Part shown: positions 1-52,199 of the stretch, one piece after another
How positions within the stretch are numbered: the first letter of the stretch is position 1
Layout: the number at the start of each line of letters is the position of its first letter
IMG/VR virus record: IMGVR_UViG_3300008108_004406
Coordinates: 1 to 52,199 of that record
Strand: one strand, 5' to 3'
DNA length: 52,199 nucleotides
DNA from: a virus
Made by a program: the position numbers and the translations under genes
Notes under the pieces: model-generated
What the model was told of the DNA's origin: nothing
The model's input: only the letters and a program-made list of their open reading frames with translations
Database searches by the model: none

Positions 1-1
1 A

Positions 2-424
2 GCAATTGTGAAATTAGAACCAGAAGAAGATACTAATGCACCAAAGATATGGGCTAGATTTAAATCAGGAGGTGGTTCACAATGGAAAAATGGAAAATCT
101 TTAACTATAACTAACAACGATAAAAAAGAAATAACAGTTAAGTTAACAAAAACCAATCCATCTGGCGGTAGAGATTTTTACTCAATACCATCACCATCAT
201 TTACAATGGCTCCTGGTGAAAACAAATCTATTGAGTTTTCTCTAACAGAAAATACCGTTGGTGATTTGGATTCCAGAAAAAAAGGTGGAATTTTTGGAGG
301 AAATACGAGCTCTAAAGATTATAAGGGCGGTTCACTAAAAGTAACCATTACACGCGCCGATGGAACATCTAAAGAAAAAACTTATGATGCCGGTTTTGGT
401 AAATACCATCCGAAATCATATTAA
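2..424 (+). CDS. Ig-like virion-associated protein, 5' end cut by the window
   Basis: The reading frame is open to the left edge, so the true start probably lies upstream. The first possible start inside the window is a GTG at 8, which would give 138 aa. The visible protein has alternating hydrophobic and polar beta-strand patterns (LTITNN, ITVKLTKT, SIEFSLTE, LKVTITRADG) separated by Gly/Ser/Lys turns, as in immunoglobulin-like or BACON-like sandwich domains. Such domains are common at the ends of phage tail and capsid-decoration proteins. I recognise no catalytic motif. It lies 10 bp ahead of the next structural gene and is read in the same direction, so a virion role is inferred from context only. 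Confidence 0.55.
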   Translation, partial: AIVKLEPEEDTNAPKIWARFKSGGGSQWKNGKSLTITNNDKKEITVKLTKTNPSGGRDFYSIPSPSFTMAPGENKSIEFSLTENTVGDLDSRKKGGIFGGNTSSKDYKGGSLKVTITRADGTSKEKTYDAGFGKYHPKSY

Positions 425-434
425 TAAATAAATT

Positions 435-1826
435 ATGAGTATTACAAAATATACAAACTTCGATTCAATCGACATAAATAAATCCAATCAAGGTGAATTT
501 TTGATGAAGGATGATAAATTTATTGTCACAAAAAACGAAGTAGAAGATACTGACTTTGGTGATTGTAAATACGATGTAATGGAAGTATCCGTTTATGATA
601 TAAACAACAATCTTCTTCCACATAAAACAGGTAATAATGTTGCTTATGTAAAAACGGGTGATATTAAAAATTATCTATATAACCTTACTAACAAAGGCGG
701 TCAAAAAGAATTGGCAATTGATATTGAAAAACTATTAAATGACTTAGGATTTACAAATGGTATTCTTAAAGTTATAATAAACTTTGTAAGAAATAGAGTT
801 GGAACTGATAATGATTTAAGTAGAGTTTGGATACAAGAGATATCCCCATCGAGAGAAGAAATTCGTGTACTTCCGTTGAAAACAAAAGATTCTACGATTA
901 ACAAAAGAACTGAAAAAGAATTTGAAAACATAAATAATCTAAATAAAGATTTTAAATATTATAGAAAAAATATATTAGATGCATTGGATTCATTTGAAGT
1001 TACATATTTGGATTCAATTACCGATGCTATGGTTGCCAGATTTGGTAAAGATTTTTTATCAGTTCTTAGAACAGACTTTGGATTATCTGATTTTGATGGA
1101 TTTAAAAAAAGAATATTCAGAGATTTTAAAGATAGTGTAACATATTGGACAACAAATAAAAACTACAATGTTGCCGAATCTAATTTTGGAAAACCATCGG
1201 CAATTAGATTTGAAGATTGTGAACAATATGATTTTAGTAGATTATTAAGTGAGATGTATTCTATATTAAGAAATTGTATAGATTATCATACTAAAACTTT
1301 AAAAAGAAGAAATATAGCTATTAAAACTCTTCCAAAAGAATTCGAAATTACCGAACTTAAAAAAGAAGTTAAGGATTTGGTTGGTGAAATAAAAGTTGAA
1401 GAAAATAGAGTAAGGAATGTTTATAACCCAGAGAAAGTTGAATTAAATGTAAAGGGAAGTAAAATATACACTATAAAAACAGACCCAATTGATATAGTTC
1501 CACCACCAAAAGAAATTCTTCCAATATTTGATTTACCACCAAACCCACCGGTTGAGGAAGAACCTATTAAAATAGAACCAATAAAAGAAGAGCCGATTAA
1601 AATTATACTTCCGCCAGACCCAATTATTAAGATTGAACCTATTAAGGAAGAACCAATAAAAGAGGACCCGATTAAAACTCCAATAGCAGATGTGCCACCA
1701 TACACGGGAGGTGGCAGCGGCGGAGGCGGCGGCGGTGGTAGCTACGATTACTTCGAAAGAGGGGGTGGGTACGGTAGAGAGCAAGTTTTTGAAAGAGATA
1801 TGAGTCAAAGAGAAAATATACAATAG
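435..1826 (+). CDS. Pro/Glu/Ile-repeat and Gly-rich virion protein
   Basis: This is a 463-aa protein with an ATG start 10 bp after the previous stop. Residues 1-340 are a mixed alpha/beta region without a motif I can name. Residues about 350-422 are a low-complexity segment built from EPIKEEPIK, PPDPI and similar units. It is followed by a run of glycines (about 424-437) and a short charged tail. The layout of globular head, stiff Pro-rich arm and flexible Gly hinge fits a baseplate or fibre connector. The next gene begins with a comparable Gly stretch (residues 27-37) and a Pro-rich segment, so the two may work as partners. The function is unknown and the structural role is inferred from neighbours. 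Confidence 0.6.
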   Translation: MSITKYTNFDSIDINKSNQGEFLMKDDKFIVTKNEVEDTDFGDCKYDVMEVSVYDINNNLLPHKTGNNVAYVKTGDIKNYLYNLTNKGGQKELAIDIEKLLNDLGFTNGILKVIINFVRNRVGTDNDLSRVWIQEISPSREEIRVLPLKTKDSTINKRTEKEFENINNLNKDFKYYRKNILDALDSFEVTYLDSITDAMVARFGKDFLSVLRTDFGLSDFDGFKKRIFRDFKDSVTYWTTNKNYNVAESNFGKPSAIRFEDCEQYDFSRLLSEMYSILRNCIDYHTKTLKRRNIAIKTLPKEFEITELKKEVKDLVGEIKVEENRVRNVYNPEKVELNVKGSKIYTIKTDPIDIVPPPKEILPIFDLPPNPPVEEEPIKIEPIKEEPIKIILPPDPIIKIEPIKEEPIKEDPIKTPIADVPPYTGGGSGGGGGGGSYDYFERGGGYGREQVFERDMSQRENIQ

Positions 1827-1827
1827 G

Positions 1828-1836
1828 ATATTTATA
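1828..1836 (+). promoter_or_regulatory. Candidate phage late promoter motif ATATTTATA
   Basis: ATATTTATA is followed by TAAACAATA and then the GTG start, 14 nt after the motif. The same 9-mer, usually with an A-rich leader, recurs in short gaps before 7245, 9184, 10415, 42379 and 50779, and in near-match form before 15973. A promoter role is inferred from this recurrence. Confidence 0.4.
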
Positions 1837-1850
1837 ATAAACAATAAAGA

Positions 1851-4800
1851 GTGGTAAAAGCATTAGAAAATATTTTTGGAGGAGAACCTACCCTAAACGC
1901 ATATGATGGTAACGGTCAATACTCTGCTTTCATTGATAATGGTGGAGGAGGCGGAGGAGGAGGATATGTACCACCTGTACCACCAAACCCAACATATGTT
2001 CCGATTGATATAGTGGATACTACTACCAGTAAAATGATTAAAATATCATTAACGGCTGGGGATGATGTAGTTGAATTTTTTGAAAACGGAGTTTCATTAT
2101 CATTTGGTCAGAGTTTTAGAAAAGGATTCTTTCCAGCTTCTACATTTTCCGGCACAAAAAAATATGAAATCGTTAAAGATGGTAGTATCGCAGAACAATA
2201 CTATGAAGTTAGCGTTACAAAAAAATATCAACCACCAAAAGAAATAAATACACCATTGGATTTGGATATAGATTATCTAAACCCAGAATATATAAGATTT
2301 GGAAGAAATTCATATGGATTTAATTCAAACAGAAGGGGTATTTTTGGATTTAATGATGATTACTATAATGATGATAGAAATAACTTTTTAACTAGATATA
2401 CCCCAAAATTAAGATATAATTTTAACCCTAAAACAACAGCTATTGATTACAAATATGCTGAAGTTTTAACAATAAACGAATATAGATTACAACCGGATGG
2501 TAGTTATTTACTAGATAATACTAAAAATTTAGATTCTGATTTTGGTTCTATAACATTAAACTTTACAACTAAGGCAAAAACTAAAAGCGGTGGTGGTTTA
2601 AGCGGCGATACTGGAGGTGGATTTGGCGGTGGATTAGGTGGAGACCCAAATGTAGCTGATAAGCTGGAATATGAAATTGTATTTTCTTCTAATTTAAAAA
2701 ACGAATTAGGAAATAATGTAATATTGGATTATATAATATTTTCAGCACAGGAAAATATATTAAAACAAAGTTCGATATCATTATCAGATGGTAATGATAT
2801 ACAGAAAATTGATTTAAAAGAATTAAATGGAGGTAGAGTAGATTTTAAAATAAGATACAACAATCTGCCATCTAATTATTTTTTAACAAACATATATCAA
2901 ACAGCCACACCAAATGGATTGTTTGCTACAACCGAACCCGATTATAACAAATGGAATAAGCAACCATCTGCGTTTAGTGTATCTAGTGAGCTTTTAAAAA
3001 CAGGCATATCTGTCGTAACTCTATTCGAAAAAGAAATAGAAGTAGAAAGACCATCTGTTGAAATTGATGATGTATATAAACAAATATCTGTTCAGGTAAA
3101 AGAATCGGATGATGATAAAAATATTTCAATTCCATTTAGAACGATAAATGCAGATGAGGTATTACTTTATATCGATGGGAGTTCTCAAGTAATATCAATA
3201 CCACCATCTAATCAATATATAACTTTATCATTTAAAAATGATTTTGCTGAAGTTTATGGAACTAAAAAAATAGTTTTATTAGCTAAAAGTAATAGATACG
3301 GAACAGGAGATTCTGCTACTACTTTAATTACTTTTACTGCTGTAAATGATTTTCCATCTATTACCGAAATAAACTTTCCGCAAAATATAGATGTACCATC
3401 TTTTTCAGATTTTAACATTGAATATAAAATAGAATACACATCGTTCTCAACAACAACGGTGGATGTAGATTTATTATTAAAAGATAAAAGTAGAATAGGT
3501 TTATTTAAAAACTTAAATCCAAACGGAGAAGTTTTAATAAACATAAAATCTTTAAGAGAAAGATTTACAAATTGGGCAGGTAGTGATAATGTAACTTTGG
3601 TATTTAAACCATTTAATAGAGGTGGCGCCGAAGAGCTTATTGGTAATGAATACGAAGTAATAACTACTTTAGGATTGCCGGCATTTCAATTAGATGAGAA
3701 TATATTTTCAACTGTTATATTTGATGCATTTGCAGAAAAATTAAGTATAGTTGAACCTGAAAAAGAAAGTAAATATTTATCTCACTTAACAAATTTTGGT
3801 AATGATGAGCAAATATTAATTTCGTCTTGGGAAAATGATGATTGGACTTTATCGGATAAAGAAACGGATGAAATAGGAAACATAAAGGTAACAAATAAAG
3901 TTGATTCTTTAATTCTTAAATTATACACACCTTTAAATCCAAATATAACCGCAAACTCTACTTTGTGGATTACTAAATTAATGTCAAATCCATTAATTGA
4001 AACTGTAATTCTTACGGAGCAAGATGAAGTTAAATGTCCACCAATAAAAGGACCTAATTTCAATATTGATGTTGATTTTGTAAGTGGTCAATCTACCGCA
4101 TACGAATCTTTGGATAATTTAATATTAAGTGGTTCAACAACATCAGCTCAATTAGTTTCTACATACTTAACATCATCATTAATAAATACTGATGAATTAA
4201 ATGTAGAATATTATATAAGTGGTTCGGATAATTATGAATGGAGTAACTTTGTACATTTTAGTTCTGCTAAAGAAAGAGTAGATAACTTTGTTTATAAAGT
4301 TCAATTGATTGAAGCTTACGATAATTTAATACTATCAGCTTCTACAAACTATACTAATGGACCATCTGGTTCATATACCGGCTCTATTGCATCAATACAA
4401 GAAGTTAATAGACAGCAATCTAAAAAAGATACGTTAATAGCTGGATTCGATGGTTTTGAAAAGTTTTTATATACATCATCTTCATTATATACAAATAATA
4501 CGGGAAGCTCTATAACATGGCCATATGATAATAATGGTGATAGGATATCAAGCACATCGCATATTATAACAAACATTTTTAATACAGGTTGGTATGATAA
4601 TATTATAGAATTAGCAGAAGATTTTGATATTGAGAATCCAAACTACGTTTTAAATAACATACCGGAATACATTGTAAATAATGAAAACAATGACCAATTT
4701 ATTTTATTCTTTACAATGGTTGGTCAACACTTTGATAACATCTACTACCATACTAAAGCAATTGAAAAAAGTAGAGGATTAGGATACAAAGCAAAAGATG

Positions 4801-7196
4801 GAATATCAGATAAACTATTATTTGATATTCTTAAATCATTCAATTGGGATGCAAAAAATCTTGCAGCAGATTCTAAACTTTGGGAATATACATTTGGTAT
4901 AGATGTAGATGGTAATATTAAAAATGAAAATCCTGCTAAACAAAGAACATACGAAGTTTGGAGAAGAATTGTAAACAATTTACCATATCTTTTAAAACAT
5001 AAAGGTACTCGTAGAGGTATTTATGCACTATTAAGTTGTTATGGTATCCCATCATCAAACCTTTCAATTTTAGAATTTGGTGGACCAGAAGTTAGTGAAG
5101 TTACAAAATCTAAATTAGTATTTGATAATCTTACTTATGGTTTAAAAATGATTAGTGGCTCTTACCTATCAATAGATTGGTTTGATACAAACGAAAATAG
5201 AAAACCTGATACAATAGAGTTTTTTGTAAAACCATCCGAAGCAGATAACTATAATGTTATATCGGGTAGTGGTTGGGGTGTACATATAAGTGGTTCTGCA
5301 AATCAAAACTATGGTAGAGTTATATTTAATTACTCTGGCTCAAACGCTATATCATCATCTTTATTACCATTATTTAATGGTAGATTTTTTGGTATAGAAG
5401 TTAGTAGAGAAATTAGTTCAAGCTATCATAATTTTGAATTAAATGTAAGACAGGCTGATAAAGATAGAACAATATTTGAAGAATCAAACACTATAAGTGT
5501 TTTAGGAACAAATTCAAATTGGAATAATGGGTCTAATATAACATTTGGTAATGATTTCGTAGGAACGGCTGATGAATTCAGATTATGGTCTACACCATTA
5601 GATAAAGAAAGATTCTATGAGCACGTTTCATTTCCCGAAATGATTAATGGTAACCATATCTCATCTTCAACTGATGATTTACATTTCCGTTTAGACTTTG
5701 AATATCCAAAGAACTTATCTCAATATCAATCCATACCAAACGTAGATACAAATATTTATTTTAGTGGTAGTGCCGATAGAGTAAGTTATGAAAGTGGAAG
5801 TGCGACTGAATTATATTCACTAAACCCATCAGCTTCATATTCGGCAAGTGCACATAATTTTCCGAATAGTGGTTCTTATCCTTTTAACTTTGAAGCAATA
5901 GATAGAAGTGTTGTGTTAGAAGTTCCTGATATGGGTTCTACAAGATACTCTACAAACAAAGTTAGATTTGAAGAGCAAACATTAGTTTCCGATTTATCAT
6001 CAAAGACTCGTTCTACTAAAAAAGCATTTGACCAATCTCCAACTGATTCTAACAGAATTGGTTTATTCTTCTCTCCTACAAAAGAGTTGAATATTGATAT
6101 TGCTAAATCGTTTGGTGGAATTAACTTAGATAACTATATCGGTGACCCATCTGATAGATATAAAGATACTTATAAGAGTTTAGATAAATTAAGACACTAT
6201 TACTTCCAGAGATTTGATGGTAGAGATATCTACGCATACATCAACTTAATCAAACTATATGAGAAATCTATGTTTGAAGATATTAAGAAGATGTTGCCGG
6301 CTAGAGTTAAAGCTAGTACAGGTCTTTTAATTGAACCACACATTTTAGAAAGAAGCAAACACCAACATTCAAAACCAGTTGGTGAACATAATGATTATGA
6401 ATCGGTAATAAAATATGGAAATGAATTATTATCAGCGGAACACATACAATACGATGTTGTTTTAGATACTGAAAGTGAATATTCATTAGTTGGTGAAAAC
6501 AATCAATATGATGCAACTTTGGATTCAGCATCAGCAGCAATTTTAAATGGAGAATCATATCAATATACATCTACAATAGATGCAAAAGAATTTTCACTAT
6601 TAGAAGGTAATTCATATCAATATACGGCAAGTATAGATTCTATATTTGATGTACCAACCATATTAACCGAAGTTGAATTAATAAATGGCAACGTTGTTGT
6701 TGGACAAAATGATTATGAAACATTAGGATTTGGTATTTATGCACAAAGTGGTTCTGCTATAAGAACTTACTATGATAAAGATGGTAATCTTAAAAAGGAA
6801 AGAGTTAGGGTACAATTAATAAAAGAAACTAAAACGAGAGAATATGTATATTTAACAGGAAGTGTGGGTGTTAGTGGACTTTATAATAAAGTTGGAACTG
6901 ATACTTATGTTGAAACAAAATTAAATATACAACCATTTTCTGGCTCATCCGCATTAACATCATCAAATGCAAATGTAAAAGTAATTCCATTAAATGGATA
7001 CTTGCCAACACATTATAGAAACACAACGGATTTGACAAGAGGATTACAAAATTCATTCTATAAGGGTTCAAAAAATACTGCAGCAACTACATTAGATGGT
7101 ACACCGCCTGTTGAAACATTCTTAACAAATCCAAACACATTAAGAGTAAACAAAGCAGGTAGAGATGCAAGTGAACCAATATTAGAAGTGGAATAA
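1851..7196 (+). CDS. Giant tail/baseplate protein with LamG-like module
   Basis: This is a 1781-aa virion protein. The start is GTG at 1851; no in-frame ATG exists before about 2035. Residues 27-37 are polyglycine, followed by PPVPPNP. The first half is rich in beta-sandwich patterns. Residues about 947-1073 (QHFDNIYYHTKAIEK, then NNLPYLLKHKGTRRGIYALL) resemble the conserved core of P2 gpI-like baseplate proteins. Residues about 1093-1257 look like a LamG/concanavalin-type lectin domain ending in a DEFRLW strand. A helical segment (YINLIKLYEKSMFEDIKKMLPARVK) follows, then four short repeats at about 1530-1602 and an Ig-like C-terminus. It is preceded by the candidate late promoter and followed by further structural genes. 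A role in the baseplate or tail tip is likely; the exact equivalent is unknown. Confidence 0.75.
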   Translation: MVKALENIFGGEPTLNAYDGNGQYSAFIDNGGGGGGGGYVPPVPPNPTYVPIDIVDTTTSKMIKISLTAGDDVVEFFENGVSLSFGQSFRKGFFPASTFSGTKKYEIVKDGSIAEQYYEVSVTKKYQPPKEINTPLDLDIDYLNPEYIRFGRNSYGFNSNRRGIFGFNDDYYNDDRNNFLTRYTPKLRYNFNPKTTAIDYKYAEVLTINEYRLQPDGSYLLDNTKNLDSDFGSITLNFTTKAKTKSGGGLSGDTGGGFGGGLGGDPNVADKLEYEIVFSSNLKNELGNNVILDYIIFSAQENILKQSSISLSDGNDIQKIDLKELNGGRVDFKIRYNNLPSNYFLTNIYQTATPNGLFATTEPDYNKWNKQPSAFSVSSELLKTGISVVTLFEKEIEVERPSVEIDDVYKQISVQVKESDDDKNISIPFRTINADEVLLYIDGSSQVISIPPSNQYITLSFKNDFAEVYGTKKIVLLAKSNRYGTGDSATTLITFTAVNDFPSITEINFPQNIDVPSFSDFNIEYKIEYTSFSTTTVDVDLLLKDKSRIGLFKNLNPNGEVLINIKSLRERFTNWAGSDNVTLVFKPFNRGGAEELIGNEYEVITTLGLPAFQLDENIFSTVIFDAFAEKLSIVEPEKESKYLSHLTNFGNDEQILISSWENDDWTLSDKETDEIGNIKVTNKVDSLILKLYTPLNPNITANSTLWITKLMSNPLIETVILTEQDEVKCPPIKGPNFNIDVDFVSGQSTAYESLDNLILSGSTTSAQLVSTYLTSSLINTDELNVEYYISGSDNYEWSNFVHFSSAKERVDNFVYKVQLIEAYDNLILSASTNYTNGPSGSYTGSIASIQEVNRQQSKKDTLIAGFDGFEKFLYTSSSLYTNNTGSSITWPYDNNGDRISSTSHIITNIFNTGWYDNIIELAEDFDIENPNYVLNNIPEYIVNNENNDQFILFFTMVGQHFDNIYYHTKAIEKSRGLGYKAKDGISDKLLFDILKSFNWDAKNLAADSKLWEYTFGIDVDGNIKNENPAKQRTYEVWRRIVNNLPYLLKHKGTRRGIYALLSCYGIPSSNLSILEFGGPEVSEVTKSKLVFDNLTYGLKMISGSYLSIDWFDTNENRKPDTIEFFVKPSEADNYNVISGSGWGVHISGSANQNYGRVIFNYSGSNAISSSLLPLFNGRFFGIEVSREISSSYHNFELNVRQADKDRTIFEESNTISVLGTNSNWNNGSNITFGNDFVGTADEFRLWSTPLDKERFYEHVSFPEMINGNHISSSTDDLHFRLDFEYPKNLSQYQSIPNVDTNIYFSGSADRVSYESGSATELYSLNPSASYSASAHNFPNSGSYPFNFEAIDRSVVLEVPDMGSTRYSTNKVRFEEQTLVSDLSSKTRSTKKAFDQSPTDSNRIGLFFSPTKELNIDIAKSFGGINLDNYIGDPSDRYKDTYKSLDKLRHYYFQRFDGRDIYAYINLIKLYEKSMFEDIKKMLPARVKASTGLLIEPHILERSKHQHSKPVGEHNDYESVIKYGNELLSAEHIQYDVVLDTESEYSLVGENNQYDATLDSASAAILNGESYQYTSTIDAKEFSLLEGNSYQYTASIDSIFDVPTILTEVELINGNVVVGQNDYETLGFGIYAQSGSAIRTYYDKDGNLKKERVRVQLIKETKTREYVYLTGSVGVSGLYNKVGTDTYVETKLNIQPFSGSSALTSSNANVKVIPLNGYLPTHYRNTTDLTRGLQNSFYKGSKNTAATTLDGTPPVETFLTNPNTLRVNKAGRDASEPILEVE
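6439..6650 (+). repeat. Four-copy QY(D/T)-x-x-(L/I)D protein repeat
   Basis: Within the 1781-aa protein, four copies of a roughly 22-residue unit follow each other. Each holds a core such as QYDVVLD, QYDATLD, QYTSTID or QYTASID, separated by Glu/Ser/Leu-rich linkers with GEN, GES or GNS turns. This looks like a short beta-strand or shaft repeat. Confidence 0.6.
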
Positions 7197-7208
7197 CGGA
7201 ATTTTAAA

Positions 7209-7223
7209 ATATTTATATTTATA
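7209..7223 (+). promoter_or_regulatory. Overlapping double ATATTTATA motif
   Basis: Two overlapping copies of ATATTTATA (7209-7217 and 7215-7223) sit in the 48-bp gap before the 207-aa structural gene. They are followed by AACAAAGATAA and an AAACTATG start context. It is the densest example of the candidate late promoter in the window. Confidence 0.45.
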
Positions 7224-7244
7224 AACAAAGATAATTAAAAAACT

Positions 7245-7868
7245 ATGGGATATTTAAGTAATAATGAATTGACAGTTGATGCAATTCTTACTAAAAAAGG
7301 TAGAGAAAAATTAGCAGCAGGTTTGGGTTTAAATATTACCCAATTTGCTTTAGCAGACGATGAAATTGATTACTCTTTATATGAGCCAGCACACCCATTG
7401 GGTTCGGCTTATTATGACGCAGCAATCAAAAATATGCCTGTATTAGAAGCATCTCCTGATGAGACTCAGGTGATGAAATACAAAATTGTAACACTTCCAA
7501 AAAATACTACAAGAATCCCAGTTGTAGAATTTGGTGTTCCTAACGTAGCAGTTAATCAAAGAAGTGGTGAGGTTTCATTATCTCCAACTACATCTCCTGC
7601 CGGAAATAGAAGATTAGGATATACAATTGTATTATCAAATAAAAACGCTGGTGATATTGTAGGTGAAGGTGTAACAGCAGATGTTGGTACTGTACCTATT
7701 TTTATTGGTGATGATGTATCAGCAACTGCAGCAGTTGCAAAGGGATTAACTTTCAAATTTATTCCAAACCCATCTTTAACTTCGACTATCAAAACAACTA
7801 TAACTGTTTATGGTAACGAAACGGGTGGTTCACAAACAATTCCAGTGACAGTAACTTACGTTCAATAA
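7245..7868 (+). CDS. Virion structural protein with N-terminal LSNNELTVDAIL motif
   Basis: This is a 207-aa protein. The N-terminus reads as a helical, conserved-looking module (NELTVDAILTKKGREKLAAG, then ITQFALADDEIDYSLYEP). I associate this style of sequence with structural proteins of large marine and Bacteroidota myophages. The C-terminal part from about residue 85 is a beta-rich Ig-like domain ending in TIPVTVTYVQ. The start codon has the context AAACTATGG, shared with the next gene. It lies between the giant tail protein and two other structural genes, 8 bp before the latter. The exact virion position is unknown. Confidence 0.65.
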   Translation: MGYLSNNELTVDAILTKKGREKLAAGLGLNITQFALADDEIDYSLYEPAHPLGSAYYDAAIKNMPVLEASPDETQVMKYKIVTLPKNTTRIPVVEFGVPNVAVNQRSGEVSLSPTTSPAGNRRLGYTIVLSNKNAGDIVGEGVTADVGTVPIFIGDDVSATAAVAKGLTFKFIPNPSLTSTIKTTITVYGNETGGSQTIPVTVTYVQ

Positions 7869-7876
7869 TATAAACT

Positions 7877-9091
7877 ATGGCAGTAATAAGAGACAATAGA
7901 GGAGCCCTTTTAGCAAGTAATTTATCACAATACTTAGCAGGTGCAGCTAACACCGCAGGAACTCCCGTTGATACAAACGAATTAGTAAACATCGTAAACC
8001 AATTCTTAGGACAAGGTGAACAAATTAGTGCCGATGTAACTACCGTAACAAATGGTATTTACAAAAAGTTTGGTGCTATTGATAAAGTAACAAATAGAAC
8101 TGAAGTTGTAACTTCTGGTATTTGGAGTAGTGATGCAGGTTCTTTAACCGCATTCTATTCATCATCGGAGCAAAGTTCATCGGTAAGTGGTAAATATTAC
8201 TTAGATGTTTACAACGAACACTATACATCAGCATCAGCTGAAGTTCAGTTTTCTATTGCATATGCACATATTAGTGGAGGTGGTGTACCAACATTATCAC
8301 AAACTGATAGCTCAACTTTAGCAACCAAAGCTATCTATTCTCAAATGAGAAACTTATTATTAGATGGTGGTGATACATACTTTAGTGTTTATAACGGTTC
8401 TACCGAAGGTGGACACGACTTAGAGCATTTCTACGCATTAAACATTAATAGAGCTAGATACAAAGAAAAATTAGACCCAGGTAATATCCAAATCGATTTA
8501 TCGGGTTCAACAGGATTGATAACCCTAATCGATGATTCAGGTCAAACTGAAACTGTTGGTTCAAGCGGTAGAGTATTTAATATGGTTAGTGGTGCATTGA
8601 ACATCGGTACTGGCAACGAAGGTACAATCAATTCAGTAACGGCATCAAACGGATTAGGATGGGGATTATTTTACCCAGATGCAGGTGTTATCATTTTAAA
8701 CCCTTCGGCTGTTAGAGCAGGAGTTGGAACAACATTTGTTTCAGCATCAGCAGCTAACACATATAGTAACGTAACTAATATGCACAATTTATTTGCTGCA
8801 TTGAAAAAAGGAGAAGATTTCCAAGCTCGTAGAACTGAAAACGTTTCTACTTCACATTATTTCGTAAGAGCTAACAATAGAGAATTCAATTTCTCAAACA
8901 ACCCAACATTTGTAACCGGCTCAACTGGTCAATTTGTTCAACCTACTTTTGAAAGAGACCCTAAAGTGTACATTACTACCGTAGGTCTTTACGATGATGC
9001 TAACGAATTATTAGCAGTTGCAAAAGTATCTAAACCAATTGAAAAATCATTTGATAAGGAAGTTGCAATTAAGGTTAAATTAGACTTTTAA
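7877..9091 (+). CDS. Virion structural protein with C-terminal GLYDDANELLAVAK motif
   Basis: This is a 404-aa protein. The N-terminus (residues about 15-70) is helical with Ala/Gln/Gly-rich segments. The middle is beta-rich with many Ser/Gly turns. The last 45 residues contain YITTVGLYDDANELLAVAK, followed by KPIEKSFDKEVAIKVKLDF. The same C-terminal module ends the next structural gene, so the two are probably related or share a docking surface. A rho-independent terminator follows directly, which suggests high, self-contained expression. It is likely a major tail, neck or baseplate component; I cannot assign it to a defined T4 gene product. Confidence 0.65.
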   Translation: MAVIRDNRGALLASNLSQYLAGAANTAGTPVDTNELVNIVNQFLGQGEQISADVTTVTNGIYKKFGAIDKVTNRTEVVTSGIWSSDAGSLTAFYSSSEQSSSVSGKYYLDVYNEHYTSASAEVQFSIAYAHISGGGVPTLSQTDSSTLATKAIYSQMRNLLLDGGDTYFSVYNGSTEGGHDLEHFYALNINRARYKEKLDPGNIQIDLSGSTGLITLIDDSGQTETVGSSGRVFNMVSGALNIGTGNEGTINSVTASNGLGWGLFYPDAGVIILNPSAVRAGVGTTFVSASAANTYSNVTNMHNLFAALKKGEDFQARRTENVSTSHYFVRANNREFNFSNNPTFVTGSTGQFVQPTFERDPKVYITTVGLYDDANELLAVAKVSKPIEKSFDKEVAIKVKLDF

Positions 9092-9130
9092 TCAGAGAGT
9101 AACTTATACCGAACTATCAATGTATAGGCT

Positions 9131-9158
9131 AGACCCAACTCCAAAAAGTTGGGTTTTT
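9131..9158 (+). terminator. Rho-independent terminator
   Basis: A perfect 8-bp inverted repeat, ACCCAACT (9133-9140) and AGTTGGGT (9147-9154), encloses a 6-nt loop and runs into TTTTT. It sits 41 bp after the stop of the 404-aa structural gene and just ahead of another candidate promoter, so it marks a clear transcription-unit boundary. Confidence 0.85.
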
Positions 9159-9168
9159 AGTTTCAAAG

Positions 9169-9177
9169 ATATTTATA
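9169..9177 (+). promoter_or_regulatory. Candidate late promoter ATATTTATA
   Basis: The motif lies directly after the terminator and only 6 nt before the ATG of the 400-aa structural gene. If this is the -10 region, the transcript would be nearly leaderless, unlike the 14-21 nt spacing at the other sites. Confidence 0.35.
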
Positions 9178-9183
9178 TGTGAT

Positions 9184-10386
9184 ATGTTAAAAAGAATACC
9201 AAAATCAGATATTAGTATAAGACCTTTTAAGGCTTATAAAGAATGGAGCTTTATTAGTGGTTCTCCAGAAATAGCCGTATTGGAAGCAGAAGCCGGCAAC
9301 TATGAATCATTATCTTCTAATATAATCACAACCGGAAGTTTAAGTGGTTCATCTTATAGTAAATTGGGGCTTTATGGTCAACTTAGAGCTCAATTTTATA
9401 ATGGAAATGAAGATAATCCATTTATAAGATTTGGTTCTAAAAGAAATTATTATGAAACTGCTACATTAGCAAAAGAAAGATATTTTGAAGATTACGCAAA
9501 AGTAATCAGCATTCCACAAATAGCAGTTGGTGAAGGTATAAAAAAGTTTTCTGTTACATTAATAGATTCATCCGCAACTTATGTTGATGATGGGTATGGT
9601 AATATACAAGACCCGAGAGATAGTGTAGTTGTATCATTAATAGATAATCAAACAAATGAAGTAAATTTTGTAGATTATATTAATACTCAATATAGTGCTT
9701 CATCTCCATATCCAACAACTGTATTCGTTGATATTCAAAATGAAGAAATAGAAATTATATATCAAGGTGATACATACTTCCAACAATTGATATCATACGA
9801 TGTACAATCCGGTGTATTAATTGCAGATGATTTACCATTCTTACCAGAAGCAGCGCAGGGTATAAAAATAGGTAACGTATTCTATACACAAGGTTTAATA
9901 GTATTAACAAGAGATGCGGCAAATAGATTAAATAGTGGTTGGACTTTAGATTATAAATCAACCGAAACTATTTATGAAAACGAATTCTTATTAATAGTTC
10001 AACCAGATGAATTTAATATTTCACAAAACCCATCAGCCGTAGTAGAAGTAGGAAAAGTGCAAGAATATATAACAGGCTCCGATGGTAAAATATATAAAAC
10101 AACTACAACCCCAGGCGTTAAATATATTCGTAAAAAATCCGTATTAGAAAACGGAGATGTTTTAGATTATAGATTTAGTGGTACTACGGGAAGCGCTAAA
10201 GCTGGATTTGAACATTGGGAAGCAAGTGGTTCGGTAGATTCAACAGGCTCATTCTTAGCACCATTTATAACAACAATAGGTTTATATGATGATAATTGTG
10301 ATTTAGTAGCTGTGGCTAAACTTCCACAAGCAATTAAATCAGACCCGGAATTACCTGTAAACTTTATTGTACGTTTTGATACTTAA
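9184..10386 (+). CDS. Virion structural protein, relative of the preceding gene
   Basis: This is a 400-aa protein. The N-terminus (MLKRIPKSDISIRPFKAYKEW) is compact and basic. Residues 60-130 contain FYNGNEDNPFIRFGSKRNY, a pattern I associate with tail structural proteins. The rest is largely beta-strand. The C-terminus carries FITTIGLYDDNCDLVAVAK, which parallels YITTVGLYDDANELLAVAK at the end of the preceding 404-aa protein, while the N-terminal halves look unrelated. The two genes are separated by a terminator and a candidate promoter, so they are transcribed independently. A structural role (tail or baseplate) is inferred from this shared module and from context. Confidence 0.65.
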   Translation: MLKRIPKSDISIRPFKAYKEWSFISGSPEIAVLEAEAGNYESLSSNIITTGSLSGSSYSKLGLYGQLRAQFYNGNEDNPFIRFGSKRNYYETATLAKERYFEDYAKVISIPQIAVGEGIKKFSVTLIDSSATYVDDGYGNIQDPRDSVVVSLIDNQTNEVNFVDYINTQYSASSPYPTTVFVDIQNEEIEIIYQGDTYFQQLISYDVQSGVLIADDLPFLPEAAQGIKIGNVFYTQGLIVLTRDAANRLNSGWTLDYKSTETIYENEFLLIVQPDEFNISQNPSAVVEVGKVQEYITGSDGKIYKTTTTPGVKYIRKKSVLENGDVLDYRFSGTTGSAKAGFEHWEASGSVDSTGSFLAPFITTIGLYDDNCDLVAVAKLPQAIKSDPELPVNFIVRFDT

Positions 10387-10389
10387 CTT

Positions 10390-10398
10390 ATATTTATA
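10390..10398 (+). promoter_or_regulatory. Candidate late promoter ATATTTATA
   Basis: The motif is followed by TTAAACAATAGAAACTATG, reaching the start codon of the 70-aa gene after 16 nt. The TAAACAATA leader is the same as at 1836-1844. Confidence 0.4.
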
Positions 10399-10414
10399 TT
10401 AAACAATAGAAACT

Positions 10415-10627
10415 ATGTCAAAGATTTTAGATTTATACAAATCATCTCAAGCATCTTTAGGTGTTGATAAAATTGGATTCGAAGCAGGTGTTGCTGCAAA
10501 AACTCCATACACTACAGACGATTTGAAAAAAGTAGATGACCAAGTGTTAACTGCTGCAAAATTCAAAACAGGTAGAGGTGGTGAAGTAACTTCTTCTCCG
10601 AAATATTCGGATTCAGTAAAGAAATAA
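10415..10627 (+). CDS. Small virion-associated protein
   Basis: This is a 70-aa protein with a start context (GAAACTATG) like those of the structural genes upstream. The sequence is hydrophilic, with no signal peptide or membrane segment: MSKILDLYKSSQASLGVDK, then a Gly/Ala-rich part, and a basic tail ending SPKYSDSVKK. I do not recognise the family. It follows a candidate late promoter with the AAACAATA leader and lies 7 bp before the endonuclease gene. A minor structural or assembly role is inferred from its placement. Confidence 0.6.
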   Translation: MSKILDLYKSSQASLGVDKIGFEAGVAAKTPYTTDDLKKVDDQVLTAAKFKTGRGGEVTSSPKYSDSVKK

Positions 10628-10634
10628 TAATTTA

Positions 10635-11051
10635 ATGCCAAAAAAAGTTACAAAAAAGTCCAACCCTAAATGGGTTGCTAAAAAGTATGGATTCAAATCC
10701 GGTCTTGAAGAAAATATTTCCAATCAAATCGCAGGTAAGGGAATTGAGGTTAAATATGAGTCCGAAAAGGTGGCTTATATTATACCTGCTTCTCAACATA
10801 CTTACAATCCTGATTTTAGGTTACCAAATGGAATCATAATCGAAACCAAAGGTAGGTTTGTTGCAGCAGACCGTAAAAAGCATCTTTTGGTAAAGGAACA
10901 ACATCCAAATTTGGATATTCGTTTCGTATTCTCCAATTCAAAGAACAAAATCACCAAAAATTCTAAAACCACCTACGGAATGTGGTGTGAAAAGAATGGT
11001 TACAAATACGCAGATAAAGAAATACCAGAAGAATGGTTTTTAGAACCATAA
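10635..11051 (+). CDS. T7 endonuclease I-like Holliday-junction resolvase
   Basis: This is a 138-aa nuclease of the phage T7 gp3 family, which cleaves Holliday junctions and branched DNA as a homodimer. The match is clear along the whole length: SGLEENI with E25, HTYNPDFRLPNG with D60, IIETKG with E70 and K72, then DRKKHLLVKEQHP, and IPEEWFLEP at the end. E25, D60, E70 and K72 correspond to T7 residues E20, D55, E65 and K67, so the PD-(D/E)XK catalytic set is complete. The N-terminus is Lys-rich. The gene begins 7 bp after the small structural gene and precedes the primase, opening the DNA-metabolism block. In large phages this enzyme resolves recombination intermediates before packaging. Confidence 0.93.
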   Translation: MPKKVTKKSNPKWVAKKYGFKSGLEENISNQIAGKGIEVKYESEKVAYIIPASQHTYNPDFRLPNGIIIETKGRFVAADRKKHLLVKEQHPNLDIRFVFSNSKNKITKNSKTTYGMWCEKNGYKYADKEIPEEWFLEP

Positions 11052-11054
11052 AAA

Positions 11055-11086
11055 TTTGGTAATTTCAAATATTTGTCGTATATTTG
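11055..11086 (+). promoter_or_regulatory. Bacteroidota-type promoter (-33 TTTG, -7 TATATTTG)
   Basis: TTTG (11055-11058) and TATATTTG (11079-11086) are separated by 20 bp. This matches the known Bacteroidetes housekeeping consensus TTTG-N17-23-TAnnTTTG. It lies directly before the primase gene. The predicted transcription start (a few bases downstream) almost coincides with the GTG at 11091. The host sigma factor would therefore read this unit, in contrast to the ATATTTATA sites. Confidence 0.5.
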
Positions 11087-11090
11087 GTTT

Positions 11091-12032
11091 GTGTTAAGTA
11101 GCAATGATAAAAATAAGGTAATTACTGCCCTTACTAATGTATTGGGTAGTCACCTCACTCTTAAAGGGAATGAGTTGGCATTTTATTGTCCATTTTGTAA
11201 TCACCACAAACAAAAACTACAAGTTAATACGGAAACTCAAAAGTGGCATTGTTGGACTTGCAATAGTGGTGGTAAGAAATTAACATCTTTACTTCGTAAA
11301 TTAGATGTAGATAGAAAAACTATATCTCTTATTAGAGAAATCTATGGTGATAGTAATTGGACGCCACAGCAAGAAGATGCTGAAACAAAAGTATTCATTC
11401 AACTTCCAAAAGAATTTATTAGTTTAGCAGAAGAACCAAAAGGATTTAATCCTGAATACAAACATGCTATTCATTATTTAAATCAAAGAGGTATTAATGT
11501 AAAAGATATTATTAAACATAATATTGGTTATTGCAAAGAAGGATTGTACTCACGCAGAGTAATTATCCCATCATATAATTCCGATGGTTCACTAAATTAT
11601 TTTATTTCTCGTTCATATTATTCAGAAGAGAAAATGAAATACAAAAATCCACCAATTAGTAAAAACATAATTTGTTTTGAATCGCAAGTAAATTGGAATG
11701 AACCAATTATACTTTGTGAGGGTGTATTTGATGCTATAACAATTAAAAGAAATGCAATTCCACTTTTAGGTAAGTTTCCATCCAAACAATTGGTTGAGAA
11801 AATCTTTATGAGTGGGGTTAGTGATATTGTAATTTCATTAGATAACGATGCAATCAACGAAGCACTTAAAGCAGCCGATTATTTTAGAAAAAATGGAATC
11901 AATGTAAAAATGATGTATCTTAAAGATAAAGATGCATCTGAAATGGGTTATGAAAGTTTTTATGAAGAACTAAAGAAAACTAAAGAGTTTTCATCCGAAG
12001 ATTTATTAATAAGTAAAATAAACTCATTATGA
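11091..12032 (+). CDS. DnaG-type DNA primase
   Basis: The primase makes RNA primers for lagging-strand replication. The N-terminus has a four-Cys zinc ribbon: YCPFC (C33, C36) and WHCWTC (C54, C57), counted from GTG at 11091. The TOPRIM catalytic domain follows, with IILCEGVFDAITI (the acidic Glu motif) and DIVISLDNDA (the DxD motif). The protein is short (313 aa) for a DnaG family member, and no helicase domain is fused to it. A TTG at 11073 would extend the frame by six codons, but it lies upstream of the presumed -7 box, so I prefer GTG at 11091. Its stop codon overlaps an ATG (ATGA at 12029) belonging to the next, frame-disrupted gene. Confidence 0.85.
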   Translation: MLSSNDKNKVITALTNVLGSHLTLKGNELAFYCPFCNHHKQKLQVNTETQKWHCWTCNSGGKKLTSLLRKLDVDRKTISLIREIYGDSNWTPQQEDAETKVFIQLPKEFISLAEEPKGFNPEYKHAIHYLNQRGINVKDIIKHNIGYCKEGLYSRRVIIPSYNSDGSLNYFISRSYYSEEKMKYKNPPISKNIICFESQVNWNEPIILCEGVFDAITIKRNAIPLLGKFPSKQLVEKIFMSGVSDIVISLDNDAINEALKAADYFRKNGINVKMMYLKDKDASEMGYESFYEELKKTKEFSSEDLLISKINSL

Positions 12033-12114
12033 ATGGAAAAGAAAAAATAATTGTATCAAACTAGCAAATATAGTTACTAAAAATGGTGGGGATATTTTAG
12101 AAATAGGATTTGGA

Positions 12115-12564
12115 ATGCATTTATCAGCTGATGAAATACAATCCAACCCAAATGTAACATCGCACACAATTATAGAAGTTCATCCCGAAATATATCAAAA
12201 CGCATTAGAATGGTGTAAAGATAAACCAAATACTAAAATACTTTTAGGCGATTGGATTGATATTTTACCAACGTTAAATGATAAATTTGATGGAGTTTTA
12301 CACGATACGCATTTGGATTCAAATATTCCTAAATTTTTAGATTATGTAAAACCTAATTGTAAAAAAGGAACAATAGTTGCATTTTTTCAGACACCAATGG
12401 TGGATGGCATATTTAATGCTATTAGATATAACTTATCGGAAACGGAATATGAATCTCTCCCATATAAAAATTCTTATTTTAAATATGGTGATTATGAATT
12501 AAAATATACTACATTTAATGGTAGAGAATTTTATAAAGAAAAAAATATACAAAATTTAATATAA
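12115..12564 (+). CDS. GAMT-like methyltransferase, N-terminus out of frame
   Basis: The uninterrupted frame from ATG 12115 gives 149 aa. Homology-like sequence begins upstream, however: NIVTKNGGDILEIGFGM (about 12067-12117) is motif I of a class I SAM-dependent methyltransferase. It continues as SHTIIEVHPEIYQNALEW, ILLGDW and FDGVLHDTHLD, which resembles the guanidinoacetate N-methyltransferase family. No ATG, GTG or TTG occurs in this frame between the stop at 12019 and 12115. The natural start, ATG 12029 (ATGA overlap with the primase stop), is in another frame and stops after 11 codons, so a -1 shift is needed to join the two. Either the gene is damaged, it frameshifts, or one base is missing. 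Initiation at 12115 would lose the SAM-binding glycine loop. Confidence 0.65.
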   Translation: MHLSADEIQSNPNVTSHTIIEVHPEIYQNALEWCKDKPNTKILLGDWIDILPTLNDKFDGVLHDTHLDSNIPKFLDYVKPNCKKGTIVAFFQTPMVDGIFNAIRYNLSETEYESLPYKNSYFKYGDYELKYTTFNGREFYKEKNIQNLI

Positions 12565-12569
12565 AAAAT

Positions 12570-15500
12570 ATGAAAAGATTAAAAACAATCTATCATATTG
12601 CGGATGTACACATTCGCAACGTACAAAGACACAAAGAGTATAGACAAGTGTTTGAAAAGATGTTTGAAGAAATCCGTAAAAGAGGTACGGAAAATTCACT
12701 CATTTATTTAGCAGGTGATATTGCGCATGCTAAATTGGAATTATCTCCTGAATTGGTTAGAGAGATAAGTTGGCTATTTACGGAATGTTCTAAACATTGT
12801 GAAACAATCCTTATTACAGGTAATCACGATTGTAATATGAATAACTCCGATAGATTAGATGTACTTACTCCTATCGTAGATGCATTGAATCTACCCAATT
12901 TTACATACCTAAGAGATACGCAAGTATATTCTATTGGTGATGTTGATTTTGGTGTATTCAGTATCTTTGATGACAAAGCAAATTGGCCAAAAGCTAATAC
13001 CCTATTTGGTAATAAGAAGATTGCATTGTTTCATGGACCTGTTGATAATTCCCAAACCGATGTTGGGTATGTGGTATCATCTCGCCATTTCACTACCGAT
13101 ATGTTTGATGGATATGATTTAGCCTTATTAGGTGATATCCATAAAAGACAAACTATGATTTCACCAAGCGGATGTAAAGTAGTTTATGCCGGTTCATTGG
13201 TACAACAAAACTTTGGTGAAAGTTTAAATGGACACGGATTCTTAGCTTGGGATATGGATTCAATGAAATACGAAGCAATCGATATTCCAAATGAATATGG
13301 ATATTATACATTGGATGTTGATAATGGAGTAGTTCCTATTGTAATGGATATGCCAAAGAAACCTCGTTTAAGAGTTCGTTTATCTAATACGGATACGGCT
13401 GATACAAAGAAAGTAATTACTGAAATTAAAATGAGATATGGTGTTGAAGATTTCACAATCATCAGAACCGATTCATTTAATAAGCAAAAGACTGGTAATC
13501 GATTAAGTAAATTAGATTTTGAAGATGTAACTGATATCAATCATCAAAACACATTGATAAGAGATTACGTTCAAAGAATGATGCCGTTTACAACTACTAC
13601 CGACTTAGATGGATTGGAAGTAATCAATAGAGATATCAATAGTAGAATAACGCAAGAGGAAGTACATAGAAATATTCATTGGAAACCTATTAAGTTTACA
13701 TTCAGTAATATGTTCTCATATGGTGAGAAGAATAAAATCGATTTCCAAAAGATAGGAGGATTGATGGGATTATTTGCACCAAACGCAGCAGGTAAATCTT
13801 CTTTATTCGATGCTATTTCATTTTGTTTATACGATAAGAGTAGTAGAGCATTCAAAGCTCAAAACATTATGAATAATCGTAAATCTGATTTCGAATGTGA
13901 GCTACACTTCCAAGTTAATGGAATGGATTTCTTTATCAAAAGAACTGCTAGAACTATTAACAAAGGTAAGAACGTTAAAGTAGATGTACAATTTTGGAAA
14001 GAAGAAGGTGGAGTTACAACTTCTTTAAATGGTACGGAACGTAGGGATACAAACGCCGTAATTGAACAATACGTTGGTAAGTATGAAGATTTCGTATTGA
14101 CCGCATTATCATTACAAGGTAATAACTCAATCTTTATTGATAAATCACAATCGGAAAGAAAAGATTTATTAGCACAATTTATGGGATTAAATGTGTTTGA
14201 TAAATTATACGAAACCGCAACCGAAGATATTAAAGAAGTATCGGTACTTATCAAAAATTTTAAGAAAACCGACTTTACGACAGAGTTGGCTGAAAAGGGT
14301 TTAGAAAAGCAAACTAAGAAATCAGAACTAAGAGGTAAAGAAAAAGAATTAGAAACAAAAACAAATGATGTAGAAGATTTATCTAATAGAATATTGGGAT
14401 TAACAAAAGAGTTAGTGCCAGTAGATGCTAATTTGGATTTAGAAAAATTAGAAAAGAAAAAGAATCAAATTGGATTTGATATTTTACACGTTCTTTCCGA
14501 AGAAAAAAGTAAGAATGGTAAATTGGATGAATATACTAAATCGATTACAGAAATATCCCAATCAATTGAAGAACATAAAATTATAAATGGTAAACCAATT
14601 GAAGATGCAAAAAAAGAATGGGATGAATATAAAAGTGAGATAAATGAAACCGAACATCAGATTCAATTATTAGAACAATCTTTGGAATCTAATAGAGAAA
14701 AACTTTCACATTTGGAACAACACGAATATGACCCAAATTGTAAGTTTTGTATGAATAATGTGTTTGTAAAAGATGCATTAGAAACCAAATCTAAAGTAGA
14801 AGAGCAAGAAGATAAGTTAGAAGAATTAGGAAACAAGCACCAATCATTAATTCAACAGGCATCTTATATTGCAGATGTAGAAGAACAATGGGATGAATTA
14901 GTTGAGTTAAAATCCAAATATCAAAAAGCAATTGTAATTAAAGAAAAAACAATTGCTGAATTAAACGGATTCGAAACTCAAAAACAATTATATGATACTC
15001 AATTAGAGCAGGTAAATACCGATATCCAAAAGTATCACGATAACGAAGATACTATTAAACGTAACAAACAAATAGAATCCGTTATTAATGGGTTAAATAG
15101 AACTAAGGGTGAGATTGAATTAGAAATCAAATCTATTAACAAAGATATAGCTGGATTGAATGGCTCTATTTCTTCATTAGAATCGTTTATAGAAGGTATT
15201 AAATCTAAGATGAATGAAGTTAAGGATTTGGAAGAAAAGAACCGCCTATACACCTATTATTTAGATGCAGTTAAGCGTGATGGAGTTCCATACGAATTAA
15301 TTTCTAAAGCAATGCCAGTTATTGAAAATGAAATCAATAATATCTTAGGACAGGTTGTTGATTTTAGTATTGTAATGGACATCGATGGTAAAAACATTAA
15401 CGCAAAGATTGTTTATGAAGACCAAGAATGGCCTTTAGAGATGTGTAGTGGTATGGAGAAATTCGTAAGTGGATTGGCTATTAGAGTAGCTCTAATTAAC

Positions 15501-15716
15501 ATATGTAACCTACCTCGTCCAAACTTCTTAGTAATTGATGAAGGATTTGGTACATTGGATGCAAACAACTTATCATCATTATTTATGATGATGCAATATT
15601 TAAAAACTCAATTTGATTTTATTTGGATGATTTCTCACTTAGAACAAATGAGAGATATCGTAGATGGATTGATAGAGATAAAAAAGATAGATGGATTTAG
15701 TAAGATTGATTTTTAA
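12570..15716 (+). CDS. Fused Mre11-Rad50 (gp47-gp46/SbcD-SbcC) recombination nuclease
   Basis: This 1048-aa protein joins both subunits of the recombination endonuclease that T4 encodes as gp47 and gp46. Residues 1 to about 350 form the Mre11/SbcD phosphoesterase: ADVH (D12, H14), LAGD (D50), GNHD (N85, H86, D87), a later LFHGPVD, and LLGDIHKRQ. From about residue 370 the Rad50/SbcC half starts, with Walker A APNAAGKSS (403-411), long coiled coils, a zinc hook CKFC (C724, C727), the ABC signature region CSGMEKFVSGLA, and Walker B LVIDEGFGTLD (D990, E991). All key residues are present. The likely role is end resection for recombination-dependent replication. It follows the methyltransferase by 5 bp and overlaps a minus-strand gene at its 3' end. 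Confidence 0.93.
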   Translation: MKRLKTIYHIADVHIRNVQRHKEYRQVFEKMFEEIRKRGTENSLIYLAGDIAHAKLELSPELVREISWLFTECSKHCETILITGNHDCNMNNSDRLDVLTPIVDALNLPNFTYLRDTQVYSIGDVDFGVFSIFDDKANWPKANTLFGNKKIALFHGPVDNSQTDVGYVVSSRHFTTDMFDGYDLALLGDIHKRQTMISPSGCKVVYAGSLVQQNFGESLNGHGFLAWDMDSMKYEAIDIPNEYGYYTLDVDNGVVPIVMDMPKKPRLRVRLSNTDTADTKKVITEIKMRYGVEDFTIIRTDSFNKQKTGNRLSKLDFEDVTDINHQNTLIRDYVQRMMPFTTTTDLDGLEVINRDINSRITQEEVHRNIHWKPIKFTFSNMFSYGEKNKIDFQKIGGLMGLFAPNAAGKSSLFDAISFCLYDKSSRAFKAQNIMNNRKSDFECELHFQVNGMDFFIKRTARTINKGKNVKVDVQFWKEEGGVTTSLNGTERRDTNAVIEQYVGKYEDFVLTALSLQGNNSIFIDKSQSERKDLLAQFMGLNVFDKLYETATEDIKEVSVLIKNFKKTDFTTELAEKGLEKQTKKSELRGKEKELETKTNDVEDLSNRILGLTKELVPVDANLDLEKLEKKKNQIGFDILHVLSEEKSKNGKLDEYTKSITEISQSIEEHKIINGKPIEDAKKEWDEYKSEINETEHQIQLLEQSLESNREKLSHLEQHEYDPNCKFCMNNVFVKDALETKSKVEEQEDKLEELGNKHQSLIQQASYIADVEEQWDELVELKSKYQKAIVIKEKTIAELNGFETQKQLYDTQLEQVNTDIQKYHDNEDTIKRNKQIESVINGLNRTKGEIELEIKSINKDIAGLNGSISSLESFIEGIKSKMNEVKDLEEKNRLYTYYLDAVKRDGVPYELISKAMPVIENEINNILGQVVDFSIVMDIDGKNINAKIVYEDQEWPLEMCSGMEKFVSGLAIRVALINICNLPRPNFLVIDEGFGTLDANNLSSLFMMMQYLKTQFDFIWMISHLEQMRDIVDGLIEIKKIDGFSKIDF

Positions 15717-15876
15717 CCTTATCAGCTCTTAACACACTCGCTTGAGGTTTAGTAACACCGACGTGTTTTTTAATTAAATTTTCAACTAAACTCCCCATCT
15801 TAAACCCATGTTCTTCGCAATATTTTTTGAGAAGTTCGTGGGTTTCTTTTTTTATTTGCAACATAGAATATTTCAT
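15697..15876 (-). CDS. Small ribbon-helix-helix-like protein, minus strand
   Basis: This 59-aa ORF runs from ATG (complement of 15874-15876) to TAA (complement of 15697-15699). Its 3' end overlaps the nuclease gene by 20 bp, tail to tail. The translation starts MKYSMLQIKKETHELLKKYC and continues EEHGFKMGSLVENLIKKHVG. This has the strand-helix-helix pattern of Arc/MetJ/CopG-type DNA-binding proteins: a short beta strand (SMLQIK), helix 1, a turn at HGFKMG and helix 2 with VENLIKK. It is the only convincing minus-strand gene and fills the 256-bp gap before the tail fibre. It may regulate one of the flanking units. The DNA-binding role is inferred from pattern only. Confidence 0.65.
   Translation of the reverse strand: MKYSMLQIKKETHELLKKYCEEHGFKMGSLVENLIKKHVGVTKPQASVLRADKVKNQSY
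15754..15771 (+). terminator. Possible weak terminator after the nuclease gene
   Basis: A 5-bp stem, AACAC (15754-15758) and GTGTT (15763-15767) with loop CGAC, runs into a T stretch. It is oriented to stop + strand transcription after the Mre11-Rad50 gene. It lies inside the small minus-strand ORF, and the stem is short, so this is tentative. Confidence 0.3.
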
Positions 15877-15913
15877 AACTTTATATTTCTTTAGTTTTTA
15901 TTAGTTTTCTTTA

Positions 15914-15922
15914 TATAAATAT
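15914..15922 (-). promoter_or_regulatory. Minus-strand ATATTTATA motif
   Basis: Read on the minus strand this is ATATTTATA, 37 nt before the small minus-strand gene. Read on the + strand it is TATAAATAT, which contains the T4 late -10 consensus TATAAATA and faces the tail-fibre gene. The sequence alone does not say which direction, if either, is used. Confidence 0.25.
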
Positions 15923-15942
15923 GAAGATAATATTTTTTTGAA

Positions 15943-15951
15943 ATATTTATC
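15943..15951 (+). promoter_or_regulatory. Candidate late promoter (ATATTTATC variant)
   Basis: This one-mismatch copy of ATATTTATA lies 21 nt before the tail-fibre ATG and would start the tail-fibre plus first-glycan-genes unit. Confidence 0.35.
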
Positions 15952-15972
15952 ATTGTAACTCAAAGATATACA

Positions 15973-18900
15973 ATGGCAATTCTGAAGAAAACTCTTTTCG
16001 ATGAAAGTTTAGAAACAATTAATGTTTTAGTAAACGATACCGACCCTAATAGTAGATATTTTAAAATAACAGAATTACCCGATACATTTACGGGAGGTAA
16101 AAACGCATTCCTTATTCAAGGTTCGCCGGAATTGGTTTCCGATACAATTGTAAAAATACAAATCAGAGATTCACAGGGTAACATAATTTATCACGAACCA
16201 GGTGAAGGTATTCCTGAATATTTTGAAGGAACTTCTAAAGTCGTTGCCGTTTATATATACCCCGATACTGCATTTGGTCCGTGTACTGTAACAATATTGG
16301 GTGAGTTAAGTGAGTATGTTTCAAACGGAGTTAGAGTTCCTGTTCCTGAAAATTGGAAAGACACATACAACGTTAAGTGGGAAAAGCAAATAAATGTAAA
16401 CCCAATATTAGCAAATACATCTAAGATAAGATTTTATCGTAGACCAAAAATTGATATAACGGAATCAATACTTCCGATTTATAATAGAAATGTAAGTAGA
16501 TTAACAATATCTGGTTCATTAAATGGTACACCAATAGTACCATCGGCTGGCGAAGATTATAGAACATTTAAAGGAGTTTCACGATACGAATTATCATTAA
16601 ATGCGTTATCTCAATTTTCCGAATCAATGGAAAGAGAGATTATAGAAATAACCGGCTCTGGTTTTAATAAAATATATTCGCCAACCATAACCGATGTTAC
16701 AACAAATAAAAAAGCATTTGTAGATGTACCATATTATGTAACGGGTTCATCTTTACCAAATTATTATTCGGTTACCGCATTTACATCGGCATCATACACA
16801 ATGTCATACGATGCGGATGTAACACTAACCGATTCAGCAATCAATTCATCATTTGCTACCATAAACATTACCGATTTAGATACATTTAGTGGTGATGTAA
16901 ACCGAATTAAAGTTTATGCTAGTTCTAAAAATGATTTAGGCGATTTTCAATTATTAGAAGATGTTCAATTAGAAAGTAATGAGTTATTATTAACATCATC
17001 TTTTGCAAATCAATTAAATGTTAGAACTGGTTTATTTACCAATGCTATATTATCATCATTTTGGACATCATCGGTAATAGAAACGGGTGTAAATCTTAGT
17101 GTTGATAATACAACTCTTTTAAAATCAGTATTATTAACACCACAAAGCGATTATAGTTCATCGGTTGGATTATTTAAATTCTATAACAAAGAATCGGTAA
17201 ATTTCACAAAGAATACAGAATATCAATTAGATTTTACACCATTGTTATCCGCAGCAGCTGATACATTTGGTGGTATTGAAGTTTATATGAGTGGTTCTGC
17301 CTTTACTCCAACATCATTAGAAACAAACTACGGAAAAAAGATTGGGGATTTAACAACAAATACTCAATTCAGAAAATATGATAAACAACAAATAAACTTT
17401 AAGCCCGATGCCGATGGCATTGGTAATTTAGTTTATGTTGTTAAAGGAGGGGTTTGGCATATTAGCGATATAAGTTTAAGAGCGGCACAAGAATCATCGT
17501 TTTCACCAAATGAAATTACATTAACTGTAAATGTGCCAGTTAAAATCAATAATGAAACATTTGATTTTAAATTTGAGTTATATGATATCAACAATAATTA
17601 TGTTCCCGTTTTATTGGAGGAAGAATTTACTTTTACGGGTGGTAACGATGTTGATGTTAGAAGGGATTTACAATTAAACGTTTCGAATAATTCGTTTAAC
17701 TTTTCAACGGCATCCATATTTCCACAATTGGTAACAATTGATTTTACAAAAACAGGATTGACTGGTTCTGTTACATTTCAATCACAATCGGTTGATGTTA
17801 ATGGTAATTTAATTACCGGAACGCCAAAGCCGGGAACATTGGATTATGTAGATGTTGATACGAGAACATTATCTTTACCAAACTTCACAGGTTCTTCTGC
17901 TTTAGGAGTAACTGTTGGAGCAATTACATATACGGCTAGTTGTGAAGATGTTAATAGATACTTTACAATTTTTAGAATAGACCAAGGTGCACCTGCAAGA
18001 TTATTCTATGCTACGGCAGATAAAAATAATTTTGTATTTGACCCGGATGATAGATATAAATCTGATATTTCCGATGATTATATTGATATTCGTTTAGTAA
18101 GACAAAATCTACCATCATTTGAAAGTGAAGGGTTTAATATAACATCGGGTTCGGAAGTAGGAACGCCTCCACCATTACACGAAATAGAAAGTGTTGGAAA
18201 TGCAACTGTTTATAGATTATTTGTAACATCATCTACTCACCAATATAGCGCAACACCGATTTCTGGAAGTGGTTATGTATATGATTTTGGACAATCACAT
18301 TATGATTTTAAATACGATACTGTTGATGGAGATTTTACCTCATCCGTAACAATTGATGCGGTATTAAAAGGAGATAAAGGTAAAGGGTTAATAGCAACAT
18401 CAGATGCAAATCAGTTTTTTTATAAGATGACTGATTTATCACCTATTCCATCTTCACAAACCATAACAATATTAGCAAAAAGATTAAACTTAGGAAGTTT
18501 AACAAACACTATAACTGTAACAAGCGGTAGTGGAGTTCCTGCTTTATCAGCACCAAACTATGAAGGAAATGGTGTTACATCTTATACAATTTCAGCTGGA
18601 CAATCTTCAAATTACCAATATAGTACCGGAGTACAAACATACACATTTACGGCATATGATTTAAATGGCATCGCATATAATGATGAGGTTACACTATCAT
18701 CGGTTATCGCAGAATCACAAATATCAGTAAACTTAACAAATGAAAACGCAACGTTGCCAGCTCGTTCAACAGGGTTTGTAGCAAGTGGTTCATTTGTTGC
18801 AACAAGTGGTTCGGTAAGTGTTAAAGTTGGTGGAGAAGATATTGCAAGAGAAGAAAATTTAGCAACAAATAATAGATTTGATATAATTTCAGCAACGGGT

Positions 18901-21900
18901 ATAAATTGTACTCCAAATGATACAACACCAGATGATGCTACTTATGGAATTACATCATTAACCGCTGATAGTGGTTCATTAAGTTTATTGGTTATTACAA
19001 AAGTTGTAACTTATTCAAAAGCAAAAGATGGAGTTCCTAATGTTGTAGTGGCAGTTACACCACCGGCTCAAACGATAGAAGCTAATTCAAAAGGTAGTGG
19101 TTCTGCTACCCCTAATTCTCTTACAATAACCGCATTAGAAGGTAATACTACTAGGTTTTCATCTTTAGGAACACCGACATATACAAATGGATTAAGTGGA
19201 ACTACGTCTACAAACACCTTAACATTTACTTCAAACGCATCATCAATGTCTGCTGATACGGGACAAGTAACTATTCCTGTAAATTATACCGATAGTGAAG
19301 GAACAACGGGAACAAAAAATGTAGTAGCTACAATATCTAAAGCAAGAAAAGCAGTACCAAGCGTTACTATTTCAGCAACTCCGCAAGCACAAACTGTTGC
19401 AGCAAACGCAGCTGGTACACAAACAGGAACATTACAAAATGTTACAATAAGTGCATTAGAAGGAACAAATTCTATGTTCACATCTATGTCATTTACGCCA
19501 GCCAATGCAGTTGGATTTTCAACTCTGCCAACTGTTAGTGGTGCCACTCTTACAATGACATCGGCTGTTATGAACGCAGATGAAGCATCGGTAACATTGA
19601 CAGTAGTTCATACTAATAGTGAAGGTACAACGGGTCAAACGCAAAACATAACAATAAGAGCTTCCAAAATAAAACAAGGAGAAAGTGGAGTTGTAGTAAA
19701 CTTAAATCCAGCATCACAAATTGTTACACGAAGTAATACGGGAACATATGGAACACCAACCGCATTTGTGGTTAGTGTTGTTGAGGGAGCCACAACTTAT
19801 ACATATAGTGCAACATTAGCTTCAGCTTCTACATTTAGAATTGTAAGTTTATCTGGGCATCAAGCACACACAAACGCATCTATAACACCAACAACTCCAA
19901 CAACAACCGCAGGAACAAATGTAACGTTTACGGTTGAATATAAAAACGCGGCTGGTACTCCGGCTTCTGTTTCACAATCACATAAAGTATCAGTAACATT
20001 AGATGGACAAACTGGACCTGGTGTGGTTCATACTGGAATTTGGGAAGCAGGAAGAGCTTATCAATATTCGGATGGGTTAACTTCTGGTGATGGACGAAGA
20101 GATACTGTATTGTGGAGTTCAAACGGAAACGCTCCATATGATACATATTATGCAGCAACTAGACAACACACATCAACAAATAACTCAAATTCTTTAACAG
20201 GTAGACCAGATTTAGGTGGGCCGTGGATTTCATTAGGAACACAAGATTTCTTTGTGGCTGCAAAGATAGGTTTATTTGAAGATTCATATGTTCAAAGTAC
20301 ATTAAACATTGGTACAAATAATAATGGTGGAGTATCATCTGCTAATATTACATTAGCCGGCGGTAGTACAAATCCGTATTTATCAATTGGACAATCAACG
20401 CAAGGATATGCAAATGATGGAATATTTTTGGGTAGAGATAGTAACGTTGCTAAATTTAGTATTGTAAACGGAACTACATCATTCTTAAAGTGGACAGGAA
20501 CTTCTTTGGAAATAAAAGGTTCATTAAACTTTACAAATCAATCATCGGTAGACTTGGGTGGATTTGGTGGATTTACAACACTATCAGGAAGTGTTAATAC
20601 CGCACAATTAACGGCAAATACAGGCGTTAGTAATGCAGCTACGGCACAAACAACCGCAAACGCAGCAACTGCATCGGCGGCAACTGCACAAACAACCGCA
20701 AACAATGCCGCAACCGCTGCTTCTAATGCATCAACTGCGGCATCAAATGCGCAATCAGCAGCAACAACAGTTGCTAATAACTTACAAGCAGTTGTTAATG
20801 GTAACTCTACTTTAACGGGTACTTTTATTAATGATAGTTTTATATATTCACCGGCTATTGCTGGTAATGCTGGCTATTTTGATGAAATATTTAGAGTAGG
20901 GCCAAATGGTATTACATTGGATGGTACAAATAAAAGTATATACGTTGGAGCGGGAACTTACAACAATGCAAACACTCCATTTTATTTCAAATCAGGTTCT
21001 ACTGATATATTTTCATTAGGCGATAAATTATCTTTTAATGGAAGTGCTTTATCGCTTACTGGAACTATGAATGCATCAACATTTAGTGGTGGAACTATTT
21101 CAATTGGTACAGGAAATAACATTTTTAAAGCGGACTCAAATGGTATATATTTGGGTAATACAACATTTGCTTCTGCGCCATTTAGAGTAACACCTGCAGG
21201 TGCACTAACTGCAACAAATGTTACTATTAGTGGTGGTGCTATTACAATTGGCTCTAACTTTTCAGTAGATACTTCTGGAAATATGGTTGCCAATAACGCA
21301 TCTATGACGGGTACGGTAACCGCAAATACCGGTAGAATTGGTGGATGGACTATTAGTGGTACTGCTTTGGAAGGTAGTGGTTCTGCTGGTAAAATCATAT
21401 TAGACCCATCTATACCATCTATGAGATTCAATAACGCCAACGGTGCAACAAAATTAACAATAAGAACAGGTCAGCTAACATATTTAGGAGGAAATAGTGT
21501 AAATCTTTCAATGCCATCCCAAACAACCGGTGCTGGTACTTATTATTCAAATGTGTATAATCAAACAGTTGGTGTTGTTCAAACTATATATATACCGGAT
21601 GCGGGTAGCTACGTTGGTACTCCATCATTTTCTGGAAATGGCTCTAACTTATATTATACGAGCCCAACTTTTAATGGATATTTTTCTGTTAATTTTTGGA
21701 TTGAGATTAAAGATGGACCTACATACGCAACTGCAAATAGTGTTGGATATATAAGTGTTGGTGGTGATACAACATATGGTATGCCGAATGAAACGGGAGT
21801 TATGGGCATATACTCATCCCTCACAACGTTATCATTTCCTACTGCGGGTACTTATTATTTGTTTCCTGTAAGGACAGTGCAAGGTAATTTTACAAGTGGA

Positions 21901-22602
21901 TATGTACAACTCGCTGGTGGTGGTTATACGGGGGGAAGTAGTAATTTTACCCCTGAAGTAGATTTTGGTGAATTAACAGAGTTTGGTTTACAAGTTGCAT
22001 CATCTGCAAATCAATTTGCAAAAATAGCTAGAAATAGTTCATATGCATTCGAATCTTTAGGTGCTATTTATGTAAAATCTCCGAATACTAGTACTTTTTC
22101 ATACTTCGATGGAGTTGTTCATCCATTTACAGGAAATACAAACGATTTAGGTACAAGTGGTAATAGGTGGAGATACATATATTCAAATAATCTATTACAA
22201 GTTTCAGATAGAAGATTAAAAGAGGATATACAACCAACTGATTTGGGTTTAGATTTTATAAACAAATTAAATCCTGTAAAATATAAAAGAATAGGAGCAT
22301 CTAGTCCAAGATTTCATTATGGATTGATTGCACAAGAAGTTACAGCATCTTTAGTAGATTATGGATTAACAACTTCTGATGCTGGATTTTTAGTAAGTTC
22401 TTCTGTAAATTATACTGCGGAAGAAATTGAAAAATTTAAAGATAGAAGAGATTGGGAAGTGTATGAGCGTGAAATGGCTGCATCTGATAGACAAGAGCTT
22501 GGTATTGCATATAATGAATTAATATCACCTATGATTAAATCAATTCAGCAATTATCTGCCAAAATAGATGAATTGGAAGCAAAAATAAGTGGAAGTATAT
22601 GA
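15973..22602 (+). CDS. Giant tail fibre with S74 intramolecular chaperone
   Basis: This is a 2209-aa fibre protein, probably the receptor-binding tail fibre. The N-terminal 150 residues (KITELPDTFTGGKNAFLIQG and onward) look like a virion-attachment domain. Many beta-sandwich segments follow, then three Ig-like repeats (from about 1022, 1129 and 1238). A GIWEAGRAYQYSDG module resembles carbohydrate-binding or fibre knob domains. An Ala/Thr/Gln-rich trimeric coiled-coil stretch (about 1539-1613) and Gly/Thr-rich shaft repeats come next. The C-terminus is a peptidase-S74 chaperone: SDRRLKEDI, with S2078 and K2083 as the Ser-Lys pair and FHYGLIAQEV following. Family knowledge predicts self-cleavage just before S2078, releasing about 132 residues after trimerisation. 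The last codons overlap (ATGA) the first glycosyltransferase gene. Confidence 0.9.
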   Translation: MAILKKTLFDESLETINVLVNDTDPNSRYFKITELPDTFTGGKNAFLIQGSPELVSDTIVKIQIRDSQGNIIYHEPGEGIPEYFEGTSKVVAVYIYPDTAFGPCTVTILGELSEYVSNGVRVPVPENWKDTYNVKWEKQINVNPILANTSKIRFYRRPKIDITESILPIYNRNVSRLTISGSLNGTPIVPSAGEDYRTFKGVSRYELSLNALSQFSESMEREIIEITGSGFNKIYSPTITDVTTNKKAFVDVPYYVTGSSLPNYYSVTAFTSASYTMSYDADVTLTDSAINSSFATINITDLDTFSGDVNRIKVYASSKNDLGDFQLLEDVQLESNELLLTSSFANQLNVRTGLFTNAILSSFWTSSVIETGVNLSVDNTTLLKSVLLTPQSDYSSSVGLFKFYNKESVNFTKNTEYQLDFTPLLSAAADTFGGIEVYMSGSAFTPTSLETNYGKKIGDLTTNTQFRKYDKQQINFKPDADGIGNLVYVVKGGVWHISDISLRAAQESSFSPNEITLTVNVPVKINNETFDFKFELYDINNNYVPVLLEEEFTFTGGNDVDVRRDLQLNVSNNSFNFSTASIFPQLVTIDFTKTGLTGSVTFQSQSVDVNGNLITGTPKPGTLDYVDVDTRTLSLPNFTGSSALGVTVGAITYTASCEDVNRYFTIFRIDQGAPARLFYATADKNNFVFDPDDRYKSDISDDYIDIRLVRQNLPSFESEGFNITSGSEVGTPPPLHEIESVGNATVYRLFVTSSTHQYSATPISGSGYVYDFGQSHYDFKYDTVDGDFTSSVTIDAVLKGDKGKGLIATSDANQFFYKMTDLSPIPSSQTITILAKRLNLGSLTNTITVTSGSGVPALSAPNYEGNGVTSYTISAGQSSNYQYSTGVQTYTFTAYDLNGIAYNDEVTLSSVIAESQISVNLTNENATLPARSTGFVASGSFVATSGSVSVKVGGEDIAREENLATNNRFDIISATGINCTPNDTTPDDATYGITSLTADSGSLSLLVITKVVTYSKAKDGVPNVVVAVTPPAQTIEANSKGSGSATPNSLTITALEGNTTRFSSLGTPTYTNGLSGTTSTNTLTFTSNASSMSADTGQVTIPVNYTDSEGTTGTKNVVATISKARKAVPSVTISATPQAQTVAANAAGTQTGTLQNVTISALEGTNSMFTSMSFTPANAVGFSTLPTVSGATLTMTSAVMNADEASVTLTVVHTNSEGTTGQTQNITIRASKIKQGESGVVVNLNPASQIVTRSNTGTYGTPTAFVVSVVEGATTYTYSATLASASTFRIVSLSGHQAHTNASITPTTPTTTAGTNVTFTVEYKNAAGTPASVSQSHKVSVTLDGQTGPGVVHTGIWEAGRAYQYSDGLTSGDGRRDTVLWSSNGNAPYDTYYAATRQHTSTNNSNSLTGRPDLGGPWISLGTQDFFVAAKIGLFEDSYVQSTLNIGTNNNGGVSSANITLAGGSTNPYLSIGQSTQGYANDGIFLGRDSNVAKFSIVNGTTSFLKWTGTSLEIKGSLNFTNQSSVDLGGFGGFTTLSGSVNTAQLTANTGVSNAATAQTTANAATASAATAQTTANNAATAASNASTAASNAQSAATTVANNLQAVVNGNSTLTGTFINDSFIYSPAIAGNAGYFDEIFRVGPNGITLDGTNKSIYVGAGTYNNANTPFYFKSGSTDIFSLGDKLSFNGSALSLTGTMNASTFSGGTISIGTGNNIFKADSNGIYLGNTTFASAPFRVTPAGALTATNVTISGGAITIGSNFSVDTSGNMVANNASMTGTVTANTGRIGGWTISGTALEGSGSAGKIILDPSIPSMRFNNANGATKLTIRTGQLTYLGGNSVNLSMPSQTTGAGTYYSNVYNQTVGVVQTIYIPDAGSYVGTPSFSGNGSNLYYTSPTFNGYFSVNFWIEIKDGPTYATANSVGYISVGGDTTYGMPNETGVMGIYSSLTTLSFPTAGTYYLFPVRTVQGNFTSGYVQLAGGGYTGGSSNFTPEVDFGELTEFGLQVASSANQFAKIARNSSYAFESLGAIYVKSPNTSTFSYFDGVVHPFTGNTNDLGTSGNRWRYIYSNNLLQVSDRRLKEDIQPTDLGLDFINKLNPVKYKRIGASSPRFHYGLIAQEVTASLVDYGLTTSDAGFLVSSSVNYTAEEIEKFKDRRDWEVYEREMAASDRQELGIAYNELISPMIKSIQQLSAKIDELEAKISGSI
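19036..20013 (+). repeat. Three tandem Ig-like repeats in the tail fibre
   Basis: Three units of roughly 107-109 residues start at PNVVVAVTPPAQTIEA, PSVTISATPQAQTVAA and SGVVVNLNPASQIVTR. Each continues with an LTITALEG, VTISALEG or VVSVVEG strand, and ends in a VNYTDSEGTTG, VVHTNSEGTTG or VEYKNAAGTPA strand. These are diverged tandem Ig-like domains in the fibre shaft. Confidence 0.7.
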
Positions 22603-23588
22603 TAGTATTCATAACAACGGGTTATAATGAAAATGTTATAGGAGGTTCTGATTTATGGGTGTCTAATTTTATAGAAAATATATTTCCATTAATAAAAGAG
22701 AAATTTGTTTTACTAATAGATGGTAGACCTTTAGTAAATAGAAAAGAAGATTTTTATAAATTATACACATTTGAAAATGATGGAAAAGTAGATGCCTTAT
22801 TGGAGTCTTGTGATAAAATAGTTTTTTTACATCATTCTTACAAACCAAATCCTATAATCAAAAAGTATTTACATAAAACTCACACAACCTTTGTTCATGC
22901 TTTTATTCCTGATATGATGGGTTTGAATTCTGATTATGAAAACATAATGACTAAAATAGATTGGGAATGGCAAAAGGAAATATTAGATAATTCGAATAAT
23001 ATAATTTGGATTGGATATGAAAACGATACTATACATGAAAGTTATCCACACGTTATTAACATTACAAATTATTATGAATGGAAAGAAAGCAAACCATTTT
23101 TAGGAATCATAACCAATAAAGTGGGATATGCGGCTAGGTGTGAAACGAGAAAAAACGCACATTATTTAGATTACATTCCATCGATTATATTTTCAAACAA
23201 ATATGACTATAAACGAATGTTAGAAAGTTCGAATACAAATTCAGATTATCATAGATTTATAGAATTTGATTATAGATTTCATAAAAAGTTTTTTGAAAGT
23301 AATTTTCAGATATTTCACGGATGTTATGAAAAAGAGCCATTTGGATACGCAATCTTTGATGCGGTCGATAATGGTAAAATTCCAATCATACATACGGAAT
23401 GGATGAAACATATTGATTACAAATATAGAGCAGGTAGTAAAGGTGAATTTCACCAAAGATATTTAAAAATATTAGAAGATGATTTCAATACTATAAATTT
23501 AGAATTTTCTAAATTAAGAGATGGATTAACCAAATACATTAATAAACAAAACTGGGTTACTGAAATATGCAAAGTCTTATCAATTTAA
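22599..23588 (+). CDS. Predicted GT-B-type glycosyltransferase
   Basis: This 329-aa protein is the first gene of the glycan island. It overlaps the tail-fibre stop codon (ATGA), so the two are probably translationally coupled. The N-terminus (MIVFITTGYNENVIGGSDLW) matches the opening strand and Gly-rich turn of GT-B transferases. The C-terminal half has FQIFHGCYEKEPFGYAIFDA, which resembles the donor-binding E-x7-E region of GT4-like enzymes (here E...EPFGYAIFDA). No signal peptide or membrane segment is seen, so it is cytoplasmic. Donor and acceptor are unknown. Its coupling to the fibre gene makes the fibre a plausible acceptor, which is inference. Confidence 0.65.
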   Translation: MIVFITTGYNENVIGGSDLWVSNFIENIFPLIKEKFVLLIDGRPLVNRKEDFYKLYTFENDGKVDALLESCDKIVFLHHSYKPNPIIKKYLHKTHTTFVHAFIPDMMGLNSDYENIMTKIDWEWQKEILDNSNNIIWIGYENDTIHESYPHVINITNYYEWKESKPFLGIITNKVGYAARCETRKNAHYLDYIPSIIFSNKYDYKRMLESSNTNSDYHRFIEFDYRFHKKFFESNFQIFHGCYEKEPFGYAIFDAVDNGKIPIIHTEWMKHIDYKYRAGSKGEFHQRYLKILEDDFNTINLEFSKLRDGLTKYINKQNWVTEICKVLSI

Positions 23589-24325
23589 ATATAGTTAAAG
23601 ATTATTTAACTAATAATCATATTATTAATGAAGATGGTAATATGATACATACTCCGATAAATTATCGTTGGACACATGGTGCAACCGATTTACACTTAGG
23701 CGATGGGTTGTTGGTATATTCTTTCATTCAATTTATTAGAGCAAAAATATGCGTATGTATTGGAACGGGAGGTGGATTTATACCACGTCTTATGACACAA
23801 TCACGATATGATTTATGGGAGCAGGGTATTTTTGAAGGAAAAAATACAAACGAATGGGGAGATATTGGAACTACAATTATCGTAGATGCGGCTAATGGTA
23901 TAGGTGGATATACCGATTGGACTGATGAGAATTCTTTTTTAAGAACACATTTTCAACCCCAAGTAATTTTAGAAACATCCGAAAGAGCATATTATGATTA
24001 TTTTGTAAGACAAGATATTAAAATTGATTATCTACACATAGATGGTGACCATTCATATGAGGGAGTTAAAAAAGATTTTGAACTATATTCACAAATAATG
24101 TCAGAAAACGGAATTATTACAATTCACGATATAGACCAAAAATACCAAGACACATTTATTATTACAGAAGAAGCTAAAAAAGATTTTGTTCCATTTGATG
24201 GCCCTGCTAAATTTATTAAAGAATTAGAAAAAAATAATGATTGGAATTTGGTAAATTTAAAAAATTTTCGTATGTTTACATCTAAAACCACAAGTACTGG
24301 TTTAACAGTATTAACCAAAAAATAA
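23567..24325 (+). CDS. SAM-dependent methyltransferase (Methyltransf_24-like)
   Basis: This 252-aa protein overlaps the end of the upstream transferase by 22 bp. The SAM-binding loop is CVCIGTGGGFIPRL (about residues 61-74). A later IDYLHIDGDHSYEGVKKDFE is the hallmark of the Methyltransf_24 / cephalosporin-hydroxylase-like group, followed by ENGIITIHDID. These enzymes usually O-methylate sugars in surface polysaccharides. The insertion with IIVDAANGIGGYTDWTDEN suggests a specialised acceptor site. It closes the unit that starts with the tail fibre, since a new candidate promoter lies between it and the next gene. Confidence 0.75.
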   Translation: MQSLINLNIVKDYLTNNHIINEDGNMIHTPINYRWTHGATDLHLGDGLLVYSFIQFIRAKICVCIGTGGGFIPRLMTQSRYDLWEQGIFEGKNTNEWGDIGTTIIVDAANGIGGYTDWTDENSFLRTHFQPQVILETSERAYYDYFVRQDIKIDYLHIDGDHSYEGVKKDFELYSQIMSENGIITIHDIDQKYQDTFIITEEAKKDFVPFDGPAKFIKELEKNNDWNLVNLKNFRMFTSKTTSTGLTVLTKK

Positions 24326-24336
24326 TATATATAAAC
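24326..24336 (+). promoter_or_regulatory. Divergent member of the promoter/leader motif
   Basis: TATATATAAAC is followed by GAAGACAATAAG and then ATG at 24351. It lacks the TTTA core but keeps the ATAAAC...ACAATA leader seen at other unit heads. It may start the second glycan operon. Confidence 0.25.
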
Positions 24337-24350
24337 GAAGACAATAAGTT

Positions 24351-25208
24351 ATGGTTAAACCAAAATTGGTAACAGTTACAGGACACCGCACCAATACATT
24401 ACGACATCAATTGAATCACTATAAAGATATAGTGAGCGATATATTTGTTGTGGTATATGAAAACTCCGAAACAAATAAGAAAATAGAATTTGAGATAGCA
24501 GATATTTGTGCCGATTTCGGATTAAAAATTCACAAAGTAAAAACTCACAAACCATTTGATTGGGAAATGGTTACAAATCTATACAATGAAACTAAAATGC
24601 TATTCCCAAATGATTGGTGGATTGTAGCAGATGATGATGAATTTCAATTGTATTCAAAACCGATATCAGAAATAATAACCGATTGTGATATAAATGGATG
24701 GAAATTCGTAACTGGTGGATTTATAGATAGAATTGGTATTGATGGCGATTTTCCATCAATAGATGATGATACTAATATTTGGAAAGAGTTTCCAATGGCT
24801 GGATTTTTTAGACAACCGATGAGTGGAGCTTGTCCAAATAAAGTTACTTTATGTAAGGGTAATGTTCAAATATCAAACGGACAACATTATGCTATTATTG
24901 ATGGTGAAACTACTTGGAAGTGGAGAGGTTGGAATCATCCGCTAAGATACCCCGTTGATAAAAATTTCACACAAGTACATCATTTTAAATGGGATTCAAC
25001 AGTAAGAAGAAGATTAAAAGCAGTTGCAGATATTAATACACCATATTCATATTCAGATGAATATAGGAAAATGTATGAATCTCTAAAAGAGAATAAATTC
25101 ATAGTAGATATTTCTAATAAAGAGTATATGTTTGAGGAGTGTATAACTCCAAACTATGAAAACTATAAAAACTGGAATCATTTAAGTAAAAAAATAATAA
25201 GTTTATAA
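24351..25208 (+). CDS. Predicted GT-A glycosyltransferase (DDDE motif)
   Basis: This 285-aa protein starts with LVTVTGHRTNTLRHQLNHY and DIFVVVYENSE, the first beta-alpha-beta of a GT-A/GT2-like nucleotide-sugar domain. WWIVADDDEFQLY (about residues 88-100) carries the acidic metal-binding motif. A Trp/Gly-rich part (TTWKWRGWNHPLRYP) and HHFKWDSTVRRRL follow and may form the acceptor site. The family is not named with certainty; it resembles putative transferases of large phages and giant viruses. The stop overlaps the next start (TAATG), which suggests co-translation with the first galactosyltransferase-like protein. Confidence 0.6.
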   Translation: MVKPKLVTVTGHRTNTLRHQLNHYKDIVSDIFVVVYENSETNKKIEFEIADICADFGLKIHKVKTHKPFDWEMVTNLYNETKMLFPNDWWIVADDDEFQLYSKPISEIITDCDINGWKFVTGGFIDRIGIDGDFPSIDDDTNIWKEFPMAGFFRQPMSGACPNKVTLCKGNVQISNGQHYAIIDGETTWKWRGWNHPLRYPVDKNFTQVHHFKWDSTVRRRLKAVADINTPYSYSDEYRKMYESLKENKFIVDISNKEYMFEECITPNYENYKNWNHLSKKIISL

Positions 25209-26662
25209 TGAAAGGTGCTGAAAATAAAAAATTAGCAATAATTGTACCATATACCGAAAATAGGTTGGATGAAATGTATAAATTCTCCGGCCATATGGAA
25301 TATTTCTTAGAAGATAAAATGGATTATACTATTCATTTTATGAACCAAAAATATGCAGATTTATATTTTAATTATGGTAAATTATGTAACATCGGATTCG
25401 ATTTAGCAAAAGATGATAATGACTATTTCATATTTCACGATATAGATGTTTTACCGAAAGACGAAAGATGTGATTATTGGTATTCGGATAAACCAACGCA
25501 TTTGTGTTCAAATTTAAGACCTTATGCCGATTGGATTGGAGGAGCATTTAAAATAAATAAACAACAATTCCAAAAAATTAATGGATTTAGTAATGATTAT
25601 TGGGGTGGAGCATTTCATTGGAATGATTTACATTATCGATTAAATAAAAAAGGATACCTAACTCTCAATAAGTTCTTTACTAAAAATTTATATAAACCAC
25701 ACATACTAACAGATAGTAAGTTAGCTAATAGAGAAATTAAAAAAACAATATATCCATTGTTGTGTAGCGATAATACATGTGGTGTAATTAAATCCAATAA
25801 AGTTACCAATTTAACATTTAACGATTCATTTACAATATCGGTAAATGCATATATAAATGATGACCAAATTCAAAATGCCTGCATTGTTGGGAAAAAAGGA
25901 TATGATATTGGATTATTTGTGATGAAGAATGAAGCCATAGTTGCTCAAATTTGGAATGATAAAAAAGAATTACATCAAATATGGTTTCCACATAGAAACT
26001 ATTGTAACGAATGGGTTAATATTGGATTAACCATCGATTTAAATAATTCGGAAATGGTTTTATATTTGAATGGAAAAGATGTTAGTAGAGTAAATATATC
26101 ACCAAATATATTGGATACATCAATGAGTGATGTTTGGGTTGGTAGTTTAGAATATAAAAACAATTTAAGAGGAAAAATATCAGAACTACTAATATTTGAT
26201 TACGCACTAAAAGAATCAGAAATTCAAAAAATATATGTAGATGGGTACAAAGAAAAAAGTACAACGTTTGAACCTGTAATCAATATACCATTTGATAAAA
26301 GATTCGGAGATTTCTATGTAGATATTTCTAAGAAATCAAAAAGTAATTTAAGGGGAATATCAACCGGATTGATTTCAGAGATAGAAAAAGAAGATATAAA
26401 CGTATCATATAAATTTCCAATGCCCGAAGAATCCCCAGGATATTTTGAAATTTTGGAAAATTCAAAAAAATTCCTTAAATTAGAGAATTATAAGTGGGAT
26501 GAAAAAGATGAAAACTTTATAGAGAATGAAAATATATTCTTTTATGAAATTGCATCTGGCGTATTAAATACTGATAATTTTGGGTTAAATACTTTATCGT
26601 ATGACCTAAAGGAAACTAAAAAAATAAAAGAAAACATATTCATACATTCAATTAAAATTTAA
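25208..26662 (+). CDS. GT7 galactosyltransferase-like protein with nested LamG domain (degenerate site)
   Basis: This 484-aa protein is the first of three related proteins. Residues 10-165 follow the beta-1,4-galactosyltransferase (GT7) pattern: IIVPYTENRLDE, FNYGKLCNIGFD, FHDIDVLP (D78, D80), WIGGAF and INGFSNDYWGGAF. Where active relatives have WGWG-x-EDDDL, this protein has HWNDL (about 137-141), so the catalytic acidic pair is mostly missing. A LamG/concanavalin-like domain follows (about residues 190-340, with ISELLIFDYALKESEIQKIY at its end). A C-terminal piece (FGLNTLSYDL) corresponds to the DGLNSL-x-Y end of GT7, so the lectin domain appears inserted in the fold. It may be a non-catalytic, sugar-binding partner of the two intact copies. 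Confidence 0.75.
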   Translation: MKGAENKKLAIIVPYTENRLDEMYKFSGHMEYFLEDKMDYTIHFMNQKYADLYFNYGKLCNIGFDLAKDDNDYFIFHDIDVLPKDERCDYWYSDKPTHLCSNLRPYADWIGGAFKINKQQFQKINGFSNDYWGGAFHWNDLHYRLNKKGYLTLNKFFTKNLYKPHILTDSKLANREIKKTIYPLLCSDNTCGVIKSNKVTNLTFNDSFTISVNAYINDDQIQNACIVGKKGYDIGLFVMKNEAIVAQIWNDKKELHQIWFPHRNYCNEWVNIGLTIDLNNSEMVLYLNGKDVSRVNISPNILDTSMSDVWVGSLEYKNNLRGKISELLIFDYALKESEIQKIYVDGYKEKSTTFEPVINIPFDKRFGDFYVDISKKSKSNLRGISTGLISEIEKEDINVSYKFPMPEESPGYFEILENSKKFLKLENYKWDEKDENFIENENIFFYEIASGVLNTDNFGLNTLSYDLKETKKIKENIFIHSIKI

Positions 26663-26666
26663 TAAT

Positions 26667-26987
26667 ATGGCTACAAGTAAAAAAGAAGATGTAAAACAAG
26701 AACAAACCCCGCAACCTACCAATTTAGAATTAGTTGTGTTAGAAACCAGAAAAGTGAAAGCAATGGAAAAGATTGCAAATTCATTAGATGCGTTAACTAT
26801 TTGGTTTGAAGAAATTGATAAAAAAGATTGGAGTGAGAGAATTGCATACTATTTGTATGAGTTTCACAATTTAGCAAAAGCTAGAAGTAATGGCGGGGAT
26901 GAAGATACAGCAGAAGTAACTCAATCCGAATCAAATCCAATGCCTGTTAGAAAGGTAAGACCAAAAAAAGATATAGAAACAGTCTAA
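26667..26987 (+). CDS. Small helical protein between galactosyltransferases
   Basis: This 106-aa protein lies 4 bp after the first GT7-like gene and 8 bp before the second. Residues 18-75 are predicted helical and amphipathic (LELVVLETRKVKAMEKIANS, then LDALTIWFEEIDKKDWSERI). The N-terminus is Lys/Gln/Pro-rich, and the C-terminus is acidic then basic (RKVRPKKDIETV). I recognise no family and see no membrane segment. The placement suggests a small adaptor or scaffold for the transferases; this is a guess from context. Confidence 0.6.
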   Translation: MATSKKEDVKQEQTPQPTNLELVVLETRKVKAMEKIANSLDALTIWFEEIDKKDWSERIAYYLYEFHNLAKARSNGGDEDTAEVTQSESNPMPVRKVRPKKDIETV

Positions 26988-26995
26988 ATTAAAAT

Positions 26996-28423
26996 ATGAA
27001 ATTAGGAGTTATAGTTCCATATAGAGATAGACAAGAACATTTGGAAAAATTTATAAAGCAAATGCCTTCCTATCTTTCGAACAATGATATAGAATACGAA
27101 TTAATAGTCGTAGAGCAATCTGATAAAAAACCATTTAATAGAGGAAAATTATTAAATATAGGCTTTTTAGAAGCTAAAAAATTAGATTGTAATTACGTTG
27201 TATTTCACGATGTGGATATGATTCCGATTGATGTTGATTATTCATATTCAGATATACCACTACATCTTGCTACCGAATTTGAATTAGAAAACGATAAATC
27301 AAAAAATTTATCATTTGAAGATTATTTTGGTGGTGTAACTATGTTTTCAAATGAAGCATTTGAAAAAATAAATGGTTATTCTAATTTATATTGGGGATGG
27401 GGGTTTGAAGATGATGATTTATTATTTAGAAGTAAAAACGAAAATCTACCATTAGATACTACAATCATTGGAAAAAATGATGTAAAAAATGTATATGGAT
27501 TGTACTTCGATGGTTCGCAATCTCATATTAAAATAGAGAAAAAAGATTTATTAGATTTTTCAAAAAACAGAACCATATTAATAAGTTTTAAGCCAGATGA
27601 TTTGGTTTCAAATCCAAATTTGGAATATGATGATTTTACGGTATTTTCTATACCGGGATACGATACAAATATTTCTTTTAATTCTTTTAGAAGATATAAA
27701 GTAGATGTTTGGGATGATAAAAATAAATGTATCTCAATAAATTCGGAAATACTTACAAACCATTTTACACAAATAGCTTTAGTAATAAATGCTGAAGAAA
27801 AAACAATTTCTTTTTATAAAGATGGTGAGTTAGTTGGTAGAGATTATTACAAAGGAAAATTAAAAGATTATTCTAAGGAGCAGCATTTTTATTTAGGAGT
27901 AGGAGACCCGAAAAGAAGTAATCCAAATTATTTTTCAGGAACAATTTCCGAATTTGCAATATTCAACGATATATTGAGTCCTAAAGAAATTCAAACATTA
28001 TCAGAAACGGCTTTAGAAAATTCTTTATTAGAAAATTTTAGAGGCTACAATTCCGCTGAAAATTTAATGCTCTATTATGATTCAAAATTTGTTAGAAACA
28101 ATTACATAATGGACTTAACTTTTAATAAAAATGATGGACAAGTATTTAATTCTCATTTTATTAAATCAACAGAATCATTGGGTAAAATGATAGATGTTCC
28201 ATATAGACGTGTTGGATTATTTAAACTATTATCACATAAGACAAATAGTTGGGATGGTGGTAGATGGGTTCATAATGAAACCCGTATAAATCAGATAAAA
28301 TTCTTAAATGAAATAAAGCAAGATTTATATGATACAAAAAAGGATGGATTAAATAGCTGTATGTATCAGATTATTGGTAATTCACATATACAAAAGTATC
28401 ATCATTTATCTGTATTAATTTAG
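26996..28423 (+). CDS. GT7 beta-1,4-galactosyltransferase-like, LamG domain nested in catalytic fold
   Basis: This 475-aa protein has an intact GT7 active-site set: GVIVPYRDRQEHL, FNRGKLLNIGF, FHDVDMIP (D72, D74), YFGGVTMF and YWGWGFEDDDL (E138, D139-D141). The order matches vertebrate and bacterial beta-1,4-galactosyltransferases. After EDDDL comes a LamG-like domain (about 160-340: YGLYFDGSQSHIKIEKKDL to ISEFAIFNDILSPKEIQTL). Then the rest of the transferase resumes, with VPYRRVGLFKLLSHKTNSW, RINQIKFLNEIKQDLY and DGLNSCMYQI (D450). The nested lectin domain may hold the growing glycan. The natural donor is probably UDP-Gal or UDP-GalNAc by family; the acceptor is unknown. Confidence 0.82.
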   Translation: MKLGVIVPYRDRQEHLEKFIKQMPSYLSNNDIEYELIVVEQSDKKPFNRGKLLNIGFLEAKKLDCNYVVFHDVDMIPIDVDYSYSDIPLHLATEFELENDKSKNLSFEDYFGGVTMFSNEAFEKINGYSNLYWGWGFEDDDLLFRSKNENLPLDTTIIGKNDVKNVYGLYFDGSQSHIKIEKKDLLDFSKNRTILISFKPDDLVSNPNLEYDDFTVFSIPGYDTNISFNSFRRYKVDVWDDKNKCISINSEILTNHFTQIALVINAEEKTISFYKDGELVGRDYYKGKLKDYSKEQHFYLGVGDPKRSNPNYFSGTISEFAIFNDILSPKEIQTLSETALENSLLENFRGYNSAENLMLYYDSKFVRNNYIMDLTFNKNDGQVFNSHFIKSTESLGKMIDVPYRRVGLFKLLSHKTNSWDGGRWVHNETRINQIKFLNEIKQDLYDTKKDGLNSCMYQIIGNSHIQKYHHLSVLI

Positions 28424-28426
28424 TAT

Positions 28427-29899
28427 ATGGCACATAAGTTAGGAGTATGCGTACCATACAGAAATAGAGAAGCTCATATGAATGAGTTTGTTCCTAAAGT
28501 ATCTAAATTCTTAGATGATAGAGGAATAAACCATACCATATATTTAGCACATCAATGTGATGAACATCTTTTTAATAGGGGATTGATGAAAAATGTTGCT
28601 GCTAAATACGCATTTGAAGATGGGTGTGATTACATTGTATGGCATGATATTGATATGGTGCCAGAAGATGAGAGTTGCGATTATTCGTACAATTCGGATA
28701 ATCCAAAACACTTAGCAGTTCGTATTTCACAATCCGACTATGGATTAAAATATTATGAATATTTTGGTGGTGCAGTTTTATTTACAAAAGAACAAGTCCT
28801 AAAAACCAATGGTTATTCAAATGATTATTGGGATTGGGGTATGGAGGATGATGATTTATTTTGGAGATGTGTAAAAGAAGGAATGGCTGATAGGCAGTTT
28901 ATAGAGTTTGATAAAACAAAAACTGCTGCTATTTTTGATGGTAAAACATCTATGATTAAAATACCATGCAATGAAGATATGCGATTTGCAATAAGTAGTT
29001 CTCATACAATATCAATATTAGTAAAGGCTGACCAGCAGATTGAAAAAGTACCCATTTGGTTGATAGGAGATGAAAATAGAAAGTTTGTTGAATACCCCAT
29101 ATTTAGAAAGCCAGGTTACGATTGGGGTGTATCATTTAATAATAGCAGAGCTTATACAGCCATGCTATGGAACTCACATAAAGAACATTTATATCAATGG
29201 TTTAAACGATATGAAGGTGAGTGGAGTTGGCTAACAATGGTTGCAGATGATTATAACAAAAAAATGCACTTTTATCTAAATGGTAGAGAGAGTAGCGCAA
29301 GACATGGTACGGGTACAGAATCTCCACTAAGATACGAACATACTTTAAAAAGATATGGGAGCGAACCATTCTATATAGGATATACCCCATCGGTAGCTGG
29401 ATTTGAACCAAACGCCTTTTTTAAAGGCGAAATTGCAGATATTAAATTTTGGAACAGAGCTTTAGGTGAAGCTGAAATAGAATTATTACACAAACAATTC
29501 TCAACAAAGGGATTGTTATTACATTATAATTTTAAAGAATTTGATGAGATGGGTAGAGTTATAGACCAATCCGAATTAAATGATGGAATATGTAAAAATG
29601 TTTCATTTGAAGATAGAGATATAAAAATTTCTGATGTAATTTTACCATATAGACGAGATGGTAAATTTCTATGCTTACCGCATCAAACCGAAGGATTAAT
29701 TAATGTTGGTGGAATAGAAAAGTGGGCAAAAGGAGAAACCACAGCTGCAAACGAAAGAAGATATGTGTTAGAAATGCAGCAAGGTAAAATAGATTATAAA
29801 AACGATGGTATGAGTAATTTAGATGAAAAATTTAAATATCTAAATACACAAACTATATTTGATAAACATAAGATGATTAACGTTCATTGTATAAAATAA
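28427..29899 (+). CDS. GT7 galactosyltransferase-like with nested LamG domain (second intact copy)
   Basis: This 490-aa paralogue lies 3 bp after the previous gene. The catalytic motifs are present: GVCVPYRNREAHMNEF, LFNRGLMKNVA, WHDIDMVP (D74, D76), YFGGAVLF and YWDWGMEDDDL (E140, D141-D143). A LamG-like domain (about 165-345, ending IADIKFWNRALGEAEIELL) is again placed between EDDDL and the C-terminal transferase segment, ILPYRRDGKFLCL then NDGMSNLDEKF (D460). The middle domain differs from that of the previous gene, which suggests old duplication or module exchange. Three such genes in 4.7 kb imply several different acceptors or sequential additions. Confidence 0.8.
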   Translation: MAHKLGVCVPYRNREAHMNEFVPKVSKFLDDRGINHTIYLAHQCDEHLFNRGLMKNVAAKYAFEDGCDYIVWHDIDMVPEDESCDYSYNSDNPKHLAVRISQSDYGLKYYEYFGGAVLFTKEQVLKTNGYSNDYWDWGMEDDDLFWRCVKEGMADRQFIEFDKTKTAAIFDGKTSMIKIPCNEDMRFAISSSHTISILVKADQQIEKVPIWLIGDENRKFVEYPIFRKPGYDWGVSFNNSRAYTAMLWNSHKEHLYQWFKRYEGEWSWLTMVADDYNKKMHFYLNGRESSARHGTGTESPLRYEHTLKRYGSEPFYIGYTPSVAGFEPNAFFKGEIADIKFWNRALGEAEIELLHKQFSTKGLLLHYNFKEFDEMGRVIDQSELNDGICKNVSFEDRDIKISDVILPYRRDGKFLCLPHQTEGLINVGGIEKWAKGETTAANERRYVLEMQQGKIDYKNDGMSNLDEKFKYLNTQTIFDKHKMINVHCIK

Positions 29900-29903
29900 T
29901 AAA

Positions 29904-31322
29904 ATGGCAGAAGATAAAATTATAAAAGGAGAAAATCCACTGTATGTTCAGGTAAAAAACGAATTAGATTCCATCGGACATGGTATGTGTTTGGCAAAGT
30001 GGACACAAGTAACTATGCAATTACAAAGTGGACATAACCATTCCTGCCATCACCCCGCTACTCATAAAATTTCAGAACAAGAAATAGCAAGAAATCCATC
30101 TGCACTTCATAATACTCGTTTCAAAAAACTAAAAAGAAAAGAAATGTTAAGTGGAGCAAGGCCTGCTGAATGTGATTATTGTTGGAATGTGGAAGATAAT
30201 TCGGATAGATTTAGTGATAGAATATTTAAATCATCTGAAAGTTGGAGTTGGGAACATAAAGAAGAAATTTTTAATTCAGATTGGAGAGATGATTATAATC
30301 CAAAATATGTTGAAGTTGCATTTTCAAATGTTTGTAATTTCAAATGCTCATATTGTGGACCATCATTCAGTACAACTTGGATGGAAGAAATTGAGCAATT
30401 CGGTGGATTTCCAACTACTGATAATTTCAACGATATTACTTGGATGAAGCGTGAAGATAAAATGCCTATTCCACAAAGACAGCATAATCCATATGTAGAA
30501 GCATTTTGGAAATGGTGGCCAGAGTTATATAGAGATTTACACACCTTCAGAATCACCGGAGGTGAGCCATTATTATCAAAAGATACTTGGAGTGTTTTGG
30601 ATTACATTATTAGTGAAAAGAATCCAAATAGAAATCTTAAATTAGCAATTAATTCGAATTTAGGTGTACCTGATGCGTTGATTGATAAATTGATTGAAAA
30701 AATAAAGAAAATTGAAGATGAAGGTAGAGTTAAAGAATTGATTCTATTTACATCCGCTGATACTTGGGGACAACAAGCTGAATACATTCGAACTGGTTTA
30801 GAATTTAATCGTTTTTGGGATAATATTAATAAAATTCTTTTAAACTGTCCGAAGATAGTTGTAACCTTTATGGTTACATATAATGCTTTATCCGTTTTTA
30901 ATTATGATAAATTGATAAAAGAAATTTATAAATTAAAAGAAACATATGCAAGTCCATATCGTTATTGGAATTCGGCAACTTTCTTAGATTCATCATATCT
31001 ACGATACCCACTACATCAAACGGTTCAAGTGTTACCACATCAGTTTTCAGAAAAAATAATGAACCAAGCTAAATTGGCAACATTCTTTTCAACCCCATCT
31101 TTTAATTCTACTCAAATTGGATATTCAGATGTTGAGGTTCAAAAGATTAAAAGAATTTACGATTGGATGCTAGCACCAAAAGATTCGATGCAGCAAATGA
31201 AAAATAGACATAACTTCTTTAAATATTTTAGTGAACATGATAAACGCAGAGGTACTGATTTCATTAAAACGTTTCCGGAATTAGAAGAATTTTATCACTT
31301 TTGTTCAACTATTACAATATGA
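29904..31322 (+). CDS. Radical-SAM protein with auxiliary-cluster (twitch/SPASM-like) cysteines
   Basis: This 472-aa protein has the radical-SAM cluster motif CNFKCSYC (C144, C148, C151) and the downstream FRITGGEPLL motif (GGE binds SAM). The N-terminal 100 residues carry further conserved-looking Cys/His (MCLAKW, HNHSCHHP, ECDYCW) that could ligate auxiliary iron-sulfur clusters, as in twitch-domain radical-SAM proteins. The substrate is unknown. In a glycan cluster it could modify a sugar, or install a modification on the protein that receives the glycan. It is followed by an ATGA overlap with a free-standing LamG-like gene, which may serve as its substrate-binding partner. Confidence 0.85.
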   Translation: MAEDKIIKGENPLYVQVKNELDSIGHGMCLAKWTQVTMQLQSGHNHSCHHPATHKISEQEIARNPSALHNTRFKKLKRKEMLSGARPAECDYCWNVEDNSDRFSDRIFKSSESWSWEHKEEIFNSDWRDDYNPKYVEVAFSNVCNFKCSYCGPSFSTTWMEEIEQFGGFPTTDNFNDITWMKREDKMPIPQRQHNPYVEAFWKWWPELYRDLHTFRITGGEPLLSKDTWSVLDYIISEKNPNRNLKLAINSNLGVPDALIDKLIEKIKKIEDEGRVKELILFTSADTWGQQAEYIRTGLEFNRFWDNINKILLNCPKIVVTFMVTYNALSVFNYDKLIKEIYKLKETYASPYRYWNSATFLDSSYLRYPLHQTVQVLPHQFSEKIMNQAKLATFFSTPSFNSTQIGYSDVEVQKIKRIYDWMLAPKDSMQQMKNRHNFFKYFSEHDKRRGTDFIKTFPELEEFYHFCSTITI

Positions 31323-32068
31323 GTTTAAAAATAAACGCAGAAAATTTATATTTGGTACTCCCATCAAATGTATCATTTAAAGAATCTAATATAGGTGATT
31401 CTATGGAAAACGATTTTACTTTATTTGCTAGAGTAAAAATTGATAAAGAAACTTTAACAGAAAACGAATCGTTTATTATTTCCAGAAGTGGAATGCATTC
31501 AGGCATATCTATATTTAAAAATCAGTTAGATAAAGTATTTTTACAATACACATATTGGTTTGAAAATGAAGAAGATGGAAGTAAATCGGTTAAGCAAGTT
31601 CAAATAGAACTAAAAGATTCAGATTTAGATGATTTTATAGATGTATATATGACAAACGATGATGCGAAAGCAAAAATATCTTGCTATCTTAACAATAACA
31701 TCGTTGGTAGTATAGTGTATTCAGGTCTTAATAAACTTTCCTATGTAGATGCTCCGTATTGGATAGGATGTGGTAGTATGTTTGGTGATGAAAACACTAG
31801 AGGTATAGGCGATTTTGAATATGATATTGTCTTTGCAATTAAGAAAAAATTATTAACGTTGGATGTTCAAGATATTTTAAAAAATTATGAAGCTAAGTAT
31901 AGTAGAAGAGCATTTGGAAATTATAAAATATTCAATCCAAATTGGGAATTAACCAAATACTTTGCTTTCTTTTGTAATTTTGAAATATCAAATAGATACA
32001 AACTTTGGAATTATGCATTTAATGGAAACTATCCACAAATCTATATTGATGGAAACGTATATTATTAA
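31319..32068 (+). CDS. Free-standing LamG/concanavalin-like protein
   Basis: I take ATG 31319, which overlaps the radical-SAM stop codon (ATGA), rather than a TTG at 31301; this gives 249 aa. The sequence has the strand pattern of LamG-like lectins: FTLFARVKIDKE, SFIISRSGMHSGISIF, VFLQYTYWF, KAKISCYLNNNIVGSI, YWIGCGSMF, and GDFEYDIVFAIKKKLLTL at the place of the usual domain end. It resembles the lectin modules nested in the galactosyltransferases but has no catalytic domain. It probably binds the glycan or a peptide acceptor. No secretion signal is visible. Confidence 0.6.
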   Translation: MSLKINAENLYLVLPSNVSFKESNIGDSMENDFTLFARVKIDKETLTENESFIISRSGMHSGISIFKNQLDKVFLQYTYWFENEEDGSKSVKQVQIELKDSDLDDFIDVYMTNDDAKAKISCYLNNNIVGSIVYSGLNKLSYVDAPYWIGCGSMFGDENTRGIGDFEYDIVFAIKKKLLTLDVQDILKNYEAKYSRRAFGNYKIFNPNWELTKYFAFFCNFEISNRYKLWNYAFNGNYPQIYIDGNVYY

Positions 32069-32071
32069 TAT

Positions 32072-33004
32072 ATGAGAATAGCAGTTTGTTTTAGTGGTCA
32101 ATGGAGAACCGGAAACTATTGTTATGAAAACTTAAAACAATTTTTTGGTATATTGTATCCATATTGCGATTTCTTTATTCACACTTGGGATATAAATAAA
32201 CAAAAGTGCTATAATTTATCCAATGTATTTTCAAAAGAAACAAAGTTAACATCGAATGATATCAATGAAATTAAAAATAAATACAACCCTAAAAAAATAA
32301 TAGTAGATGATTATCAAATTGCTTATAAAGAGTTAGTAAAATATGAACCTTTACTATATACAACTGTAAATATATTTGATATAGTTCAACCTCTATGGTA
32401 TTCTTTTTACAAAAGTATTCAGTTAAAAAATGAATATGAAATTGATAATGGATTTAAATATGATTATGTTATAAAATTAAGACCAGATATATTACTTCAT
32501 CCAAATAGACGATTAAGTCAAGATATAGAAATGTATAAAAATGAATTAGATTCGGGTGAATTTTATATAGAAAATTTGATAAGAGATTATTCTATTGATA
32601 CTCATACGATAGACGATGTTTATTTTTTATCAAATTCAGAAAGTATGAATATTGCATCTGAATACTATTTAAAATGGTTGGATTGGGGTATTGGAGATAG
32701 GACTAAACCATTTTATGGATTTATAAGACATTCTATATTACACAATTTAAAACTATTGCAATTTAAAAGGAGAGATTTAGGTGGCGAATCGGGCTATATA
32801 GTGTTAAGACCAGAATGTTTGGAATATAATGATAGTACCATTGATGGGTATCATAGATGTATTGGATGCGAAGACTACTACTATGGGAATCCTCAAAAAA
32901 ATCCGATAACTCCGGAGGGACATTATATAAATTTATTAAAAGATAGATATATTATTAATGATGATGTAGATAATTACATTGATGAATTAGTAGAAAAACA
33001 ATAA
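32072..33004 (+). CDS. SGQ-x-RT family putative glycosyltransferase (copy 1)
   Basis: This 310-aa protein is the first of five paralogues in the window. The family pattern is IAVCFSGQWRTG at the N-terminus, DFFIHTWD near residue 45, YDYVIKLRPDIL at about 130, and DDVYFLSNSESMNIA at about 185. The ARG-Pro-Asp segment could be the metal- or donor-binding loop of a GT-A-like enzyme; this is inference. I know such proteins mainly as unnamed genes in polysaccharide clusters and marine phages. Cys-rich spots near the end (HRCIGCEDYYYG) are peculiar to this copy. It lies 3 bp after the LamG-like gene. Confidence 0.6.
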   Translation: MRIAVCFSGQWRTGNYCYENLKQFFGILYPYCDFFIHTWDINKQKCYNLSNVFSKETKLTSNDINEIKNKYNPKKIIVDDYQIAYKELVKYEPLLYTTVNIFDIVQPLWYSFYKSIQLKNEYEIDNGFKYDYVIKLRPDILLHPNRRLSQDIEMYKNELDSGEFYIENLIRDYSIDTHTIDDVYFLSNSESMNIASEYYLKWLDWGIGDRTKPFYGFIRHSILHNLKLLQFKRRDLGGESGYIVLRPECLEYNDSTIDGYHRCIGCEDYYYGNPQKNPITPEGHYINLLKDRYIINDDVDNYIDELVEKQ

Positions 33005-33007
33005 AAA

Positions 33008-33811
33008 ATGAAATTAGCTGTTTGTTTAAGTGGACAATTAAGAACTTGGAAAGATTCCTACAAAAGTTGGGGATTATTCTTTGATGAACTTCAAAAATCA
33101 CCTATATTAGATGGTGAAGAATTAGAAGTTGATTACTTTGTACATACATGGGATTTTAATAGTACACCATTTGCGGTTTGGACAAAACAACAATGGGATG
33201 CTGGTAAATACCATTCAGGCTTTGAACAACCTCCAGCGGAAGGTGTTACAAAGGAAGAAATAGATGAATTTTTGGAAACTATAAAACCAAAACAACACAT
33301 CATTGAAAACATATTCAAAAGTACAAGTCGTAAAGAAGAATTAGATGCCAGAACTCAATGGAGATTGGGAGATTACACAAAGTGGTCACCAATAAGTTGG
33401 GCCGGTTCTCAACTATATGGAATTATGAGAGCAGCTGAAATGAAACGAAATTGGGAATTAGCTTATGGATTTGAATATGATATGGTGGTAAGAATGAGAA
33501 ATGATTTAAGTTTTGATTATTTAAATCGTATGATATTTGTTAACGATTTTGAAATGCCAAAAGAAAAAACATTATATTCGGTTCATAGTTTTAATACAGA
33601 ATACTTTCCACATGATGCGGTTGGTGATATATTTTTCTACGCAGATAGTTTTACATATGATATTATAGCAAACGCATACAATTATTTACCACAAATATCG
33701 CCTGATATATTTCCACCGGATGTTAAAGTTGAATCGATATTAGCATACTTAATACGAATATTTGATATTAAAAACGTAAGATTAAAAATTGACCCAGATA
33801 TAATAAGATAA
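33008..33811 (+). CDS. SGQ-x-RT family putative glycosyltransferase (copy 2)
   Basis: This 267-aa paralogue has LAVCLSGQLRTW, DYFVHTWDFN, YDMVVRMRNDLSF and GDIFFYADSFTYDII in the same order as its neighbours. It differs in the metal-loop-like motif (RNDLSF instead of RPDIL) and lacks the C-terminal tail of copies 1 and 3. A Trp-rich stretch (WRLGDYTKWSPISWAGSQLY) precedes the central motif and may form the acceptor pocket. It follows copy 1 by 3 bp and precedes copy 3 by 1 bp, so this trio was probably made by tandem duplication. Confidence 0.58.
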   Translation: MKLAVCLSGQLRTWKDSYKSWGLFFDELQKSPILDGEELEVDYFVHTWDFNSTPFAVWTKQQWDAGKYHSGFEQPPAEGVTKEEIDEFLETIKPKQHIIENIFKSTSRKEELDARTQWRLGDYTKWSPISWAGSQLYGIMRAAEMKRNWELAYGFEYDMVVRMRNDLSFDYLNRMIFVNDFEMPKEKTLYSVHSFNTEYFPHDAVGDIFFYADSFTYDIIANAYNYLPQISPDIFPPDVKVESILAYLIRIFDIKNVRLKIDPDIIR

Positions 33812-33812
33812 T

Positions 33813-34709
33813 ATGAAAAAGTTAACAACATATAATATAGCAGTTTGTTTAAGCGGACAATCACGTACTTGGAGAACGGCTAAGGAAAACATTCTTAACT
33901 ATTTTGATGTAAAAATTAATACACATAAAAATTGTAAAGTAAATGTTGACTTCTTTATTCACACTTGGGATACAAATAGTTACAGAGATAAAACACAACC
34001 GAGATGGGAAAATACTGATTATGTAATAGATAATCCAAATGAAGCTGATGAAATAAAATTTGCTTTTAAACCAAAGTTGATGGAGTATGAACCATTTAAT
34101 TCGGAAGGATTTATTGAAGCTTGGGATGGCATGTTTTATAGCTTTATGAAAAGCGTAGAACTTAAACGAAGATATGAGTTAATGAAAGATATCACATATG
34201 ATATGGTTATTAAAACCCGATTTGATATAAACTTTCTACAAGAAGGTGTTAATAAATTTGGGTTACCCATAAATAAATTCTATGTACATCCGATAAAACC
34301 ATTTACGGCATATGCCTCATCGGCAACTCCTACAAGATTTCCAAACGAATTCAATCAGGTTTGCTTTGATGATGTATTCTTTTATGCAGACTCATCCACT
34401 ATGGATATAATAGCACAAATTTACAGATGGTATAAAAAAATAATGGAAAAAGGTAGACTACAAAAAGTTACAGGGGAGTTCGTTGAATTTCCCGAATTCT
34501 ACTATGGACCGGGTACACTTTTATACAAATATATGACTAATTGGAATATTCATCCATATGGAGAACATGCTAATCCATACTATGTAGTTAGAAAAGAAGC
34601 AGAAGATAGGGGATTGCATAGCATTAATGATTGGCAAGAAGTATTCAACGTATCAAAAGATTGGTATGAAAATGGTTATTTTGAAAAATCAAAAGCTGAT
34701 ATACATTAA
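33813..34709 (+). CDS. SGQ-x-RT family putative glycosyltransferase (copy 3)
   Basis: This 298-aa paralogue carries IAVCLSGQSRTWR, DFFIHTWDTN, YDMVIKTRFDINF and DDVFFYADSSTMDIIA. It is closer to copy 2 than to copies 1, 4 and 5 in the last motif (FFYADS). The C-terminal 60 residues (PEFYYGPGTLLYKYMTNW and beyond) are extra compared with copy 2. It starts 1 bp after copy 2 and is followed after 2 bp by the first SGNH-like gene. The cytoplasmic location and glycan role are inferred from family context. Confidence 0.58.
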   Translation: MKKLTTYNIAVCLSGQSRTWRTAKENILNYFDVKINTHKNCKVNVDFFIHTWDTNSYRDKTQPRWENTDYVIDNPNEADEIKFAFKPKLMEYEPFNSEGFIEAWDGMFYSFMKSVELKRRYELMKDITYDMVIKTRFDINFLQEGVNKFGLPINKFYVHPIKPFTAYASSATPTRFPNEFNQVCFDDVFFYADSSTMDIIAQIYRWYKKIMEKGRLQKVTGEFVEFPEFYYGPGTLLYKYMTNWNIHPYGEHANPYYVVRKEAEDRGLHSINDWQEVFNVSKDWYENGYFEKSKADIH

Positions 34710-34711
34710 TT

Positions 34712-35344
34712 ATGAATAATTTATTTGTATTTGGATGTTCGTTTACGCATGGAAATGGTTGTTTACCAAATGACCCATATTCTTTAAAATATAAAAAGTC
34801 CGAAGATGATTTAATATGGCCGGAAATCATAGCTAAAAAATTAAATTTAAAATTATTTAATTTAGGAATGGGTGGCGTTGGAAATGATTATATAATTGAC
34901 AGTATTATGCAAAATTTCGACTTAATAGGTGAAGGAGATGTTGTCATAATACAAAAAACATTTTCGCATAGATTTGATATATGTTCTAAAAATGATGATG
35001 ATAGTGGATATCAATGGGAAACCATAACTCCAACATCGGAAGTGTTTTTAAAAGAAAAAGGATATTCTAAAAATGATATATTATCTTTTTTACATACCTT
35101 ATCACTAATTGATACCGATTTACACAATGAAAGGTGGCTAGAACGAATGCATTTTTTTAAAAAAATATTAGATGTTCATAAAAAAGTTAAAGTGTGTTTA
35201 TTTTGGGATTTAGAAGATGGGTATCATATAAAATTTGAAAGAATTAGTGATATCGATGCACAAATAAATGATGGACATTGGTCTTTTAAAGGACATAAAG
35301 CATTTGCTGAAGAAATAGTACAAAAAATAAAAGAATATGAATAA
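34712..35344 (+). CDS. SGNH/GDSL hydrolase-like protein (copy 1)
   Basis: This 210-aa protein has block I FGCSFTHGNG (nucleophile Ser), a block II-like LFNLGMGGVGNDYI with Gly and Asn, and a C-terminal DGHWSFKGHKAF containing a candidate catalytic Asp/His pair. These are the marks of the SGNH-hydrolase fold, whose members act as esterases on O-acetylated or O-acylated sugars or as acyltransferases. No signal peptide is visible, so it would act in the cytoplasm or on the virion. It is the first of five such genes in the island and overlaps the next one by 8 bp. Confidence 0.65.
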   Translation: MNNLFVFGCSFTHGNGCLPNDPYSLKYKKSEDDLIWPEIIAKKLNLKLFNLGMGGVGNDYIIDSIMQNFDLIGEGDVVIIQKTFSHRFDICSKNDDDSGYQWETITPTSEVFLKEKGYSKNDILSFLHTLSLIDTDLHNERWLERMHFFKKILDVHKKVKVCLFWDLEDGYHIKFERISDIDAQINDGHWSFKGHKAFAEEIVQKIKEYE

Positions 35345-36218
35345 AAAATTAAAAATAATTACCAATGGAGATAGTTGGGTATTTGGTTCTGAAATAGCAG
35401 ACCCACAAATCAGTATGAGATTCGATGGTGAAGTTCATCCTGGTAAATATGATTGGATGGAAGAGAATGATAATTATAGAATTCCAAAAATATTTCCAAC
35501 ACGATTATCAGAAATGATGAATGCAGAAGTTACAAACTTAGCTTGGCCTGCCGATGATAATGGAACTATTGCACATAGAACAATGGCATATATAACATCA
35601 AATTACATTGATAAAGAATTACCAACAGATGATTTATTTGTAATAGTTGGATGGTCATCTCCTGAAAGAAATTTCTTTTGGTATAAGGATGATATTGAAA
35701 ACTTCTCAATGAGATTTAGATTATGGCCACAAGTTCAGCACTTCGATAAACCACAGCAAGAAGAATTTTGGAAGTTATATGTACAATATCTTTGGAATGC
35801 GGAAGAATATTTACCAAGATATGTTATGAACGTTTTACAACTTCAAAACTTTTTTAAAGCTCATAATATTAAATGGATGATGTTTAATGCGTTTTATCAA
35901 ACACCAGGAAAAAATCCAATGGATTGGGAAGATTTAAACGTTAGAGACGAGTTACAAAAATTAAACTTACATGGTACTCCATATAGTATATCCAATCATA
36001 AAGGTAGACACGTTTATCAATATGATTACGTTCCAATGTGGGATACAGTAGATAGAATTCGTTTCTATAAAAAAGACCAACCAAACAATACATTTAAAAG
36101 TTTTATGGAAAAGAAAAATCCAACCCCCGTATATTATGGATGGCACCCATCTCCTGAATCACATACTATTTGGGCTGAAGAATTGGTTAGATATATAAAT
36201 CAATACAAATTACTTTAA
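35337..36218 (+). CDS. SGNH hydrolase-like protein (copy 2, NGDSW type)
   Basis: This 293-aa protein has block I ITNGDSWVFGSE with the nucleophile Ser, a region TNLAWPADDNGTIAHR with the oxyanion Asn, and a C-terminal HPSPESHTIWAEEL with the His. The insertion in the middle (residues 100-200, Trp/Phe-rich) is longer than in copy 1. The domain most likely removes or transfers acyl groups on a glycan. The start overlaps the stop region of copy 1, and the gene is followed after 2 bp by the DUF5672-like gene, so they are probably co-translated. Confidence 0.62.
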   Translation: MNKKLKIITNGDSWVFGSEIADPQISMRFDGEVHPGKYDWMEENDNYRIPKIFPTRLSEMMNAEVTNLAWPADDNGTIAHRTMAYITSNYIDKELPTDDLFVIVGWSSPERNFFWYKDDIENFSMRFRLWPQVQHFDKPQQEEFWKLYVQYLWNAEEYLPRYVMNVLQLQNFFKAHNIKWMMFNAFYQTPGKNPMDWEDLNVRDELQKLNLHGTPYSISNHKGRHVYQYDYVPMWDTVDRIRFYKKDQPNNTFKSFMEKKNPTPVYYGWHPSPESHTIWAEELVRYINQYKLL

Positions 36219-36220
36219 TA

Positions 36221-36745
36221 ATGTTAGATTTAACAAATGTATCTGTTGTTATAGTAGATGATTATAGAGATAATCCATCAGAATCTAACATACGAAACAT
36301 AATAGTAAAGAAAGCATTAGATTATTCAAAGCAATATATTAATTTTGGAGAAATATTAGAATTTTCTCCGTTAAATGGATTCAATCGAAGTTTAAAAACC
36401 GGCGAATTCGAAAACTTTTTTGTAAGAGAATTACCTTGGTTAGTAAATACCGAATATTATTTAACTTTCCAATGGGATGGATTTATAATAAACCCATTAA
36501 GTTGGAATCCGAATTGGCTAAAATATGATTTCATTGGCGGTGGACATCGTTTACAAAATGGTGGATTTTCTTTAAGAAAAACCAATATGATGCGAAATCT
36601 ATCAACCAATGAATTAATGGAGTGTATAAATGGATTTGGTAATGTAAATTCTTTATATACAAATGAAGATTCGTATTACTCTATGTTTTATAAACATAAT
36701 GCTAAAAAGATACCCGGCGAAGATAGTAGAATAAGAAATTTATAG
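36221..36745 (+). CDS. DUF5672-like glycan protein, upstream (0-frame) part
   Basis: The 0-frame product is 174 aa and ends at TAG 36743-36745. LDLTNVSVVIVDDYR, LTFQWDGFIINPLSWNP, YDFIGGGHR and QNGGFSLRKTNMM match the conserved core of DUF5672, a family of putative glycan transferases. The family normally continues past this stop with a Trp-rich C-terminal part. That part is present here in the -1 frame (36745-36981, including FGWHWSG). The switch point is A AAT TTA directly before TAG, a canonical slippery heptamer. So this is either the short product of a programmed frameshift or a broken gene. Confidence 0.7.
   Translation: MLDLTNVSVVIVDDYRDNPSESNIRNIIVKKALDYSKQYINFGEILEFSPLNGFNRSLKTGEFENFFVRELPWLVNTEYYLTFQWDGFIINPLSWNPNWLKYDFIGGGHRLQNGGFSLRKTNMMRNLSTNELMECINGFGNVNSLYTNEDSYYSMFYKHNAKKIPGEDSRIRNL
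36736..36745 (+). other. Candidate -1 frameshift site (AAATTTATAG)
   Basis: A AAT TTA is phased exactly as X XXY YYZ in the 0 frame and is followed at once by the TAG stop. This decamer equals the Rous sarcoma virus gag-pol shift site plus gag stop codon (known biology). After slippage the reading continues ATA GAA AAT AAA. A small hairpin, CATTTAAT (36773-36780) and ATTAAATG (36783-36790), lies 31 nt downstream and could stimulate slipping, but it is weak and AT-only apart from its base. Confidence 0.55.
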
Positions 36746-36981
36746 AAAATAAAAATTTATTATTAAACGAACCATTTAATCCATTAAATGAAAATGATGA
36801 AATATGTGATTCTTTTAATTTTTCATCATTTTTTAAATACAATTCAAACGCATTTGGATGGCACTGGTCCGGAAGTTTAGATACATTTACAACTCTACAT
36901 TATTATAAAGAATTAAATGTTTTTTCTGAAGAAGAATTAAAACGTATAGATACTTATTTAAGAAAAAGAATAAATCGTTAA
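36745..36981 (+). other. -1 frame extension of the DUF5672-like protein
   Basis: This is an open frame from about 36730 to TAA 36979-36981 without a usable start codon. It encodes ENKNLLLNEPFNPLNENDEI, a Phe/Ser-rich segment, NSNAFGWHWSG, and EEELKRIDTYLRKRINR. FGWHWSG fits the C-terminal part of the DUF5672 fold. Joined to the upstream product by a -1 shift it gives a protein of about 253 aa, close to the usual family size. The frame ends 1 bp before the next ATG, so spacing to the neighbour is normal only for the extended gene. Confidence 0.6.
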
Positions 36982-36982
36982 T

Positions 36983-37783
36983 ATGAAAAATATAGTTATT
37001 TGTGGTGATTCATTTAGTATTGGAATAGGGTGCCACGATTTACACAATGAACCATATGGTTCTAGGCTAGCAAATAAGTTTGATAGAAATATTTTAAACT
37101 ATGCAAAAGGCTCATCCACAAATCTATCTATTTTTTTACAAGTAAAATATGTTGTAGAAAATATAAATCCATCGGATATAGATTTTGTATGTATTGCACC
37201 AACCTCATATAATAGAGTAGAATGGTTTCCAGAAGATGCGGATGCATCCGATGGAGATTTGAAATTAACAGGTGTTAATTACCATCAATATCCGCCATAT
37301 GGGAGAGATACTTATCAGTATATTTTAGAAAACCCAATGAAATATGATGAAAGATATACAGGCGAAATGTTTACTGAAAATTATTATGGTGTAGTAGATT
37401 ATGTGGATAATGTTTTAGATGGAAAGCGTGGAGCTGGAGATTACTTTGCTAAATTCAAAAACGAAAGGCCTGATAGAATGCGTTTACTTAGAAATTATTA
37501 TGCAGAAGTTTTTGATGATAGAATACAACGTTATTATGATATAGGCGTAATTACTATGGCATATAATTTATTAGAAAATAGAAATATAAAATCATTGGTA
37601 TTAACTTATGATGCGGATTTTAAAAATTATATACCAGATGAAAGTTTAGTTAACGTAGATTGGGGGATATTATCAAAGAAGTATCCCGATGATTTGAATA
37701 CACTACATACATCAGCCGAAGGCCATAAAGAGGTTTTTGAAACGATAATAAAAAAATTACAAAGCAATGGATGGAGTAAATAA
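36983..37783 (+). CDS. SGNH hydrolase-like protein (copy 3)
   Basis: This 266-aa protein has block I VICGDSFSIGIGC, a block II-like region NYAKGSSTNLSIF with Asn, DFVCIAPTSYNRVEW as a core strand, and NTLHTSAEGHKEVF with the His near the C-terminus. It follows the SGNH-fold pattern but diverges strongly from copies 1 and 2. The middle (about 90-190) is rich in Tyr/Asp/Glu and may be the glycan-binding part. Its last 17 bp overlap the next SGNH-like gene, so the two are coupled and may act as a pair. Confidence 0.62.
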   Translation: MKNIVICGDSFSIGIGCHDLHNEPYGSRLANKFDRNILNYAKGSSTNLSIFLQVKYVVENINPSDIDFVCIAPTSYNRVEWFPEDADASDGDLKLTGVNYHQYPPYGRDTYQYILENPMKYDERYTGEMFTENYYGVVDYVDNVLDGKRGAGDYFAKFKNERPDRMRLLRNYYAEVFDDRIQRYYDIGVITMAYNLLENRNIKSLVLTYDADFKNYIPDESLVNVDWGILSKKYPDDLNTLHTSAEGHKEVFETIIKKLQSNGWSK

Positions 37784-38561
37784 AAAAAGATTTTTTGCAT
37801 TTGGGTGTAGTTACACATGTCATATAGCTGGAACTTGGGCAGATTATATTGGTTCAAACTTTGAAGAATACTACAACTTTGGAAGAGGTGGAGCATGCAA
37901 CACATATATAATGAGTAAATTTATAGAAGCAGATGTTAAATATAAATTTGATTATGAAACGGATTACATAGTTGTTATGTTTACTAATTTCAATAGATTT
38001 TCATACTACGATAAAGTTGGTTGGAAATTACAAGGAAGCGTTTATAAAAATGAAACATACCCAGAACAATTTAGAAATCAAATGTGGTCCGAAGATTGGG
38101 GAATTTATAATTCTTGGATAGCAATAAACACAATCAAACAATTATTGAGATATAAAGCTTTAGAAAATAAATTGCTAATGGCTATGGATAGTATTTATTT
38201 TGAAGAATCTCCGTTTGATGATACATTAACAAACGCTTTATCAAATAAATTTGTAAACAATATTTACAATTCATTAGCCGATTCTGAATCATTAGATAAG
38301 TGGAAGGGAAAACGATATGAGTATCCAAATGATTATGAGTTATATAAAAAAGAAGATTTCAGAGATGCACATCCTACTCAAAAGATGCATTACGAATTTA
38401 TGAAAGATAAATTTCCACAATTCGATACAGAAAAATCTAAAAATACATTTGAATTGTTAGAATCGTTAAAGGATACTTCATCTTGGCACAATCAACAACA
38501 ATCATATCAACTGAATTTTAATCAACAAAAAAACAAAGCATTCGGTGCTCCCTTATTTTAA
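37767..38561 (+). CDS. SGNH hydrolase-like protein (copy 4)
   Basis: This 264-aa protein has block I RFFAFGCSYTCHIAG (Ser in GCSYT), block II YYNFGRGGACNTYI (Gly and Asn), block III-like IVVMFTNFNRF, and a C-terminal DAHPTQKMHYEFM with Asp and His. All four SGNH blocks can be placed, so this is one of the clearest of the five copies. The last 55 residues are polar, with Ser/Gln repeats (SSWHNQQQSYQLNFNQQ), perhaps a flexible tail. Start ATG 37767 overlaps copy 3. Confidence 0.62.
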   Translation: MDGVNKKRFFAFGCSYTCHIAGTWADYIGSNFEEYYNFGRGGACNTYIMSKFIEADVKYKFDYETDYIVVMFTNFNRFSYYDKVGWKLQGSVYKNETYPEQFRNQMWSEDWGIYNSWIAINTIKQLLRYKALENKLLMAMDSIYFEESPFDDTLTNALSNKFVNNIYNSLADSESLDKWKGKRYEYPNDYELYKKEDFRDAHPTQKMHYEFMKDKFPQFDTEKSKNTFELLESLKDTSSWHNQQQSYQLNFNQQKNKAFGAPLF

Positions 38562-38562
38562 T

Positions 38563-39990
38563 ATGAACAAATATAAATTAAACTTCGTTTTTGATTACTT
38601 TTTTCCAAGTTTCATTTTACCAAATGCAACTATGCCTGAAATTGGTATTGTAAATTATTTAGCTTCAATGCACACAAATAAAGCACAAAATGCAACTGTG
38701 TTTGAACAGCAAATTGGTTTACAAGAATTGTTTGGGGATAAATTTAATGGTATGCCTAATTCCGGTACTGGGTATTTTTATCAAGCACAAGTTTATCAAC
38801 CTATATTAGATTTTATACAAAAACCATTATATAACAATAATAATGGACAAGATAGATTTATATATCCAATAAAACCTAATCCTGTATTAAGTGATTTTAT
38901 TGGCGTAAATCAAACAATTGGTAGTAGAATGAATGGGGAATTCTTTTGGAAATATATTTCGGCACAAGCTATGGAACATATTTTACGAAAAGATGGAATT
39001 ATATTCATAGATTATTCAATGGAGCCATATATTGATAAATACTTACATGATGCATTTCACGAAGGATTAAAAAATAGTGGTATTCCAAAAGAATCTATAA
39101 TTTTATGTGTAAATAGTTTTAATGCAAGAACTTGTTATGAGAACTATTATCCAGAAAATGAAAGAATGTATTCAGTTAGAAATTTACCATTCTGTTTAGA
39201 CCATAGCTCTTGGTATTATAATAGTGAATTAGAAAGAAATACAGGAGTTTGTATGACCGAAGCTGATTTTTTAAATACAAAAAATACAATAAGAAAAAAC
39301 CATTTTTTAATGAAAATTAGAAATGGTAGACAGCATAGAATCGCATTTTTGTATAAAATGGCAAGTGCTAATTTATTGGAAATGGGAGATTTTTCATTCC
39401 TTACACCAAATGTTAACCAAAATTTTATGGATTCGGTTCAGCACGTAATTCAAAATTATGACTTAAAAAATCAACATTTGGGAAATATTAAAAGGTTACA
39501 TGAAACGGCTCCGCATGTTTTACAAAGTGAAAGAGATATATCATATGGACAAATTAATGCGTGGACTGATTCTCACTTTCAACCACATATAAATTCTTAT
39601 TTTGAAATATGTTTTGAAACATTTGTACATGGCGACCACAAATCATTAACGGAAAAAATATTTAAACCAATTATAAATTTCCAACCATTTTTCTTTGTTG
39701 CATTCCCAGGAGGATTACAATTATTGAGAAATTTAGGATTTAAAACATTTGAAGGGTTTATCGATGAAAGCTATGATAATATAGAAAATGTTAATGAAAG
39801 ATTAGAAGCTATATTTTTAGAAGTTAAAAGATTATGTGAAATGAGTAAAGAGGAAATACACGATTGGTATTGGAAAATGGAAGATATACTAATTCATAAT
39901 CATAGAACATTAATAAATCATCATAAGAATAAATTATTTGGAGAAGATTTAGTTAAAGAATTCTATGATATCACACATAATATTATTTAA
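38563..39990 (+). CDS. Predicted glycosyltransferase with C-terminal EK-x-FKP motif
   Basis: I choose ATG 38563 (475 aa) over a GTG at 38545 that would overlap the preceding stop; the N-terminus then reads MNKYKLNFVFDYFFPSFIL. The C-terminal part has SYFEICFETFVHGDHKSLTEKIFKP written in two adjoining motifs (ICFETF, then LTEKIFKP) and PFFFVAFPGGLQLLRNLGF. This resembles the nucleotide-sugar site of GT10/GT47-like GT-B enzymes, in which Glu and Lys of E-x-T-EK contact the donor. The N-terminal half is family-specific. The donor is unknown. It lies between SGNH-like genes and the third group of transferases. Confidence 0.6.
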   Translation: MNKYKLNFVFDYFFPSFILPNATMPEIGIVNYLASMHTNKAQNATVFEQQIGLQELFGDKFNGMPNSGTGYFYQAQVYQPILDFIQKPLYNNNNGQDRFIYPIKPNPVLSDFIGVNQTIGSRMNGEFFWKYISAQAMEHILRKDGIIFIDYSMEPYIDKYLHDAFHEGLKNSGIPKESIILCVNSFNARTCYENYYPENERMYSVRNLPFCLDHSSWYYNSELERNTGVCMTEADFLNTKNTIRKNHFLMKIRNGRQHRIAFLYKMASANLLEMGDFSFLTPNVNQNFMDSVQHVIQNYDLKNQHLGNIKRLHETAPHVLQSERDISYGQINAWTDSHFQPHINSYFEICFETFVHGDHKSLTEKIFKPIINFQPFFFVAFPGGLQLLRNLGFKTFEGFIDESYDNIENVNERLEAIFLEVKRLCEMSKEEIHDWYWKMEDILIHNHRTLINHHKNKLFGEDLVKEFYDITHNII

Positions 39991-39992
39991 AA

Positions 39993-40268
39993 ATGAGTTA
40001 TACAAAAGATTACGAATTAATACTATCGGATGATGTTTTTATAAACAAAAATTATGTAAATAAGGAACTACTCACAATAGCTAGTGATACAAAAGATGAT
40101 GGTTCTATTTTATATAAAATGAATGAGCATGGATACCGTTCAAATTCATTCAAAAACAAATCAGAATATAATATTCTAACATTAGGGTGTTCTTGGACTA
40201 TGGGTGTTGGCGTTAGAAATGAAGCCATATGGCCTACATTGATAGCAGAAAACCCGATTTGGTTTTAA
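39993..40268 (+). pseudogene. SGNH hydrolase-like protein (copy 5), N-terminal fragment
   Basis: This 91-aa fragment contains NEHGYRSNSF and block I ILTLGCSWTMGVGV, then IWPTLIAEN before it runs into a stop. The next conserved strand of such hydrolases (KPDLVLIMWPGF) is found directly after, but in another frame. The intervening part, normally several dozen residues with the Gly and Asn of blocks II and III, is missing. This fits a deletion at about 40245-40255 that also changes the frame. The fragment keeps the nucleophile Ser but not the His. Confidence 0.6.
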
Positions 40269-40693
40269 TAATGTGGCCTGGGTTTAGTAGACGAGATTAC
40301 TTAAAAGATAATGGAGTATTTAAAAAGGTAGGGGGGTTTAGATTAGCACATGAAAGAGATGTTATTTGGAAAAACGAAGAAGAAGATAGATTATTTGTTG
40401 AACTAAGAAATGATTATCAGGATTTAATGGAGTTTTGGGAAGCTTATAAATTGGTTGAAATGACCGCAAAACTATATAATATAAATGTTATACATACCAT
40501 TTCCGGATATTATTACGATATATTTAAAGAACTAAAACCGCATCTTAAAAATACAATTGATTATAGCACATTTTTTGAACCATTGGATTGTTATCAAACC
40601 GATTTTGCAGCAAGAGATAATCATCACCCTGGCGAAAAATGGCATTTGGAATTTTCAAAAAAGTTTTTTATCTTTGTAGATAAAAAATTATGA
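40229..40693 (+). pseudogene. SGNH hydrolase-like protein (copy 5), C-terminal fragment
   Basis: This frame gives 154 aa with KPDLVLIMWPGFSRRDY and, near the end, DNHHPGEKWHLEF with the catalytic-type Asp and His. It lacks block I, which sits in the overlapping frame upstream. The first eight or so residues after ATG 40229 are likely translated junk. Together with 39993-40268 it forms one interrupted gene. Its end overlaps the next gene by ATGA, so coupling to the downstream SGQ-x-RT gene is kept. Confidence 0.6.
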
Positions 40694-41598
40694 AAGTAGC
40701 AGTATGTTTTAGTGGGCAGATTAGGACAGCAAACGAATGTGCACCTAATCTAAAACGATTTTTCTCAAGCAAAAAGCATGAGATTGATTTTTTTATTCAT
40801 ACTTGGGATAACACATCTTACAAAAATTTCAATGGCACAAACATTTATCCACATCGTACTAGATTTATTACATCGGATGAAGTAGAATTTTTAAAACAAA
40901 CTTACAATCCAAAAGCAATAAAAATAGAATCGCATTTGGATTATTTAAAAAAATATGTAGAAAAAGGATTTGGTAGTGGATTAGAGCTTTGGTATTCTTT
41001 TTATAAAAGTATTATTTTAAAAAGATGGTATGAAAGAAAACATAATTTTAAATATGATATTGTTATAAAAATAAGACCGGATTCTATGTTTAAAAATGTT
41101 GATACGTTTGATGAGCATATTGAGCATATTTTAAGTAAGAGTGATAATACAATGGCTACTCATTTCAGATATAGCTCAGACTGGACTAGTATTTTAAATA
41201 CAATAAGCGCAAACGATATTTTTTTTATTTCAAATTCTAAAACAATGGACTCATATTCAACATTTTTTATAGACAAAATGAAATATGATAAATCAATAAA
41301 TCCAGCGTATTGTAAAAATGATGGATATGGATATACTCAATATATGCACACATTTTTTAAAAACATAAATCCAATACATGCGTTTGATGAACCATTTGTG
41401 TTAAGAGATGCATATAAACATTTAGCAAAGGAAGAGGTTAGTAAAGAGTGTATAGAAAAAATATCAGAAGCTGATGGATATTATTATAGCTATTATAAAT
41501 TAAACCCTAATGGTAATTTTTATGTATATGACTTACCTAATGAGGTTGGTGTTGATTTTGATGATATGGACAACAAAGTTTATTTAAATGAAAATTGA
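40690..41598 (+). CDS. SGQ-x-RT family putative glycosyltransferase (copy 4)
   Basis: This 302-aa paralogue has VAVCFSGQIRTANE, DFFIHTWDNT, YDIVIKIRPDSMF and NDIFFISNSKTMDSY. It is most like copies 1 and 5 (RPD motif, FLSNS or FISNS). It is separated from copies 1-3 by a block of SGNH-like genes, so duplication was followed by rearrangement or insertion. The C-terminus is Tyr/Asp-rich (DGYYYSYYKL). The start overlaps the broken SGNH gene (ATGA), and the stop overlaps copy 5 by 11 bp. Confidence 0.58.
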   Translation: MKVAVCFSGQIRTANECAPNLKRFFSSKKHEIDFFIHTWDNTSYKNFNGTNIYPHRTRFITSDEVEFLKQTYNPKAIKIESHLDYLKKYVEKGFGSGLELWYSFYKSIILKRWYERKHNFKYDIVIKIRPDSMFKNVDTFDEHIEHILSKSDNTMATHFRYSSDWTSILNTISANDIFFISNSKTMDSYSTFFIDKMKYDKSINPAYCKNDGYGYTQYMHTFFKNINPIHAFDEPFVLRDAYKHLAKEEVSKECIEKISEADGYYYSYYKLNPNGNFYVYDLPNEVGVDFDDMDNKVYLNEN

Positions 41599-42349
41599 AA
41601 ATATAAAAATAGCGATTTGTTTTAGTGGACAAATAAGAACAGGGTTATTAACCTATAAAAATATTAAAAATTTTATAGGAGATTTAATAGACCAATGCGA
41701 TGTATTTGTTCATACTTGGGATGTTAGAAGTGAAACATCATCGGATTTAAGTATAGCAGGTGTTCCATTTAAAGAGCCTAATTCTTTGTTTGAAGAATTT
41801 TCAAAAATATGGAATCCTAAAAAAATGATTGTTGATGATTTTATTGACTGGCAAAAACAATATATTAAAATAGAACCTTTATTTTATTCTTTATATGAAT
41901 GTGATAAACTAAGAAAAGAATATCAAAAAGAAAATAATTTAGATTATCATTTTATAATAAAAATAAGGCCTGATTTTATTTATAACCCATCATATAAATT
42001 AAAAGATGAATTGGAAATAATATTAAATTCCGATTACGGAAATAGTATATATACTATGGATTTTGGAAATGTAATAAGTTTAAATAAATTTGAAGATGTT
42101 TTTTGGATTGCTACATCAAACGTTTTTGATGTTGCTGTAAATTATTACTTCGAAAGATTGGGAACGAATGAAGTAGATTGGCAAACGGAAATGGCGGAAT
42201 ATTTAATCAAAAATAATATATCGTTTAAACGATTGTTTTGTGGAAATGAAGGTATCCCATACCGATGGAGTAATCTTTATGAACAAAATAGAACAATAGA
42301 AGATTACGAAAACAATTGGAGAAGGTATTTTTTTAATTTACCCGTTTAG
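41588..42349 (+). CDS. SGQ-x-RT family putative glycosyltransferase (copy 5)
   Basis: This 253-aa paralogue is the shortest. It has IAICFSGQIRTG, DVFVHTWDVR, YHFIIKIRPDFIY and EDVFWIATSNVFDVAV. All four family motifs are kept, so the extra C-terminal tails of other copies are not essential to the fold. It is the last gene before the candidate promoter at 42351, so the second glycan operon probably ends here. It shows the same KPKKMIVDDF-type segment (NPKKMIVDDF) as copy 1 (NPKKIIVDDY), which supports a close relationship to that copy. Confidence 0.58.
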   Translation: MKIENIKIAICFSGQIRTGLLTYKNIKNFIGDLIDQCDVFVHTWDVRSETSSDLSIAGVPFKEPNSLFEEFSKIWNPKKMIVDDFIDWQKQYIKIEPLFYSLYECDKLRKEYQKENNLDYHFIIKIRPDFIYNPSYKLKDELEIILNSDYGNSIYTMDFGNVISLNKFEDVFWIATSNVFDVAVNYYFERLGTNEVDWQTEMAEYLIKNNISFKRLFCGNEGIPYRWSNLYEQNRTIEDYENNWRRYFFNLPV

Positions 42350-42350
42350 T

Positions 42351-42359
42351 ATATTTATA
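42351..42359 (+). promoter_or_regulatory. Candidate late promoter ATATTTATA
   Basis: The motif overlaps no gene, sits 1 nt after the stop of the preceding gene and 19 nt before ATG 42379, and is followed by ATTAATAGAAC. It would start the sugar-supply operon (42379-50736). Confidence 0.4.
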
Positions 42360-42378
42360 ATTAATAGAACATATTAAT

Positions 42379-44289
42379 ATGAAAACAGTTACAAAGCCTT
42401 GGGGCAAAGAAGAGTGGTTAGAACTCAATGATAGATATTGTTATAAACGCATATACATAAATGCTGGATACAAAACATCTTATCAATATCATAATTTCAA
42501 AAAAGAAACCAATTATATAATTTCCGGTGAAGCAGAGGTATGGTTAGAAAACGATGAGGGAGTTGTTGAAAAGAAAATTATGAAAGCAGGAGATTACTTT
42601 AATGTAACTCCACCAAAAAAGCACAGAGTTATAGCACTTACCGATATAATACTTCAGGAAGTTTCTACACCCGAAGTAGATGATGTAATCAGAATCAATG
42701 ATGAATTCGCTAGAGGAGATGGTAAAATAGAAGGAGAACATCAGACTCCTGCTGTATTAATATTAGCAGCTGGATTAGGAACACGATTGGAAACTCTTAC
42801 AAAAGAAATTAACAAAGCACTTTTACCAATTAACAACCGTGCAATTATATCTCACATAATTGATAAATTTCCAAAAGATTATGAATTTATAGTAGCAATT
42901 GGATACAAAGGTGAATTGGTTAAAGAATATTGTAAATTAGTGTTTCCTAATCATAAATTTACATTTGTCGAAATAGACAATATAGATGGACAAGGTTCTG
43001 GTCCTGGATATTCTACATTAAAGTGTAAGGAATATTTGCAAAGACCTTTTTATATAACAACTTGCGATTGTCTAATCGATTCACCAATGCCACATTTAGA
43101 TGGTAATTGGTTAGGAGTTCAACCAACATCATATCCTGAAAAATATTCTACAATATTATCTGATGGTGATAATATTATAAATTATTCTAATAAAAGCGAA
43201 AGCGGTTTTGATTTGGCATTTATTGGATTGGCGGGAATATGGGATTATAATGTATTTTGGAAGCAGTTGGAATCAAAAACTATTAATGGAGAATTGGTAT
43301 CAGCATTTGAATCGCCATTAGAATATCCAACATTTAAAATTAAAAAACTAAAGTGGTTAGATACCGGCAACTTAGATGATTTAAATAAAACAAAGCAATA
43401 TTTTAACGATGTTCCATTATCATTACAAAAAGATAATAATGAAATAACGTACAAAGAAGGTAATTTATTTATTAAATTTACACCTGATACAAACATATTA
43501 GAAAATAGAATTAAACGAGCTCAATTAATTCAAAATCAAATTCCATCTAACTTTGGATGTGTTTCAAAGTTTATGTATTATAATTGGGAAGATGGTAATA
43601 CGTTGTACACCATTGATAATTTAGAATTGTTTAAAAAATTTTTAAAAACATTAGAAAATAATTTACAAAATATTTCTAATAATTCATTGGAGCACATTCA
43701 TAAATTTTACAAAGATAAAACTTATCAAAGACTTAATAAATTTATAAGTAAAAATGGGGATAAGTATTTTAAACATCCACATAACATAAATGGAGTAGAT
43801 TACCCATCATATGATTCTTTTTTTGGTAATATAAATTTTAGTAAGTTTAATAGTAATACTTTTTATAAAGTGTTTCACGGAGACCTTCAATTTGATAATA
43901 TTATTTATAATTCAAAAAATGATAAATTTACATATATTGATTGGAGAGAATCGTTTGGAGGCTATACTGAATCGGGCGATATATACTATGATTTAGCTAA
44001 ATTATATGGTGGTTCTATAATACCATATAATATGATGAAGGATGAATCTAATATAGATTATGTTGAAGGGGAATATTCGATTAGATATTCATACGATATT
44101 TCGGATAATCTAAATTTATTTAAAAAAGAATTTGAAGATTGGGTCATTAAAGTTGGGTTTGACTTAGATAAAGTAAAACTAATAACTGGCTTAATATTTT
44201 TAAATATGTCGCCATTGCATGATGAGAAGTTTTCAAAAATGTTGTGGTTCAAATCAATAGAAATACTTTATGGGTTTGCAAATAAATAA
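42379..44289 (+). CDS. Three-domain cupin / nucleotidyltransferase / kinase fusion
   Basis: This 636-aa protein has three parts. Residues 1-115 form a cupin like the C-terminal domain of type II mannose-6-phosphate isomerase (TKPWGKEEWLEL, YQYHNFKKETNYIISGEAEV, AGDYFNVTPPKKHRV). Residues about 122-350 form a nucleotidyltransferase with AVLILAAGLGTRLETLTKE and INKALLPI, the sugar-1-phosphate or phosphocholine type. Residues about 360-636 resemble an aminoglycoside/choline kinase: FHGDLQFDNII (H500, D502, N507) and YIDWRE (D521). The kinase and nucleotidyltransferase could phosphorylate and then activate one small molecule to an NDP or CDP derivative. The substrate could be a sugar or a choline-like group. 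It opens the supply operon behind a candidate promoter. Confidence 0.82.
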   Translation: MKTVTKPWGKEEWLELNDRYCYKRIYINAGYKTSYQYHNFKKETNYIISGEAEVWLENDEGVVEKKIMKAGDYFNVTPPKKHRVIALTDIILQEVSTPEVDDVIRINDEFARGDGKIEGEHQTPAVLILAAGLGTRLETLTKEINKALLPINNRAIISHIIDKFPKDYEFIVAIGYKGELVKEYCKLVFPNHKFTFVEIDNIDGQGSGPGYSTLKCKEYLQRPFYITTCDCLIDSPMPHLDGNWLGVQPTSYPEKYSTILSDGDNIINYSNKSESGFDLAFIGLAGIWDYNVFWKQLESKTINGELVSAFESPLEYPTFKIKKLKWLDTGNLDDLNKTKQYFNDVPLSLQKDNNEITYKEGNLFIKFTPDTNILENRIKRAQLIQNQIPSNFGCVSKFMYYNWEDGNTLYTIDNLELFKKFLKTLENNLQNISNNSLEHIHKFYKDKTYQRLNKFISKNGDKYFKHPHNINGVDYPSYDSFFGNINFSKFNSNTFYKVFHGDLQFDNIIYNSKNDKFTYIDWRESFGGYTESGDIYYDLAKLYGGSIIPYNMMKDESNIDYVEGEYSIRYSYDISDNLNLFKKEFEDWVIKVGFDLDKVKLITGLIFLNMSPLHDEKFSKMLWFKSIEILYGFANK

Positions 44290-44911
44290 AGATACAAAAA
44301 TCTTTGGTTCATTTTCAGAAACACCTGGCAACAACGGATGTTTATTTTTTAATGCCGCATTTGAAAAGCATAATATAAATGCAATATATAAATCCTTTTA
44401 TTCGGATAACATAAAAGATACAATTACTTCTGTAAAGCATTTGGGATTTAGTGGATTTGCGTTAAGTATGCCACATAAAATAAATGTAATACCATATCTA
44501 AATCATTTGGATGAAATTTCTCATAAAATAGGAGCGGTTAATACTGTTGTAAATATAAATGGAGAATTGACCGGATTTAATACCGATTTTTTTGGTATTA
44601 TTGATTTTTTTTCGTATATTAACATAGAAAAGAATATAAACATAATTGGTAATGGGGGATTTAGTAAAGCAATTCAATATGCTTGTAAAAAAATGAATAT
44701 TGAATATAAGATAATTAAAAGGGAGGATACCAAAACAATGTTTAATGTTGTAGATGAGATTTTTATAAACGCAACTCCAATTGAATTTGAATCTACACAC
44801 AATAAAATAATAGATTTAAGACCACATACTCATTATGGAAAAATTGTTGCAGAATATCAAGCAAAGCATCAATTCAAATTATATACAGGAATAGAATATG
44901 ATGCTACCTAA
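44270..44911 (+). CDS. Shikimate dehydrogenase-like protein (AroE family)
   Basis: This 213-aa protein overlaps the end of the fusion protein gene by 20 bp. KIFGSFSETPGN and FALSMPHKINVIPYL match the AroE substrate domain (the Lys of SMPHK is the usual catalytic base). IGAVNTVVNINGELTGFNTD carries the catalytic Asp, and INIIGNGGFSKAIQYA is the NADP-binding glycine loop. It is shorter than bacterial AroE (about 270 aa), mainly in the C-terminal part. Since no other shikimate-pathway genes are nearby, it more likely reduces a related keto-acid or keto-sugar for the glycan. Cytoplasmic. Confidence 0.75.
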   Translation: MGLQINKDTKIFGSFSETPGNNGCLFFNAAFEKHNINAIYKSFYSDNIKDTITSVKHLGFSGFALSMPHKINVIPYLNHLDEISHKIGAVNTVVNINGELTGFNTDFFGIIDFFSYINIEKNINIIGNGGFSKAIQYACKKMNIEYKIIKREDTKTMFNVVDEIFINATPIEFESTHNKIIDLRPHTHYGKIVAEYQAKHQFKLYTGIEYDAT

Positions 44912-45839
44912 ATATTACATATGCCCAATGTCTAAAAACATTGTTGATTCCGTTTTGGAATTAAACAATTCAGCATTTGGATTGTTACCAACACGCAGAC
45001 AAATTGATTTTAATAGTGGATATGTAAATGGATGGAATACTAAAAGTTTTTACGAATACGTCAAATCTATAAATCCTAATATAATATTAGAACGTGACCA
45101 TTCCGGCCCATTACAAGGAAGTGTGGAAGATTTTGGGTATGAGACATATACACACGACGCAAACTACTTTGATGTAATACATTTAGACCCTTGGAAATAT
45201 ACTCAAAATCATTTGTTAGGGATAAAAGAAACAGTAGATGCTATAAAATATATACATCATATAAATCCAAATACTAAATTTGAAATCCTTACAGAAGAAG
45301 CTATAAAACCATTTTCGGATAACGAACTAATCAATATTCTACAATATTTAATAACCAATTTGACAAAAGATGAATTTGATAGTATCATATACATTGTAAT
45401 TCAATCAGGAGTTGGATTGGATTTAGTTGGTGGAAAAAATACGGGAATATTTAATTTAGAAAAATTAAAAACACAATCTCTTTTAGTAAAATCATTTGGT
45501 AAAAAAACAAAAGAGCATAATGGAGATTATTTAAGTACACCGGAATTAAAAATACGATTTCAAAATGGGTTGGATTCAATTAATATTGGTCCTGAAATTG
45601 CTCAAATAGAAACACTTACCTATTTAGAACATATGACAAAAACACAAATTGATGAATTTTATGAAATATGTTTAAAATCTATGAAATGGCAGAGATGGGT
45701 GCCGGATGGAAATACTACTTTATCTAAAAAATTACTAATTAAAGTGTGTGGCCATTATTGTTTTGATTTGTACAATATGCCAAAAATAGATAATATAGTT
45801 AAAGAAAATATTAAAAATAAATTAAATCATTTACCATAA
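44898..45839 (+). CDS. KbaZ/GatZ-like class II aldolase-fold protein
   Basis: This is a 313-aa protein whose first 14 bp overlap the AroE-like gene. TRRQIDFNSGYVNGW, NIILERDHSGPLQGS and FDVIHLDPWKYTQ follow the TIM-barrel strand ends of the tagatose-bisphosphate aldolase subunits GatZ/KbaZ (compare the GGDHLGP motif there). In those enzymes the subunit assists a catalytic class II aldolase. No GatY/KbaY partner is seen here, so it may act on its own on a phosphosugar or keto-acid. Another possibility is a related sugar-phosphate epimerase or isomerase. It lies with AroE-like and HAD enzymes, which points to synthesis of an unusual carbohydrate acid. Confidence 0.55.
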   Translation: MMLPKYYICPMSKNIVDSVLELNNSAFGLLPTRRQIDFNSGYVNGWNTKSFYEYVKSINPNIILERDHSGPLQGSVEDFGYETYTHDANYFDVIHLDPWKYTQNHLLGIKETVDAIKYIHHINPNTKFEILTEEAIKPFSDNELINILQYLITNLTKDEFDSIIYIVIQSGVGLDLVGGKNTGIFNLEKLKTQSLLVKSFGKKTKEHNGDYLSTPELKIRFQNGLDSINIGPEIAQIETLTYLEHMTKTQIDEFYEICLKSMKWQRWVPDGNTTLSKKLLIKVCGHYCFDLYNMPKIDNIVKENIKNKLNHLP

Positions 45840-46198
45840 TGGAAAAAATATTTGCTTTTGATTTAGATGATACACTTTGTTACAGACCTAAAGATGTAGA
45901 ACATTTAGGCGGTGATAAATACCACCATTGTAAACCAATACAAGAAATGATTGATATTTCCAATAAATTATATGATGGTGGAAATACCATATATATCTAT
46001 ACCGCAAGAGGTATGAAAACATTTGATGGTGATATTAAAGTTATATATGAACAACTTTATGAGTTAACTTTAAATCATTTAAAAGAATGGGGTGTAAAAC
46101 ATCACGGATTATTTATGGGTAAATTGCATTATGATTTACTTATAGATGATAAGGCTATGGATTTAGAAACAGCTAAAAGGGAATTAATAAAATTATGA
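45839..46198 (+). CDS. HAD-superfamily phosphatase of the capsule-synthesis type
   Basis: This 119-aa protein shares its first base with the preceding stop (TAATG). FAFDLDDTLCYRP carries the nucleophile and acid Asp (D8, D10, with T12). YIYTARGMKTFDGD is motif II, with the Thr before Ala-Arg, and LLIDDKAMDLE is motif IV. The size and layout match small HAD phosphatases from capsule clusters that dephosphorylate sugar phosphates. It could follow the aldolase-like enzyme or precede the kinase. The next gene starts by an ATGA overlap. Confidence 0.85.
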   Translation: MEKIFAFDLDDTLCYRPKDVEHLGGDKYHHCKPIQEMIDISNKLYDGGNTIYIYTARGMKTFDGDIKVIYEQLYELTLNHLKEWGVKHHGLFMGKLHYDLLIDDKAMDLETAKRELIKL

Positions 46199-47160
46199 AA
46201 ATATTAATCACAGGCGGCGCCGGTTATTTGGGTTCGGTTATTGTAGACAAGATGTTGAAAGCCGGATATGAAGTAGTTGTATTGGATAAGTTATTGTTTA
46301 ACCAAACATCGCTACTTCAATATACATCTAATTCAAATTTTAAATTTATCTATGGAGATGTTCGTAATGAAACATTATTAGAAGAACTTTGTATAGAAGC
46401 AGATGTTATAATACCATTGGCGGCAATAGTAGGATTCCCCGCATGTGCGGCTGACCCTCAATTGGCAAATGAAATAAATTTTAAACAAATCTTTAATATT
46501 GTAAGATTTGCAAAAGATAAAAAAATATTGTACCCAAATACTAATAGTGGGTATGGTATTGGTGTAGGGCAAACCGAATGTACCGAAGAATCGCCATTAA
46601 ATCCTATATCGGTTTATGGTAATACCAAATGTGCAGCAGAAAATTTCCTTAGAGCAAATACATCAGCGATTACATTTAGATTAGCAACTGTATTTGGTGT
46701 ATCATCTCGTATGAGAACCGATTTATTAGTAAACGATTTTGTTTATAAAGCAATTACGGATAAATACATCGTTGTGTTTGAAAAGAACTTTAAAAGAAAT
46801 TTTATCCACATAGAAGATGTAGCATCGGCATTTCTTTTTATGTTAGAAAACTATGAACAATATAAAGGTGAAGTTTTCAATGTTGGGTTAAGCTCTGCCA
46901 ATTTATCAAAGCAAGAATTGTTGGAAAAGATACAATCTCATGTAAAGGATTTTGCGGTATCATATAACGATTATTATGAGGACCCCGATAAAAGAGATTA
47001 TATCGTATCAAACGCTAAAATAGAAGCGACTGGGTGGGTGCCACATTGGGGATTGGATAAAGGTATTAAACAATTAATTCAGGGATATCAAATGATAGTT
47101 CCTAAAATGGGAGCAGAATTTAGAAACGGATTTCCTTTAGGATACGCAAATAGAACATAA
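46195..47160 (+). CDS. NAD-dependent sugar epimerase/dehydratase (extended SDR)
   Basis: This is a 321-aa protein of full family length. ITGGAGYLGSVIVDKML is the Rossmann NAD loop. IIPLAAIVGFPACAADP and YPNTNSGYG are the next conserved strands, and VYGNTKCAAE carries the YxxxK catalytic pair (Tyr and Lys). FRLATVFGVS and RNFIHIEDVASAFLF close the substrate site. It acts on a nucleotide-sugar in the cytoplasm. The likely product is an epimerised or dehydrated sugar passed to the RmlC-like protein whose gene starts 1 bp later. Confidence 0.88.
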   Translation: MKILITGGAGYLGSVIVDKMLKAGYEVVVLDKLLFNQTSLLQYTSNSNFKFIYGDVRNETLLEELCIEADVIIPLAAIVGFPACAADPQLANEINFKQIFNIVRFAKDKKILYPNTNSGYGIGVGQTECTEESPLNPISVYGNTKCAAENFLRANTSAITFRLATVFGVSSRMRTDLLVNDFVYKAITDKYIVVFEKNFKRNFIHIEDVASAFLFMLENYEQYKGEVFNVGLSSANLSKQELLEKIQSHVKDFAVSYNDYYEDPDKRDYIVSNAKIEATGWVPHWGLDKGIKQLIQGYQMIVPKMGAEFRNGFPLGYANRT

Positions 47161-47161
47161 T

Positions 47162-47707
47162 ATGAGTTATAAAGACAAAAAATGGAATGATATAGATGTA
47201 TCATTTCTAAAACCATTTGGAAACGATGTTCCAATATTTTCACCATCAGTATATAGAGAGTATAGAGGTGAGATATGGACAACGTATCATTCTGAAGAAC
47301 ACCCCGTTCATAATTTTATGCATGGAGATTTAAAAGTACATGGTAGATTTTCAAAATCATATAAAGGTGTATTAAGAGGATTGCATTGGGATAATAAGAC
47401 TTGGAAAATGGTTCAAGCATTAGTAGGTGATATATTTTTAGTAGTGTTGGACGTTAGACAAGAGTCACCAACATATGGCGATTGGAACTCATATCTACTT
47501 ACTGAAAAATCAAGAGACCAAATTTTAGTTCCACCTGGGTTTGCAAATGGACACTATGCATTAACGGATTGTGTATTTCATTATAATTTATTTTATGAAG
47601 GAGATTTCGTTGAAGAAAATGCACAAGGCGTAGTTAAGTGGAATGACCCGGAATTTCAAATAGAATGGCCAACAGATTCTCCAATATTACAAAAAAGAGA
47701 TAGATGA
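47162..47707 (+). CDS. RmlC-like dTDP-4-keto-sugar 3,5-epimerase
   Basis: This is a 181-aa cupin of the dTDP-4-dehydrorhamnose 3,5-epimerase family. The diagnostic parts are SKSYKGVLRGLHWDNKTWKM (the conserved RGLH), DIFLVVLDVRQESPTYGDW, VPPGFANGHYALTD and VVKWNDPEFQIEWP. The His of RGLH and a Tyr further on are the usual catalytic residues. It would epimerise a 4-keto-hexose linked to a nucleotide, typically on the way to L-rhamnose or related sugars. No RmlA, RmlB or RmlD is certain here, although the SDR genes beside it could fill such roles. The stop overlaps the next start (ATGA). Confidence 0.88.
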   Translation: MSYKDKKWNDIDVSFLKPFGNDVPIFSPSVYREYRGEIWTTYHSEEHPVHNFMHGDLKVHGRFSKSYKGVLRGLHWDNKTWKMVQALVGDIFLVVLDVRQESPTYGDWNSYLLTEKSRDQILVPPGFANGHYALTDCVFHYNLFYEGDFVEENAQGVVKWNDPEFQIEWPTDSPILQKRDR

Positions 47708-48333
47708 TAAAAAATTTAGAACAATATCCAATTGTTAGGGATATCGATTGGACGGTAGAAAAATTAATAGCGTTTGAACAAAGTATAGTTGATATTTGGG
47801 AAGGCGGCAAAATAAGAGGACCCGTGCATTTATCAAATGGAAATGAATCACAATTAATTGAAGTTTTCAAAAGAATTAAAGAAACCGATTGGGTATTCTC
47901 AACTTGGCGTTCTCACTATCATTGGGTATTAAGTGGGTTATCAGCTGACTATGCTACCGAAGTAATAAAAGAAGGTAAATCAATTACAATGTGTGACCAC
48001 GATAATCGATTTTATGCATCAGCTATTGTGGGTGGAACTCTACCGATTGCATTGGGAGTAGCATCCGCTATTAAGAAAGATGGAGGAGATGATAAGGTGT
48101 GGGTATTTGTTGGGGATATGAGTTTTGAAAGTGGTATATTCTATGAAGTTCATAAGTATGCCAGACGATTTGACTTACCATTATATTTTGTAGTTGAAGA
48201 TAACGGAGTATCTACATACACACCAACTGAAGCAACGTGGAATGGGAAAAGAGAAGTTCCTGAAGATGTTATTTGGTATGATTATAAATCAAAATATCCG
48301 CATTATGGAAGCGGCAAATGGATTGCATTTTAA
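47704..48333 (+). CDS. TPP-dependent dehydrogenase E1 alpha-like subunit
   Basis: This is a 209-aa protein with the TPP-binding motif of the E1 alpha family: VFVGDMSFESGIFYEVHKYA (GDM in place of GDG), then FVVEDNGVSTYTP with the DN pair about 30 residues later. Upstream, STWRSHYHWVLSGL and YASAIVGGTLPIALGVASAI are typical of the alpha subunit. It is short compared with bacterial E1 alpha (about 320 aa) but ends naturally (GSGKWIAF). Its partner, the beta subunit, is encoded at 50064. In a glycan cluster the pair could transfer a two-carbon (acetyl-type) unit to a keto-sugar, as proposed for branched sugars. Confidence 0.82.
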   Translation: MIKNLEQYPIVRDIDWTVEKLIAFEQSIVDIWEGGKIRGPVHLSNGNESQLIEVFKRIKETDWVFSTWRSHYHWVLSGLSADYATEVIKEGKSITMCDHDNRFYASAIVGGTLPIALGVASAIKKDGGDDKVWVFVGDMSFESGIFYEVHKYARRFDLPLYFVVEDNGVSTYTPTEATWNGKREVPEDVIWYDYKSKYPHYGSGKWIAF

Positions 48334-48334
48334 T

Positions 48335-48832
48335 ATGAAAAAAGTTTTAATAACAGGATGTAGTGGATTAGTAGGAATCCATTTAGTAAAAAAGTGTTTA
48401 GAAAAAGGATACGAAGTTATTGGCGCAGATATCAGATATTCCGATAACTTGCCAATATCCGATAGATTTACTTTTTATGAATTGGACTTAACCAATGAAG
48501 AAAATGTAAAGAATTTATTTTTTTATGAATCTCCGGATGTTGTATTAAATGCGTTTGGTGTCAAAGGTTCTCCTATGAGGGCAAAAAATCAACCAGTTGA
48601 TTTCCTATACCCATCATTTAAAATTAATACTGAAATTATTAATCAATGTGCTAAACATAATATTTGGTTAATATTTGTAAGTTCGGTTGGAGTATATGCA
48701 CCTGCGGAAAAATTTGTAGAAGATAGTGTATGGAAAACTTTACCATCGGAAGCAGATTGGTTTCCGGCTTGGAGTAAACGAATGGGAGAATTGCTATTTT
48801 TATGCAGGAGATGTAGCAGATGCAATTATTGA
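48335..48832 (+). pseudogene. SDR sugar epimerase, N-terminal part, internal deletion
   Basis: ATG 48335 starts a protein KKVLITGCSGLVGIHLVKKC with a normal NAD-binding loop, continuing DVVLNAFGVKG and IWLIFVSSVGVYAP to FPAWSKRMGELL. The frame then runs through a dozen unrelated codons to a stop. The continuation (YAGDVADAIIELYE) follows at once in another frame. About 80-90 residues that normally lie between these two motifs are missing, so this is an internal deletion with a frame change near 48795. The usual Tyr four residues before Lys is not found either. The gene is probably inactive. Confidence 0.62.
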
Positions 48833-49085
48833 ATTATATGAAAGAAATTATCATATAACTATAAATTTTGGTTGTGGTGAAGAAGTTACAATTAAAGAAA
48901 TTATAGAAACCATTGTAGAAATCAGCGGAAAATCAATTTTAATAAAATGGGATACTTCTAAACCCAACGGGGATAAACGAAGACAAATGGATATTACAAA
49001 TCAAACTTATTATAATATTTTACCAAAAATGGGTATAAAAGAAGGAATCAAAAAAACATATAAATTTTATGAAGAAAATAGATAA
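48726..49085 (+). pseudogene. SDR sugar epimerase, C-terminal part
   Basis: The meaningful part starts at about 48792 with YFYAGDVADAIIELYERNY and goes on HITINFGCGEEVTIKEIIET to the natural stop. This is the C-terminal substrate-binding region of an extended SDR. The 20 or so residues encoded between ATG 48726 and the junction are out-of-frame translation of the N-terminal part. It lacks the NAD domain and cannot work alone. The end overlaps the next SDR gene by 17 bp. Confidence 0.62.
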
Positions 49086-50064
49086 GGTATTAGTTACAGG
49101 AGCTAGTGGATTCATTGGTTCGCGTTTACTAAAAATGCTAATAGAAAATGGATACACAAATGTTAGAGCAGTTACACATAAACGTAATTTAACTAATGAT
49201 ATACCAAACGTAGAAGGTAATTTTGAACATTTTAAAGGCGATTTAACGGATGCTGAATTTTGTAAATTGGTATCAACCGATGTAGATGTTGTGTTCCATT
49301 GTGCAGCAAATACCACAAATGCATTAGATACGAAGGTAAACCCACTATTACATGTTACTCAAAATGTAGAAATGAATGTAAATTTAATGGAACAATGTTG
49401 GAAAAATAATGTTCGTAAATTTATGTTTATATCATCAAATACAGTTTATCCAAATATAGGAAGTGAATATTGTGTAGAAGAAATGGAAGTACAAACTCCA
49501 AATATCTATCCGGCTTATAAAGCAGTTGGTAATATGAAACGTTATGGTGAAACCCTTTGTGATTTTTTATCAAATCATATTCACAATCCAATGCAATGTG
49601 TAATTATTAGACCTTCAAACGCATTTGGTCCAAATGATAAATACGATTTTGAAAAATGCCACGTTACTCCTGCAAACATTCGTAAAGTAGCAGATGGTTT
49701 AAATCCAATCCCAGTTTGGGGTGATGGAACGGAAGTAAGAGATATTATTCACGTTGATGATATGGTTAGTGGATTCATATGTGTTGCAGAGAATGTTGAC
49801 AAATATGATATTTACAATGTTTGCTATGGAAGTGGATACACTGTTAATGAGGTTTTGGATACCATTAAAGAGATTGAAGGTAATAATAATCCAATTGAGT
49901 ATGTAAGTAATAAAGCACCAATGATTCCAGTCAGATTATTATCTAATAGAAGATTAAAGAAGTTGGGATGGAAACCTAAATACGATTTAAAAAGCGGATT
50001 GGAAGATGCACTAAATTGGTACAAAACAAATAAACATTTATTTAACCCAAATTCAAAACCATAA
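49069..50064 (+). CDS. NAD-dependent nucleotide-sugar epimerase (extended SDR)
   Basis: This is a 331-aa protein of full length. VLVTGASGFIGSRLLKMLIE is the NAD loop. VVFHCAANTTNALD and KFMFISSNTVYPN are the central strands, and IYPAYKAVGNMKRYGE holds a YxxxK pair (YPAYK), with a second Lys in NMKRYGE that may take the role. IIRPSNAFGPNDKYD and VRDIIHVDDMVSGFI complete the pattern. The order is typical of GDP-4-keto-6-deoxy-sugar reductases and UDP-sugar 4-epimerases; the substrate cannot be told. It may have replaced the damaged SDR gene beside it. It shares one base with the next start (TAATG). Confidence 0.85.
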   Translation: MKKIDKVLVTGASGFIGSRLLKMLIENGYTNVRAVTHKRNLTNDIPNVEGNFEHFKGDLTDAEFCKLVSTDVDVVFHCAANTTNALDTKVNPLLHVTQNVEMNVNLMEQCWKNNVRKFMFISSNTVYPNIGSEYCVEEMEVQTPNIYPAYKAVGNMKRYGETLCDFLSNHIHNPMQCVIIRPSNAFGPNDKYDFEKCHVTPANIRKVADGLNPIPVWGDGTEVRDIIHVDDMVSGFICVAENVDKYDIYNVCYGSGYTVNEVLDTIKEIEGNNNPIEYVSNKAPMIPVRLLSNRRLKKLGWKPKYDLKSGLEDALNWYKTNKHLFNPNSKP

Positions 50065-50606
50065 TGAGTCAACCAGAATACACTCCATATAAAGATGCAC
50101 TTTCAAATTCAATGAAAGTTTTAGGAGAAAAAGATGATGTTATATTTATAGGACAACAAATAGTTTATGCCGGAAATCCAATGAGTACCACATTGGGCGA
50201 TGTGCCAAAAGAAAAGATGGTAGAATTGCCTGTAATGGAAGAAACTCAAATGGGTATGAGTTTGGGAATGGCTATGGCTGGAAAGACTGTTGTAACATTC
50301 TATCCTCGTTGGGATTTTATAATATGTGCGACAAATCAGTTAATAAATCATATCGATAAGTATGAATTAATGACGGGTAAAAAAGCAAATATTTTAATTA
50401 GATTAGGAAAAGGTTCTGATAAACCATTAGACCCTGGTCACCAACATAAAGGAAATTATTTTGAAGAATTTAAATCAATGTGTAAAAATATACAATTTCA
50501 TAATTTAAAAGATTGGAAAGATATTGAAACAGCTTACATAAACGCTTACAAAAATGGCGGAGTACATTGTTTAATAGAATATCCTGAATTGTATTATAAA
50601 AACTAA
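50064..50606 (+). CDS. TPP-dependent dehydrogenase E1 beta-like (pyrimidine-domain) subunit
   Basis: This is a 180-aa protein that resembles the pyrimidine-binding domain of E1 beta subunits. YKDALSNSMKVLGEKDDVIF opens it, VELPVMEETQMGMSLGMAMA carries the conserved Glu that activates TPP, and VVTFYPRWDFIICATNQLIN follows. The C-terminal transketolase domain of normal E1 beta (about 325 aa) is missing, so this is a minimal subunit that fits the equally short alpha subunit at 47704. The two genes are separated by two SDR loci, one of them broken. Together they should form one TPP site at the interface. Confidence 0.78.
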   Translation: MSQPEYTPYKDALSNSMKVLGEKDDVIFIGQQIVYAGNPMSTTLGDVPKEKMVELPVMEETQMGMSLGMAMAGKTVVTFYPRWDFIICATNQLINHIDKYELMTGKKANILIRLGKGSDKPLDPGHQHKGNYFEEFKSMCKNIQFHNLKDWKDIETAYINAYKNGGVHCLIEYPELYYKN

Positions 50607-50610
50607 TATT

Positions 50611-50736
50611 ATGAAAAATTGGCCTATCATTTCTTTTTTCGTAAAACTATGGGAAGAAAGACAAAAGCAAAAAAGATTCAAAAAAAAGTTAGAGGAACTT
50701 AAAAAAAGAGACCCATTTGTTTATAAAAGTTTCTAA
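50611..50736 (+). CDS. Small basic protein, 41 aa
   Basis: ATG 50611 to TAA 50734-50736 encodes MKNWPIISFFVKLWEERQKQ, then a Lys/Arg-rich helix (KRFKKKLEELKKRD) and PFVYKSF. It starts 4 bp after the E1 beta stop, with the usual AT-rich start context. A hydrophobic N-terminal stretch (about 5-13) followed by a strongly basic helix could sit at a membrane or bind nucleic acid. No family is recognised. The good spacing and length argue for a real gene, but a 41-codon ORF can be chance. Confidence 0.5.
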   Translation: MKNWPIISFFVKLWEERQKQKRFKKKLEELKKRDPFVYKSF

Positions 50737-50750
50737 TCTTTTATAAAAAG

Positions 50751-50759
50751 ATATTTATA
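50751..50759 (+). promoter_or_regulatory. Candidate late promoter ATATTTATA
   Basis: The motif is followed by TACAAAATAATAGGG and the GTG start 19 nt after it. It separates the glycan island from the next gene. It partly overlaps an AT-only inverted repeat (50736-50752) that could be a weak terminator of the island. Confidence 0.4.
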
Positions 50760-50778
50760 TACAAAATAATAGGGTATT

Positions 50779-52199
50779 GTGGATAAACCAGAAGTTAAAA
50801 AGACCGTAGTAGTATATTCGGGCCGTTTTCAACCTTTTCATAAAGGACATTACGCTGCCTACCAAAAATTAGTGTCAAAATTTGGCGCTAGTAATGTTTA
50901 TATTGGTACATCTGATAAAACCGATTCTGGTAAATCTCCATTTAACTTTAAAGAAAAAGTTGTTATAATGGGTAAAATGTTTGGTATCCCACCAAACAAA
51001 ATTGTACAAGTATCAAATCCATACGCTCCAAAAGAAATACTTTCTAAATTTGATGGTAAAACTACCGCATACATAGCGGCTGTTGGTGAAAAAGATGCAA
51101 CTCGTTTAGCAGGAAAATATTTTAAACCATACAAAGGTAAGACTGGATATGGTTATGATGAGATTGGTTATACTTATATTATACCAGCGGATTCAAATCC
51201 AATTAGTGGTACGGATGTAAGAAGTTGGCTAAGTTCGGATAATGCTGAAAAGCTATTTTTGAAAGCATATCCAAAATTCGATAAAGAAATTTATAAAATG
51301 ATAACTAACAAATTGATTAAAGAAGGATTTATAAAAGGTTATCCATCCAAAGAGGATGTTCAAAACATACAAAAGAAAAATGATGATATCCGTTCAGTAG
51401 CAACTACGGATGATTCGTATGTATATGACCCAATTGCAGAACAAATTGCAAAATTAGTATTTGAAGCTGATAATTTTATTGAAGAATACTTCTTAGAAGA
51501 AGAACCTAATCCAAATATGGATAAGGAACTTACATATACTGCCGCAGATGGTAAAAAGAAAAAAATTACTGTAAGAAACGCATTAAGATTACCAAAAGAC
51601 CACGAAGCTCATATTCAAGCAGCTAAATTAGTTGGACCAGATGATGCACCTGCAAACGAACCCAAAAAGAAAGATGATAAACCATCACAGCCAGGCCAAC
51701 CCGTTAAAAAAGGCGATACCGAACAAGGTAAAGCTGATGATAAACCAAAAGGCGATGGTGGAGAAAAGGGTGGAGAAAAACAAGCCCCACCACCAGAACA
51801 AAAATTAAGTGGTACTGAATTAAAATCAGATGCAGAAGATAGAGTAGCAAAAGAAAGAAAAGCAGAAGAACTAAAAGCTACATTAGATAATGAAATTAAA
51901 TCATTAGGTAAAGAAGAGCAGGATTTCATTGAAAAAGGTGAACATAAGCAGGGCTCTAAATTTATGAACTCTTTGAAAGATGGTTTAAAGAAAGTAGCCG
52001 ATACTAAAGTTGTTAAAGCAATAGGACATGTTTTACAACACAAATCCGATATGGTTAAAGGCAGTTGGCATGCTGTTAAAGCATTAGCAAGCGGACAAAA
52101 AGTTGGTTCTACTAAAAATAAAGAAACCGGCGAATGGGAATACTCCGATGAAAAAAGAAAAGAGCAAATAGGCCATGTGAAGCATTTTGTAAAAGATTT
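50779..52199 (+). CDS. Nucleotidyltransferase-headed polyprotein-like protein, 3' end cut
   Basis: GTG 50779 starts a frame that stays open to the right edge (473 codons seen). Residues 10-160 are an HxGH-type nucleotidyltransferase: YSGRFQPFHKGHYAAYQKL (H21, H24) and the ISGTDVR motif (142-148), as in cytidylyl- and NMN-adenylyltransferases. Residues about 300-360 are low-complexity Pro/Lys/Gly/Asp (EKGGEKQAPPPEQK). The visible C-terminal part has amphipathic, Lys-rich helices (FMNSLKDGLKKVADTKVVKA). Large phages use such multi-domain proteins as structural or injected proteins. Whether it supplies an activated precursor to the glycan genes or is a virion enzyme is open. The frame has its own candidate promoter. 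Confidence 0.75.
   Translation, partial: MDKPEVKKTVVVYSGRFQPFHKGHYAAYQKLVSKFGASNVYIGTSDKTDSGKSPFNFKEKVVIMGKMFGIPPNKIVQVSNPYAPKEILSKFDGKTTAYIAAVGEKDATRLAGKYFKPYKGKTGYGYDEIGYTYIIPADSNPISGTDVRSWLSSDNAEKLFLKAYPKFDKEIYKMITNKLIKEGFIKGYPSKEDVQNIQKKNDDIRSVATTDDSYVYDPIAEQIAKLVFEADNFIEEYFLEEEPNPNMDKELTYTAADGKKKKITVRNALRLPKDHEAHIQAAKLVGPDDAPANEPKKKDDKPSQPGQPVKKGDTEQGKADDKPKGDGGEKGGEKQAPPPEQKLSGTELKSDAEDRVAKERKAEELKATLDNEIKSLGKEEQDFIEKGEHKQGSKFMNSLKDGLKKVADTKVVKAIGHVLQHKSDMVKGSWHAVKALASGQKVGSTKNKETGEWEYSDEKRKEQIGHVKHFVKD

Follow-up and report, generated by a model that had tools for sequence, protein, structure and literature searches.

Results

Three adjacent phage genes encode GT7-like proteins with a LamG domain

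The window, i. e. the whole stretch of 52,199 nucleotides analysed here, is phage DNA. It carries three intact open reading frames, all on the plus strand, that encode proteins of 484, 475 and 490 amino acids: g1 (25208..26662), g2 (26996..28423) and g3 (28427..29899). Genes of this GT7-LamG type occur as side-by-side copies in large environmental phages. In all three proteins, Pfam reports Glyco_transf_7N, Glyco_transf_7C and Laminin_G_3 in this order and above the curated cut-offs, and PHROGs yielded weak matches only (best E-value 3.7e-5). The Glyco_transf_7C match ends early: it covers profile positions 11-60 of 78 in g2, 1-61 in g3 and 15-43 in g1, and it stops between positions 43 and 71 in other nested copies, whereas the insert-less viral protein L164 is matched over positions 1-77.

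According to Pfam, profile HMMs and a structural model, g2 is a GT7 transferase with a nested LamG domain and all catalytic motifs. Its N-terminal GT7 part (residues 1-154, 26996..27457) contains the VPY start, the DxD motif as DVD (72-74) and the xED motif as EDDD (138-141). The inserted LamG domain, as delimited by Pfam and structure, extends from about residue 165 to 396 (27488..28183), and the C-terminal GT7 part (residues 404-475, 28205..28420) carries the RRxGxFxxLxH motif with the C-terminal metal-binding histidine (C-His, residue 414), followed by DGLNS. By sequence, g3 is organized in the same way and would likewise be a transferase with all catalytic motifs: Pfam and HMM matches place its N-terminal GT7 part at residues 1-153 (28427..28885), the Pfam core of the LamG domain at residues 172-351 (28940..29479), with a structural domain that is probably larger, and HMMs the C-terminal part at residues 409-490 (29651..29896). 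Thus, DxD, xED (EDDD) and C-His are all present in g2 and g3, and the RxGxFxxLxH and DGLNS-like C-terminal segment is retained in both but displaced by the insert. As judged from Pfam, HMMs and a model, g1 is GT7-like with a nested LamG domain and degenerate catalytic residues. Its N-terminal part (residues 1-152, 25208..25663) has a Pfam match and is matched by HMM positions 2-156 on residues 6-152. The LamG domain (residues ~178-401, 25739..26410) corresponds to the LamG module of PAPP-A over residues 179/180-401 (Z ~23) and to Laminin_G_3 over residues 195-340, and the C-terminal part (residues 407-484, 26426..26659) is defined by the model and by HMM positions 158-222 on residues 407-476. 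The original prediction had given the insert about 170 residues; this is the length of the Pfam core only, and the domain itself comprises about 230 residues.

The LamG domain lies between two halves of the GT7 fold

A whole-core HMM built from 40 insert-less GT7 proteins matches g2 in two pieces, with positions 4-158 on residues 2-154 and positions 159-231 on residues 404-473, so that adjacent HMM positions are separated by 249 residues of protein. The same two collinear stretches are found in each protein: their ends meet at positions 158/159 in g2, 155/153 in g3 and 156/158 in g1, with 248-254 residues in between. Moreover, a C-terminal HMM built from insert-less GT7 proteins only, with no nested sequence in it, matches the segments that follow the LamG domain with 41.3 (g2), 30.5 (g3) and 20.3 bits (g1). 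Chance resemblance to the GT7 C-terminus can be ruled out, since none of 3000 shuffles of each tail reached the real score. Of the three tails, that of g1 has the lowest sequence scores (10.4 bits and an i-Evalue of 0.017 with the whole-core HMM; it also gave 14.2 bits with the C-terminal HMM). Among open reading frames with both a Glyco_transf_7N (GT7N) and a LamG match, the C-terminal HMM recognized 191 of 202 tails, and six of the 11 that it missed are of the g1 type. By comparison, it matched one of 1721 other open reading frames, and this one is a cut nested gene.

Comparison with the eukaryotic enzymes gave a similar picture. By sequence, residues 2-160 of g2 match beta4GalT (E-value 4.8e-30). 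When 81 nested proteins were combined in a profile, this matched beta4GalT1 at residues 65-217 (profile E-value 3.7e-51) and, collinearly, at residues 234-273; the second match is weak when taken alone (7.0 bits, conditional E-value 0.00013, i-Evalue 24). The two stretches are thus 16 residues apart in beta4GalT1 (217 to 234), whereas they flank a domain of about 230 residues in the g2 family. In 84 insert-less open reading frames the gap is 3-14 residues. An hhalign comparison of the nested alignment (A1) with the insert-less alignment (A2) recovered the N-terminal block only and no tail.

AlphaFold2 models, for which the input alignments consisted of the nested family itself, were obtained for g2 (pLDDT 94.9, pTM 0.89) and g1 (pLDDT 93.3, pTM 0.87). 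Both show a GT-A fold like that of beta4GalT. With VIA-align, which reports the first and last aligned residue only, residues 1-475 of g2 superpose on residues 180-398 of beta4GalT1 (1tvy_A; 213 aligned residues, rmsd 2.3, Z 26.9), and residues 1-484 of g1 on residues 174-398 (210 aligned residues, rmsd 2.5, Z 25.0); the g2 model also fits beta4GalT7 (Z 26.1). Since about 161 residues of g2 precede the insert, at least about 50 of the aligned residues must, by arithmetic, come from behind it. The alignment to beta-1,4-galactosyltransferases across the insertion, which the original prediction had named together with modelling of the 26996 gene as the way to check the architecture, thus spans GT7 from end to end. 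This superposition implies that the GT7 fold is incomplete ahead of the lectin domain; in neither model does a complete GT7 precede it or the C-terminal segment fold apart. In g2, the strands 154-172 and 387-401 lead into and out of the LamG domain, and the metal-binding histidine follows it. The inserted domains of both models are beta-sandwiches of the LamG/pentraxin type; for g2, the middle domain resembles the LamG domain of PAPP-A (Z 21.9), BACOVA_03559 (Z 21.5), PTX3 (Z 18.7) and CRP (Z 17.2), which share its fold at about 15% identity and are not transferases. Foldseek local alignments to beta4GalT chains extend over about 155-191 columns only. Among the 50 of 1415 BFVD matches listed, the top TM-score normalized by query length is 0.41, and none covers both domains well.

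Taken together, a LamG domain divides the GT7 fold of g1 and g2 into two parts, as HMM collinearity and models indicate, and by HMM collinearity the same appears to hold for g3. The central claim of the original prediction, a LamG domain nested inside GT7 in three genes, is therefore upheld. The xED helix (EDDD) precedes the insertion site, and the strand with the C-His follows it.

The g1 protein has lost catalytic residues

The motifs through EDDDL and the VPYRR or PYRR segment behind the insert had been predicted for all three genes. This does not hold for g1, which reads HWND where EDDD is expected, has an asparagine in the C-His column and contains MPEESPG rather than VPYRR or PYRR in its tail. 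None of the eight g1-type rows of the alignment has DxD, ED and C-His together, as compared to 67 of the 68 g2/g3-type rows of A1. Thus, g1 has the Pfam matches and the fold of a GT7 protein and lacks the xED catalytic base and the C-His; because of these losses it is probably a pseudotransferase. Its tail is weak by sequence, yet the model supports placing it as the GT7 C-terminus.

The nested architecture recurs in viral loci and apparently arose once

Of 294 open reading frames with a GT7N match, 198 have a LamG domain and a C-terminal part that follows at a distance of 213-339 residues, 84 lack LamG (gap of 3-14 residues, as above) and 12 have no C-terminal match. A tree of the GT part was computed after omission of these 12 and clustering of the rest at 65% identity (107 rows; quick search with SH-aLRT support only). 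The nested proteins form one side of a branch (SH-aLRT 90), and the nested state requires a single change as compared to a mean of 36 in shuffled data; the tree has three long branches, the longest being L197. The LamG domain was apparently inserted once in an ancestor and then kept through duplications, and several independent insertions need not be invoked on this tree with its SH-aLRT support. Moreover, the divergence of the GT part and that of the LamG domain are correlated (r = 0.89 over every pair among 81 rows and r = 0.73 for the g2 type alone). Within the g2 type, mean pairwise identity is 0.37 for the LamG domain, 0.60 for the N-terminal and 0.40 for the C-terminal GT part; the lower conservation of the LamG domain relative to the N-terminal part fits varied specificity and weak constraint alike. 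The lowest identity to g2 is 39% among g2-type and about 30% among g3-type proteins.

A viral scan, in which 80 loci were kept of 176 relatives, found at least one open reading frame of more than 350 amino acids with GT7N and LamG in each locus, and this excludes an assembly artefact. The loci do not represent independent lineages, since several of the viral contigs nearly duplicate each other. The data do not support a purely viral distribution: in a bacterial metagenome-assembled genome, a contig of 66 kb carries a diverged nested copy (L088) beside genes for a GT2 protein, an ABC exporter and an LRR kinase. In the phylum of this genome, two of 167 genomes were matched at 1e-15, one of them being the query's own. 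In the genome scan, 80 loci were kept of 118 relatives and 47 were examined; 40 are not nested and seven are (L084-L089, and L104, which is cut at its 5' end). Three of these, L084-L086, have their genes in the phage order and probably are mis-binned phage contigs. Among 50,697 records of named phages, in which those nearest to the source genome may be absent, tblastn with g2 gave no match at an E-value of 1e-5, and g3 gave two matches only, with E-values of 8 and 10. Viral scans with two single insert-less bacterial proteins found none and three loci, respectively, and that with alignment A2 kept at least 80 loci from at least 518 relatives. Two insert-less proteins, L090 and L091, share 52% and 53% identity, respectively, with the first ~155-160 residues of g2; together with L164 they show that insert-less viral and bacterial GT7 proteins have the same C-terminal motif as the nested ones and differ from them in the missing insert and the short gap.

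The GT7-LamG genes are part of a conserved gene set

Neighbours were counted only in loci with room for the respective gene on their contig. The set, encoded on the plus strand throughout in the window, consists of a methyltransferase (Methyltransf_24, 23567..24325; 46 of 47 loci), a GT2-like protein directly upstream of g1 (24351..25208; PF13704 below the cut-off; 77 of 78 loci), two or three GT7-LamG copies, a twitch-domain radical SAM protein (29904..31322; NF033640, 349.9 bits; 71 of 74 loci) and a stand-alone LamG-like protein (31301..32068; E-value 2e-7 to the insert HMM; 59 of 72 loci, eight of which were matched at E-values of 2e-3 to 6e-3 only). Pfam finds no LamG domain in the 31301 protein; of the copies in three other loci, two score below the Pfam cut-off and one has no match. 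Judged by its resemblance to the HMM of the insert itself, this protein may be related to the insert or may have been its source. A defence role was also considered: PADLOC gave nothing for g1, g2 and g3, and its matches to the radical SAM and the 31301 protein were weak.

Discussion

The reading that we favor, and that as a whole we consider reasonably probable, is that g2 and g3 are metal-dependent GT-A glycosyltransferases with a LamG domain that was inserted once and docks the acceptor, that they take part in building a phage glycan, and that g1 is non-catalytic. By their motifs, g2 and g3 would be of the inverting GT7 kind; the term galactosyl is to be taken as a family name for g1-g3 and not as a donor assignment. 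The LamG beta-sandwich would have entered an ancestral protein behind the xED helix and ahead of the C-His strand. The chain would then run from the donor site (DxD, EDDD) through a strand into the LamG domain, and through a second strand out of it to the C-His and to the C-terminal strands that close the fold. Since the C-His is supplied only after the LamG domain, a single active site is built from both flanks. In the models, LamG appears to be held by two connections that are near the active site in sequence, and most likely it keeps the acceptor (a glycan or glycoprotein) or the growing product in a fixed position with respect to the active site, by analogy to the in-series lectin domains of GalNAc-transferases and GnT-IVa. 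Sugar binding is suggested by the fold of the modelled insert. The g1 protein would have retained the architecture as a binding or partner subunit, and the neighbouring genes suggest that the set builds a glycan on the phage particle or on the infected cell surface.

LamG domains often bind proteins, and the insert may instead be a structural, oligomerization or tethering device without contact to the acceptor glycan, one that joins g1, g2, g3 and the stand-alone LamG protein in one complex or binds a virion protein. We regard this as unlikely, though it deserves attention: protein ligands are common for such domains, the conserved gene set includes the stand-alone LamG-like gene, and g1 has kept its insert despite the loss of catalytic residues. 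However, the insert is closely flanked in sequence by active-site residues on both sides, and in GT-A enzymes, inserted loops as a rule take part in contacts to the acceptor (PMC7185993).

A bolder version of acceptor docking, which we view as doubtful, would make the nested LamG domain part of the acceptor site of an inseparable two-site enzyme, with g1 as a lectin subunit of an undescribed phage glycosylation machine that includes the twitch radical SAM and the stand-alone LamG protein. Repeated duplication would then have produced a set of enzymes and a dead paralogue, g1, and the machine would modify a phage or host surface structure. It is highly improbable that all three proteins are sugar-binding proteins repurposed without transferase activity: the g1-type fold has indeed outlived its catalytic residues, but the motifs are kept in all but one of the g2/g3-type rows, across identities to g2 down to about 30%. 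An in-series arrangement of complete GT7, LamG and unrelated tail, as the row of Pfam matches with none to GT7 behind LamG and the restriction of the Foldseek and hhalign alignments to the first part might suggest, is rejected as extremely improbable on the collinear HMM stretches, the tail matches and the end-to-end superpositions of g2 and g1.

Known enzymes resemble g2 in part. The g2 protein shares the end-to-end GT-A fold of beta4GalT1 and beta4GalT7 as well as DxD, EDDD, C-His and DGLNS. The GalNAc-transferases (GT27), GnT-IVa/MGAT4A (GT54) and POMGnT1 also combine a GT-A and a carbohydrate-binding domain in one chain, but there the lectin domain is described as lying in series, at the C-terminus in GT27 and GT54 and at the N-terminus in POMGnT1 (PMC9296478), rather than between the halves of the active site. 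In PGAP4 (GT109), tandem transmembrane helices interrupt the GT-A fold, and this module has been proposed to guide the active site towards its acceptor (PMC5785973); this eukaryotic protein belongs to another family, and its insert is a membrane hairpin and not a globular lectin-like domain. What is new about the architecture is thus the domain that is inserted, its site and the family, but not the splitting of a GT-A fold as such. The inserted loops of GnT-II (PMC9296478) and the multi-helix insertions of GT88 (PMC8476585) add sequence to a GT-A fold and, in the excerpted texts, no lectin-like domain. By our reading of the excerpt that describes three hypervariable regions of the GT-A fold, the insertion site falls into none of them (PMC7185993). 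In titles and the beginnings of abstracts, from a search outside of which most subscription journals lie, we found no description of a glycosyltransferase that harbours a nested LamG or lectin domain. A survey of domain insertions lists the C-terminal domain of GT28 among frequently inserted modules, and the words lectin, concanavalin and jelly do not occur in its main text (PMC13114784).

The nested proteins may thus be a natural case in which acceptor docking and catalysis are mechanically linked, with the LamG domain helping the enzyme to grip the molecule that is decorated. For T4-like marine phages, many radical SAM genes have been reported, and the excerpted text mentions no glycosyltransferase or LamG protein (PMC5332604). 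The conserved neighbourhood of g1-g3 points to an unstudied phage gene set that may serve to build glycans.

A GT7 transferase split by a LamG domain

The adjacent genes g1 (25208-26662), g2 (26996-28423) and g3 (28427-29899) are intact open reading frames on the plus strand of this virus record of 52,199 bases, and in each of them Pfam finds the same order of families, Glyco_transf_7N, Glyco_transf_7C and Laminin_G_3, all above the curated cut-offs. Bovine beta4GalT1 matches residues 2-160 of g2 (E 4.8e-30), and the human enzyme matches g2 with an E-value of about 1e-28. The original prediction held that the LamG domain interrupts the transferase, and our work bears this out: the GT7 transferase is split by LamG in g1 and g2 and, judged by its sequence, also in g3. 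Of 118 relatives from a genome scan, 80 were kept, and the 47 of those 80 that were examined comprised 40 GT7 proteins without the insert (192-633 residues) and 7 nested ones, in which LamG divides the GT7 part. The HMM built from the 40 insert-less proteins matches all three window proteins in two collinear stretches: in g2, positions 4-158 fall on residues 2-154 (204 bits) and 159-231 on residues 404-473 (22.5 bits); in g3, 3-155 fall on residues 3-153 and 153-223 on 402-481; and in g1, 2-156 fall on residues 6-152 and 158-222 on 407-476, the latter with 10.4 bits and an i-Evalue of 0.017 (Z 1000). Moreover, an HMM for the C-terminal part, made from insert-less proteins alone, detected the tail 3' of LamG in 191 of 202 ORFs with GT7N and LamG. 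The 11 misses are two genes cut by contig ends (L029, L082), a shortened ORF (L024), L214 and L235, and six copies in the g1 position (L009, L015, L017, L020, L021, L022). Among the other ORFs, 1 of 1721 was matched, the end piece of a truncated nested gene (L222), and none of the shuffled window tails (3000 each for g1, g2 and g3) reached the real score. Of the 78 positions of the Pfam GT7C profile, the match reaches only 60 or 61 in g2 and g3, 43 in g1 and between 43 and 71 in nested copies elsewhere; in the insert-less viral protein L164 it extends up to 77.

In the AlphaFold2 models of g2 (81 natural sequences, alignment A1; mean pLDDT 94.9, pTM 0.89) and g1 (53 natural sequences, alignment A3; mean pLDDT 93.3, pTM 0.87), the predicted folds superpose on beta4GalT1 across the whole chain with LamG in the middle, as would be expected for the arrangement originally proposed. 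With VIA-align, beta4GalT1 (1tvy_A 180-398) superposes on the g2 model (1-475) over 213 residues (rmsd 2.3, Z 26.9) and, with 1tvy_A 174-398, on the g1 model (1-484) over 210 residues (rmsd 2.5, Z 25.0); beta4GalT7 likewise superposes on both models. The part of g2 ahead of the insert has only about 161 residues, so that some 50 or more aligned residues must come after it, a figure obtained by arithmetic because VIA-align gives only the first and the last aligned residue. Foldseek by itself, being a local aligner, took in about 155-191 columns of the beta4GalT chains. The inserted middle, at about 165-396 in the g2 model and 180-401 in that of g1, resembles the PAPP-A LamG module (Z 21.9 for g2, about 23 for g1), BACOVA_03559 (21.5 and 22.0) and the pentraxin PTX3 (18.7 and 20.4); in the g2 model, strand 154-172 enters LamG and strand 387-401 leaves it.

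Active site and proposed function

The insert follows the xED helix and precedes the C-His strand, a position that by our own reading matches none of the three hypervariable regions named in the cited GT-A survey, i.e. beta3-alphaC, beta6-beta7 and after beta8 (PMC7185993). In A1, DxD (72-74) and EDDD (138-141) lie N-terminal to the insert, and His 414, present in 72 of 81 rows, lies C-terminal to it; thus, it takes the segment past the lectin domain to complete the metal site. By its place in the motif and our reading of the numbering, His 414 would be the counterpart of His347 of beta4GalT1, which forms metal site I with Asp254 and Met344 (PMC7565966), and of the metal-ligand histidine that the survey calls C-His (PMC7185993). 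In beta4GalT1, the DDD sequence includes two essential residues, Asp318 and Asp320 (PMC4202792).

The transferase motifs had been expected through EDDDL in all three genes; this holds for g2 and g3 but not for g1, which has HWND and Asn at the places of ED and C-His. In A1, whose rows were sorted into types manually, by the position of the gene and by identity, DxD, ED and C-His occur together in 67 of 68 g2/g3-type rows and in 0 of 8 g1-type rows, of which all 8 have lost C-His and 6 keep DxD. These motif losses suggest that g1 is probably a non-catalytic member. A further type in the g1 position has the full motif set in 1 of 5 rows, and DxD and His in all 5. The g1-type copy of locus L020 (2233-3723) has lost DxD (SPY) and retained ED, a second, different route of catalytic decay.

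From motifs and model, the donor sugar nucleotide and the metal would be seated in the GT7 pocket formed by both flanks. LamG, tethered by two connections, most likely holds the acceptor or product, and this grip would set the place and frequency of sugar addition. The main alternative is that LamG plays a structural or complex-forming role. We infer acceptor or product docking from PGAP4, a split enzyme, and from the lectin domains placed in series in GalNAc-transferases and GnT-IVa (PMC9296478). The literature consulted already has GT-A domains followed or preceded by a lectin domain in series, and it has split GT-A folds: that of PGAP4 is one (PMC5785973), GnT-II carries inserted loops (PMC9296478) and GT88 multi-helix insertions (PMC8476585). 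What appears to be new here is the lectin-like domain nested in GT7. No such case was found in the literature searched for this architecture, and none of the 50 BFVD matches listed, of 1415, covers both domains well.

Spread and history of the nested form

Among the best 80 of 176 relatives in a viral scan with g2, some of them near copies of each other, all loci carried GT7N+LamG ORFs of >350 aa: three in 30, two in 44 and one in 6. A further viral scan with insert-less GT7s (best 80 of 518) yielded both forms. When the window and all loci were pooled, giving 294 distinct GT7N ORFs, the gap between N- and C-terminal matches is 213-339 (median 249) in the 198 nested and 3-14 (median 6) in the 84 insert-less ORFs, and no intermediate size occurs among these 282; the other 12 (4 with LamG, 8 without) have no C-terminal match. 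In a tree of the GT part (52 nested and 55 insert-less rows, 107 in total; quick search, no bootstrap), the nested form occupies one side of a single branch (SH-aLRT 90), with 1 state change versus a shuffled mean of 36. Across 81 rows, the divergence of the GT N-part correlates with that of LamG at r 0.89, and among rows of the g2 type at 0.73; joint inheritance of the insert and its host domain would be expected to give such a correlation. A single insertion with later duplication is the most economical history.

A search of 14 records for the T4-type capsid family Gp23 gave 7 with a match, namely 6 among the 11 virus records (89-289 kb) and 1 among the 3 MAGs, there on contigs other than those with nested genes. 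None of 50,697 named phages had a tblastn match to g2 at 1e-5. A diverged nested gene (3941-5431) lies on the bacterial MAG contig L088 next to GT2-domain protein, ABC-exporter and LRR-kinase genes, and the architecture is thus not purely viral; in the phylum of this MAG, 2 of 167 genomes had a match, one being the query's own.

Gene neighbourhood

Neighbours were counted in those viral loci that extend far enough. A twitch-domain radical SAM gene (in the window 29904-31322; NF033640, 349.9 bits) lies within about 340 bases past the last nested gene in 71 of 74 loci and farther along in the remaining 3; some loci have two or more in tandem (e.g. L025, L034, L065). Of 72 loci, 59 have a stand-alone LamG-like gene next, detected with the insert's own HMM (E up to 0.01) or by BLAST with the window gene, 8 of the 59 only at 2e-3 to 6e-3. 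The window copy (31301-32068) matches the insert HMM with E 2e-7 and has no LamG match in Pfam; across loci (e.g. L021 8295-9131, L037 5829-6584) E-values reach 5e-24. This gene may have donated the insert or may be derived from it. Upstream of the nested genes are a GT2-like gene (24351-25208; 77 of 78 loci) and a methyltransferase gene (23567-24325; 46 of 47). Nucleotidyltransferase, epimerase and dTDP-sugar isomerase genes at 42-50 kb suggest that sugars are probably synthesised or modified by the phage's own enzymes. The ORF at 48194-48832 (212 aa) matches only the first 131 of 240 Epimerase family positions and overlaps a dehydrogenase E1-like ORF; the gene is perhaps broken or split.

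A 2209-aa protein encoded upstream of the glycosylation genes (15973-22602) is probably a tail fibre; close to the C-terminus it has a Peptidase_S74 (endosialidase chaperone) domain. The spacer between g1 and g2 holds a 106-aa ORF (26667-26987) that some loci also have between these two genes (e.g. L004-L008, L010-L014, L016-L018). ORFs 33008 and 33813 (33008-34709) resemble tandem paralogues, and phrog_13607, a family of unknown function, is matched by both 33813 and 40690 (40690-41598). Finally, a weak Laminin_G_3 match (5202-5606; 13.9 bits, below the cut-off) lies within a 1781-aa ORF (1851-7196).
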